Source of the DNA: Combretum micranthum
Taxonomy: Eukaryota; Streptophyta; Magnoliopsida; Myrtales; Combretaceae
Direction of reading: 5' to 3'
DNA length: 64,000 nt
Assembly: GCA_024138025.1 (NCBI GenBank)
Contig: JAMXBD010000369.1
Span: 434,001-498,000 of the forward strand
The stretch's first letter is position 1, and the number at the start of each line of letters is the position of its first letter. The notes under the pieces were generated by a model. That model worked only from the letters and a program-made list of their open reading frames with translations. It had not been told where the DNA came from and did not search any database. The position numbers and the translations under genes were made by a program. Positions 1 to 64,000 of this stretch are shown in pieces.

Positions 1-142
1 GAAATAACCCAAAAGAACAATGCATGGTGAAATCACATTAGCAACTTGAATAAAAGCATAAAATTAATCAATAATAGTGACCACCAACTAAATAATCCAA
101 CACATCAACTCGAAACCTTAACAAATATAAGAAAAAAGGGGG

Positions 143-514
143 AAATTACATCGAAAGGTATCAATATTTGAGGGTAAGTTTATTTAATGTATCAATGTTT
201 CAAATGGTTCAAAAGCAAAATCAACGTTTAGAGATTAATTTATTTAAGGTATTGACATTTCAAGTGATTGAAAAAAGGTACTAACGTTTTGCAAAATGGT
301 TAAATAAGGTATTAATAATTTACCATTAATGAAAATTTAGGAAAGTTAATTGAAAACTAATCGAAGCATTGATACCTTAAATAAACTTTGTAAAACATTA
401 ATAGCTTATTTGATTCACTTTGTGAAATGTTGATATCTCTTTTTAACCACTTGAAACTTTGATATCTTAAATGAACTTATCTCTAAACGTTGATACTTTC
501 TGGTGTAATTTACC
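143..514. mobile_element. Foldback MITE, family 1 (complete copy)
   Basis: The two ends are inverted repeats of each other. The left arm starts AAATTACATCGAAAGGTATC, and the reverse complement of the right arm starts AAATTACACCAGAAAGTATC. Similarity continues through most of each arm with alternating 'ggtatcaa'/'ttatttaagg' words. The element is about 370 bp and has no ORF. A second, interrupted copy lies at 60407-63924 in the opposite orientation. This is a non-coding, long-arm foldback MITE; I cannot assign a transposase superfamily. Confidence 0.75.
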
Positions 515-1220
515 TAAAAAAGAATTTCAAACAATATCCATCACATGGAAGTAAATAAAAAGAACGGAGCCACCTTCTCTTGGAAATCTCATGCCTAAAT
601 CCAAGTATAAATAATGTTATTCACTTGATCTCAGCATAGAATCCACAAGAAAACTAATGAAAAAGGAAGAGACAAGCCACTGTGTGTTTTTCTCTATTCT
701 CCCCGTCTAAGGTGTACCGATTTAATAGAGACTCCTATACAAAGTGTCTTCGATATTATATGGAGTTATAAATAATAGGGTATGTGTGAGTATATGGACT
801 GTTCAAGTGGGCCCTAAGCTAGAAGGAAAAAGTGAGCCTTTAGGTGATACAAAATGGGCTTTGATGATAATCTAGCCAAAAACTTAAGAATAAAAGAAAA
901 TAAAAACAAATTGTTGATTGTATAGGTCAGTCTTCAAGTGCAACTCAGTTTTCTTGTTATTGGTCCCAAAAGTAAGCAACTAGGGGTGGGGTTACAAGAC
1001 AATCAAATTGGTTACTTTAAAATTCTTTCCATAAATTTTTGTTATGATTTTGAAATAAAACTTTAACTTTGAAAAAACACTTTTAATAAACAACCTTTAT
1101 TTGATTCTTAAAGTAACTTACTTTTGATTCTTAAAAAACTGCTTTTAGTTAAGTTCTAAAAACAGTTTTACAGTCCCTCTTGATTGCTTAATTGAGTTAT
1201 GGTTTGAGGACCCTAACTTC
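515..1220. other. Intergenic, no gene recognised
   Basis: AT-rich sequence with no ORF, RNA gene or repeat that I can define. The last five bases (ACTTC) are the target-site duplication of the element that follows. Confidence 0.5.
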
Positions 1221-2238
1221 TGTTAAAAAAATCTAAGCACCACTAGGCTTGTTTACTCATGCATGCGGAAGCTACAAGGTGGGTTTCTAAACCAATTTTA
1301 ACTTCATTTAACCAACCATGATCTCTTTTGTCAATTATGCTCAATTCATTCAATTATAACAATAACAATAAAGAAATAAGGAACGGAGAAGATCACACCA
1401 GCATTTAACATGGAGTTTGGTCCGCCTCCTAGTCTCCACGATCCACAAAAGATGCCTCGCTCAATGAAGACTTTACACTTCATTCAACAAACAATTGCCT
1501 CACACAAGAGGACTTCACAACAATTGCCTCACAATGAAGACTTCACCAATGCCTATAACATGTCGAACTTTACTCAAATGCCTCAACACATGAGGATTTC
1601 ACTCAATGCCTCAACACATGAAGACTTCACTCAATGCCTCAACACATGAGGACTCTACCTATTGCCTCAAACAAGAGAGAACTTCAATAAAGCACTCCAA
1701 CAAATTACAAACAAACATGTAATTAATGTCTTATAATATTTGCTCACACATCTCACTATGGCACTAATCACATTTCTCACTCAACTAATCCAAAAACAAA
1801 TTGAGAGAGTATTTTGATATAATGTCTATACAAAATAAGCTTCACTCTCTTACATAAAAACGCTCTACAAACTTCTATTTATAGGTGCACAAAATAAGTT
1901 AGCCACTACACAAAAAATAAGCTTCTAACAGTCTGCTGCAGAAACTCCCAATGGAATTTTTCCACACATCGACTAGCCGATCCACATTTTTGCGCTCACG
2001 ATCTTCCCCTCGATCTCCCTTGATCAAGCACTGTCCCTCATCTTTTTATACTAGTGAACCATTGTGTTTCCTCTATACACACTATGTCAAAACACAAAAA
2101 CTTAAACATATATGCACACATAGCTCAAATATATTAAAAAAAAGTTTTACTTATTAAAAGTAACTTAACTAAGTTGTGGAGCATTTGTTTAATGTATTTT
2201 CTCATCAAAACAAGATTGTAACCTCCAATGGTTTAACA
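1221..2238 (-). repeat. 3' LTR of the 1221-3626 element
   Basis: It aligns along its whole length with 2598-3626 and with the solo LTR at 20951-21817. It contains an internal minisatellite at about 1440-1690. Confidence 0.85.
1440..1690. repeat. Minisatellite inside the LTR (about 28-bp unit)
   Basis: An array of degenerate units of the form ATGCCTCAACACATGAGGAC followed by TTCACTCA, variously shortened. The array recurs at about 2840-3050 in the other LTR and in shorter form at about 21160-21290 in the solo LTR. Differences in unit number account for much of the LTR length difference. Confidence 0.75.
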
Positions 2239-2260
2239 ATCTCCCCCCTTTTTATGAGAA
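2239..2260 (-). other. Polypurine tract of the copia-like element
   Basis: The minus strand reads a purine run (AAAAAGGGGGGAG) ending two to three bases before TGTTAAACC, the start of the 3' LTR. This is the expected site of plus-strand priming and fixes the element's orientation. Confidence 0.7.
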
Positions 2261-2597
2261 CAATCATTGCATAGTATTGCTCTCCCTCAACTTGACATTC
2301 CCCTTTAACTAAGCATTCAGTTAAAGCTCGCATGTAACAGATGCAATGCTTAATTAAAGGTTCCCAAGTTACATATAATAAATAACTTATTAAATGCAAC
2401 TTACCTCCCTTAGTTAAACATTTTGGGTAAAAGCTCATTTTGTTAAGATATGATACTCAACCAAATGACTTAAATTATACTTAATAAACAACTCAATTTT
2501 AGCACAAAACATACAAGCTTAATGTTTTTAAAAACTATAGAAACTTTTCTCTAAGATGTGGTTAAGTATTAATCTTAGAGAACGGCTTTAATAGAAT

Positions 2598-3626
2598 TGT
2601 TAGGAAAAAAAAAATCTAACCACCACTAAGCTTGTTTACACATGCATGTAGAAAGCTATAAGGTGGGTTTCTAAACTAATTTTAACTTCACTTAACCAAA
2701 CATGATGTCTTTTGCTAATTATGCCCAATTCATGCAACTATAACAATAATAATAAAGAGATAAGGAAATGAGAAGATCACACTGGCATTTAAAGTGGAGT
2801 TTAGCCTGCTCCGTAGTCTCTACGGTCCATAAAAGATGCCTCACTCGATGAGGGCTCCACACTTCATTCAACAAACAATTGCCTCAAAAAGAGGACTTGA
2901 CAACAATTACCTCACAATGAGGACTTCACCAATGACTATAACATGTAGGACTTCACTCAAATACCTCAATACATGAGAACTTCACTCAATGCCTTAACAC
3001 ATAAGGACTTCACCTATTGCCTCAAACAAGAGAGGACTTCACAAGCACCCAAACAAATTACAAACAAACATATGATTAGTACCTTACAATATTTGGTCAT
3101 AAATCTCACTATGACACTATCACATTTTCACCCAACTAATCCAAAAACAAATTGACAGAGTATTTTGTCATAATGTCTATACAAAATAAGCTCCACTCTC
3201 TTATATAAAAACACCCTAAAAACTTTTATTTATGGGCACAAAAATATGATACCCATTACACAAAAACAAGCCTCCAACATTTGGTTGTGGAAACTCCCAA
3301 CAGCTATTTTTCCACGCACTAGGGAGCCAGTCCACCACATTTTGTGCATGTGGTCTTCTCCTCGATCTCCCTTGATCAAGCATTACACATCATATTTTTA
3401 TATTGGTAAATTGGTCCATTCTATACCAATGAGCTGATGCACTTCCTTTGTATGTACTGCGCCAAAACATAAAGACAAACACAAAAACTCAGACATATAT
3501 GCATACATAGCTCAAACATATTAAAAATAAGTTTTGCTTATTAAATGTAACTTAACTAAGTTGTTGAGCATTTGCTCAATGCATTTTCTCGTCAAAACAA
3601 GATTGTAACATCTACATGATTCAACA
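2598..3626 (-). repeat. 5' LTR of the 1221-3626 element
   Basis: Direct repeat of 1221-2238. The right flank ACTTC is one half of the target-site duplication. Confidence 0.85.
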
Positions 3627-3750
3627 ACTTCTATATCTTTATGAATATTAATATATTCTAAAGAAATATTTACCAATAATAAAATTATCACAATATAAAT
3701 TAAAATTGCAGAAACTATATAGATATAGAGTTAGAGAGAGATGCACAAGG

Positions 3751-4870
3751 TGATAATGATGTGCCCTAGGCCATTAGGGTTCTATATTATTTGAATATTT
3801 AATTTTATAATATAAGTCAATTTTCTTTATCAAAGTTATAATTGGCCTTCTTACTTTGATAAAATTTATTCCTTGAATAATTAGTTAATACTAATGTTGT
3901 TAAAGTATGTAACTTTAATAGTAAAACCATAAGGCGAGAAATAACATTATTCTAAATTATCCCTAGTTATTGATTATATAGAATAATAATGAATTAAGAC
4001 TAGCATGTTGGTTGAATGATGATCCTATTTTATTGATCATGGATATAAGATATCGATTCAGTACATGGATACATGTAAAAGTACGTTATATTGGAATGAC
4101 CAAATATGAGAGTGCTATATGGATCAATGCGATAAGTATTTTTCATTGCAGTGTTGTTTTAATCCTTTGACCTAATGACACCATGGATTCCTACATAGCA
4201 CGCTCCATGTTTTGATTCAGCTCTTCATTATCTTTAATCGAATAATTATAAGATTGTGCTTGGACATGGAACAAGTTATGTAGAGGAATATGAGTGTTCG
4301 TGAAAGAATTTGTTCCTCTCATTAATATTAGAGAGATATCTTTTAGGCCTCTTGATTAGTAAGACTGAGAAATTTATGGTCTTGCTCAAATGAATTGATA
4401 AGGAGTTATCAATGTCATTCATTTAAGCCAGTCAAACTCTAGATTCAAGAAATATATGATTAAATAGTGTGTTGATCTACACCTTATGTTTGATCATAAC
4501 ATATCGTGTGATAAAAGGACTAAATAACTGGCTATTAATAGGTAAAGTCGGATCATCGATCTTCACTTAATTTGGGTAGATATAATGTCTTGTTAGAGAC
4601 CAATTATGTCTTGTAGGCCTAAAATGTTTAGAGCTTGCTGCCAACATTAAGTGAACCTATAGGGTTACACACAAAGAAGGAATCAATTAGATCATGGTTT
4701 ATTTAAATAAGCCTATTGGGAATTATCCAATTATATATTAATCTTAACAAGATTAAGATTAATAATTAATTATAAATTAAAAAATAAAATTGTTATTTAT
4801 AAAATATATGGCATGTGTCTTTTATATTGAAAAACCCTAATTAGATTAAGGAAGATATTTACGAGGCACA

Positions 4871-4908
<38 letters not shown>

Positions 4909-5274
4909 AATGGGTCTCCTTTAGGATTAGCGATGCCTTGTCATCATATCAAAATTTGCAGAGAAAGTCTGTAAAGAAAAGAAAAAGGAAAATCGTGAGA
5001 GACCCTTTGTGAGATTAATCCTGAATACGTGAAATTGTTCCTACACACTAGCGCACGTATCAAATTTAGTTGGGAAAATTCGTTCATATAGATACCGTAG
5101 GGAGAGCTCATGCGATTGTAGAACCTTCACATCTGAAAGATTAAAAGCTTCAAAAAGATACAATCCCACCTGTTCTAATTTGGTTGAATTGCTTGGATTC
5201 GATTGGGGATTTAGGGTTTAATTTAAAAAAATATGTCCATTGCCAGATCAGTTTTGATCCATAAATCCCCAACA
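3751..5274. mobile_element. Solo LTR, about 1.5 kb
   Basis: A block starting TGATAATGATGTGCCC and ending CCCCAACA, flanked on both sides by the 5-bp direct repeat CAAGG (3746-3750 and 5275-5279). There is no coding interior and no second copy in the window. The TG...CA ends with a 5-bp target duplication are what a solo LTR leaves. The text around 4640-4680, ending in 'cctatagggttacacac', is of a kind common in plant LTRs. I cannot tell gypsy from copia. Confidence 0.75.
4877..4905. repeat. (TA)n microsatellite
   Basis: Uninterrupted TA dinucleotides inside the solo LTR. Similar short TA runs occur near 9880, 11478, 33811 and 45177. Confidence 0.9.
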
Positions 5275-5639
5275 CAAGGACGTATAGTGGTTTTACCTTA
5301 TGCATCAGTCCATTCTTCCAATTCTACGCCAGTGTACTAGTTACCCTCTAATAAATGTATATTTTATACATATTTATCCAACATTTATTTTGCACTTTCA
5401 TGAATATTTTGGTGCTTTTAAAGAAGCATTAGATCATAAATAGAGAAATTGCATGAGCATTGGTCAATTGGGTTTAAATATGCTAAAAGTTGTAAAAAGT
5501 ATCAAAACTGGATTTTCTGACTGCTAAATTGAGCCTTTTTGCTTTGGTTGGCCATTGGGATTTAAAGAACGGCACTAGAGTTAAGTTATTTTGAGTTGCA
5601 GAACTTATATTTTGCTTTTATTGACACTTTTATGCAAAT

Positions 5640-6700
5640 TTCAGATTTAAATCCAGGCAAGGAATGAGCTCCACTTGATCAAGTTCTAGATGAGTGTTTG
5701 AGCAACCTTGTCCGAATGTCAATGAAGCTTTCAAGATGGCCCGCAACAAGCTCCAAGCTTTGGACGGAAAGGAACTGCAGTAGATTCAATCTATTATCCA
5801 AGTTACCTGTGACTATCATCGACCAAGCTGGGTACTCTAAACCGAGCTCACCTAATCCCATCAGCTTCTTCACTGGCAACATCTGAGCAGCTTGGAGTGC
5901 TCACACGAGCAGTACATTAGCACCGACCAGAGTTTAGTCAAGAGCAAAACCAACTAGCAGCAACTAAGCTTCTCTATTTCGAAAGGTCGAGCTTCAAGGA
6001 TTCCTCACCTATCAGACCAAGCAGCTAGTGGAGCTCCACTGACCTTATGTGAGTTAAGCACACAAGGATGCATGACGAGGCTCTAATGCAAACCAAACTC
6101 TTAATCACGCAACACCGACCTTCTCCAGCTAATTCCTGAGCTACTTTCCAAGATAGAGGCTGGGCAAGTCAGTTTCAGCAACCTGGTCTCCAAAATGAGC
6201 CAATAATGAATACCCGAGCATTGGCAGGAACAACCAACACACAAGCACTAGCATAGGAAGACTCGACCCGATCTGCTCTACACAGAATTAAGTACACCAA
6301 CCTGGTGTGAGTCCATCAACATACCAAGCGAGACTTGGCTTGACCACCGAGCTACTTTCTTCTTGTAGGAGTTGCTGCAAGTTTAAATATCGAGCTCCTA
6401 ATTCAACACCATACTAGTCTGAGCTGAACATGAACCGAACAGTAGCAAAACTAACCTTGGATAGTTGCTGCAGTTTTCGAGCTCACCATTTCAGATTAGG
6501 ACAGCACAGCCACAACCAGCTTCAATCGCACTGAACTCTCAACTACCTGACCAGAGCAAGTTCCTTGCTCACCTGCTACTATATTAGAGTCTGAACAAGT
6601 TGATAGCAAAGTGCCAAATCGCAGTAACTTAAGGACTATCCTGAGATCGACCACTAACAGTGAGTTACCTCACCAACACCTATAGCAACTTGCTGAGTTT
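5640..6700. other. GC-richer island dense in the word (G)AGCT
   Basis: About 1 kb clearly richer in G+C than its surroundings. AGCT occurs far more often than expected, in forms such as GAGCTCCAC, CCGAGCTCACC, TCGAGCTCC and CCGAGCTACTTTCTT. Open frames of 62 and 67 codons occur on both strands but match nothing I know. It reads as non-coding, and is possibly the GC-rich section of a decayed LTR. Confidence 0.45.
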
Positions 6701-6705
6701 ATTTT

Positions 6706-6729
6706 CTTTTTTTTTTTGGGGGGGGGGGA
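6706..6729. repeat. T(n)G(n) homopolymer junction
   Basis: About 12 T directly followed by about 11 G. The tract marks the right edge of the AGCT-rich island. Confidence 0.85.
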
Positions 6730-8401
6730 GAAGGGAGGCTGATTTGTTTAAAAGCCCTTTTTTGGATATTTTTTTTAGTATTTTTTTTTGTATTTTTACA
6801 GAATTTTGAGAATCCACTCTACACACCTGTCACATCACACCACCAAACCCAATGAACCGTTATATCACCATACTTTTAATCACCAACTCAACTCTCACAG
6901 ACCCTATTTCTACCATTTTCATTTTTCATTTCTAAGGGTCTTCATCTTGGAGAGACCAAGTCTTGGTCTTAGTCTGACCGTCTTGGGTTTAGACACTCCA
7001 CATTTCCATCCACATTCACCTCATTCACCGACCTCAACCTCGATCCATCGACTTCGACCTAGCTTCACCTCATCTCTAGCATTCTTCATTTCGAATATTC
7101 ATAGTGGAGTTAGATCCCTAAATTACTAGAAGACATTCTACAATTTATGGGTGATCTCTATCCTTCATCTTTTGTAATGAATTGCATTTAGATTTTCATG
7201 AATGAAATTCCACTTTTAGTATGAGCTAGATTTATTTAGAGAGGTTATGTGATGGTTTATGGATTTCCTAAGTAGTTTATTAGTAATTTATAACAAGTTT
7301 TGTTATTTCTATTTCAATGTTTACAAGATTAAAAGTTTGTCTATGAATTTCTTGTAAATTAAAGTTTAAGATACTCAAAAGGGATTCTAGAGCTCGATTA
7401 AAATAGAAAATGCAACTTTTAAACTGACATAGACGTGTGCTATTTTGTCTTAAGTTGTAGAACTCACATTCTTAATGCGGTTAAAAGTATAGTTTACTGA
7501 CACAGACACATGCTTGAACCATAAGTCCAACTAGAATAACATGGCTTGTGAGAAGAGTGTGTTATTTAACCGGTGGTTATAAATGGGTTACTCGAAAGGA
7601 TATCCATGTAATAGTTAGAATTTGGCAACCAATAAAGGCATTTTATACTTACTTTTCATTGCTTAAAACATGCTAAATTATTATTGATTTTATAAAAATC
7701 ATAAGGAAATCGTACTTAAGTGTGCTTAATTTAATATTTCATATCTTGAAGGAATTATGAAACAAATACAATCAATTGAGAAGAGATATATGTAAATATG
7801 AAGATGAAATGAACAAAGGCTGGCCAATTAAGAATGTAGGCCACCGGCCTTCATCAGATCAACAACGGCCTTCAACAGAGGAAATAAAGGCCGCCAACTT
7901 TGAAGAACAATTTCACCAGCTTTTGAAAGTCTCAGCATATGTCGACATCTGGAGGATTTACACTCTAGCTTTAAGCCAGCCTTGCATGTCCGCGGTTTCA
8001 AAAACTTTAAAGCCGACCACTAGGAGAGAAAGCCTGCTAGCTAAGTTGATGTAAACCCTACATCGCCTCCTACGCTACTTCAACACAGCTAGCTTATTTG
8101 TCTCCGAAAATTATTTACACATTGAAGGCTGGCAAATTAAAAAAGAAGGCCACCGGCATACAGATGGAAAATACCAGCCTATGTCCCTGCACGAGTTTTT
8201 CATATAAAAACTTCTTTTGTGGATCTTGTAAAAGAGAGAGAAGCCCTAGGCACGAAATTGAAAGCATATTCCTTTGCTCCTAGATATAGATTAGGGCTTA
8301 AACTCTAGAAAGTTTTTATTTTTAATTTAATTAATGATTCCACATGAGGATCAAGTAGAAAACATCATTTGTACTTGGATTTAAGAGTGAGATTTTCTTG
8401 A
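6730..8401. mobile_element. Retroelement-derived sequence, boundaries undefined
   Basis: No intact coding sequence. The texture is LTR-like: long T/A-rich stretches, a CT-rich block at 6880-7080 and a GC-rich word cluster (GGCC, CCGGCC) at 7800-8170. It is cut at 8402 by insertion of the 4.6-kb solo LTR and appears to resume at 13017. A 92-codon frame at 7776-8054 overlaps the GC-rich words and has no recognisable domain. Confidence 0.35.
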
Positions 8402-8406
8402 TAAGG

Positions 8407-11400
8407 TGTAAACCCTTGAGTTTTTGGGTACTTTTAGAAAAAATAATGCTAAGGTTACATACCGAAACCGAAACCCTAAAAACCAATCAAAGTTAAAACC
8501 GAATTCTAAATAAGATCAAATACGGAATTTCTTAACCTTAAGAAAGAGAGGATCTTCAAAAACAAAATGGAAAATTCAATAATCATTCTATTCAAAAATC
8601 GAATGTGAAACAATTTCTCTATTTGATCCCTAACATGTAAATTAAGACGATATATCCAAATAACACTCAACGGCAAAATAATAAAACCTTAAACCTGTCG
8701 ATGAATTTTAGAATAAAAAATTTCAACTACCACCAAAAGTCAAATAGAGTTAACCCATAACACTAGACTCGACTAAATAATCCCGAGAATTTAAAGCCAG
8801 AATTAAAACTGAATCCCTAAAAGTCAACTAGGCCAACAATAAGCCCTAATGAGACTAAATCCGGCAATCCCACACTCTTAGCCTTAGAGTAATAAAATTG
8901 AATTAATTGTAGATTATAGTCCGTAACAACATAGTGAAGCTTAAAATATCATATTCGTCAAAATTTAGTTCGTTTCGAACCCGAACAAGATCAGATTTCG
9001 AAAAACGTGCATCGGTGTACTGAACAATAAAAATATTCCGATAACACCGTTAAACTTGTAATAATATAAGGATTCCAAAAAATCAGTTTTAGAATTTTTC
9101 GGTAACTAAAAATATTAGATATAGCATATTTACACGTATTTTCTGTATTACCGGTAATTTATTTGTTTTGTTTACTATTCATTATACAATTTTTACTATT
9201 CATCGTACAATTATTTACTATTCATCACTATTCACTTATCTATACTTTATCTTACTATCTACTTCTTACAACTCACAAACCTATTTCTTACATTTACTTT
9301 TCAAATATTACTTTTTACTTAACTTCTCTTATATTTTACTTACTTTTCATTACTAAAATTAATATTTTATCACATTTTCTCTCCCCTCTTCTTGTTGCCG
9401 TCCATCCCCCCTCTCTTTCCCTCCATTTTTTTTCATTTATTTAATTAATTCACAATTCCCTCCACATTTATCTATAAATACCCCTTCCCTCCTTTACTTC
9501 TTACACACTTTTCTTTTACCATAACAAAACTCTATCAAAATCATTTCTCAACTTCTCTCTCTAATTTTTCTCTCCAAAATTCTCTTCCCAACTCTCTCTT
9601 TTTTCACAAAACGACCAACCACATATTACTACAAAAACTTCATTTCTTCTTTAACCAACAAATAATATTAGGTAAAGGTTCCTACATTTATCTTCATATC
9701 ATACAACTTAACATGATCATAGTGTATGCTTCCTAAACCCATGGGTGTTATGGAAGCAATAATATGTTCATGTTTTGTTCTTATTCATACAAAAATTTTA
9801 TTGTTATGTTGATATTATATTATGCTCTATTTATTTCCTCTAATCTAACTTCTATATATTACTAAATATAGCTATGTGTATATATATATATATATATATA
9901 TTCTTACAGTCTATAAGCTCACTAATAAACTTTTTATTTCATTATGCTCTTATATATTTATTGCAGTTCATTTATTTATTTCATATAATTTTATTAAGAC
10001 TAGTCTTTCTAGTCTTAGACTTGTCCTCATCAAGTCAAAACAATTTTTCTTCTTTCTTTTTGGACTTGTCCATAATCTAAGTCTGGGAAATCTTGAAATA
10101 TAATTTTCTTTTCTTTTTTTTTCCTTATTTCCTTGAAGGACTTGCCTATGTCTAAGTCCGGAAGCCTTGATACAAGCCGAGACTTCCCAATACTTGACTT
10201 TTATTATGTGCTTATTTAATTTCTATGTTGTTTATCTTTTGTATAAATTATTTTTATTCACAGTATTTAACTACAAGTTTATATTCATGCATGATTATAT
10301 TATTGTTCTCAATAAAAATAAAGATAAGTTCTTTCTTTAATAAATAAAATAAGACTAAACTCTCTTTGAAAATAAATTTTTGTCACTTAGAAAATATTTT
10401 CCATCAAAGACTTAGACTTTTGTTTCAACAAATCCTTTTTCAAAAGTTAGACGTGTCCATCATAAATTTTTAGTGATGTTATTATACTAGATTTAACTAA
10501 TTAACTTCATTACACACACTCTCTTTTTCAAATCAATAAGATAAAAATTATTGTTTCAAAATTTAATGTTGATAATTCTTTGTTATATAAAATTTTCTTA
10601 AAAACTTATTTATAAGTTTATCACCAACACTTTAACAAACACTAAGAATCAAATAACTTTTCTAAGTCAAGTTTAAAATCAACTCACTAGTCAAAAACCC
10701 ACTTAGAAATAAATCAATATACAACTTAGAAACTAAGTTTTAAGAAGTAAAATCCATTTCTTTTAAGAAATTAAGGAAATACAAATAATAGTTATAATAA
10801 TTAGACACTTACTTGTAACAAACTAAAGATTTTTCCAACAAAGATCTATGTGTTGAAAAATTATGGGTTTAGAAAAGAGTCATTATGAGAATAAGAATTT
10901 AGAACAAGCTATTCATTTAATTTTCCTCATAAGGTAAAACTTAAAACATTTTTATATACAACTTAGAATAATTTTCCTCACAACCACATAAAGTTTTATG
11001 TTTTGGAAAATAATTAGCTAAAAAAAGTTTAATATAAGGATGAAACATTCAAAAGCTCAAAATAAATATAAAACCATGATTTTTCTATAATTGAGTTTTA
11101 TATTTACAAAATCTAAGAATTAGAATTTCAATTATGAGTTAACTTAAGAAATTTTCTATAAGAAAATATATTTAGAGTTTCATACCACCAATAAGTAAAA
11201 CCGTGTCTTGTAAAATAAATTATTGAATAGAATTCTATTCAAATATGAGACCTTTCGGATTTTATAATATAGTGAATCATGATTTCCTTGTTGATTGAGT
11301 CACATGTTTATAAACAAGCAAATTTAATCACAAGTCGAAGAGTGAATTTTCACTAAACTCTATCTTTCACAAAGATTGTTTACAAATTTTATTTTTAAGA

Positions 11401-11464
11401 GAGTATCGCTAGAATCATACATATTATATGAGCCTATGTATATCTTAAAAAATATTTTTCAAAC

Positions 11465-11495
<31 letters not shown>

Positions 11496-13011
11496 TATGT
11501 GTTTGTTATGAAATTTTTTGATGAAATAGAATTGAGAAAAATTACAAATTGAGGATGAAATTTTCGTCCTAGAGCTGTACCGACCTGTTTTTGAACCCAA
11601 ATGACTTCAAATAATTAAAATAACTTTAAAAATAGATAAATCTTTTCAAGTAGGTAGAAAACGACACCTTATAAGCGAAATTCTAAGTTAAAATGAGTAA
11701 GTTATGGTCATTTTAAGTTGGGATTTCACATAATCCAAATTTTGACGAAAATAACAAGATAGGATTAGAAAGTTTGAGTATACTTCTATGAAATACTCAT
11801 CCCGGGTATTTCTTTTGTCTAGGTGATGAAGAATACAAGATTTCCTTTCCTGAGGATCACTATGACTAAGAAGGTTACGATATGAACAAGTGAGTTTTCC
11901 CTCCTAATTTCGTCACATTGCTTGTGCTTGTATATGGTTACACTAAATGTATCGGTACAAGATAAAATGAATATGTATAGGGTATGGGTTTATATGTAGA
12001 TGCTCTTATGTATGTATGACATGAATGCTAAGCATATCGGAAGCCACAAATGATTATTTAAGTATATCATTAATATTATATGTTGCTTATGTGTGTATGA
12101 TGTTTGTTTGATTATCCTTAAGTATACCTTAATCATACTAGGCTTCGATATAAATTAAATGGATATGCATTGCATCCATCGAGTCACGTGTCAAAAGATG
12201 TTATTCCTACGCGAAGGATCGACGTTCGAGGCCAAGATAGCTTGCGACCATTGTCATTCTTAGGAAACTAAGGTGTACCAGGGATACATTCCAAGTATGA
12301 GCTGCGCCGATCGATTGCTGAGGGTAAGGTGTGCCCGGCGACTAGTAGTAGAAAATCGCGAAGACCTTTAATTAACATTCCCTAACCCTTGATATAGAGG
12401 GGCAAATCCATTCTATATACAGTATCTGGATAACCATATATATTTATGTAATCATGTGATTGTTGCAAAACATGCAGCATATGCGTGAAAATAAGTAAAC
12501 TTGTTTGAAATCACGGTGTGAATAAAAGGGAATATCTCACTAAGCTCGCTGTAAGCTTGCATCCCCATAAGCTTTTGTTGAAACAGGTATGTTTATGGTT
12601 ACGTTCGAGGATTGGAATATTAAGAAAATCGATGGAAAATCTTTGGGCTCTTATGGAAGGAGTGGAAACATAGGATGGATTTATTTTCATGAAATTTCTT
12701 TATGAACTATATATGATATGTTAATGTTTTGGAGATACTAAGAAGTGTATTTGTATAATCATGAAGACACTGGTAAGGTTATGCCCCTAAGAATTGTAAT
12801 TGATCTTATTTATATTAATATCAAATACTCCTCTTGCCTTGTTATTCAATTGTTATCAAAGTAAATTACATTACTCCGATGCATTCCCTCTTATGTGTTG
12901 TTTGCGTTGTGCATGATATGAAAGCCTTTGCATAACTAAGGAAGTCATTCCTAAGCTTTAATATTGTGTACGACGGACTGCCACATTTAGGATACCCCTT
13001 GAGGTGTAACA
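8407..13011 (+). mobile_element. Solo LTR, 4.6 kb (large gypsy-type LTR, copy A)
   Basis: Starts TGTAAACCC and ends GGTGTAACA, flanked by a perfect 5-bp duplication TAAGG (8402-8406 and 13012-13016). There is no coding interior. A plant-type TATA box (CTATAAATACCCC) near 9472 on the plus strand suggests transcription left to right. A motif near 12535-12595 (CTCACTAAGC ... GAAACAGGTATG) is shared with the copies at 34238-38603 and 43260-46723. Plant solo LTRs this long are typical of Ty3/gypsy lineages; that lineage call is inference from length and ends. Confidence 0.8.
9466..9484 (+). promoter_or_regulatory. TATA box of solo LTR A
   Basis: CTATAAATACCCC about 1.07 kb into the LTR, preceded by CT-rich sequence. 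The inverted copy B carries the matching element on the minus strand near 37436-37446. Confidence 0.5.
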
Positions 13012-13016
13012 TAAGG

Positions 13017-14110
13017 TGATTTCGTTCTTTTTCTTATATTCATTTTATGGATGATGTTCAGTACTTGTTTTCTTTGTGCTTAATTGGGGTTTTGAGTTGA
13101 TGAATTGAATTATTTAGTTGATGATCACTGTTGTTGATTGAATTATTGCTTGTATTCATGTTGTTGATGCTAAATCATCGATCATGTGTTTTGAATTGAA
13201 TTTGAAATTCATGATAGATTATGATTGTAATTAGAAAATTCCTTTCCAATCAATTGTGTGAATAATTAATTTGGATTACAGATCATATAGACATGTGGAT
13301 TTAAATTCGATTAAGGTTTAGGAAATCATACAAATTAGTCAGTTAGTCACTTTCCTAGGAATAGGGAATATTGATTGGTTAATTTAGGATAATTGCTTTA
13401 TTTGGAAAAAGGAGTTTTCGTCTGGTGCTTAATTACTTAAATACTAAACCCATTAGCAATTTGGATTTGCAAGCTTATTCTGGTCATAGCATACATTCGA
13501 TTGACTTTCAAATATGTTGTCCCTTAACCTAATTCAATTATAGGCATTAGAAATCCCTATTTATTTGTAGATTAGTTTTATCTCAAAAATCTAGAAATAT
13601 TTCTTTTTGATTTTGCCTAGCTACAATTATAACTAATACAATTGAGAGTTAGTCCTCACTCCTTATAGACACGACTCGATATTCACCTAAATTTTATTAC
13701 TACACACGTACCCGATACACTGGCCAATTAATATCTACTTATTTAAAGGAATTTAAAAAGAGATTAAAAAGAGTTTTAAAAAGTACATATAGAAAAAGCG
13801 TGCTTAACAACTTGAAAGGGAAGCAAATTCTTGTGAGTTTAATCAAAATCCAAGTGAACATACTTAATTATAATTACAAAGCAATGAATAAAAATCCTAA
13901 TCAAAACCATTGTATAATACCATACCTATTTACTGAAGGAGTTTCACATAGTAGTTTTAGTGTTAAAATAGTTGTAATTTGTAGTGATAGAAGTAGTTTA
14001 ATTAGTTTAGAATTATCAAATCTCTATTTCGGTTGCCTAAATTAGAGTAAAACCACTATACCCCCGGTTAGCTATACTCGCACGATTGGTACACTTACCG
14101 GTGGCTTTCA
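13017..14110. mobile_element. Decayed LTR-type sequence flanking solo LTR A
   Basis: The text at 13640-13720 (a 'tagtcctcactcc' phrase, an ACGACTCGATA phrase, then 'acgtacccgatacac') resembles the end of the long LTR/leader of plant Athila/Tat elements. A related phrase recurs at 14050-14100 ('gtacacttaccgg'). No primer site or gag follows in good order. The 81-codon frame at 13800-14045 has no recognisable domain. Confidence 0.3.
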
Positions 14111-15413
14111 AACTCAAATTGATCATTTTTATAAAAACGTGCATTTATAGTTGTCTAACAAACTTAAAATAGCGAGAGTGTTAAAAACACTTCAAACATC
14201 CTCACTGGTTGTCCACTATTCCAATCAAAACCTTGAACAAGGTATAAAAAGTCCTGCTTTCCTAAGCAATGAAACCAACCACACTGTCTCTTAAGCTTTA
14301 CTTGAGCCAATCTTGCCTCTATGGTAGCCTTTGTTACCTTTCACTAACTTAACTATACATAAATAGTTTAACAAAAGAACAATAGCAATAAGGATTAAAA
14401 AATCTTCTAACTTTTAAAGTAAATTGGATTACAAATCAGCTTCTAAAAATAAGTATCTAAGCAGTAACTGAGCAAAGCTTTTGATGGAGCTTTTCATGCA
14501 AGCTTAAATTTGTAGTTCAACACACTTGTGAGTTTAGAAGGCTTGTAATATATTTCACAATAGATATTCACTCTTTTGTTTCTCACTTTTCCGTCTGTTC
14601 CGTATCTTGAGCTTTGAAGTGATCTCTAATTTATAAGCTTCAATTATGACAGTCATGTCTTCTTTTTAACGAAAGATTAGCTTTTGGTGTGATCTTTCAA
14701 CTTCATCCACCACAATTAAAATTTAAAAAGCTTCAATAAGAGTGTCAAAATAGCTGTTGAAATATTCTAGAAAACTTCTTCAAATTTCAAGTTGATGGAA
14801 AAATAACTTGATTAATCTCCTAACAATTTGAGAAGATCACCTTCCTTATATAGAAGATTCACATGATATAATTCCTTGTAGCTTATATCGTTTTTATACC
14901 AAGTTACATCTAGTTTAATAAAATATCTTCAAGATTATTCTAGAACTTCCATTTTATATCCACCCCTAAACATCCAAAAATATTAAAAATATTCTCAAGC
15001 TTCAAAATAAATTGACTTGCCATAATTAAATATTACCTTTGAAAAAATTATTTTCCCATTAGATTAAATCCAACTTTAATGGAATTATCAAATATATTTC
15101 CTTAATATATGTGATATGTGGTGTTAGGCTTTTAATCCTGCAAATTGAAATAAACATGTAAAGTCTATTCATCTAGCTCAAGTTTTGATAATAGTTTCTT
15201 ATCATAGGTTCAAATTCTTTCATTTTGACAAATGAACATCCATCCATATATAGTTTTTAAGCTTTGTTAATCCTGCATACTAAGCAATCATGTTGGAAAC
15301 ATTTGAATCATTTTGCTATCATCAAAACCTTAATGAGATATATCAACAAATGTCGTATAGTGCCTTGGTACGTCTACTCTACTTATAATTGTTAGTTGTA
15401 TTAGATCAACCGG
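14111..15413 (-). mobile_element. Probable decayed copia-type LTR remnant
   Basis: The minus strand contains phrases such as 'gaacctatgataagaaac' and 'ttgatgatagcaaaatg', typical of the interior-proximal text of plant copia LTRs. I find neither a second LTR nor a target duplication. No host gene is visible. Confidence 0.3.
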
Positions 15414-15734
15414 ATGAGGCACACATACAAGTATTTGCCCCAAGGAGTAATCCTAAAATTCTATCTCTTTTCTAGTCTTAAGTCCCATAGGTTTGATCCT
15501 GTAGAATTAAACCATGTTCAGCTTACAAGTGTTATTTTGGTCGACATATGGTTTGCTTCGTTTCTACTCAATTGGAGTTTGGTATTAAAGATTATAGACT
15601 CTCATACTTCAAATGCTAGCTCAATTGATACTATTCAATTTTCTACTCTCATAGTTTAGAATAGCTAGGATCTCACAGTTCAGAGTGGCTTGAATCTGAT
15701 AGGACTCAAATAAAGTAACTATGGTTGTTGAGTC

Positions 15735-17833
15735 ATGCCACCATCTGAAATTTCCATAGATTTAAAAGAACATTTTTCTCTTTCCTCTCTCATTTTATTC
15801 ATCCTTCTTCTCTCATATGAACCATTTTCCTCTACATTCAACCGTTATCTCTACCATCTACCTTCTTCTACGAAAACAACCACCTTTCCACTAACCCCAC
15901 CTTTCCATTATTCCTTAACTCCATACCAACACCCATTCATATTTACCCCAAATTACATCTCCTCCCCTCTTGGTCAACCCCAAACCCTAACCCACATACC
16001 CTCACCAAAACCAACCCAACCCAAAGGTTAAAGCTCCCTTACATTGCTCCACACTCAACACCTTAACCACGTGGGGCACCTGCCAATTGAGCACAGGATG
16101 ATGGGTTTGGCTTCTCTTAATCCGATGCCTACCTTTTACCCTTCTAAGCGTATTCCAACCAATTTACAAATTTAACATTCCCTATAGGATAATTAATTAT
16201 TTTGGCTTTAGATATATGCCTGACTTGACATTGAATAGAATTTTTGCCACTATGGATATACCTAAGGAATTAAATAAGCATGTTTTTAAAGTTATTCTAT
16301 TGCAATATGATAGATAGACATGATCAATATGAAAATATGTGTGTTTCTTTAAAGCCTCAAGATGAGGTTAGACTTAAATTGTGAACCTATGTTTATAGGA
16401 GGGAAATAAGGGTCACCCATGACGATGTTTGATTAATCTTTTAGTCGAAAGAGTAGCTTTAATGACAAATTTTCTAGAGGATATGTTCTATGAAAGAGTA
16501 TTTGATGTAGCTAGTGTTATAAGGAAGGCTTGGAGATTAGATGTGACTTTAAGTTCCAAATGCATGCCTCTTGCTCATAAAGTTCTTCACTTATATCTAT
16601 GCTACAATTATGTTCCTCGAGTTAGTAAACATAATGAAGTCACTTTAAGGTTCATGTACCATTTACCAATGATGAGATCATCAATTTTTTGGATGTTGTG
16701 GCTCACAATTTTAATGAAGTCACCAGTAGACCCAATAGAGGAGTTCTAAACCACAACTGACTGGTTGTTTTACTCCTCTAGAGAAAAGAAGTGCACTTTA
16801 AGCATCCTTGCAAATGTGTCTCCTCTAAGGACTATAGACCGAAAGTCAGCAACACATAGCAACTATGAGCATAAGAAATCATTCACTTCCATTATTGATA
16901 CACTTGAGAATTTTGAGCTATTGATGAGGATGATATTAAAGATCAAGGGGAAGATGATAGCGATGAGAAGAGTGGTGGAGATAGATCCGAAATGGAATCT
17001 AATGGAGATAAAATGGAGACTGAGAGTGAGAGAGAGCACCACAACCCACCTACTCCTTCCTTCACTCAGCTAGCTTACTATTTTGCTCAATTTAACTTAT
17101 ACATGTGGAAATTAGGGAAGATGTCACCCACCTCCAACTTATGGTTTAGCTTCTAGATGTTCACTTCTTATAGGTTTTCATTTGTATTTCTTTTCAAAAT
17201 TAGCCTTTGGTTATTTATCATATCACGAAGGCAACACCCTCTTTGGCCTTTCAAACTCTTATGACATTTATACTCCTTTTGCTACCTTGATCATGTTAGT
17301 TCCATTATGCTTATTGTTTCTTTTTCTTCATTTTATGATTATAGCTTACATATACACATACCTATATATATCATTTTACTTGCTGGCTAGTGTGTTGGGC
17401 TGCGAAAGTGAATTAGGAACTTACTTGGTTTTTTAATGTAATGTTTGAACTTAGGTGGTTATACATGTTGGTTTACCTTCTCTTTGGTTGTTGAGACTTT
17501 TATTTTGGCTTAATATATTTTATGGTGTTTACAGCAAGTGTTTTGAATTAAGCCAATACTTTGCTAGATTTTCTACTCAATCTCTTCTCTCTTTCACTAC
17601 CTCATACTCAACATGTCATTCTGATGAGACTAAAGAGGAAGGATAAATTGGGTCGTCAAAATACTTAATTTTTGTGCATTTTTTGTCTTGGATAACATTT
17701 CACTTTAAAGGCGTCAAATTTGTTAAATTTAATTGGAAAATTTTTTTATAACCTAGATGCATAATCAAAGGGAAGTGCACAATGTTGGAAAAGAAAACTA
17801 TGCATTGTTTATCTTCATAAAAAATGGGGAGAT
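15735..17833 (+). pseudogene. LARD-like retroelement interior with a decayed gag-like 'putative plant transposon protein'
   Basis: This stretch lies directly upstream of a polypurine tract and an LTR start at 17834. It opens with a Pro/Ser/Thr-rich, nearly G-free segment (15735-16031). Broken frames follow: 16429-16749 includes VLHLYLCYNYVPR and SKHNEVTLRFMYHL, which recalls the conserved middle of the plant transposon-protein family found in large retrotransposon derivatives. A strongly acidic tail comes next (about 16921-17040: DEDD, GEDDSDEKSGGDRSE and similar). Stops and frame changes break it throughout. No reverse transcriptase, integrase or protease motif is visible. The family call rests on partial resemblance and order, so confidence is modest. 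Confidence 0.4.
17819..17833 (+). other. Polypurine tract before a plus-strand LTR
   Basis: AAAAATGGGGAGAT immediately precedes TGTTGAACC. The same junction is seen, reversed, at 2239-2250. Confidence 0.55.
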
Positions 17834-18921
17834 TGTTGAACCAAAAGGTTCACATTACATTTTGATGAGACAAAACAGTGCACATTAATACATAACTTAA
17901 GGAAAAAGATTCACTTAATTAAAACAATGTTAAAATTAGTTGAAACATGACTTAAAAGATGCAAAACATATAGTTTAATTTCAATATGCTTAAGTGTTTG
18001 TTAAAATTCACATGAGAATGTATTTTTATTGTCTTTATTGAAGTTTAGAAAGTTGTTGCAACGTCAGGACTTGAAGTGTGGACAATAACCTGATCACATG
18101 GACTTGATCATGTACTAATGAAGATGTGCATTAAGGCGTTTGGACACTAAGACATAGGATTCAGATGCCCCCCATGATCAAGTATAATGAGAATACAACC
18201 AAACATGTGACAAGGGTTAGCGACTTGGCACTAGGGCATAACATTCGAATGACAAGCGCTTTTAATTTGTGTCGAAGCTTCTGACCATGCAGATTTTTAC
18301 TAGCATCTGAACGCTGGGGGATTGAGTCTGATTGGTGTGTGCTTTTTCTCTTACATTGTTGCCAGTATAGTGTGGACATTAGGAGAATGAAGTGAAGATG
18401 GTGCAATTTTCCCATAAGGCATCCGATTGGTGTTGCTTTGCAACCGAGTAATATAATCAGGAAACTAGCAATTACAGCATTAAATGAAGGGCATTTTGGG
18501 GAGATTCTTACTAACAAAAATTTGGTTTCTTGGCTGCTATTTATACTTGAAATCTTACATATTTGAAGAACCTTTAAGAGCCATTATTTACAAACAAACA
18601 AAGCACATTAATCATCGTAATTTTTCTTGTTCCTTGTTCATTATTTTGCAAAGTATCTCTAAGAGAGAAATCAAAGTAATGCTCTTGTGTGTATACTTGT
18701 TAATTGTGTAAAAAAAAAAAAAAAACACTACATTTGTGAGCTTATTGTGATTGAGTGTTTAAAACTTGTGTAGCTCCTTGTGCTCAAATTTGATTTGTTG
18801 ATTAATAAAAGTGGTGTGTATGTTTATGTTGGAGGAGGCATGTTGTGTCCATAGAGAGTAGGGAACCCCACCTTATATCTGGGCTTGAATACTCTTTCCC
18901 TATCCTTTTACATTATCAACA
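17834..18921 (+). repeat. 3' LTR of the LARD-like element (right end approximate)
   Basis: Starts TGTTGAACC directly after the polypurine tract. Its first bases resemble the reversed copia-like LTRs (TTTTGATGAGA shared), but the body differs. It contains an A-rich run at 18711-18725 and an AATAAA-like motif near 18800. The right end at about 18921 (TTATCAACA) is a guess; no target duplication or 5' partner was found. Confidence 0.4.
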
Positions 18922-20950
18922 CTTTATTATTATTGTTTATCTTATTGTCATTTTACTTTATGTGCAAATTCGTAATTATTTTGAAGATAGTTAAAATTTG
19001 GTGCTAAACTCAAATCATCGCCTCGCAGACCTCTTGTGTTCAATATTGTTGAATTTCAATTTGGCATTTCACATCACCCTAAGTGAAACCAAAAAACCAT
19101 GGGGCTAGTTCTTACGCAAAATGAAGCATCGTGTCATTGGCCATTATGGTGGAGAGACAATATGCTTGATTTTTTATGGGAAAACTAGTATTAAATAGGC
19201 ATTCTGGGAACCATCCAATAGATGGTAGCCTCCTTTTGTCGTATAGCGGAATTGTATGCGATATGTCACGAGCAACTTCAATAAACTATAACAAAACTAG
19301 CGTTGCAAGAATTTGATGACGTATGTTGCAATGCAACTATAGCTACGAAAATTTGAAAAATTTATGGACCTTGTGAAGAATATTATTGAAGATGCAATTG
19401 CATGGTTCAATAAAACCAAAGACAATGGGACATTAAGTTTGAAGAAAGATGAATGGACACTTACAACTATTTTTTATCTCTTTAGTTACATGACAAGTAG
19501 CATTGCAAAACCTGTAACTTCATGCTTAAAGGTGATAGAGGCTTACTAGTGACAATACTATTAGGCAAACATTCAACAACTATGTTATGTCTTGGGAGGA
19601 AAGACATTCAACAACCACAAAAACTATACAGGAAGACAAGTGTTCACCACATATGTGAAGAAAAAATGGCGGTATAGATTCAAGAGTGCAAGCTCGCATC
19701 AAGTGGCAAGTATCCATTGAAGTAAAAGACTATTTGAGGTATTAATAGGAAGTCATGCATTAAGATATAGTGCGAGGGAGATGGGTCGGGTTGTGATTCT
19801 CCTATAAGTTCAGGCTTGGGATAGGTACCCATATGTTGTTTCTTATAACCACTTCGTTATGTAGTTTCTAACTCGTAAGCCTTTAACTAGCAAGTTCAGG
19901 ATGGATCAAGTACAACACATCATCCTGCCCATGTCATGCAAGCATATCATGATGCCTTTAACCAACAAACACTAAGGTAAGTATGCACATATTCATTTAG
20001 CATGTATTCTTTACTTAAAGTGCCCCTTGATACTAACTATTTTTTAATTGAAAATAGGTGGAGGGGGACCAATATTCAATATTTTCATCGATAGTTCCCC
20101 CTACCCCCACTATAGTGTTAGGATACATATACAAACAAACCGAGTGTCACATATATGCTTTTAGCTAATGGAGTCGTGCTTCCTAAACCGTATAGTGCAT
20201 CAATTTAGGGGGCGCCAGCATACATCAATTGTAGTTAACACATATTCAAACCTATATGCCATTAAAATATAAGGTAAAATCGACATGAACTAGGAGCAGC
20301 TTCACCTTGCTTATGAGGGGTTATGGATCAAGCATCATAATAAACTAGTACAAATTGAACTTAGTGGGGAGGGGCTATAAGTAAGAAGTACATTACTTAC
20401 CGATACATTAGTCTATGAGCACCTTACTTAAACAGTTGATAAGTATGACCATCACACTTATCTAGAGTGTATGTAATAGCAATGGATCCAAATCTTTATG
20501 TTTCTATTCCCTTACAAGTGGACACTTTTCGAAGGAGACATGTTACCCAAGTCTTCTTATGTAGTTACACTAATTCAACTTGTAGAGGACAATAGGAGGG
20601 TGATATTATTCCCAAAGCTTCAACAAGAGGAGGCACATGAGGAGTTCGTCTAACCACAGGCCTTGTTGAGCCTGCCCAAGAATAGGAGATGGATCCACCC
20701 TGTCACTAAGCCACATGACCAAATAAAGTTAGTGGTGGTTGGTGGAACTCCTATTGAGCCCTTGATCAACAAGCCTCCTACCACATCCCTACCATCTGAG
20801 TCTATGTATCCTAGTATATCTTTAGTGCCATCCATCAAATATTTTCTTGGTGATATAATAGGTAACTCAAAGTTAGTTCCAAGTCATTGTAAGCTCCATA
20901 TCCTGAGTGTCACTTTAGTCTTATCCTTACTCCACCAGTACCTCTTAAGG
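18922..20950. other. No intact gene; possibly decayed transposon coding sequence
   Basis: Short frames (61 codons at 19364-19549; 97 codons at 20663-20956) show no clear domain. The stretch 19640-19720 translates in part to SASSHQVASIH followed by FEV, faintly like the region before the SWIM zinc finger of MULE transposases. That is too weak for a call. Confidence 0.2.
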
Positions 20951-21817
20951 TGTTAAAAGCGAAAAACAAACTAGGCTTGTTACATACATGCGAAGCTACA
21001 AGATGGGTTTCTAAACCAATTTTAATTACACATAATGTAACCATTATCTTTTTCCAATTCATGCAATAATAATAATAATAAAATAATAAAGAGATAAGGG
21101 AAGGAGAAGATCACACCGGCATTTAATGTAGAGTTCAGCCCCCTCTAATCTCCATAGTTCACAAATGCCTCACTTAAGGAGGACTTTGCACCATCACATT
21201 CAATAAACAATTTGCCTCATCAAGAGGACTTTACCAATGCCTATAATTATAGGACTTCACCTATTACCTCAAACATATGAGGACTTCACTAAAACAATTA
21301 CAAACAAATGTGTGAGTAATGCATTACAATATTAGCTCACTAATGTCACTATGGCATTATTTACTCAACAAAAACAAACACAAAAAGAGAGAATATTTTC
21401 GCATAATTAAGTCCTAGTCTCTTTTTACAAAAACAACCTAAATACTTCTATTTATAAGCACTCCAAAAGCAAGCCATTACACCAAAAAGTCTTCACCAAG
21501 GGTCGAATTGAAAACTTTACAACAACTAGTTTCCACGTACCATGCGGCGGTCTAAGTTTCACGCCCTAACTCTCACACGATTCCTTTATTCAAGCACCAT
21601 GCCTCATCTTTTTGTACTAGCGAGCTAGTCCATTTGTACCTGCTTACCGGTGTGCATCCCTTATACGCACTACGCAAAAACACAAATATATATACACACA
21701 TAGCTTAAACATATCACAGATATGTTTTGCTTATTAAATGTAACTTAACTAAGTTGTGGAGTATTTATGCAATGCATTTTCTTATCAAAATAAAATCGTA
21801 ACTCCCTTAGTTCAACA
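20951..21817 (-). mobile_element. Solo LTR of the copia-like family seen at 1221-3626
   Basis: Starts TGTTAAAAGCG and ends GTTCAACA, and is collinear with the LTRs at 1221-2238 and 2598-3626. It is shorter (867 bp) because its internal minisatellite has fewer units. The flanks TAAGG (20946-20950) and TAAGA (21818-21822) differ at one base, consistent with an aged 5-bp target duplication. Confidence 0.75.
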
Positions 21818-23080
21818 TAAGAAATTATCATAGTTTGACGCCGCAATCTCATGTATAGGAAAGGAAGTCACACAGCTCCACCACACATCACATATTAGTC
21901 CAATCATGCCCTATGACTTTGAGTTTTCTCCATAAAACCAAGGGGCAAAAGAGCAATAATGGCAAAGATCATCTTTGCTTTCTCAATTTGAAAAGTCTTT
22001 AGTTAAGCACAGTATTAGGCAAAATATCATAGGTTAAAAAATGCTTTGATTTTAATTTTTAGGTCGTAAGACTTTATTTACATGTATTATTGCATCTTAT
22101 TGATTAATACATATCATTGTCTTTTCACATCAATTATCAATCAATTTTAGTTATTTTAGTTGTTATAGGTATGAGTTTTTAAGTTGTGTTTCATTATTGT
22201 CTTATTGGATGAGGGGTTTACGGACTTCACATATGGTTTGGAGGAATTTTATAGAGTTTAACTATAGATCCATATATGAATCTTGCTTATCTAATGGCGA
22301 TCGTACTATTGTTATGTTGTATGTGACTAATCTGTAATTTTGATTTTTCAAACTTATTGAAGTTTCTCATGTGCTACAAGTGCACATTTGGCACCCATGC
22401 CTTCAGCCCAACAGTAATGGTGCATATGCTAAGTAGGCTTATTGTATAGCCATTATTTTTACATCCTATCTGTATTTATTTACCATCTGTTTGTTATCTA
22501 TATATAATTGCATCTAAACTAATCTACTTGATCTGTTGTGAATAAAATTATCTGTTTATCATCTATATCTAATTTCTGTCTAATTTGTTTATTTCCAGAC
22601 ACCTTATATTGAAAGAGCACCCAAGGGAATGTACCTTCCATGTAACACAATGGCCGGGTCAAATGTACATGTGTGGGCACCTATTTGCGAAACGACTTTT
22701 AAGGGAATAAACCCTCCCAGTTGCAGAGAATAACACTCACAAAATAGTGAAGTACCAACAAGCAATTAAAAAAATAATTTCTTTAAAAAAATGAAAAATT
22801 ATATTTTTTTTTTAACTTTCTATATACATTCTCACAATTCATGGTTACCGTCAGGTCATCTAGTGCCACCTTTACCTCCCTCGATCACTTAGAGCTATTA
22901 AAAACCATAACCAGTAGAGGTGAAAATTTTGACACACTTGATTATAACAAATGCAGGAGAAAAAGAAACAGGGACACAATTTTCCAATGAACAGTGGTCA
23001 CTAGCCATTACGGTGCAGAAGTCTCCATGTAAAAACCGCTGCAAGTTCGGCAATCACCTTTCCTATTATAGCATTTGATA
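21818..23080. other. Intergenic, no gene recognised
   Basis: AT-rich sequence downstream of the EBP1 gene. No ORF or repeat could be defined. Confidence 0.4.
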
Positions 23081-23089
23081 ACCCGGTTA

Positions 23090-23317
23090 CAAGAATGCAT
23101 GTGCCTTGTGAGACTCCCTGAAACTGATTTGGATCCCCCCCATCAGCATATATTATGCATTTGTGATTCCATAAAAATGAAAAGCAAACTGGAAAGGGAA
23201 TTGAAAGAGCCTTAACTCTGTAGGAATCTGAATCAAATCTAAATACTATATTAATATCAATTCACAATGCGCCACATACAATTCAGAACCAAAATTGAAC
23301 GTGAAGCAGCAAATATT
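23090..23317 (-). other. EBP1: EBP1 3' untranslated region (end approximate)
   Basis: Non-coding AT-rich sequence follows the stop at 23318-23320. I cannot fix the polyadenylation site, so the lower limit is an estimate. Confidence 0.4.
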
Positions 23318-25895
23318 TTACGATTCAGCACCATCCGCAGTGGCATCCATAGGCTCAGCTTCTCCTGACTCAGCCTTATCACCTTTCTTACCTGAGGACA
23401 TGCCAGAAATGTTAAGAGTTCATACTTTTTCAGGTGAATAGTTGCCATGCTAATAAAATGTATGAGAAATGTGACAGCATGTTTAGCAATTTTTGAGACA
23501 AGAAATCGGTGGAAACAATATTACAGGATCAATTTAAAATGATTTTTAGGCTTGTTATAGAAAGAACCCAAGAAAATTTTTTTTGGATTTGATTAAAGAG
23601 TGAACTCTAAGACCTCCCAAACGCTCAAGTTCTAGATTTTTTGGGAGACATATTGACTTGTCTTTTAATTCATTTTCTGCCATAAAACACAACTGCAAGA
23701 AGCAGCTGTGCATAACTGCTCTTTTCCCCATCTTAACTTCTAGTTTGGCACATAGAATAATCGTTTCCAACTTCCCTGTAAATAAAGACAGATCACCACA
23801 AACACAACTAACACAATGACACCGAGTCTGCACTAACTTTTACTACACCACTGCACATACACAATTACATACACAGCACAGACACATAACTGCACATTCA
23901 CAGATACAACACTGCATAACATCGCCGTAAACATGCTAGTTAACATTACTCTTCCCTTTGGAATTGTGTGTTACCTTACGCACAAAGTAAAATAACATCT
24001 AACTCAAAAATCATTCCTACTGTCACTGGCCACTTCATGTCTCATGGTCGCTGTTTCTGTAGTTGCTACAATCTGGTCTGACAACTGTTGCAGGAGTGCT
24101 TTAATTTGGATTCGATCTTCCTTGTACATCGACAAGGCAGCCTCAAATTGATATAGAAAACACGACTCTAGTACCAAATATTACAGAATAGATTAATAAT
24201 TAATTTTGAGTTTGTTACAGGGAGAACCCATTGATCTCTTTCACGGCTCAATTAACAAGAGAACCCACAATTTCTCAAACGCTCAGTTCTAGATTTTTTG
24301 GAGAAAATAGGCTTGCTTTTTCATTCATTTTCTATTATGAAATACAGTTACAAGAAGCAGGTGTTCACAACAATTCTTTTCCCTATTGTGAGGACAGAAA
24401 GCTTCACTAATATAAGGAGAGATTATCACATAATACAAGGAACACCACAGGACACTAACTCTACACTAAGTCCTACATCACTGCACATAATGTCCGGTGT
24501 CCCTCTACCTACACAAATAAATACACACTGCACATTCACAAATACACCACTACATGGCATCACTACACACATGCACTACTTAACAAACAGATAGAAGCTC
24601 AAAGAAGTATAAATTTCATTCAAAAGAAATCCTTATATATGGCCGGTTATATCAAAGAGAAATAAAATGTTTTTTCACAATGTTATCCTTGTTTTAATAT
24701 CTTAAACACCGTTATGCAGGGTGCTTTTGTAATTTTAGTCTCATTTTTATCCTCATCCATCAATCTCTCCAATTTTAGAGAAAAATAGACTTTAAATGTT
24801 TCCACCACTTCTCCTGCCCATCCATTGTCCTACCGAAACACACATTAATTGGTTTCTTACCTTTTTTCTTTTTGCCTCCACCTTTCTTCTTTGTCTTTAT
24901 GCCCAACGCCAACCATGCCTTGACTTCTGGATCATCCATTGCTTTTGTAGGTCGTAGCTCTTGCAAAGGATGAGATGTGACTCTATCAGATCCATTGGGC
25001 ATTAACAAAACCGTGAACTTGATATGAGCAACATAGTCGCCTGCAAATAACCAACTCATCGTGAAGATTACTTGTCCCCATTCTAGCAGGTGTGTCATGT
25101 AAACAGCAATTCAGTCCATCATACCAGGTTTCTCATGAAGTACAGGATAAGGTTGTAAGAGATCATGGTTGACACATTCAACCAATCCTAGCCGAGCCCT
25201 TTTCTCTTCCAATGCCCTGTACAGAAGGCATACACCATAGTACTCCCAATAAAACCCAAGAAAAAAAAAGCAAGGATACAAGCAATGGTAAGGAAATCAG
25301 GTGCCCTGTAGCATGCTCACCTTGCAGAAAAAGGCATTATAGGGAACTTTTGACTGATTTCACTGAAAATAAACCTGGATGCCTTCATTTTCAAGTGATA
25401 GTTCCTATCCACGGCCCTCTTGTATATGGTAGTCTGTTTTTCATCCAACAGCTTAGGCTGCAGTAGCAAACAAGTAAGATGAGATTAAGCTGAGAAGAGG
25501 CCCAAACAAAAGAATGACTGATGATACCTACCTTCCCATCACCAGTACTTGTGACAATATCCACTGCATAAACTTCATTCTCCTCAAATTCCACATCATC
25601 CACTCTAGTTTCAGGATTGGACACACTCAGGACAACCTTGTTACCGTCTATAACAAACTGCTTGAGTTGATGGCTAAGGACACCTTCAACGATTTTGCAG
25701 TCATAGGCTGCAGCAACTTTTTGAATTGCTTCTGTAACATCCTTATTCTGCAAAATAAAAAAATAAATAAAATGAGAATCAACTATGACAGCAACTAAAG
25801 TAAATAAGTAATAGGTAAATAAATGTAGACATTAAAAGTAATTGCAATAGACTTCTTCTCTCTTTTATTTATTTATTAATATACTATCTCTCTTT

Positions 25896-25926
<31 letters not shown>

Positions 25927-28458
25927 GGTTTGGGGATGGTGAATGGTTTAGAGAATGCACTCCTTCTCTCCCCCCCCCCCCCCCCCCCCCACACAAAAAC
26001 ACCCCCCACCAAAAACAAAAATTTGCACGAGATTTAAGCAATCCAGAAAAGGATGTGACAGGATGCAAAGATTAAAGAATAAGCAAGTTATAAAGCTTCA
26101 TTCAAAACTAAGCAAAGCACTATGCTCGAATTGAGGCAACTATAATCTTTCCATCTTATGCAATTAAAATGAATGACTTTGTATATTAAAGTTTGTTCTC
26201 CAGGACTGTTATTCTTTTATAGCAATAAGACATTACTAAGTATTTGTCAAAAAAACAAATAAACAAATAACATATACAAGTCTGTCTATATATCCATGAC
26301 GTAAACCATTAGACACTGAAAATCCCACCCACATTTTCAAAGGCACAAAAACCTTAGTTGCACTCTCATTCTCCTAGACAGTCCAACAGATATCATTTAT
26401 GAAATCAATAAATCTATAGACAAAATAATTAGTAATCAAAAGTCAGTAAAATTAAGTTCAATTTAGATCCATTTCTTCCACTAACTATTAAATTCTACTT
26501 TGAAAAAAAGAAAAAGAAAATAATTAAGGTCCAATTAGGTAATAATGCAGAGCTTGTTGGCCTACATGAAGTGTGAATCACTCTGTGGATTCCAATTGAT
26601 CTAAAACACCCCACATGGCCAATCACAATGTTGGCAACAGGGAAAAGAGGAAATCAAAGAAAGATACATCACCTCAGCAAAGTTGCACAACCCCCACCAC
26701 CCACCCACCCCCACAACCCACCCCACCCCCCCCCCACCCACCCCCCCCCCCAAAAAAAAACACCAAAGAAAGTAATTGCTAGTCAAAATGCAATAAGCTT
26801 TATGCTAAAAGTCATACACTACTGGAAGAGATGGAAAAAATTATAAATTTAATTCACCTAGGAAGCAACAATTTAAGTATTTCAGTTGTACAATATGAAT
26901 CTTTCCCTATCAGAGTAACTATGACAAAAAGCTTCATTTGGACATTAGTCCATAGCTGATCATAATGAATTCATCCTTTAGGGAAAGACAGTTCACATAA
27001 ACAGAAAAAAGGTAAAAACAAATAAAATTAGGGTCAGAAGAGCTTTCGTTATCTTGCAAACCATCTAGAGGCCAAGAGTGACAAAGGGATTATGTGGATC
27101 AATAAACTCAATACTGTAATAAAATGTACAAGTCAGCCACACAAATTCCTTATAATGTCTACAAGGGGGATAAAGAAAAAAGAGAGAGAAATTCACTGTT
27201 GCAGGGGTAAATGTGCAATGCATACAGAACTAACTCCTTGAAATACCTACCCCAAAAAACATAAAAATGCCATTATTATACCAAAAAATGATGGCAACCA
27301 ACTAGATCAATGAGCACCAGCTGCATACTCATCATGTAAATCAACTAATGGATCAAGCTAGTACAAACATACAACGAAGTTCGAGAATGTAAGAAACCAA
27401 CAGTAATATTATGCGTGCATGAAAAGAGGAAAGTTACCTTTTTCCCAGGCCTCACTAGTCTCAATGCAACTTCAGCGGCAGTATTTGCTGCAGCAATAAC
27501 ATCAGCTGCTCTACCAGTGACTGGTCCTGCTTGAAGGACGTGAGTGTGTGCAACAACAGCAATGAACCCATCTATATGGCACCCCATGTCACTACACACA
27601 CAAAGGAAGAGCAGTTAAACAATAATAAGTCTACAAGCTATTAAACCAAACATTCCCACAAGGACATATTGGCTCATATTAAACTTACATCTTCAACATG
27701 TCACCTTCTTCCAACACAGTTTCATCACCAGCCAGAGGAGAAAAATGACAGACTGTATTGTTGACTGAAATGCAAGTAGGGAAGGCAATGCCTCTCTCAA
27801 TCTTTTTTTTGATATTCTTATACATGTTACCTGTTTGCCTGCGGAAGTTTACAAGAAAAACCAATCACCTAGACGGATACTAAAAGAAGGAACTTAAACT
27901 ACCAAAATTTGGAAAAACTGTCCACGGGCGACCCAGTTTGAGTTCACGAGCTCTTCATGAAACTCACCCATAAACCACCCATTTCGAAATTCCTAAACCA
28001 GAACAAACCACAGCATATTTTAACCTATGTGACTAAAGCAGCATAAAACCGGTCCATACAAAATTTTCTTCAGAAAATTAAACTAACTTATATGAATTCA
28101 CACTAGATTCATTAAAAAAACAATTGAAACTTACTCCCTAATAAAAGAATCCCCTTTCTCGCAAATATCAACAATCTTAGCCTTTGGCTTGCACTCGGAT
28201 ATGACTAACTGCAGCGCCTCTGCATAACAATAATTAGAAAAAATATCATGCGATAAACAGAAAACCATTTTCTTCGGACTAATAGAATAAAACCCATTAA
28301 AGTAATTTATTGTGAATGACACAGGTAATACGTAGTAATTACAATGAAACAGAAAATAAAAACATACTATTGACAATCTCGGAGGCGTTTTTGTATTTGG
28401 TGACGACGTCGGACGAAGAAAGATCCAACTCCTTCTCTTCCTTTTCGTCGTCTGACAT
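23318..28458 (-). CDS. EBP1: EBP1 / PA2G4 (ErbB3-binding protein 1 homologue), complete, nine coding exons
   Basis: Coding exons on the minus strand: 28458-28368, 28219-28135, 27838-27689, 27591-27438, 25747-25532, 25457-25321, 25216-25125, 25040-24861, 23391-23318. They join in frame with GT-AG introns to 1179 nt (392 residues plus stop), the usual length of plant EBP1. The start is the ATG at 28458 ([13 protein letters not shown]). The protein has the methionine-aminopeptidase ('pita-bread') fold without peptidase activity. Recognisable segments are [77 protein letters not shown] and [18 protein letters not shown] basic [12 protein letters not shown] tract follows near residues 355-372, at the family's nucleolar/RNA-binding region, and the tail is acidic. 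Plant EBP1 is a dose-dependent growth regulator that acts in ribosome biogenesis and translation (known for Arabidopsis and potato). All exons look intact. Introns 5 and 8 are enlarged by low-complexity tracts and a TRIM. Confidence 0.96.
23519..24585 (-). mobile_element. TRIM (terminal-repeat retrotransposon in miniature) inside the last EBP1 intron
   Basis: Two direct repeats of about 427 and 407 bp (23519-23945 and 24179-24585) start TATTACAG and end TTAACA. They flank a 233-bp interior with no coding capacity. On the minus strand a purine tract (AAAGGGAAGAG) abuts the left LTR. A primer-site-like TTTGGTACTAGAGTCG (plus strand 24162-24177) abuts the right LTR and is a partial match to the usual TGGTATCAGAGC. 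The outer flanks AACAA and AACAG are a target duplication with one difference. The element therefore lies in the same orientation as EBP1, within its 1469-bp intron 8 (23392-24860). Confidence 0.8.
24162..24177 (-). other. Primer-binding-site-like sequence of the TRIM
   Basis: TTTGGTACTAGAGTCG on the minus strand directly follows the 5' LTR. It resembles the initiator-methionine tRNA complement but with transposed bases. Confidence 0.45.
25898..25990. repeat. T29 and C21 homopolymer tracts in EBP1 intron 5
   Basis: A run of about 29 T at 25898-25926 and a run of about 21 C at 25970-25990. On the transcribed (minus-sense) strand these read poly-G followed downstream by poly-A. Exact lengths are assembly-sensitive. 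Confidence 0.85.
26691..26760. repeat. C-rich/G-rich tract with G-quadruplex potential
   Basis: A run of CCC(C)-A units about 60 bp long, then A9. The EBP1-sense strand carries at least eight G3+ runs separated by one or two bases. Confidence 0.85.
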
Positions 28459-28650
28459 TGTGTGTTGTTGTGTAAAAGCTAGCTGAGGTTTTCAAAATTG
28501 ATGTTTCCTGCAATTCAGACAGAAGAAGATAAGAAAATTTGTGACATAACAGATGCAAATTTATGCTTGTGAATGATGATATGACCTGATGAAGCAAAAA
28601 GAGAGTGAGAGTGAGTGGGGCGGCTGATAGTTTCCGCACTGATTTTAGGG
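28459..28650 (-). other. EBP1: EBP1 5' untranslated leader, probably with a short intron
   Basis: Reading toward the ATG there is a pyrimidine-rich tract ending TTGCAG just before GAAACATC (about 28506). That is a good acceptor. A possible donor (CATCAG-GTCATATC) lies near 28585, which would give an intron of about 80 nt. A leader intron is plausible but not proven. Confidence 0.4.
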
Positions 28651-28653
28651 TTT
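28645..28653 (-). promoter_or_regulatory. Telo-box (AAACCCTAA) near the EBP1 start
   Basis: The minus strand reads AAACCCTAA. This element is known from promoters of plant ribosomal-protein and translation-related genes, which fits the role of EBP1 in ribosome biogenesis. Confidence 0.55.
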
Positions 28654-28697
28654 GTTATTAAGTTTTGACAAATGGAGAGAATTACAAGGGGGAAAAA

Positions 28698-28710
28698 AGT
28701 ATATACACAC
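28698..28710 (-). promoter_or_regulatory. Possible EBP1 TATA box
   Basis: TGTATATACTTTT on the minus strand, about 50 bp upstream of the telo-box. It is the only good TATA-like string between the MITE and the leader. Confidence 0.4.
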
Positions 28711-28777
28711 GCATCAAATAAAACAAAAATAGAAGTACGGGGGATATGCAATTTATCCTCACAAAACGCTTTGGTAC

Positions 28778-29443
28778 TAAGCCCGTAAACAAGTCAATCT
28801 ATTCGTAAGCTATTAGAATTCGACTTATTTTATATTTAACTTGGTTTGAACTTGATTAATAAATAAGTCAAGTTCAAACTTAAAGTAAAACTAGTTTATC
28901 TAAATGAGCAAACCTTGAGTTTTGATTTAAGCTCATGAGCCGACTGAATAAGTTCGTTTAGACTCATAACGAGGCTAATTAACAAACTTGTTAATAGATC
29001 TATAAATTCTTTTATGCATGATATATTATTTATAACTATATAATAAAACTAATTTCTATTGACTAACCATCATGTATATATGTGTGTATGTATATATTAT
29101 AGCAACACTTATATATTATATTTTAGGTTTAAAAATAATGAATAATATACTATCTAAATGAGTTGAGCTTAAACTTAAATTTCAAGCTCAATAAAATTTC
29201 ATTAGGCTCTATAAAAAGCTCTACTCAGCCCAAGCTTATTTCATAAACAAGCAAAGCTCGAGCTCAAACTTAGATCATTTAACTAAGTAAGTTGAGTAAC
29301 CCTAAAAAAAAAAAAAAAAAAAACCTAAGCGAGCTGAGCTCGAGCCTCGGTTTCAAGCTTAATAAAAAGCTCAGCTTGAGCTCGAGTCGCTATTAAACTA
29401 GCTGAGCCCAAACCTTTAAGAGCTCGGCTCGATTGCAACCCTA
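28778..29443. mobile_element. hAT-type MITE with GAGCTCGA subterminal words, upstream of EBP1
   Basis: About 666 bp, without ORF. The left end reads TAAGCCCGTAAACAAGTC. The reverse complement of the right end reads TAGGGTTGCAATCGAGCCGA. Both are degraded versions of the TAGGG-TGyAAACGAG ends of common plant hAT MITEs. The interior repeats GAGCTCGAG, GCTCAGCTTGAG and related words (29210-29440). The flanking octamers TTTGGTAC and ATTGATAG agree at five of eight positions, an old target duplication at best. An A19 run sits near 29306-29324. Confidence 0.6.
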
Positions 29444-29514
29444 ATTGATAGTAACAAAATTCATTTTTAAAACATTACGAAATTTATATCTAATGGGATC
29501 ATATTTATAAAAAG

Positions 29515-29773
29515 GGTTATCTAATAAGTATTTGAACTTTAAATTAATTAATTTAATATCTAAACTTTAAAATTGATCAATTTAGTGCCTAAAAAATTAT
29601 TTTTTGCACGTCAATAGTATCTCTGTATGTACTTGATTGATTAGTTTCAAAATTTTTTTTTTATATCAAATTGATCAATTTCAAAGTTCATATATTAAAT
29701 TAATCAATATCAAATTTTAGATACCTAATTGCATATTTTGTCAAAATTCATGCACTATTTGTGATATTATTCC
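29515..29773. mobile_element. MITE, family 2 (copy 1, left end eroded)
   Basis: Inverted-repeat arms carry the words 'aaattgatcaattt', 'ttaggtac' and 'ttgaactttaaa'. The right end 'gcactatttgtgatattattcc' matches the ends of the copies at 41439-41750 and 48170-48472. No ORF. Confidence 0.6.
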
Positions 29774-30092
29774 TATTTAAAATGGCTTGAAATATGACTT
29801 TAAAACATGAGTTTAGCTAATGGAAACAAAATTATGCATTAAAACTACAATTTTAAATTAAATTATACTTTCAACACACAATCTTATAGATTTTCCACAA
29901 GCAACTTGTTTCCAAAATCATTAAAATTTAGAATTAATATCATATTTCGTACCTGAATTTTATCAATTTGAACAATTAATTATATGAATTTTTTTTTGTT
30001 GATAAACTACCTAAATTTTAAAAGTGCCAATTTACTAGTTAAACTCTATCCACTTTAACTTTGACAAATTTTGTATTGAGCTACCTAAACTT

Positions 30093-30622
30093 TGTTATAG
30101 GGATCCAACAACTAAGATCTGATAGCAAGAAAAAAGTTTTCAAGAAAGATTCGAATAGGATGGTGGAGGAGGAATTAAGGTTAAGGAATATGATGAAGGA
30201 AGAAGAATTAGGGAAAGAAATGAAATGACATGGAAAAAAGAATCCGTAACCCTTATACGTGCAGATGGGCCGGAACAATTCAGTTGGACAGGCTGATGGG
30301 GTATGAATGGGCTTGAAGGAATAAATTAAAGAGTCATAATTAGTCAAAGTTCCTTTATTATAGATACTATAATTAGCATAAGTCAAATATATTAATTAAG
30401 GAGAATAAATTAGAAAGATTACATTCTATTTTTATGTATTACATATTAATATAAATTGTATGGTTCGGATACAATTTTAATAACAAGAAGAACAATTTCT
30501 ATATTATTCTCGCATTCGAGAAACCCTCATTGTATTCAGCTTGGACATAATTCATGTAATCTTCTTGCTGCATTCGGCTTAATTATTACAGAATATTGAT
30601 TTAATTTCACTTTTGTGTTGTA
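30093..30622 (+). repeat. 5' LTR of the gene-capturing element
   Basis: Begins TGTTATAGGG and ends with a degraded GTGTTGTA. It matches 33048-33578 end to end. Confidence 0.88.
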
Positions 30623-30624
30623 AT

Positions 30625-30636
30625 TGGTATTAGAGC
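30625..30636 (+). other. Primer-binding site (initiator-Met tRNA)
   Basis: TGGTATTAGAGC, two bases after the 5' LTR. The consensus is TGGTATCAGAGC. Confidence 0.8.
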
Positions 30637-30647
30637 TACAATCCACC

Positions 30648-30880
30648 ATGGCTGACATAGATTTGTATATTGAAGAGATGATTAACGTTGTTCATCGGGT
30701 CTTCAATGAGCATTGGGATGAACGAGATAGAAAATTAAAATCTATCATGGATGTATAGGATAGAAAATTAAAATCTACCGTTGAAGCCCTAACGAGAACC
30801 TAGCATCAACAGCGAGGAGAATCAATTGAGTTGTTACAGACTCAGTCGCAACCATAGGTGGTGATGACTGGAGTAAGCGA
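30648..30880 (+). pseudogene. Truncated gag start of the chromovirus
   Basis: The ATG at 30648 opens a charged, probably coiled-coil N-terminus (MADIDLYIEEM ... HWDERDRKLKS). A stop interrupts it at about 30757, and a tandem partial repeat of 'gatagaaaattaaaatct' follows. Gag-like starts of this kind follow the primer site in many plant chromoviruses. No capsid or zinc knuckle remains. Confidence 0.5.
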
Positions 30881-30899
30881 TGCTGCTATCGCTGATGTT

Positions 30900-31515
30900 G
30901 GTGTCAGAGCGGCGCCAAATCAATTTCCAGTACATTCTAGCCAAAAAGTTGTAGTGGAATCGCCAATCATTGAACATTCTCAACCTTATGCTGAAGACAA
31001 AATCACCCAAGGTATGCGTAATCACAAGCTAAGGTTTGTCGAAAGATGTCGCTATCAATTCCTTCATATTCAATGAACAATATAACAATTTCCTAAGGTA
31101 TGGTTACGCTGCTTATTCTAATGCTATTATAGGGAACAGGTATGTTGGTGATTTAGATGAATTGAAACAAAAAATTGTTGTTTTGGTGCATAGCATATCA
31201 CATCAGGAGCAAAGGAAATAAGTTAATAAAAAGGGTGAGGAGAAAAATGGGTTTGATACCAATGATAAATGTAGGGTTATTGTTGATAAGAGTACTTTTC
31301 ATGGTAAGGAAGAAAAGGCTATTTCATTCTACAATGATGGATCTAAATTTTTAACCACTAGTCATGATAAGAATATTAAGTATTGGGATACAAGAATTGG
31401 GAAAGTTGTATATACCTTTTCGGTACAAAAGATCCATTATGGTGAAAATAAACCTAGATGACAATAAACAAAACATATTATTAGTTGGTATGAGTGATAG
31501 GAAGATTGTGCTTGC
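30900..31515 (+). pseudogene. Captured fragments of pre-mRNA-processing factor 17 (PRP17/CDC40)
   Basis: The first part (about 30960-31215) reads GMRNHKLRFVE, then after a frameshift NSFIFNEQYNNFLRYGYAA and YVGDLDELKQK. This is the N-terminal conserved region of plant PRP17, a splicing-factor WD40 protein. It jumps through STFHGKEEKA directly to NDGSKFLTTSHDKNIKYWD and, in another frame, NKQNILLVGMSDRKIV, which are WD repeats that lie well apart from STFHGKEEK in the intact protein. The capture is therefore internally deleted as well as frameshifted and cannot be functional. No intron is visible within the matched parts. The assignment is from family motifs recognised by eye. Confidence 0.75.
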
Positions 31516-31524
31516 TTGCAAGGA

Positions 31525-31712
31525 TTTTGAAGAATAGATGAGAGGGATGTTATTGTTTGGAGTATGTTGCTAGCAAGTTTTGTGCATAATAGATTGCAGA
31601 GAGAGGCATTGGATCATTTAAGATGGATGATAGTAGAAGGAGTTTGTCCAAATTCGATTATTTGGACTACCATCTATTCATGCTATGATTGGGATACTAA
31701 AGCGGCTAAACT
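31525..31712 (+). pseudogene. Captured PPR-protein fragment, piece 1
   Basis: The frame reads ERDVIVWSMLLASFVHN, REALDHLRWMIVEG and CPNSIIWTTIYSCY. This is the 35-residue helical hairpin pattern of plant pentatricopeptide-repeat proteins (organelle RNA-binding factors). It covers about one and a half motifs and is bounded by stops. Confidence 0.7.
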
Positions 31713-31744
31713 AGACAAGTAGATTTTTGCATATGTGCTTAAAT

Positions 31745-32180
31745 ACCAAGGTTGGGGACAACTGTTGGAGCAAGGAACTCACAAGAGTCATTAGTGGCTC
31801 TACCTTCCGAAGCAAACTAATGGTACTATTTCCTATACTTGGGTGATTGCAAAGTGTGATGTTGTCAAACCTTAAGTTGTAGCGACAAAACACATATCTC
31901 AGATCAATGAAGAAGCTTGTTGTCCATTTGTTAAAAATTACAAAACAATCATACATCCAAGAGAGGTGAACAAGATCCGAGGATTTGATTGGTATCCTAA
32001 TATTGTAACCACACACACAAACAGTCCTAATGTTCTCATTTGGGACCTTGAATCTCAACTCAACCATCGTGTAATTTGTGGAGCAAGCAATTCACATCCG
32101 GATCTGCTCTTGATAGGACACCAAGAAAATGCAGAATTTGCTCTTGCAATGTGTTTATTAGAACCTTTTGTACCTTATGA
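31745..32180 (+). pseudogene. Captured fragment of MSI4/FVE (WD40 histone-binding protein)
   Basis: The translation reads LLEQGTHKSH, LYLPKQTNGT, VIAKCDVVKP, then HISQINEEACCPFVKNYKTI, IHPREVNKIR, NSPNVLIWDLESQ and GHQENAEFALAMCLLEPFV. In the same order these match the central WD40 region of plant MSI4/FVE, an RbAp46/48-type subunit of histone-deacetylase and Polycomb complexes that affects flowering. The stretch carries in-frame stops in its first half. The second half (from 31966) is open and runs into the second PPR piece. It is neither a full domain nor a functional gene. Confidence 0.75.
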
Positions 32181-32254
32181 GGTTACTATGATTAAGATGT
32201 TTTCTGCAAGTGCTCAATTGGAGGATTTAGACCTCAGAAGGAAATTATCACTTA

Positions 32255-32695
32255 ACCACCAACGACTTGACAAAATGCACCACAGAAACATCGTCCTGTG
32301 GACCACTCTAATAGCTGGATATTTCAGTTTAAGGGTTTACGACACTAGGTGGAGTGCTTTAAGGAACATGATGAGATGTGGGTTTGAATTGGATGTGTTT
32401 AAATTCATTATGGAGCCTCATATGATGTTTTGGAATGCATTGATGAGTGGCTTCACACAAAGAGGTGATTGGGAAAGTGCCTTGTGGTTGTTAGGTTGTA
32501 GGGAGAAGGAAGGTCTTAAGCTTGATGATCATACGTCTGTCCCTTTATTGACGTTGCTTGATGAACCTAAGCTATACAAAGTGATAGCGAGTTCGTGGTG
32601 CAATTGTAAATCGCTTTATGATGTTGGAGAATACTGTCTGCAATACTATCATCACTTCATACTCCGAATGTGGTTCTACTAGAGAATGCTTCGAG
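32255..32695 (+). pseudogene. Captured PPR-protein fragment, piece 2
   Basis: MHHRNIVLWTTLIAGYFSLR, MMRCGFELDVF, MMFWNALMSGFTQRGDWESA, REKEGLKLDDHTSV and, after a shift, VCNTIITSYSECGSTRE are successive PPR motifs. The first part is fused in frame to the MSI4 piece, giving a 238-codon open frame (31966-32682). Piece 1 and piece 2 may come from one gene, with the MSI4 piece lying between them. Confidence 0.7.
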
Positions 32696-32739
32696 TATCA
32701 CACTTTGATGATTTCTATTGGTTCATTGGTTATTAGTTT

Positions 32740-33045
32740 GACTTATTTTGGTGCACAAGGAGCTCATTCTAAAAACACCTTTCACGTTTCTCAACTTAAG
32801 AAGTACTACGGATCTAGATCTAAGACATCATCCATGATTCCTATCCACATGCGTGAAGATAACGAGTTAATACCAGAAAAAATATTAGAAAGAAAGATGG
32901 TCAAGAAATGAAGAAAGACAACAACAGAAGTACTTATCTCATGGCATGGATGACCTCCATCCGATGAACTTGGGAATCCTTCCAAGAAATGAAGCTACAG
33001 TACCCGGATCATCCCTTGTGGCCAAAGGTTTTTGACGAAGAAGGG
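32740..33045 (+). pseudogene. Integrase C-terminus/chromodomain remnant
   Basis: FHVSQLKKYYGSRSK, PEKILERKMVKK, TTTEVLISWHG, and in a shifted frame WESFQEMKLQYPDHPLWPKV, then FDEEGNV. This is the typical tail of plant Ty3/gypsy chromovirus polyproteins, whose chromodomain targets integration to chromatin. One stop and at least one frameshift break it. It sits immediately before the 3' LTR, as in intact elements. Confidence 0.8.
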
Positions 33046-33047
33046 AA

Positions 33048-33578
33048 TGTTATAAGGGTCTAGTAGCTAAGATCTAACAGCAAGGAAGAAGTTTTTAAAA
33101 AGGATTTGAATAGGATGGTGAAGGAGGAATTAGTGTTGAGGAATAGGATGGAGGAAGAAGAATTAGGGAAAGAAATGAAATGACATGGAAAGAAGAATCC
33201 GTAACCCTTGTATGCACAATGTGCTGGAACAATTCGGTTGGACAGGTTGATGGGCTATGAATGAGCTTGAAGGAATAAATTAAAGAGTCTAGATATTAGT
33301 CAAAGTTCCTTTAATATAGATACTATAATTAGCATAAGTCAAATATATTAATTAAGGAGAATAAATTAGAAAGATTACATTATATTTTTATGTGTTACAT
33401 ATTAATATAAATTGTATGGTTCGGATACAATTTCAATAACAAGAAGAACAATTTCTATATTGTTCTCGCATTCGAGAAATCCTGGCCGTATTCAGCTTTG
33501 ACATAATTCTTGTAATCTTCTTGCTGCATTCGACATGATTATTACATAATATTGATTTAATTTCGCTTTCGTGTTACA
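33048..33578 (+). repeat. 3' LTR of the gene-capturing element
   Basis: Begins TGTTATAAGGG, ends GTGTTACA, and is followed by AACTT. Confidence 0.88.
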
Positions 33579-33723
33579 AACTTTATCGTTTTTTCAATTA
33601 ACTACGTTATTTGGATATTACAAATGAACTTAAAAAGTTTATAGGTAATAAATTGACTTTTTTAAATTTCAGTCAGTTAATTACATAATTTCATAAAATT
33701 CATGTACCTGATGTGACACGTAG

Positions 33724-34237
33724 CCTAAATTTTTTATTATATGCTCAAATAATTTGCAAAGAAAATGCAACACTTCATAATCCTTGTATATGCCCTTTTC
33801 ACCATCCTTGATATATATATATATATATATATGTAATGTTAATATATCAAACTCCTTAACACAATTCGGTAAAAAAAAAAAATTCCTTAACATAGATCAA
33901 CAAAAATTTATTTATTTATTCTTGGTACTTCGGTAAATAACTATTACAAATAAACATTTCTAAAAATAAAATCATATGATAACTTTTATTCATTTAGCTC
34001 ATAGTTGTCCTAATGCAAATAAAGTACAAAAAAAGATGTAAATAAAAATAATAAGACAACACCTATGGATGTCCCCTTCTCTAATGCTAAATGCTAAATA
34101 GGCTAAGTATTCAGCTAATTGCCTCCTGTTGATGCTCCACAAACTAATTTAGTTGCGTAATTTATGTATCGTCTTAACCTTTATTTGCTAAAGTAGTTTG
34201 AGGAGTTATATGCATTGGAATAGTATTAGGTTACAAT
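33724..34237. other. Intergenic, no gene recognised
   Basis: AT-rich, with a (TA)n run at 33811-33832. The frame at 33681-33893 is low complexity and spans that run. Confidence 0.45.
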
Positions 34238-37200
34238 TGTCACGCCCCGAGGGTACCCTAAACGTGGCAGTCCACCATACATAATACTAAAGCCTATGAA
34301 TGACTACCTCAGTCACGCAAAGACTTCATATCATGTACAAGGCGTACATCACAACCAAGGGAACGCATTGGAGTAGCGTAATTTATATTGATAATAAATA
34401 AGTAACAAGAAAAGAGAATACTTATGATAAAACATAAACATATTAAATTATAATTCTTAGGGGCATATCCCTCTATTGTCTTCAAATAAATATACATCTT
34501 AGAATCAACATAGCATTAATTATATAAGTCATTACATATAAAGAACCTTACAAAATTACTTCATCTTATGTTTCCATTTTCTTCATAGAAGCTTAACATC
34601 CCTCATGACTTCCTTAACGTCATAATCCTCAATTTAAGCCACAGGTATACCTGTTTCAGCAAAATCTATAGGAGTATAAGCTATAACTAGCTTAGTGAGA
34701 TATTCCTTTTCATTCGCACCATATTTCCAAATAAGTTCATTTAGATTTCCACACATATGCTATGCATACAATGCAACAATCACGTGATTACACAATTATA
34801 TATATAGTTATCTGGAAACCATATATAGAACGGATTTACCTCTCCATATCGAAGGTTAGGGAATCGGTAATGAAGATCCTCGATCTTCTACTGCTAGTCC
34901 CCAAGTCCTCACCCAAAGCGTTCGGTTGGCTTGGCTTCGAATCTAAAGTTGTATTCCTCGGGCGATTTGGATTCTCTAGGAAGGAGCATGGCCCGTGTCA
35001 CAGTACGATAACAGCCAATCCAACTCTATGCGTAGCGTAGGAGTAGCAGCCTTCCGAAAAAGATGTGACTCAATGTATGCTACGCGTGAGTGTTTTATTT
35101 TTCTTAAACCAAACCTTATTAAGGTTTATTAGGAGGCGATCAATCAATTTAGCAAATAATAAACAGTCATACAAGTAAGTAAATAAAAACACTTAAACAG
35201 GCAGTTTTAAAGTTGCGATATTCTTAATTCTCATTTCACGCATAAATAAAGAATCACATATATACATATCCCCGAATTCTCATACATATCCATTTTTTAT
35301 CTTTTCCTAGTATACTAATGTCACAACTTTACAAGCACAAACAAGGTAACGAAATTAAGAGGAATGACTCACTCGTCCATTTCACGATCTTCTTAATTGT
35401 AGTAATCTTCGGGTAGGGTATTCTCGTATCCTTCGTTACCTAAACAAAAAAAAATACCCGGGATGAGTATTTCATAGAAATTCTACTTAAACTTTCTAAT
35501 TCTATTTCACTATGTTCGTCAAATTCGTATAGAATGAAATTCCAATTTACAATGGCCATAACTTGCTCATTTTAACTGAGAATTTCGCATATAATATACC
35601 GTTTTCTACTTATTCGAAAAGATCTATCCATTTCTAAGGTTATCTTTGTCATATAAGGTCATTTGGGTTCCAAAAATGTTGGGTACAGATTTAAAACAAA
35701 TATTTCTAAACTTTTACAAATCCATTTTCTAACTCAACTTCATTCAAAAATCCTTTAGTAAAAAAAAAAAAATATATATATAATATATATGTACATATAA
35801 TTGATAAATCCTTTGAGTATAATCTCACTTTTTATATGCAAAATTCTTAATGGTAGTATCTCAACAATTTATTTCATACAACAATTCATTTTGAGTTGTT
35901 AAAACTTTAACTTTGACAATTTCTTTTCAAGTCTTTTGAAGAAACTTTATATTTTCATAGGTTATTATAAAGAGTATATTCATATTTTATATTCTTCATT
36001 CTTTTTTAAAAAACAAGTAAATTTTATTTTAACCTTAGTCTTGTATAAATTTTACTTCTAGTGATAAAAGATCAAATTTATCAAAAGTGTATTAAGTTGT
36101 TGAAAACCATGTTATGAATTTGTATTTAGAATGGTTTTAGAAATTGAGTCTTGTCTTCTTATATTTATTATTTAGAATATAAGTTTTTATTTTCTAAAAC
36201 TTGTTCTTTTATTTCCTTTGAAAAGATTACTCTCTATTGATAAAATCCTTTGTTTTTAATCTTATCTTATTCATATTCTTTGAAAATAAGTTTTCTTCTT
36301 CAGAAACTTGAAAATCATTATTTTCCTAAATGGGTTTATAATTTTATGGGTTGATTTTTATCTTAACTTTGAAACTAGTTTGTTTCTTGGTTTTGTTATG
36401 GAGTAGAGTTTAATCTTTAAGCTTTTTGCAAGATCTTTGAAAACTAACAAATTATTTTACTAAAACTTTAGTTCCTATAATATACAACGAATGCATTTAT
36501 TTCTTATGTTTCCTTGGTAAAACTATTTTTGTTATTTAAGAAAACTTTTAAAAAACTTATATTACTCTATTTCTATGTTGTTTAATAATAACTCCATTAT
36601 TTTGTGACAAGTCACATAATAGAAAATCTAGTTTGTAAGTTCCTTTAGTAAAATTCTACTTTTAAATTAGTTGAGACAATATCATTATGTAGATGCAAGT
36701 ATTATGAGCATGTAAAATAATAAGAATATAAGAAAATACTAGAAACAAATAATAATAAATAAGATAATAAAATATCAAGTATTGGGAACCTTAGCTTCAT
36801 CAAGGTATCCGGGTCAAGTATTGGGAGCCTTAGCTTCATCAAGGTATCCCGGGACTAAGAATAGACTAGTCCCAAAAGAATAAAGAAAATAAATAAAGGG
36901 TTGTTTTGACTTGATATGGACAAGTCTAGGACTATAAAGACTAGTCTTAATAATAGCATGAAATAAATAAATAAATAAATTACAAAGCATAAAATTAAAT
37001 AAATAATAAGTGAGCTTATATGCTCTAAAGATTATATATAAATACATAAATATATTTAGTTAGATATGAATAATAAAATCAACATAATAAAATAGGAAGT
37101 TCATGTGCAAGAATAAAACATGAATATGTTGTTGCTTTTACTACTCATATAAGTTTCAAAACAATACCATAGTCATGTTAAGTTACATGACATGGGTAAA

Positions 37201-38603
37201 TAAATGGTTAGAAGAACTTTACCTAAAGTGTTTATGTGGTATGAAGATGGTAGATGAAATGGGTATTATGTGAGTAGTGATATGTGGTAGAAAGTTTGTG
37301 TATAAGGAATGATTTTTTGTAAAGAATTGGTTTAAGAGAGTTTTGGTAGAGAGAACTCTTGAAGAGAGGATTTGTGGAGAGATTTTGAGAGAGTTTTGGT
37401 AGTGAAATGAATTGTGTGAAAGAATGAAGGATGAAGGGGTATTTATAAATTTTGGAGTGAAAATTAGATATAATTAAATTAATTGAAAAAGAAAATAAAT
37501 GGGAAGGGAGGAGAGAGAGTGGTGGATGCAATGGGGAGAAGGAGAGAGAAAATTTGATTAAAAATTAATTTTAGAAGAAAAGTGTAAGAGAAGTTTGATA
37601 ATATGTGGTGTAGAATTTTTATGGGAAAAGAAAATTGAAAGAAATAGGTATGTAGGTGTAAGAATAGGTAGTAAAAAAAAGTAGAGATAGAGGAATAATA
37701 ATGAATAGTAGAAAAGTACTATGAATAGTAAACTAGACAATTAAAGTACCGGTAGTAATAAAAATACACGTAATAATACGATATCTGTAATTTTTAGCTA
37801 CAAAAAAAAATCCAAAAACTGATATTTTTGAAAACCTTGTATTTTTATGAGCCTATTGGTATTAACGGAATATTTTTTCCATCCGGTGTACCAGGGCACA
37901 GTTTTTGAAAACTGATCCCGTTTGGATCCGAAAGACACTAGAAATTTGCGAATTTGATATTTTTAAGCTTCCCTATATTATTATGAACTATTATCAACAA
38001 TTATTTTCATTTCGTAGTTTAGGGTTTAAGAGCGTGGGATTGCCGAATCTTAAACATTAGGGTTTATTATAAGCTTTGTTGACTTTTAGGGTTCCGGTTT
38101 GACTTCCGGTTTTGTTGAGTTATTCGTAAGATTATATAATCTTGGAGTTGTGACCGTTTTATATTTTTAGCTCGATATCTATGGTTTATCTTATTTTATT
38201 TGTGGTTATTTAATAGTCTTTAGTTCTCGGGATCGTTTAACCGAGTCTAGGGTTATGAGTTGACTCAGTTTGACTTTTGGTGAAAATTGAAATTTCCGAT
38301 TCTAAAATTCACCGAAGGATTTAAGATCTTAGTATTTCGTTGTTGAGCGTTATTTGGATATACTGTCTTGATTTGCATGTTTAGGAATCAGATAAGTGAT
38401 TTGATTGATATACGGATGTTGATTCAACCGATAGTTGGATTTTCTATTTTGTTTTTAGGGTTCTCTTTTTCTCAGATTAAGAAATCGTTTTCGATTTTAT
38501 TTAGAATTAAGTTTTAACTTGGTTTGATATTTCAGGGTTTTGATTCCGATGTTTGACTCTTAGGATTATTTTTTAAGAATTATGAAATTTTTAGGGGTTT
38601 ACA
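34238..38603 (-). mobile_element. Solo LTR, 4.4 kb (copy B, inverted relative to copy A)
   Basis: The window strand starts TGTCACGCCCCGAGGGTACC and ends GGGGTTTACA. Flanking pentamers ACAAT (34233-34237) and ATAAT (38604-38608) differ by one base. Read on the minus strand it is collinear with 8407-13011 in landmarks: the start TGTAAACCC, a CCGGTA-containing block, a TATA box near 37440, CT-rich sequence, the CTCACTAAGC-like region, and GGCAGTCC near the end. No coding interior. Confidence 0.8.
36776..36846. repeat. 35-bp tandem duplication in solo LTR B
   Basis: The phrase 'caagtattggg(a/g)(a/g)cc' plus 'ttagcttcatcaaggtatcc' occurs twice in succession. Copy A has a single version near 10160-10200. 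Confidence 0.75.
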
Positions 38604-41438
38604 ATAATTACATCAACTCTTACATCGCTTCATCTCCATGAACCAAAATGTATCTTTTATAAGGCTTGAGGAGTTTGAATACGAGTGGTAGAACTTTTCT
38701 TAGCAGTGTGTCTTGTATGCATATACTTATGTGTGCTTAAGTAGATTATAATAGGCATAATAAGTCATTTAAAGGGTAGGTGATCTCCAATTTGCAAATG
38801 TGTATGTTTGCAACTCTACTCTTGATGCTACATGAGCCCTCCATGTTAAATTGTAAGGTTTTTTTCTTTTTCTTTTTTTGTTAATTTTGATGAGATAAAA
38901 CTAGATTTATATTAATAATTATATTTTACTTTTAATATATCATCTTAAAATATGCATTTGAAGTTCAATTAAATGGATATTGTTTCTCTAGTTAAGTTTA
39001 CTTAATGTTTTGATTAGAAAAGAACATAACAAATCTTTTCTTTTTTAATATATACATATATATACATTGTAACTATTAGGGCAAAAGGGAATTGAACCTG
39101 ACCATAACAAATTCAAGAAATCAAGTCAATTCATTTGGGCTTCAAAAAATAATTAAACTTGATTATTATCTTTTTTTCTCCCTCATTAAAGAGTCTAGAA
39201 TGTCTTAAAATAGGTAAACCTTTGAGCTTTCCTTGAAGTAATTTTAGTATTCATAGAATGATTTAGAGCTGTTGTAGCAAAATTTTTTTTTCAAGAGCAT
39301 GGGTGCTTCAAGATAAAAGAAATATTCCAAAACATGTGAAGTTCCAAACCTTTCTTGACTTAAAGTACTAATTGGTGCAAGAAAGCCAAAAAGGTTTGAA
39401 GCACTCAAAAAATGTCCAAACTTTTTTTAAAATTTCTAGCTTTTATTGTACAATTTTTACAAAATCATGAGGTAATCACTTACCAAACCATTATTATCTT
39501 ATCAATTGTTATATATACACAATCAAGAGCTTTTTGGAGCCAATCCTCATAGTTATAGTTTCAATATTATATCTTGTAGTCACCTCCTTTATTTAATTTG
39601 TCATCTTATTCATTATTTGCAGATTATTAGAGTAAAAGAAAGCGTAGTGCTAAGTGGAAACTTTTGTTTGCAATCTTTTGTAAAGCATTGCACCTATAAT
39701 TGCCAAATTTGTTGTGAGTAATAATAGAGCAAGCAAAACCTTATTAGGGGGCATAGTGTGATCATAGAGAGCATAAGCAATTCAAACCCCGCGTTAGTAA
39801 GCTTGATATTCAAAGCTCTTCTTTTTAGTTTATGATTCTTTATGTATTGATTTATTCATTTACTTAATCATTTAATTGTTACTTTATGTTAAGAACCATC
39901 GACTTACACTAAATTGTGATTAAACCCATTCCATCATTTTCATGAGTTCCTAGATTTATATTTCACCTCGTAAGGCTATGGTAGTCATAAATCCCAGTGT
40001 CTAACATTTATGTGGCTTATTGAAGTTACATCCTTCACTATAGCTCCTAAAAAATGACAAATCATTATCTACCTTTAGCACCTCTAAAAGGATCTCATTA
40101 AGTGGCTTTTGAGAAAGTCCATGAATGAAATCAACATTGCATTCAATGGTATATATGTTATATGATTATAAAAAATCATTAAAGAAAAGATATGGACGAA
40201 CAATTTCACTATATACTTAACATATAACTCAACACATAGCATTAATGCAACCAATTTATCTGTATTGAATAATCATCATTCGATGCCTTAGGGGGTAGTC
40301 TACGTATGTACCATCTATCAAGCTAATGAGTGACTCAAACTAAATGAGGTAGTTACAATATCCACTTATAGGGCCAACCATGTGACATGGGTAGCCAACC
40401 ATTCGACCTCTATCTAGCCCAACATATTCATTTTGTGTAACTACCTCTTTGTGTCATTATAGGTAAATGTGCATTAGAGGCCATCAAACTAATGGGTACA
40501 TGAATTAGAGAACATAACTTTACAATACATAAGCAAATCAATGGCATCCATATTAATCTATCTCTTAGCTAACATGAAAATATGTAGGAAGGTTAGCAAT
40601 ATCATCCCTTGCATATAGACGCCAAACAATGTAACAGCTTAAAAGTTCAAGTATGTAAACTTCCATAACTATAAGAAAACAAATGAAATTGTTGAGCTAA
40701 AACTTTCCTGTAAACTTGACAATTTATTATAACATAATTTTGTGTAGTCTCCTGGCTCGAGTGATAAGCTAAACACGTCCTTTAGCTAAGATGATCCTAA
40801 AAATGCAATTAAATACCTAAACTTTAAATTAGTGAATCTAACGTCTAATGGAACTTAACGTTGTTATTTATTTCTTTTTCCTTAATATTATTACAACATT
40901 GTAATTGGTTTAATTTTATTCATAAGTATTGTAGGTGATGAGTTGCTAATAGATGGAGTGTTAGAGCATGCTGGACTTGCACACATAAAACATGGTTAAT
41001 GGTGGTTATCTGGCATGACTACTTTAATGCTTAAGTTATCTTGTGGGCTCAAAAGAGTAAGATGAGATGCGATACTATGAGATGAGGTAGATAAGATAAG
41101 AATCATATTGTCTTTGGTCATACCTTAAGTGGAGGCCCATAAGAGCTGGTGGACGGCAGATGAGGATTTTAAGATCCTCATCTAACCGAGACCCCTATAG
41201 AGCTTAATCACAAGGCTGAGGTACTCGTATAGATGAGGTCTTTGTGGGCTTAAGGCTTTTGTGGAGCTTCTTGGCTCAAGCACTTGTGAGACTCTTCATA
41301 GGCCTATCAGCTTATTAGGTTGATGTTGGGCCTGCTAAGCTATAGTCAAATACTCCCTATCCATGAGAATGTATACTTTAATTGTTTTATTATTACTATT
41401 ATTAGTATTATAACTACAACTAATATTATTTTATTTAG
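38604..41438. other. Intergenic, no gene recognised
   Basis: About 2.8 kb without a supportable gene. A 71-codon frame at 39506-39721 has no recognisable domain. Around 40795-40860 there is a short piece of MITE-like text ('caattaaatacctaaacttt'). At 41158-41183 an imperfect palindrome built on GATGAGGAT is present. Confidence 0.4.
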
Positions 41439-41750
41439 GGTTAATGTCATGAATGGCATCTAAACTTTAACAAAATATATTATTAAGTACTTGAACTTTG
41501 AAATTATTTAATTTAATACTTGATCTTTGAAATTGATCGATTTAGTATTTGAAAGAACTTTTCATGCATAGTTATAATACCTTTGTCAAGCTTTTTGAGG
41601 TACCAAATTGATCAATTTAAAAATTTTTAGGTACTAAATTGATTAATTTTAAAATCCAGGTACTTAATTGATCATTTTTAAAGCTTAGGTACCTAACTGC
41701 ATACTTTGCAAAAGTTCATGCACCATTCATGACATTATCCATTTATTTAT
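41439..41750. mobile_element. MITE, family 2 (copy 2, both ends present)
   Basis: The left end GGTTAATGTCATGAATGG and the reverse complement of the right end GGATAATGTCATGAATGG are near-identical terminal inverted repeats. The arms carry 'aaattgatcaattt' and 'taggtac' words. About 312 bp, non-coding. Confidence 0.75.
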
Positions 41751-43259
41751 AGGACAAAACAAGTTTAGGCCTATTGAATTAAATATCAAGCCGACACTTT
41801 TCTTAGAATTTTTACTACTTCAGTTACATACTTCTCCAATTGTATATTATGTACAAGGTTTATTGTTGGGAACTTAACGATGTGAGACAACAGGTTTTAG
41901 TGTATGAAGTTCAATATACCATACTTCATTATGCCGCTTGGAAAGACTATATAGGAAGTATTTTCATAAGTGCATCTATGTGATGTAAACATTATTAAGT
42001 GATTGTAATTCACCTTTTGGTTATGTATGGTAGGGTGTGTGTAACGTCCTAAAATAAGACATTATAACCCGCCACGTGTCTTCTCTTGAATAGGACACAC
42101 TAAGGCTCTAATATCCATAAAAATTCAAATATCACTTGTAAACACACATAAGGTATCTCATAGGATACTCAACACAACCTGTATAACATAGCATAGACCA
42201 TAGCTTCCGAACAAACTTTTGATTTAAAACAATCATACAAGTTGGCAATGCCAAGCCAATTACCACCAATTCCATGAAAACCTTCCTTACAACCTGGAAC
42301 TTCCTACAACATAAAATCCTAAAGTTTTTACATAAAACATAAACAGATAATTTCCAAGTCTTCAATATATCTAAACACTTCTTTCTTCCTATGAACCTGT
42401 AAACTGCAAATCTAACTCCCAGCTGGGTAGTTAGGTCCACTATCGCCATCCTCTTGATAAAAGATTAGATCATAACCTAAAATATCATATACAATGTCTT
42501 CATCACCTGTACCTGAAATTTTAAAAAGTGAGTTACGAAGCCCAATACGATAACTCCAATCCTTAAAAGCAAATGCAAATGCAAATGCACACGCAACAGG
42601 AATATATATCAAATGCACTTAGTCTAATGTAAGCAATCATTTTGTTATCTTTTTATAGTCAACAAATCAACACAGTTCAGAGCTATGTATACTCTAGTCT
42701 CGAACTCGAAGTAATTCAAACTCCTCTTTAAAAACAACCAACTCATTGAAAATTAAGATAATTATATACATATATGGATGAGTGGGTACTCTCCAAACAT
42801 CTCTATTTCCCTATAATTCTACTGGAATCATCTCTATGCACGAGTCTACTTGGGATAACCTCACACATAAACTATCAGGGTACCTCACCAGTATCACTGT
42901 TTGCCAGGTCTTTACTGATCAAAGCCAAACACAACCAAGCAGATAATTATTAAGCTGAGTAGAATTAGATTTATTATGAAGTGCTCTTCCGATAACCAAT
43001 CAAGCAATACTAAACTTACAAGTAAAAACAACAAGCAGGGATTGGTCGTACCTTTTCAATCTCAGGAATACAATTCAAATCCTCAAATCTGATATCAACA
43101 AGAACAAAGATAACTTGAGCTCCACAAACTCTTGTATCAACACCAACTACAATTATACAACTCCAACTATCCTGTTACAACATATATACATACATTAACA
43201 GATATAAACACGTTATCAAATATATTCTAATAGATATGAATTCTCCAAAAACTCTAACC

Positions 43260-46200
43260 TGTAAACCCCGGGAATTTTTCACATTAGTACTCGACTTTAT
43301 AATAGATTGTATAAAATAGATAATAGATTTAGATTCTGATTGAAGTCTAATAATAGAATAATATTTAGATTTTGGATAAAAGAAAGATTTAGGAACCGAA
43401 TAAAGAAATTCTTTAACCCTAGATAATACAAAAAATGAGATTTTGTATCTTGAATAACTAATTCAAGATATGATCTAACATCTAGACCCGAAACCTAGTA
43501 TACAAATAGATTTAAATAGAAAACATGAATATAGAGATCAAATGATTGTTTTTTATCTCGATAATGATTCGAGACTAGAATAACGAGTAGTAATGAGTTT
43601 ATATTTAGACTTAAACCCTAATTTTGAGATTTCTAGTTAAAATTAAAAACTACTAATAAGAATTTATGTTCAGTATCAAAACTAGAAATATAAATATAGT
43701 TTAGTTTCTGTATTAAGCTCAATATTGTATAAATGATTATATACGCCTATAACTAGAATATGATGATCCAAAAATGAACCGTTAAGGTTTTAAATACACA
43801 ACGAAAATATAAACTGATGAATAACTCAAAATCTAAACTTCAAATAAATAATCAGATCACGCTATTGTTCTAAACCGAGTTTTCTTAAGCTATCGGAGCC
43901 TGAAACAAAAATTGACCTAATGAGCTTAAGAAATCTAAATCGCGGGAGATAAAATTATACGAATAATTAACTACGTATATATATAACTTCAATTTGTATT
44001 ATTTGAAAATCTAAGTGTTTTGTATAAATTTACAAGCATATTTTTGTACAAAAACTTTCAAATATTAGCTAATCTATACCCGTATAATTAACTCAAAATT
44101 TAATTAGAATAAATAAACTAATGTACATATGTATGTTTTTCGGCTAAGTTCGGTGCAAATTGTAGAGAAGAAGAAAGAGGCCGAAACTTCTCAATAATTA
44201 ACCCAAATTTGTCAACAAAAACAACTACCAAACCAATCAATTGATGACAACTCATCCTAGTATTAAATGCATTGAAAACAACACATAAAAATCGGAGGAG
44301 AATCGAAGGAGGAAACAGCTACAGCCATCTTCTTCTTCTTCTTATATATAAACATTAGAAGCTCATTAAGAGAAAACCAACAAATGCCATAAATCCTCAC
44401 ATCCTCCAGCACGAAATCACTCCCAAAACAACAAACAAAACGAACTGGGAACAAGGAGCAAACATATCATAAAACATAAACTCGGACCAAAAAGGAAAAA
44501 CAAAGCCAAAAACCTTCAAAAACGAGCTCAAAGGTAAGTTGACATGATTCAAAGGATTTTTGTTCAAATATAAGAGTTGTATCTGACTTAAAATTATCTT
44601 AGGAACATATTAAACACAAACACAAGCTTCGGATTGCATCAAACGAGCTCCAACAAGGTAAAACTTAAAACCCTAGTTTTACTTTCACAAAATCGAGATC
44701 TATATATTTATGTGTTTAAACGTGTTGAAAGTTGTTATATATCCTTATATATGATATATAAACTCTTAGAAGTAGCTTAAGTAAGTTTTTAACGTGTAAA
44801 AATCAAAGAAAAAGAATCGAACCGAGGATGAAGATGATGAACAGTGCAACACTGCCTCAAGGCTGGCAGTGTAAACGCTGTACGGCCGGCGGCTTACATG
44901 GATAGGCCGGCGGCTTATAGGCGGCTTACACTCAAACAAAGGCTACATAAAATAATTTTCACGTAAAAATTCAACGTAAGCCGGCTACCTGGAGATCTAC
45001 GCCGGCGGCGTAGGGCCAGTGTACGTTGAAAGCTGGCAGCTTTCAACACTGGTGCACTCAATCTGAAATTTTCTTTTCAAAATGATTTACACTAACACCT
45101 GGAAATATAGGCCGGTGGCCTTGAGCCGGCTTATAGCTAAAATTTCTCCAACGAAAGTTTTCTGACTTAAACCGAATATATATATATATATATATATATA
45201 ATATCTACTTAGTATGTATATAAGTATGTTATACAAATATGTATTAGATAGTGACTATGATACACGTATTTAAATCTATTTAGGATTAATATCTAATAAT
45301 TTTGAAACCCTAGAGTTAAGAAAATATTTAGTATTAGTTAAAGTATTACTAGTCTAATATTTGTTTTAAACAAATAAATATATAAGAATGGAAATTGAAA
45401 TAAGTTAATTTCTTGAGCAATATGACTTCTAAAAATAACCAAACAATTATGCGAGATAAGATAAGAGAAACATAACTACCTTAAGTATTAATAATTACCA
45501 AAATACCGAGTTTAGGACACAAAGTACATATAGGAATTTAGCTAGATTATATTGATGAATACTTTGTTTTAAATAGGTGACTTTGACTCATTAAAGGATC
45601 TACCAGTGGATTACTACGATTGAGGCAGTATGAGCAGGTGTAGTAATTCAGTCATATTGTACTGGTTGTGATTGTAAATAGTCGAATATGTAATGCAAGA
45701 TAATCAAATGAATGTCTGTTGAAAGAATGATATGATCTGATTGCATGAGTGATAAAATATCTTTATACAAGCGAGAACACAATGGTTGGTGTTGTGCAGT
45801 AGTATAACGATGAATGTGTGTAATGTATGATCACCCGAAATTGATTAAGAATTATGGACTTAACAAAATAATGCGAACATGCATTGCACGAATTGCATTA
45901 TTGCATATATGGTTGTGATAGCCTGCTACGTATTAATATTTCTTATATCTGTTTTTGCTTGGTTGATCTAATGTGTGAGTCTTCCAAGATTCTCTTTGGT
46001 CTGGCGGTCCTATGAGGAACTAAAAGGCACCGAAGAACATTGCCCGTAGAATCGCTTTGAAATGATTAATACTTAGGGAGTTTCTAATGGGATTGCAGGA
46101 GATGGTTTGTGCAAGCCACTATATTCAAAGTGAAAACATTAAAACGAGAAATCGTTGATTCTCCTGTGTACTTAGTCTCTCCTGGGCAGGTGGGTCATTG

Positions 46201-46723
46201 AGTACTGGTTCTTCAACCCATTAAAAAGAGGGCGTAAATCTTTTTCCTGTTTGGATTCTAGATCATCCAAACTTGTATCTGTGCATATGGTTGAGTGCTT
46301 GCATTGCATATGATTTGTTAATGACTTATGTGATGTATGATATGTCTGGTTATTCACTGAGCTGTGGTTTCGCTCATACTCCTACAGTCTTTTCAGGTTC
46401 ACTTTACGACCCTGGTTAGTTACATCCAGGAATATGGCTCCGGTAAGAGCTTTGAAGCTAGAAGCCTACAGATATATTCTAGTATGATGGTTATGTACTA
46501 TTAGAGTAAATTATTTAGTTGTATATTTCAAAGGAGCTATATGGTTTGTAATAGTTTGTAATGGTTATTCACTAAATCATTTCTCTCATATATTTGTTAT
46601 TTCTTATCAAGCAACTTAAAAGATCCTGTTGTTTTGAAAACCTGTCATTCTCTGAAGGTAATCTAGTGATAAAATTCAAGTGTAACTTGTTTATTACTAC
46701 TAGGGTACCTTCGGGGCGTGACA
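43260..46723 (+). mobile_element. Solo LTR C, 3.5 kb, nested in solo LTR D
   Basis: Starts TGTAAACCCCGGG, ends TCGGGGCGTGACA, with perfect 5-bp flanks TAACC (43255-43259 and 46724-46728). The ends match those of solo LTRs A and B, so it is a relative. TATA-like TTATATATAAAC at about 44340. A GC-rich cluster (GGCCGGCGGCTTA) lies at 44850-45140. No coding interior. Confidence 0.8.
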
Positions 46724-47572
46724 TAACCTGACAAGGAAACTCCAATATTCACACCGTCTACTTCGATCAAACTCCACAAAATCCTCAAGAACAATAATGA
46801 ACTGCACAAAACTTCACAAATACCGAATATTTCACCAAAACCCTAGATTTGCATATCAACAAGAACGCATAAGGATTGTTTAACTTGTATTTTGTTTGAA
46901 TCCATCATAGAGGAGATATATTTACTGATTTGAATCACTAAAACCCGACTTGCATTCATCAGTCACGGATCTCAACACGTGTTAAGGTTTCCTCACAAGA
47001 ACCTTCATGCAAAAATGCAACCAAACCCTAAGGAACATGCATGAAATTCATATGGAACACGTAGGAGAACATTATACTTACTTGATCATACCACAATACT
47101 CACTCCTTATCCAACCGAAACAAATTAAACCCGAGATCTTAATCCTTCTTATGTTTTCCTTCAATAACATAACAAAACCCTATAAGATCTTACATAAATC
47201 CAAGAAAAACATGTTGTAGATGGATTAGGAGCACTCAACTTTGATCAAACTCACCTTAAGATGAAAATTCCATATTAGAACACCAAGAACAACCATACTT
47301 CTCTCTTTTACAAAGGAAAAACACGGAGAAAAACTTCTGTAAAAGCTGTCGAACTTGCACGCGTATTTATAGAATTTCATTCCTACGCCAGCAAATTAAA
47401 TCCCTATGCCAGAGGCGTAGGATCCCTAGGAGGCGGCGTTTGATGTGCAATAAAAATCATTCGCGTCGTTCAGAACATCAAATGCCAGCCAAACCTAAGG
47501 CAACACTAGCGGCGTTCAACTCCGGCGTTAAATAAAAACATCCCGCCCAACTTCAACACCGGCAAAAACACA

Positions 47573-47592
47573 CACACGCACACACACACACC
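47573..47592. repeat. (CA)n microsatellite in LTR D
   Basis: CA repeats with one CG interruption. Confidence 0.8.
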
Positions 47593-47827
47593 AGCATTCA
47601 ACTCCAGCGTTTAAGAATTTGATACCATACACAACCTACGTCGGACTTTACGCTAGCGGCGTACCCCTCCCAAAAGGCGGCGTTGGATCTGCAGAAAATT
47701 ACAGACATGCGCATTTTCAATAAATGTAAATCCAAACACAAATTAAATTCACTTAACTTATCTTTTGATCTTCCTCTTATCTTATATTATCTCATGATTG
47801 TCCATTCAATCTGTATGTTATAGTGTG

Positions 47828-48169
47828 TGATATTATAAATGTTGTCAGATCCAACCAAGTGATTAACCGAAGCATATGGGAGAGTTAAGTGTCAAAAGGT
47901 ATATTCGAGTTCAACCTGGATCAATAAAAAATATAAAGATAATTCACATATTAGTTTTTTCAAATATAAAAAAATATGTAATTACATTAAAGTATAATTT
48001 CAAATAAATTGAAACTTAAGTATTTATTTAAATTAAACAATATGCTTATAATTATACATATTATTACCTATATAATTTATAATACTTATGTAATTTAGAG
48101 GGCATCATGATGATTAAGGATATATTATGTTTCAAATTAAATTTCAATGAAGTTTTTAGTTTTATATAG
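47828..48169. other. Intergenic, no gene recognised
   Basis: AT-rich spacer between LTR D and a MITE. Confidence 0.4.
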
Positions 48170-48472
48170 AGTTAATGTCACAAATGGACCCTAAACTACG
48201 ACAAAATATGCAATTAAATACATAAACTCTACAATTGATCGATTTAATACCTGAACTTTAAAATTGATCAATTTAGTACAAGAAAAAACTTTTTTTGTAC
48301 GCTAACAGTACATCTGTCTAGTTCTTTTAGGTACTAAATTGATCAATTTCAAAATTTTTCAAATCCTAAATTGGTCAACTTAAAAATTTAGGTACTAAAT
48401 TGATCAATTTTAAAGTTCAAGTACCTAATTACATATTTTGCCCAAGTTTAGGTATTATTTATAACATTATCA
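48170..48472. mobile_element. MITE, family 2 (copy 3)
   Basis: Left end GTTAATGTCACAAATGG and reversed right end GTGATAATGTTATAAAT, with arms like the copies at 29515-29773 and 41439-41750. Non-coding. Confidence 0.7.
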
Positions 48473-51071
48473 CTTTTATATATTACCTTAGTTTCTAAAT
48501 ACACTATAAAAATATTTTACTTGTTAATAGTTGCAAATTGTGAATATTATCTTCTATATTGTAAAAAAAAAAAAGCTTATTTGTTATGAATACTATATGT
48601 CATTATCAATTTTTTCATTTTATATTTAATTTAATTTTCTTGATTTTTAGCTATAATTTTTGCTTATTATTGATTTTTTTTACCTTGGAATTGTATTTAG
48701 ATTTTATTGCTATTGTATCAAGTTAAGGATTATGATTGTGCATAAGTTCACATTTTCTTACTGCATTATTATTTTATAGCATAAAAATCTTAAAATGGTT
48801 ATTTCATATCAATAATCCATCTATTATTCGAAGCATTCTTCTAAAGTTAGATAAATTAAGTTAAATGATATATTAAAGTACCTCACTGAAGTACTTCACT
48901 AAAGTATTAATCCATCTCCTCTCTCTTCCTATTTTATATAAGAAGCATGAACTCCATGGTTTTAGGTTTTATTTTTACAAAACAACTACACTCTACCCTT
49001 AAACAATGATGCCACTTGAAACTACTCTATACCTACTTCATATCTATTACAACTAAGAACCATTAAACATTAAGATCTCATTTAAAATCCCCCACAAAGT
49101 GAACCTCTTGAATTGTCCAGAAAAAAAAAAAATTTTAAGTGTAAAAAATAGTTTAACACATCCACTTTAAGTTGCTACCATTTGCTTATCAGGCATTTAT
49201 AGCCCCAACAACCACCACTAGTATAATCTAAGGGTGGAGTGCAACTTAAATGAACTGTTGCTATCTCTAAATAGCATATAAATTAATGATTTTACTTGTT
49301 GTAATTTGTCCAATTTATACATGCTTTTATTGGCTAGAAAGATTTGTTCAACATTCATAAAGAAAAGAATTGCTCATAATAAAATGAGGTGATAAATACT
49401 AACATCTTTCAACCATAAGATAAGCAAAAGTAGATTGGGGACTTGTCGCATTTTGACCTATGGAATCGGCCAAGCTGGTTTGAGTTTGATAGTAGTAATT
49501 ATTATGACTCAAAACTTGGTAATATTAGCTTAATAATACAACTCAAGGGTTGCCTCACTTACTCATCACATAATTGCTTTATAGTTTCGAAACTTTACTA
49601 ATGACCTTATATAGCTACCAAAGTTATCATATTTTTGCTACAATGCTACTAAAGTTATCATATTTTTTATAGTTATCTACAATATTAAGGATGCACCAGC
49701 ATTATGACTAACCCTTTCGCCATGGACTTTTTCTTATTCTCTATTATAGCCTTTTATGCCACCATAATTGTTGGAAAGTAAACAAAAAATATCCGTACAA
49801 CCCTTGTTCATATGAATGTGTCAGAATTGTAATAACTATATGTAGGAATCCTTAAACTTTGTCCAATAATGCAAATGTTAACGAGACGATATGATTTTCA
49901 CCACCTATGTATAATGTTATCATCAGCTTGTGCTTATTTTCCTAGATAAAAAAGTACTATTAATGGTGATTGGTAGCTTAAAATAAGGGAAATGTTATTT
50001 TATTTATACGTTTAAGAAGTAGTGAGTTCAATCACATAATAAAATCTTAACATTATACATGCCATGTAAAATGCTTTAATGATGGTCCAAAAGGCCCAAT
50101 AAGTATATAAAAGATGACAACCCTTATAGTTGGTTTGTAAACATTTCTAGTTTATCATTATACTCCAATTAGTCTCTTTTATAACAATGAATAGGTGTAG
50201 GATAACAACAATGAAACATCCCATGAGCCATATAGTTACTCAATGGGTTTATGCTTCGTTTCATAGACTCTCTTCATTAGAATAGTATACCCAAAATACT
50301 TGCAAATGGATATTTGGATTTCCACCATCAATCAAGGAATTTCATGCTTCCACTATCTAAAAGTCTAATTAGGGGTGGTCCTTATGATAATAGCATTCTC
50401 TCATGTGTATGGATTATCAAACTAAGTATCTAAGGACATCGACCCTACTTCTTCAAACATACACGAAGTGTGATACGTCTTATATGCTAGATTTTCTTCT
50501 TTGAGTCACGCATAACATAGTTATTTTAGTTCAATGCATGACGCAACGTCATAGCTATATTAAGTTTTCCTTTTTCTCAAACTGCATACCTACTATAAAT
50601 TCATCAACAAATGAAGTTAGTCTTTCTTGAATGATGTCCTCTATGGACATTTGTTGTGACATATGGGATGGGTTCTAAACTTCCAACAACATTTGCATCT
50701 ATTAAAAACCCATAGTGCTAATTTTTCTTCCCACGTGGTTCTTCAAGATTCTAAAACCATCATAACTTTCTCCACTGCACTCACCTTAATCTTTGAAGGC
50801 ACTAAAAGAGATACTTTGACCTTACGTACTACGTTCAAATTGACTTTGATTGGAAAAATTATACATGGTTTAGGAAGATTATGACTACCCATTGCTTCTT
50901 GAATCATAGGAACTTAGGATGCGTGATTAGATTTTAATCTTAAGTTATTCTTAGATATAGACAAATTAATTTCATGTATTTTTAAAAAAAAAAAACTAAA
51001 ATGCAAGGATAAAATCCTCCCTTATGTAAATGTCAATGCTTGCTTCATGTCATCATCATCACTGATGGATA
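48473..51071. other. Intergenic, no gene recognised
   Basis: 2.6 kb without a supportable gene or element boundary. A 73-codon frame at 50663-50884 has no recognisable domain. Confidence 0.4.
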
Positions 51072-52693
51072 TGTAACGCCTTAAAATTTAATTAAGACAT
51101 TACTGCCACATATAATACTTACGTGTATTATATGCTCAGGCTTCCTAGAATGATATGTTTATGTTGAACATTACTATCCACTTTTAATTATATAAATCCT
51201 TTAGTTATATTATTAAATAACTAGATTTGGCAATGATGAATTAAACTTTATAAAAACATTTTATAAATCTCTACTCCCACCAGAGCATACCAACTTTCTG
51301 ATAAATAAAATTTTACAAAAAAACACCTTATAATCTACTCTCAAGAGTAGATCAACATTTACAAAACATTTAGGCTCTAACAAGTCCCCTTAAAAGAATA
51401 TTACAAACTTAAAATTATATCCAATCTTTTAAACCAGAACAAAACAAAATAAAATACATAGCACTAACCCATTTCAAATGTCCAACATCACCCAAACCCG
51501 AGTCAAATAGCATCCTCAACACCAAACATCATCATCAACAACAAAATCATCATCATCATTATGACCATCAAATCATCAACATCCTCAACACTTGGAAAAA
51601 GAACAATAATAACAATAATGAGTTGAAGCTTAGTACATAGTAACATAATCACACACGGAGTGACACGCGAGCTTAACTAAATACAATGCATCAACCAATA
51701 AGTTATTATCTTTTCTTTAAAGTAAACAAATCAACACTGGAGCACTCAAACTCTAAAACAATTCAGGAAATGATTTACCATCCCTAGCCTTCCATTACAG
51801 CAATGGAGAAGCACCCCGATAGCTCCCGTAGGCGACTACCCCAGGGTACGGGTCCTGAGTAACCGTAGCTACTCAAGGGTTGATATAAGCAGCTCGAATA
51901 CTTATATCTCTTATGTAACTTTACAAGAAAAAGTAATCTCATCTAGGGTTTACAACTGTTACTCAACTTTACTTAACTTAATCCATAATATCACCTAGTT
52001 CAATCATCCTCATAAACGTGAACTAAATCGTATTATATCATTTTAAGAATAAAGAAATGTTACATCGATACCATACACGCTATCAATTACCCACTGAGCC
52101 ACCTATTGGAAGTCATTGCATCATGACGGGTGGCCTAAGCGCCTAAACTATAGTGCCTACTTGGATAAGATTGTCACTCCCTGGACCAGATTTAACAGCA
52201 CACGCACAACCAATACTCATCAATTATTAAGCCAGGTTTAAGTTTTAATTCATTTAGGAATTCCTATCCTAATAATCATCATGCAAGATACTGTATACCC
52301 TTTCATATGAAATCTAAATAAAAGCTCATATGCCAACTTAGAAGATAATCCGAAAGATTCAGAAGCCAGACTCAAACATCTGTTTAAGAATTTAAACTAT
52401 ATAAGTAATTAAAGAAATTATCAATTTATCTCAAACTTTTATTAAAACCCTATTTGATCAGACACTAAGGAACCCTACTATGGCTACAAAAATTACCCCG
52501 CCAAAATACATACAGTTCTTCTTTGTCTATCAATGTATTTCTTTTCACTTTGATTAGAGTCATTTATTATAAAAGCATCATCACATTATTCATATTCAAA
52601 AACATTCATATTCAAATCAAACAAACATTTGAAACAACATATTCACCATACTAATCTAAGGTCATCTTAACATATCATTTTAATCCAATTATT

Positions 52694-53060
52694 AGCTAGT
52701 AAACTCATTTAACTTAATCCTAACCAAATTGATTAAAGTTAATCATTTAATCTAATTACTAGGCTAAGATAGTTAAACTTAATCAACCTAATCTATTTTA
52801 GCTTACTAAAGTCTATATAGTCAAGTTAAATTAAGATTATTAACTAATTAATTTTATAACTTAGATGCATATTAACTTTAGTCTATTTTAGCTTATTCTT
52901 AGCCAAATTGATTAAACTTAATCAATCTAATTCATTTTAGTTCATTCAAGTTCATTAAGCCCAGTTGAACTTAGATTAATAACTAAGTTTATTTTATAGC
53001 TAACTCTATGTTTAATCAAATTATTTATTAAGTCTTTAAGTTCACTAAACTCATCCTTAA
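52694..53060. repeat. Tandem duplication, unit about 175-200 bp
   Basis: Phrases 'ccaaattgattaaa(g/c)ttaatca', 'attttagctta' and 'attaactaa' recur in the same order in two adjacent copies. Confidence 0.55.
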
Positions 53061-54129
53061 TTATATCATTCAACAAACATAATACATTAACTATCATTTA
53101 TCTATTTCATTTTAGCTTAAAAAGATTCATTTTATACTTAACTACACACTTTTATCTAGTAAAACAAGTTTTCAACTTTGTTTGAAAACATAGCAGCTGG
53201 AAAAAATTAAGATTTTAGTCTTGATACTTTTTGAATTTCTAAAAACTTAAAACATAAAAGTTGTGGATCTCTTTTCAAGTTTCCAATGCAATTTGAATCA
53301 TCTCAATGTGAGTTCGTATAAAAAAGTTATGATCAAAATAGTATCATGACTAAAGAGAAGCACGGGCAGATATATTCACCCGTGTTCATGCTGTGCTGTT
53401 CTAGAAAAATTTGTATTCTTTGAGTTTTTGAGATCCGAGAGAAGCACGGGTGAATGGGGAAGGCCATGTACAAGTTGTGCTTCTCCTTGAGTGAATTAAA
53501 AACATGTTTTTTAAAAGCAACAGAGAGGAACATGGCGCAATATAATGACCCGTGTATACCCCGTGCTCTTTGCCTTGTTCTTGTTTTCGAACACTTTACT
53601 TGTTTTTTAACTTGTTTTACACCATGTTTCATCATCTAACATCTTATATACAATATACTAGCCTAGGATCATCATTTCTAACATTTATACACATGTTTTA
53701 CTTCATTAAACTTCAAATCACACCATGAATCATCCAACCTATACAAACAATATACAACACATAAACATAACTTCTAACACTTCAAATCCCATTTCTCTTC
53801 ATCAAAACACATCCAATTACTTCCTAACTTCATACATGCATATATCTACTTAGGTTTTCAACTTCCATATACAAATCCTCCTCCATCATAAATTTCATCA
53901 CAAACCCAACTTCTTCTTAGTTCTAATTCATCATATACAAGAATAAACAATAATCAAACAAAGAAAAAGAAAACCTACTCGATTTAAGAGAAACTCAAGC
54001 ATCCACACTTCACTACTCAATCACTACTTTTCGTTAACAATACTTCTCCATGCTTGTTCTACACTTCCATCTCGTTTCTATCTTCCATTTCCTTTTTAAT
54101 TCTTGTTGTAATTGAGATTTGATGGTTAA

Positions 54130-54260
54130 ATTTAAATAAAGAAAAAGAAAAGAGAAAAGAAGAGAAAGGAAGAAGGAAAGGGAAGGAAATGGGAAACAAA
54201 AAGAAAGAGGGCAGAAAAATGAAAAAAAAAAGACAAAAAGGAAAGGTAAAGATAAGGATT
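54130..54260. repeat. Homopurine (GA-rich) tract
   Basis: About 130 bp almost entirely A and G on the window strand. Confidence 0.7.
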
Positions 54261-55480
54261 AGGGTAATTAGAGATATTCTTATAATAAGGTATTGGATTT
54301 AAACATTTCTGATAATTACCTTTAGTTCTGAAAATAATTTGAGAACATATATATTACGAATTTATAATTTGATAAAAAAATAAAATTTAAAAGTCTAATT
54401 TATGAAAATCTAATATTTTGGATTCGGGTTTAAAATTGATATTTTCAAACAAGTGATTGTTTTAAGAAATTAATAAGATTTTACAAAATGAAAAATAATT
54501 AAAGTCTAAGGGTTTAGGAGTTTTTAAAACTTTCAAAATGTTTATTTTGAGATTTAGGAATTGAATTTTGAAGATAAAAGATTCTCAATGAAGAATTTGG
54601 AGAAAATGAGAATTTTAATTCTTAAAGAAAAATCATCGAGACATATGAATGATTTAAAAGAGTATTTTAAATCTCAAATCTCAATTTGACCTATTTACTA
54701 ATTTAATTATAGCAATTTGTATATTCCTTACTTTGTTGTCTACTCATTTTATTTATTTAAACTGTCTAACTATGTTCAAAATTAACTATCTATCATATTA
54801 TTTAATTAAACCATTTCTAAATTAATTAGGTGAGAGTTTAAGGTATTTTTGGATACAATCCTGAGACCACTAGACATGAACTAAATCTACTCTTACTTTG
54901 TATCAATGGGAACCTTAATCACTTTTACTAAGTGCATATTATCATAGCATACCTATTATCTCCTTAAACAATATTTCCATATACTTAACAAAGTACTTTA
55001 ACTTGATTAGATTTTCACCATTCTATGGTCAACAATAAGTTACACTTAGCTAATGTAAATTCTAATTATATCCATAAGAATAAAATAATCATGTAGCAGA
55101 TGTATACATACTTATTTAAACCAATTTACACAAACAATATAGAAAACTACATTAAATTATAATTCAATAGTTCAAAATAGATAAAATCAACATTTAGATA
55201 TCAAGTGTGAATGTGTGGTGATTTATAATACCACTTTCCAAAATGGTTGTACCTTTACCATGATTGTTAGTCTTCTAACAAGATGGTTCAAATTAAATCC
55301 CCTTTCTTTCAAACTTTTAACATTGTTAGAGAAAGGGAAAAAAAATACAATGCTACTTCAAAATGACTCTATATATAACGTCTTTTAGAAATACAGTGCT
55401 TTAAATTTTGATCTTGTTACAATTTTGTCATATATTCATTCTAAACTCTTCTCTGCTTTGATCACTTCATTTTAGGGGTG

Positions 55481-55660
55481 TGCAAAAAAACCGGTGAAAC
55501 CGAAAAACCGAGCTGAAACCGAAAAACCAATCCGAAAAAAATGGTTAACCGGTCCATCGGTTTCGGTTTAGGGTTGGAATTTTAAAATTTTCGGTTTTCG
55601 GTTTTCGGTTTCGGTTTTTAATATTTAAAAACCGATGGTTTCGGTTAACCGATCCGTTAT
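55481..55660. repeat. Left subterminal CGGTT/AACCG repeats of the hAT element
   Basis: Numerous AACCG, CCGGTT and CGGTTTTCGG words on both strands. They are mirrored at the right end. Confidence 0.85.
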
Positions 55661-55890
55661 TTGTAAATATATATAATATATATAAATATAATTGATTTTC
55701 AATAAATATAAATTAAAAAATCACAAAAGCCTAAAACTAAACTACCCTATTGGCACTGCCACTGCCGCCTCCCTTCTCAAATCTCAACTTCTCCAGTTCT
55801 CCTTTTCTGAGTTTTCTCTCCAGCTCTCCTGAGTCTTCTCTCCTCTCCTCTCTCGCCGCTCTTGGTCTCCTCTCGCCGTTCTTGGTCTCT

Positions 55891-56025
55891 CGTTGCTGCC
55901 GCAAATAGTCCAGGCTGTCGAGCTCTCCTCTCCCTCTCCTCTCGGTCTCCTCTCTGTCCGTGTCGCTCGTTGCTGCCGCGAATAGTCCAGCTCTCCTCTC
56001 CCTCTCCTCTCGGTCTCCTCTCTGT
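55891..56025. repeat. 77-bp tandem duplication, CT-rich, in the hAT leader
   Basis: A unit opening CGTTGCTGCCGC(A/G)AATAGTCC, followed by a CTCTCCTCTCC run, occurs at 55891-55967 and again, slightly shortened, at 55968-56025. Confidence 0.8.
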
Positions 56026-57336
56026 CAAAGTAGCAGATACGATTCACTTCACCTGCAGTCCAGCTGAGCTCTCCGCGAAGAAGGTTCTTCAATATCCCTT
56101 TATTTATTTATTTATTTATTTGGTATCGATTAATTTTTTTCTAAAATGAAGTTTGAATGCTTTTTTGATTTTGAGACTGTCTAGTTTCATTAACGTGATT
56201 AATTTGTTTTCCTTTGCTGAGTTGTTTTTTCCTTTTTAATGCCTTTTTGAGACTGTCGAGATAGGCCTTTGAAACTCCAATCATCTCTGTTCTCAATTTT
56301 TCATCGTAACATGTTATATCTCAAAAATCCTATAAGATTATATTCGGCATAGCTATCTGCAAACTGGTTATGATATATGAAATAGGACAATGCAACCAGT
56401 CTCGTGCAAAGAGTAGAAATGACCTGCCGAATATGAGTTTATACGGTCTATGGAGGTCTTGAAATGTTTGATCATGTTATATCTGTTGGTTGGCTCTGCT
56501 TGATCGAATGATCTGTACTCTGTAGGAAGATCCGATTGGCCCTTTTATTCACAGTTTTGTCCAAACCTTGCTTGAGGCCATCGCAGCAGTGTGATGTAGA
56601 TCAGGATGTTTGTTGCTTGATTGACCAAATATGGAATTCACAATTCCATTCAGTCATGTATCTTTTATATAAATTTAGTTACCTTTTATACAACTTCAAT
56701 ATTGATGAAAACATGCACTTGTGCATTTTGTCTGTATTTGGCATTTTCATCTTCTCTTAATTATGACTTGTAATACACTTACATTTTAAATTTTATAAAG
56801 GGGAGACTTTTTTCAAGTATATAATTAGATTATAATTTTGTTTCGAAGCCCTAGTTCATTTTGACAAAGCACTTTGCAATGGATCTGGCATTTTCTTTTT
56901 GCTAAGCAGTTCACATGTATGTTTCCGCAGGTTTTGGTTTTTTTAATTTAAAGCTGAATACAATTTATGTTTTTAAGGGTTCGTAAAATACGAGTAACTT
57001 TAATGCAAGCTAATATGAAAATGTGTAAAACCAGTGGCGTTCATATAGTATAATTTATCCAAGTAATAATGATAATTATTAAATAAATAAATTATATATA
57101 TATAAGTAAATAAAGTACAAGTAATTAACGATAATACAAGTCATACACATAAATATATATATATGTAAGTAGATGATGATAGATGAAATAGCAGGCTATA
57201 TACTGCCCTTGTATGTGTATGGTTTGTTACATGGCACTTGTATGTCACGATGGATTACCAGAGTTTCTTTTGTTATTTCATAAATGAATGCATTTTATAA
57301 AATTACTTATATATATTTATGTTTGTCTAGTTGTAG

Positions 57337-59388
57337 ATGTCTAGCACTGGGGATAATGATAAAACCGCTGATTCTACTTCAAATGTGGTCCCTCCAGCTT
57401 TAAGTAATGAGAATATGAGCTCTCAACCTTCGAGTGGTGATGGTAATGCAACAAAAGCGCCTCTCCCTCAACCGGCTAATTCAAAGGTGCGTAAAAGGAA
57501 GTCATGGGTTTGGGAACATTTTGAGAAGAATAATGATGCCAATGATCCTAGAGCTACATGTAAATATTGCACCAAGTCTCTTGTATGTCCATCTTCTAGT
57601 GGTACAAGTTGTTTGAGTAATCATCTAAATAGGTGTAAAAAATATCCTTACAATATGGACAAGAGACAAGCAACATTAGCTATAAAACCTACACCTAAAT
57701 TTGATGTGGGGACTTGTGCAAATTTACTTGCTAATTGGAAGTTTGATCAAGAGGAATGTAGAAGATATCTTGCTAGAATGATTATTGTTGATGAGTTGTC
57801 CTTTAACTTTGTGGAACATGAAGGGTTTCATGATTTTTGTCAAGTGATGCAACCACGTTTTCGAATTCCTTCACGTGCAACTATAGGAAGAGATTGCTAC
57901 AATATTTACAAGGAGGAAATGGGAAAAATGAAAATATTTCAAAAAAATGTCTTCAAGACTTTGTCTCACTACTGATACATGGACATCCATTCAAAATTTA
58001 TCTTATATGTGTCTCACCGCCCACTTCATTGATGATGATTGGAAATTACACAAAAGAATTATTGCTTTTTGTCCTATTGCTGGTCATTCTGGGGAGGTAA
58101 TTGGCATGGCTATTGAGAGGTGTTTGCTTAATTGGGGAATTGATAGGGTGTTAACTATAACTGTTGATAATGCATCTTCAAATGATGTGGGCTTACAATA
58201 TTTGAAAAGAAGACTAAATAGTTGGAAGGGAAGTGTCTTAGGGGGTGAGCACTTGCATGTGAGATGTGCTGCACATATTTTGAATTTGGTTGTAAAAGAT
58301 GGTTTGTGTGAAATAAATGACTCCATTCTAAGAATTAGGCATGCAGTGAAATATGTGAAATCTTCTCCTTCTAGGAATCAAAAGTTTAAAAGTTGTGTTG
58401 AAAAAGAAAGATTGATAGTAAAAGTCTTTTATGCTTAGATGTAGAGACTAGATGGAACTCAACATACTTAATGTTAGAGGCAGCCTTGAAATTTCAAAAG
58501 GCATTTGATTTATTGGAGCTCACTGATAGCAAGTACTCTTTGGAACTTGCTATGAAGAAAGGCACTCCAACTTTTGAGGATTGGGAATATGCTAGATCAT
58601 TGCTGCCTTTTCTTAAGATTTTTATGACACCACTTTGAGCTTATCTGGCACACTTCATGTCACCAGTAATGAATATATGAAGAAGATTTATGGCCTTGGC
58701 ATGATGATATCAGACATGATTGAAAAGGGTAAGGATCCTAGTTTGAAAGCAATGGCTCTTAGGATGAAGAAGAAGTATGACAAGTATTGGGCTAATATTA
58801 ATAACATCAATGTTTTGTTATTTGTTGCATTGGTTCTTGATCTAGATGCAAATTGAGATATGTTGATTACATGGTTGGTGAATTTTATGATGTGGGTGTT
58901 GCATGCAAACTAAAAAAAAGGTGAGAGTTATTTTGGAATCTTTGTTTGAGATTTATAATGTTTCCAATCTTACATCTAGTGTTCAAACTAGTGGAGAACC
59001 ACAAGATGTGGACTCGCCTATGATGGTTGATGAATATCAAGATGTAGGCCAATATCTAGATGATAAGTACATGAAACATGGTGGGGATGAAGGAAGTGAT
59101 GAATCCAAAAATGAATTGGAAAAATATTTGCATGATGATTGTGAGAAGAAGGTACCTTCTTTTGATATATTGGGTTGGTGGAAAACAAATGCATCTAAGT
59201 ATCCGACAATTTCTTTGATAGTAAGGGATGTGTTGGCTATTCCTGTATCTACAGTTGCTAGTGAATCCGCTTTTAGCACTGGAGGTCGTGTGCTTGATTC
59301 ATTTCGCAGTGCTCTTACTCCTAGACTTGTGGAAGCTCTAATTTGTGGGCAAAATTGGTTAAGGAATTCAAGTAAACCCATATATTAG
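57337..59388 (+). pseudogene. hAT transposase (BED zinc finger, DDE core, dimerisation domain), frameshifted
   Basis: The ATG at 57337 opens a Ser/Asn-rich N-terminus, then a BED-type zinc finger (KSWVWEHFEKN ... CKYC ... HLNRC, about residues 55-105). The RNase-H-like core follows: LTTDTWTS near 57970 (first catalytic Asp), VDNASSND near 58160 (second Asp), RCAAHILNLVVKD, and TRWNSTYLMLEAAL near 58455. The C-terminal hAT dimerisation domain (LGWWKTNASKYP, ASESAFSTGGRVLDSFRS) ends at 59388. The reading frame changes at about 57940 (A7 run), 58420, 58618 (T run) and 58850, so the gene as sequenced cannot make a full transposase. An intact copy would be about 680 residues, normal for the family. 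Several shifts fall in homopolymers, so sequencing error is possible for some. Confidence 0.88.
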
Positions 59389-60089
59389 AGCATATCTTGG
59401 AGCAACTTGAGTCGGTATCCATAGGTAAATATATTTCTACTTTCTATTTTTTCCTTGTTTTTAAATCATTTACTTATATATTGAAACCCTTTGATCTTTT
59501 CCATTTTGTTATGTTTTTCCTAGAAACATCTTGCATTACAGAAGATCATCCTCTTTGCACAATTGATGATTGAGAAGAGAAAGTAAGTTAATTTCTATCA
59601 CTGATACTCATATATTATTGAATATATTTTTTTCTGACAGATTCTCATTTTTTTTTTCCCCAGTGTGCTACATCTTCTTGGTGTTTGCAATGTGGAATAC
59701 AAGAAAGTGATGGAGAATATAAGAAATGCTTGGATATTGAACTATTATGATTTGGAACATGTGCTATTTGGAACATTTATGTTCTTATTTTTATTTGTTA
59801 TTGTGTTGTACTTTATTTTGTATTGGAAGATGATTAGGCTGAGTCTGTTACAGTATTTTGTATTGGTTAAGCATTAATGCCAACTGAGACTATGCTTACC
59901 TTTAAGATTCCTCTCCTTTAGTTCATTAAGTGCAAAAAATATTATGTAATTCCATTCCTGGTGACTATATTTCTATGGAATGTGCTGGAGGATTTGATGT
60001 TTGCAATGTTGGTTTTATATTTATTTGATTTATCATTTTGCAATTTTTGAATATAAATATATGAAAAAGGTTCTACTTTTTTCAAAGGT

Positions 60090-60300
60090 AATATCCGAAA
60101 AATGGTTAACCGTGGGTTTTGGTTAACCATTATATTGAATGGTTAAAAACCGAAATCCGAAAAAAATTAACCGAAAAAAACCGGTTAACCGTTAAGACGG
60201 TTAACCGTTAATAATGGACCGGTTACGGTTTCTATTTTAGAAAAACCGATCATTATGGACTGGTTTGAAAAATGAGGTCATGGACCGGTTAACCGGTCCA
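60090..60300. repeat. Right subterminal AACCG/CGGTT repeats of the hAT element
   Basis: Words such as GGTTAACCG, ACCGGTTAACCG and GACCGGTT cluster here, matching the left end. Confidence 0.85.
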
Positions 60301-61008
60301 TGAACACCCCTACTTCATTTGATGTTATTTGAAGCCATTTACCTACACAAGTAATAGGAAAATATCTTAGGAAAAGGCATGTACTTAAGCTAAATTACTA
60401 TAAAATGGTAAACTATACCAAAGGTATCAATATTTAGATATAGACTTAAGTAAGGTATTTAAATGGTTAAAAATAGAAATAAAAAATTCGTAAAGTGAAT
60501 TAAATAAAATATCAATATTTCATAATGTTTATTTAAGGTATTAATGTTTGGATTAGTTTTCAATTAACTTCTCTTAATTTTCTTCTACGATCAATTATGA
60601 ATACTATCGCTTGCTCAATTCCAATAAGGGCTAGATTAGTTGATAATGGGCTTAGAATACGGTATAAGTAGATTTTGAAGCTTAATTTAGTGTTTGTCAT
60701 AGAAAGCCCATAGGATAAATTAGAGAAGATGGTTTTTATGCAAAATTACCTTGATTAGGGGTGGTCGATCATGTTTATAGGCAACTAACCTGGCAATTAT
60801 GTCAATCATGGGTAAGTAGGCAGTTGGCTTAGCAGTTGTGTTCATCATGAGCGAGTGGGCTAGTGGTTGGTTAGCCTGACGGCTATATTCGTAATGGGTA
60901 TGTGGGTGATTATGTGGTGTCATGATATCGCATTATGTAGGTTGATCCTGATCGAGTCGTGGCATATTCGAGCAGAAGTGTCTCGAAGCCATTTAAGTAT
61001 TGTACTTA

Positions 61009-61654
61009 TGATATGAATCTAGCCATGCTTCGATTTGTTCCACGTTCAACATGAATAAATATGAATATTTCTAATTCAATAACCCTCAACCGGTGTTGCG
61101 AACCCTAGGAATAACAACCCCAAGACCTAACAAAGAAAGGAAAACCTTGACCCATTGTTTAAACAAAACATGAATCTTAGTAAAATTAGAAAGACGCCAC
61201 AATCAAATGAGGATGAATTTGATTGATAAGTCTAATTAAATAAGAACGCCACGAATTATCAATCCGATAAGTTCAACAAGTTCTCATAGGAACTCATAGG
61301 AGAAAATTCTCATAAAAAGAACTAATATCCAAGCCTATTTGAGACATAACAAATATAACTACTTATAAAGACCTAGGAAACTCAAAAGACCTAAAAAACA
61401 AAAGGTCATTATGACATAAAAAGATAAGATGGCAGCATAAATAACAAAGTTGGCGACCATTAATTGAAATAAATATACGAAATAAATGAAGTTGTCAAAG
61501 TTGCTCCTAGGTCGGCAGCCTACTCTTCAAAGCCGATGGTGTTGGCTTGTAGGCTGGCGTCTTATAGTCCAGCTTTGATCCAATTTACCCATAACGCTTC
61601 TATTTTGCTCCTGTTCATCCTAATTGACTCTTGTTCCTTCTCATTTTCACATCA
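61009..61654 (-). repeat. 3' LTR of the deleted gypsy element
   Basis: Collinear with 62957-63614, including shared phrases CGAACCCTAGGAATA, 'ctaggaaactcaaaagacct' and CCTAATTGACTCTTGTTCC. Confidence 0.82.
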
Positions 61655-61672
61655 GTCCCTCCTTCTTTGGAA
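61655..61672 (-). other. Polypurine tract of the deleted gypsy element
   Basis: The minus strand reads CCAAAGAAGGAGGGAC up to the 3' LTR start TGATGTG. Confidence 0.65.
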
Positions 61673-61764
61673 GGATTCACCCTCGAATTCGTGCATCCAT
61701 AGGTCTTTAAAGGTCCTTGATACCTCCTACGGAATTGTTGCACTTGTTGCTTGTCCTTTGAATC

Positions 61765-62600
61765 CTACAAATAAGAATCATTCTTTCTAGGAACAAGTAA
61801 AATATGATTGTTAGTTGCAACTTTCCTAGCAAATATTACACTCTTATTACTCACAAGTGTATCATTCTTATTTTGGTTTTGAGTGCTCATGTGTTTGCTT
61901 TTCTCTCTCAAATCTCTCATCAATATTTGTTGATTGTCATGTGCTTCATTTTGATTGATAGGTGTTAATTCTACATGCTGGTTGTTCAAATGAAATGAAT
62001 AGCAATTCTTGGAACCATCATATAAAACCCGCCTATCAAATTGCCATGGACGACCCAACCGAATGTGCCCCATGCATTAGCGCTACATCGCAGAGGACTT
62101 TATCCTTGTAGATACCAACTGAAAACTCCAATAACACTTGTTTCGTTACCTTCACTTCACCACATTCATTAAACCATTGGAGTTTATAGGGATTAGGGTG
62201 CTTCAATGTAGGCAAATGCAGCTTTTATATCAACAAAGTACTAACAATATTAGTACTAGTTCCATTGTCAATCAATAAGCTACAAACTTGATTGTGCACT
62301 AAACATCTGGTATGGAAAATCCGTTCTTTCTGCACTTCCATCTTTTCTTTTACCTGCTTAACTGCTTCTTTCTTCCCAATTGCGATCAACTTTCCTTGTA
62401 TATGCTCTTCATCATTGACATCTACTAGTGGTGGAAGATTAGCATTTAAACTTTCACTTTTAATGTCAACATTATCTCTTACAACCATAATTCTCTTTTT
62501 TGGACATTTAGAAGCAATATGCCCTAGTTCCTGACACTTAAAACATTTATCACGTGCTTTGGAAGAAGATTTATGAGTTTTTCTTTAAAACAAAATCAGA
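61765..62600 (-). pseudogene. gag zinc knuckle plus retropepsin remnant (Ty3/gypsy)
   Basis: Reading leftwards on the minus strand: a CCHC knuckle CFKCQELGHIASKC (62504-62545), then the linker and PPLVDVNDEEHIQGKL. The protease segment follows: HTRCLVHNQVCSLLIDNGTS (active-site D-N/S-G region), TNIVSTLL, and after stops GRPWQFDRRVLYDG, which is typical of the gypsy protease C-terminal part. Stops and frame changes separate the pieces (open stretches 62488-62225 and 62073-61765). It ends where reverse transcriptase should begin. Confidence 0.8.
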
Positions 62601-62935
62601 CTCCTCAACCTTCACATCAAATCAAAATCAAAATCATAACCCTCTTTTTAGCCATTCGCCTTCGAAGGGATTTTGACTTAGATTTGGAATCCAAAATTTC
62701 CAATCTTCTATTCAAGTGTTCCAATTGATCTAACATATCCTTCATAAAAAATCTCATCTCACTGCAATCTTTTCTCCACTCATTTTATCAGATCTCCCAA
62801 ATCCAACAATTCATAACAACAATCAAATCACAAAAACCCTAATTATCCAATGATGCCTACAACAACCAAATAATTCAAATGGAGATAAATAAAATTCAGA
62901 GATCTTACCAATAAATCGCATCGAACAACTCCACA

Positions 62936-62955
62936 ACCAGTTGCTTTGATACCAA
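62936..62955 (-). other. Primer-binding site of the deleted gypsy element
   Basis: Minus strand TTGGTATCAAAGCAACTGG, next to the 5' LTR end. It resembles the initiator-Met tRNA complement TGGTATCAGAGC. Confidence 0.65.
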
Positions 62956-62956
62956 C

Positions 62957-63614
62957 TGATACGAATCTGGCCATGCTTCGATTCACTCCATGTTCGATAC
63001 AAGTAGATCTGGATAAATTTGATACAATAATCCTCAACCAATGCTGCGAACCCTAGGAATATCGATACCAAGACCCAACAAACAATTGGAACCTTGACCC
63101 GTTGTTTAAAATAAAGCACGAACTTTGGTAAAATTAAACAGACACCATAATCAAAAGAGGATAAAATTTTGATTGATAAGTCTAATTAAACAAGAATGCC
63201 ATGGATTTATCAATTCGATAAGTTCTACAAGTTCTCATAGGAACTCACAAGAGAAAACTCTTACGAAAACTAATATCCAAGTCTATTTGAGACATAGCAA
63301 ATATGACTACTTATAAAGACCTAGGAAACTCAAAAGACCTAAGAAACAAAAGGTCATTACGACATAAAAGATAAAATGGCGGCATAAATAACAAAGTTGG
63401 AGGCCAGTAATTGAAATAAATATACGAAATAAATGAAGTTGTCAAAGTTGCTACTAGGTCGGCATAAAGGCCGACGGCCTACTCTTCAAAGCCGGTGGCG
63501 TTGGCTTATAAGCTGGCGGCTTATAGTTTAGCTTTGATCCAATTCGCCTATAACACATCCGTTTTGCTCATGTTCATCCTAATTGACTCTTGTTCCTTCT
63601 CATTTTCAGCATCA
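62957..63614 (-). repeat. 5' LTR of the deleted gypsy element
   Basis: Direct repeat of 61009-61654. It contains a GC-rich word cluster (GGCCGACGGCC, GCCGGTGGCG, GCTGGCGGCTTATAG) at 63450-63530. Confidence 0.82.
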
Positions 63615-64000
63615 GTTGAGGGTTATTGAATCAACTTGGGTAGGCAAGGAGGAAAGTTCACCAATTGGGCCTAAGACCATGTCCTTTGGTCTGACCCACT
63701 AAGATGAAAGGGTCGGCTTAAATAGGACTAATGTTAGGAATGGACCATCAACAAATACCTTGTTTGATTTACTTTACAAAACATTGATTTTTTTTACCGC
63801 TTAAAATGTTGATATCTTAAATGAGTTTACCCTTAAACATTAATTTTTCTCTTTAATCATTTGAAATATTGATACTTTAAATAAACTTACTCCCAAACGT
63901 TGACACTTTTTTATGTAATTTACCCTTCTATGAAATCAGCACTTATTACCAAATTATGATACAACAAATTTCATGTGATCACTATTGTGTTTGTGCTCAA

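Follow-up and report, generated by a model that had tools for sequence, protein, structure and literature searches.

The question raised by this locus is how a plant LTR retrotransposon came to carry pieces of host genes where pol is expected, and whether it moved after acquiring them. The window is a stretch of 64,000 nucleotides from Combretum micranthum, and the element at 30093-33578 has paired LTRs, a target site duplication (TSD), a primer binding site (PBS) and a polypurine tract, all of them present (Table 1). A first-pass annotation described it as a non-autonomous transducing chromovirus which had captured fragments of three host genes and later transposed. The structural basis of this description was recovered: 30093-30622 aligns with 33048-33578 (K2P 0.10), 5-bp repeats AACTT flank the pair, and the primer site is seen at 30624. 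We take the PBS to be a match to initiator tRNA-Met; in the sister copies L002/L003 it reads TTGGTATCAGAGC.

The gag-like start exists and related DNA is found in L010, L015, L016, L019 and L031, but a Pfam search with it gave no convincing match. The pol tail is likewise there, while the chromodomain said to be part of it is a sub-threshold Pfam match. The assignment to the chromoviruses is plausible but not firm: the relatives L032, L033 and L035 have strong integrase tails of the SH3_Tf2-1 type (Pfam, 7e-12 to 3e-19), whereas the chromodomain of the window element is weak. L034, another relative, matches RNase H (7e-31) and, below threshold, the integrase core. There are also relatives which have a pol tail or match gag-pol and share the LTR of the window element at 89-90%. 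Scanning of the interior pieces of the window element, in one frame each, gave no Pfam match to protease, reverse transcriptase, RNase H or integrase core. That this is a non-autonomous LTR retrotransposon which captured pieces of host genes and then transposed is supported by the matching host genes, the missing FVE introns and the sisters with the same gene order and TSDs of their own.

Table 1. Features of the element and its flanks, in window coordinates
Feature	Position	Strand	Remarks
TSD AACTT, left	30088..30092	.	identical to 33579-33583
5' LTR	30093..30622	+	530 bp, TG...TA; K2P 0.101 vs 3' LTR
PBS TTGGTATTAGAGC	30624..30636	+	sister copies compared
gag-like start (MADIDLYIEE...)	30649..30945	+	degenerate; border on the PRP17 side approximate
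PRP17/CDC40 fragment	30963..31511	+	blocks 30963-31216, 31224-31313, 31317-31511
PPR-A fragment	31502..31742	+	82% to PPR gene in L012/L013
MSI4/FVE fragment	31752..32172	+	140 codons, gapless vs FVE
Piece X, origin not assigned	32177..32240	+	lies upstream of PPR-B in L010, L017, L018, L021
PPR-B fragment	32241..32685	+	81-82% to intact 702-codon PPR gene in L011
pol tail (integrase end)	32741..33047	+	sub-threshold matches: SH3_Tf2-1-like (E 0.013) and Chromo-like (E 0.009)
Polypurine tract GAAGAAGGGAA	33037..33047	+	purine-rich, directly 5' of 3' LTR
3' LTR	33048..33578	+	531 bp, TG...CA
TSD AACTT, right	33579..33583	.	identical to 30088-30092

Between the gag-like start and the pol tail lie fragments of four host genes, in the order PRP17/CDC40, PPR-A, MSI4/FVE and PPR-B; the capture is thus upheld and the count of three is not. 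Genes matching all four fragments were located elsewhere in the same genome (L009 for PRP17, L012/L013 and L011 for PPR, L036 for FVE). The PPR identity was correctly recognized (Pfam PPR_2 at 4.6e-4 and 1e-10, and PPR was the only family returned by an NCBIfam search), but a single PPR donor for both pieces is ruled out, because they match two different genes. About 158 bp are missing from inside the PPR-B fragment, near 32389-32401.

The PRP17/CDC40 piece is confirmed both by Prp17 matches in the PDB and by the gene in the genome. It is 80-84% identical to L009, lacks sequence at two internal places and changes frame near 31440; its match begins at 30963, upstream of the start expected from the gag assignment. 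For the unjoined second-frame piece PRP17 was the top PDB match (E 0.0075). When the frames were joined, 111 sequences passed the threshold of 1e-6, of which 60 were listed; among these listed matches repetitive WD40 proteins have the lowest E-values overall, and six have a single stretch which passes alone, five of them named Prp17 / Pre-mRNA-processing factor 17 and one called no more than a WD-repeat protein. The N-terminal piece gave no Prp17 match in the PDB and is matched by the PRP17 gene of the genome. It should be noted how far the fragments are from the gene copies located: 16-20% for PRP17, PPR-A and PPR-B, and 30% for FVE. The genes actually copied may therefore be other paralogues, or older ones.

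The FVE fragment tells by which route it was captured. The MSI4/FVE assignment was corroborated first by the PDB, where all matches (18/18, best 3e-4) are RBBP4/RBBP7/CAF1, and then by gene L036; with a shorter query the designed repeat protein Tako8 outranks RBBP7, a Pfam search assigned no family to the piece, and viral contigs scanned with the FVE-PPR frame gave no relative. The exon joins at 31815|31816 and 31902|31903 are intron sites of L036, whose introns at both places have GT/AG ends, and the window element is continuous there. Against the three joined L036 exons 149 of 214 bases are identical, with 0 gaps; a third intron of L036 begins at the place corresponding to 31965|31966. Two introns being spanned with the exons joined exactly, the FVE piece was captured from spliced RNA. 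The route is visible for FVE only, because PRP17 and both PPR genes seem to be intronless in this genome.

These joins bear on a different order of events, in which the gene pieces came together before they entered an LTR element, either through a DNA transposon (Pack-MULE or Helitron) or as a chimeric retrogene. DNA transposons of this kind carry many gene fragments in plants, and for maize Helitrons 1194 captures are reported (PMC2774510). Pack-MULE / Pack-TYPE elements and Helitrons thus resemble the window element in carrying and shuffling gene fragments; they are DNA transposons, however, and an FVE fragment free of introns within an LTR unit is in keeping with capture from RNA. The exact loss of the two introns is not expected from DNA capture, though it says nothing against a retrogene, and when the window region and the interior were searched for repeats, no long terminal inverted repeats turned up on either side of the captured block. 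On the intron loss and the search for inverted repeats, capture by a DNA transposon was set aside as unlikely. Different LTR elements moreover hold different gene subsets, and prior assembly by either means appears highly improbable.

A model in which template switching is guided by microsimilarity, possibly several times, has been published (PMC5408686). The PRP17 and PPR-A fragments overlap by 10 bp (AAGATTGTGC), and this stretch is present at the join point in both the PRP17 gene L009 and the PPR-A gene L012, as template switching predicts; in L013, the other copy of the PPR-A gene, one base of this stretch is different. Random joins share 10 bases or more with a frequency of 1.8e-5 (1,000,000 simulated), i.e. 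about 2 in 100,000. At the join of FVE and X only 3 bases are common, and at the internal PRP17 joins about 6.

Using the interior as a query on the genome, as the first-pass annotation had suggested, the same gene order was found elsewhere. The whole four-gene interior is present at three further contig places, 87-89% identical to the window element, and a further four-gene copy in L014 is interrupted by an insertion. Copies might in principle be segmental duplicates of one insertion which never transposed, and L002/L003, L018/L022 and L021/L024/L025/L026 are duplicates of that kind, with no identical TSD found for L002/L003. Against this explanation, four independent insertions have the four-gene order; three of them are flanked by perfect TSDs which all differ (window element AACTT, L004 TCATT, L014 CTCTC), and the LTR divergence (0.074-0.101) is close to the copy divergence (0.103-0.116). 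Duplication of a single insertion therefore keeps next to no probability: the chimera transposed after capture, as had been proposed.

Other layouts exist as well (L010, L016, L017, L018, L023, L024). The related elements hold PRP17-PPR-A-longer FVE, PPR-B-FVE, PPR-B-MDHAR-NLR, PPR-B-NLR or PPR-B alone, mostly with other LTRs, which together with the window element gives six host genes (PRP17, PPR-A, PPR-B, FVE, MDHAR, NLR) in six layouts. With duplicates merged, 10 of the 11 insertions with an assigned captured piece have at least two host genes. Two such chimeras seem to have recombined to give the window element. The group as a whole is probably an RNA-level exon-shuffling system, in which spliced host mRNAs (from at least six genes) would be captured repeatedly and modules exchanged by template switching between elements with different LTRs, each lineage becoming its own mosaic.

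The origin which we consider very probable is that of a Ty3-type non-autonomous LTR element in which pieces of host mRNA took the place of the pol region through template switching, with later recombination and help in trans. Host mRNAs would most likely have been packaged together with the element RNA, those of PRP17, PPR-A and PPR-B presumably by the same route as FVE. The reverse transcriptase would then have switched template at short matching stretches, from gag to PRP17, PPR-A and FVE in that order, and the 3' half would have been gained later by a switch to, or recombination with, a second chimera (X-PPR-B-pol tail). The enzymes which then copied the completed chimera, to four sites or more, may have come in trans from gag-pol relatives.

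Transducing LTR elements of the Bs1 kind are already known, and the four-gene load and the relatives in several layouts add to that kind. Bs1 of maize, the closest precedent, is an LTR element described as carrying segments from three distinct host genes and having a hybrid reading frame (PMC13317346). The window element likewise has host gene segments and a hybrid frame; it differs from Bs1 in having four genes, other genes, relatives in six layouts and a frame that shows no sign of selection. LTR elements holding host gene fragments, as this one does, are also reported from maize (425 elements), rice (672 captured genes) and sorghum (1343 captured genes) (PMC2774510; PMC3726574). Veju and BARE-2 are given as recombinant LTR elements arisen during reverse transcription (PMC13317346); as described there these chimeras join retroelement or unknown sequence, whereas the modules exchanged here include pieces of host genes. 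As a single genome holds the host genes together with intermediate layouts and what look like recombinants, the order of capture, the role of short common stretches and the exchange of modules between elements become testable.

For Bs1 a new functional chimeric gene has been proposed, and the interior of the window element could be a hybrid gene under selection in the same way. In the frame at 31063-32680 there are 9 stops, where 1000 shuffles average 34 and never go below 17; its longest open run is 268 codons, while no shuffle exceeds 154, and the frame is kept across several joins. The captured exons explain this open frame. Between the window element and L002 the changes at the three codon positions lean to the third in PPR-A (6, 6, 10), but an excess at third positions is absent in PRP17 (10, 12, 6), FVE (10, 14, 11) and X-PPR-B (16, 15, 17). 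With the frames of the sisters broken and little codon-position bias, the 268-codon frame gives no apparent sign of selection; a functional hybrid protein was rejected and seems quite unlikely, and the fragments, judged by their sequences, are most likely passengers. In the best single frame of the FVE-PPR-B part L002 has 5 stops, L003 10, and L004 and L006 11 each; L016, which covers just 301 bases of this part, has 1.

The LTR unit in the window is complete: the two LTRs, the AACTT on either side and the primer site described in the first-pass annotation were all found. Its interior begins with a degenerate gag-like start and ends with a pol tail; the space between these is taken up by fragments of four host genes, each in sense orientation. 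The two LTRs differ by K2P = 0.101 (527 sites), which with a substitution rate of 1.3e-8 per site per year, a rate that may not hold for this plant, puts the insertion at roughly 4 million years.

The captured genes had been named as PRP17/CDC40, MSI4/FVE and a PPR protein. These identities are borne out but the number three is not; the PPR pieces match two different PPR genes, which makes four, and the donor search proposed earlier located genes matching PRP17, PPR-A, PPR-B and FVE in the same genome. The PRP17 gene (L009, on contig C60) is one open frame of 621 codons, to which the window aligns in three blocks of 80-84% identity with two internal deletions. The second-frame PRP17 piece alone has Prp17 as its best PDB match (E 0.0075). 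A frame-joined query finds 111 PDB sequences below 1e-6; among the best 60 of these 111 the lowest overall E-values belong to repetitive WD40 proteins, and a single stretch passes alone in six, of which five carry the name Prp17 or Pre-mRNA-processing factor 17 and the sixth, 8ro0_W, is labelled just as a WD-repeat protein. PPR-A matches the PPR gene L012/L013 at 82%, and PPR-B matches L011, an intact 702-codon frame, at 81-82%. The FVE fragment has 18 PDB matches (RBBP4/RBBP7/CAF1; best E 3e-4). A protein-level search of the genome for FVE gave 10 matches (38/38 candidates scored), eight in element copies (window, L002, L003, L004, L014, L016) and two weak ones at contigs C791 and C1381. C791 is the FVE gene: compared with the Arabidopsis FVE sequence it shows 88-100% across three exons, and the window shows 62% across 140 codons without gaps, while MSI1 used as query in the same comparison gave no match.

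The 2001 bases examined of the FVE gene (L036) contain three exons separated by two introns, both starting with GT and ending with AG; the third exon is also followed by GT, the next exon lying beyond this stretch. The window is identical to the three joined exons at 149 of 214 bases with 0 gaps, so both introns are exactly absent and the captured FVE piece must derive from spliced RNA. The PRP17 and PPR genes look intronless here and are uninformative on this route. Where PRP17 meets PPR-A, the stretch AAGATTGTGC is common to the PRP17 gene and the PPR-A gene L012; within it the second PPR-A gene, L013, differs by one base. In a simulation of 1,000,000 random PRP17/L012 joins, the frequency of shared runs was 1.8e-5 for 10 bases or longer and 0.058 for 3 or longer. 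The internal PRP17 joins share about 6 bases and the join of FVE to piece X (32177-32240) shares 3, which taken alone would be weak support for template switching. LTR-mediated retroposition via microsimilarity-guided template switching is described in PMC5408686, and the junction pattern is the one predicted there.

The interior was used as query against the genome (1.86 Gb, 5442 contigs) and gave at least 45 matches (40/161 candidates scored), so that copy counts from this search are lower bounds. The proposed search for sister copies did find the same four-gene type elsewhere: the full interior occurs at no fewer than three further places, and a fourth further copy, in L014, is interrupted by an insertion. 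L002 and L003 have common flanks and are duplicates of a single insertion, with non-identical flanking pentamers (GGAGA/AAAGA); L014 has its first LTR base missing or changed. The claim that the element moved after capture thus holds, with at least four independent four-gene insertions and three TSDs among them (see table). LTR divergence is 0.074-0.101 across the window, L002, L003 and L004 and 0.090 in L014, and interior divergence between independent copies among the former four is 0.103-0.116; values this similar are what a burst shortly after formation of the chimera would give.

Features of the window element, the FVE gene and related elements (window coordinates, except L036, in locus coordinates)
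Feature	Position or locus	Perfect TSD
5' LTR	30093-30622	
3' LTR	33048-33578	
TSD	both flanks of window element	AACTT
Primer binding site	directly 3' of 5' LTR	
Purine tract	directly 5' of 3' LTR	
FVE gene exons	L036: 395-458, 649-735, 849-911	
Four-gene layout	window, L002/L003, L004, L014	window AACTT; L004 TCATT; L014 CTCTC
PRP17-PPR-A-FVE, FVE longer, different LTR	L016	
gag-PRP17-PPR-A, broken by insertions, counted as one insertion	L015 with L030, duplicate L031	
X-PPR-B-MDHAR-NLR	L018/L022; L023	L018/L022 AACCC
X-PPR-B-NLR	L021/L024/L025/L026	L024/L026 CAACT
X-PPR-B-pol tail	L017	GAGGA
X-PPR-B joined to FVE end	L010	CCATA
Donor-type genes	4 of remaining 13 contigs	
pol tails without captured pieces	L032-L035	
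Partial PPR-B pieces, no LTR pair detected	L027, L028, L029	
PRP17 piece, no LTR pair detected	L020	
gag start and yet another PPR piece	L019	

The interior matched 34 contigs, of which 30 were analysed (C1057, C3445, C1330 and C7, with pol-tail-only matches, were left out). An element of assignable layout with a captured piece is present in 17 of the 30; merging duplicates gives 11 independent insertions, 10 of which carry two or more host genes. The L015 layout may be what is left of a four-gene element. The search established no TSD for L016, L023 or L015/L031, and L018/L022 have the first LTR base changed. The LTRs differ among the layouts: that of the window matches L017 across 66 bases only and has no match at E 1e-3 to those of L010, L016, L018 and L024.

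In L018 (4346-5957), as in L022 and L023, MDHAR and NLR immune receptor fragments lie 3' of PPR-B, which makes these LTR elements three-gene chimeras. The MDHAR piece matches PDB chains from rice (entered by locus name) and pearl millet (entered as monodehydroascorbate reductase), best E 1.7e-33, and the NLR piece matches Pfam NB-ARC (1.3e-5 and 3.2e-5). L010 (2830-4690) has a long PPR-B fragment directly joined to the C-terminal half of FVE, that is, two genes also found in the window but in different pieces and order. L019 (4710-5164) has a window-type gag start with a further PPR fragment (Pfam PPR_2, 4.1e-6).

The 5' part of the window element, gag-PRP17-PPR-A-FVE, matches L016, where FVE extends beyond the window's FVE end; L017 is the match for the 3' part, X-PPR-B-pol tail. 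These shared breakpoints suggest, as the simplest account, that two chimeric elements recombined at 32176/32177 to give the window element. The window LTR as query gave 37 matches (36/36 candidates scored), of which 20, the window's own two counted, are 507-531 bp at >=86%; the family looks low-copy. Gag-pol relatives such as L034, which has gag and RNase H, matches integrase below the threshold and carries an LTR 89% identical to the window's over its whole length, could provide enzymes in trans.

The frame 31063-32680 contains 9 stops where shuffles average 34, an openness due to the captured exons. Differences between the window and L002 at codon positions 1, 2 and 3 are 10, 12, 6 in PRP17, 6, 6, 10 in PPR-A, 10, 14, 11 in FVE and 16, 15, 17 in X-PPR-B, and the FVE-PPR-B part has 5 to 11 stops in its best frame in L002, L003, L004 and L006; neither comparison gives any sign that a hybrid protein is kept.

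A 2026 review (PMC13317346) describes abnormal template switching in plants and reports that the maize element Bs1 contains pieces of three host genes, whereas the window element has four; Bs1 is also cited as a multi-gene case in PMC8764390 and PMC7264820. The surveys in PMC3726574 give 672 captured genes in rice and 1343 in sorghum. Among the titles and abstract starts listed in searches of open-licence PMC papers, none describes a four-gene LTR element, or gene-carrying LTR elements that recombine as a group; a description of either may exist, for instance in the subscription literature.

The element lies within a 21-kb segment flanked by long inverted stretches (8438-12997 and 34251-38574; 68-77% identical). 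A MITE-like repeat of ~250-320 bp occurs in both orientations (29535-29770, 41429-41750, 48160-48483), one copy a short way upstream of the element. Exons on the minus strand at 23000-28500 have a Peptidase_M24 match (0.00095) below the cut-off and resemble the EBP1/PA2G4 gene, the element being upstream of its likely 5' end. Direct repeats of 84% at 61009-63616 enclose a minus-strand CCHC zinc-knuckle frame, probably another LTR element. The stretch 57337-59388 holds a broken hAT transposase that matches zf-BED and Dimer_Tnp_hAT, and 1225-3627 a direct repeat of ~1 kb (79%).
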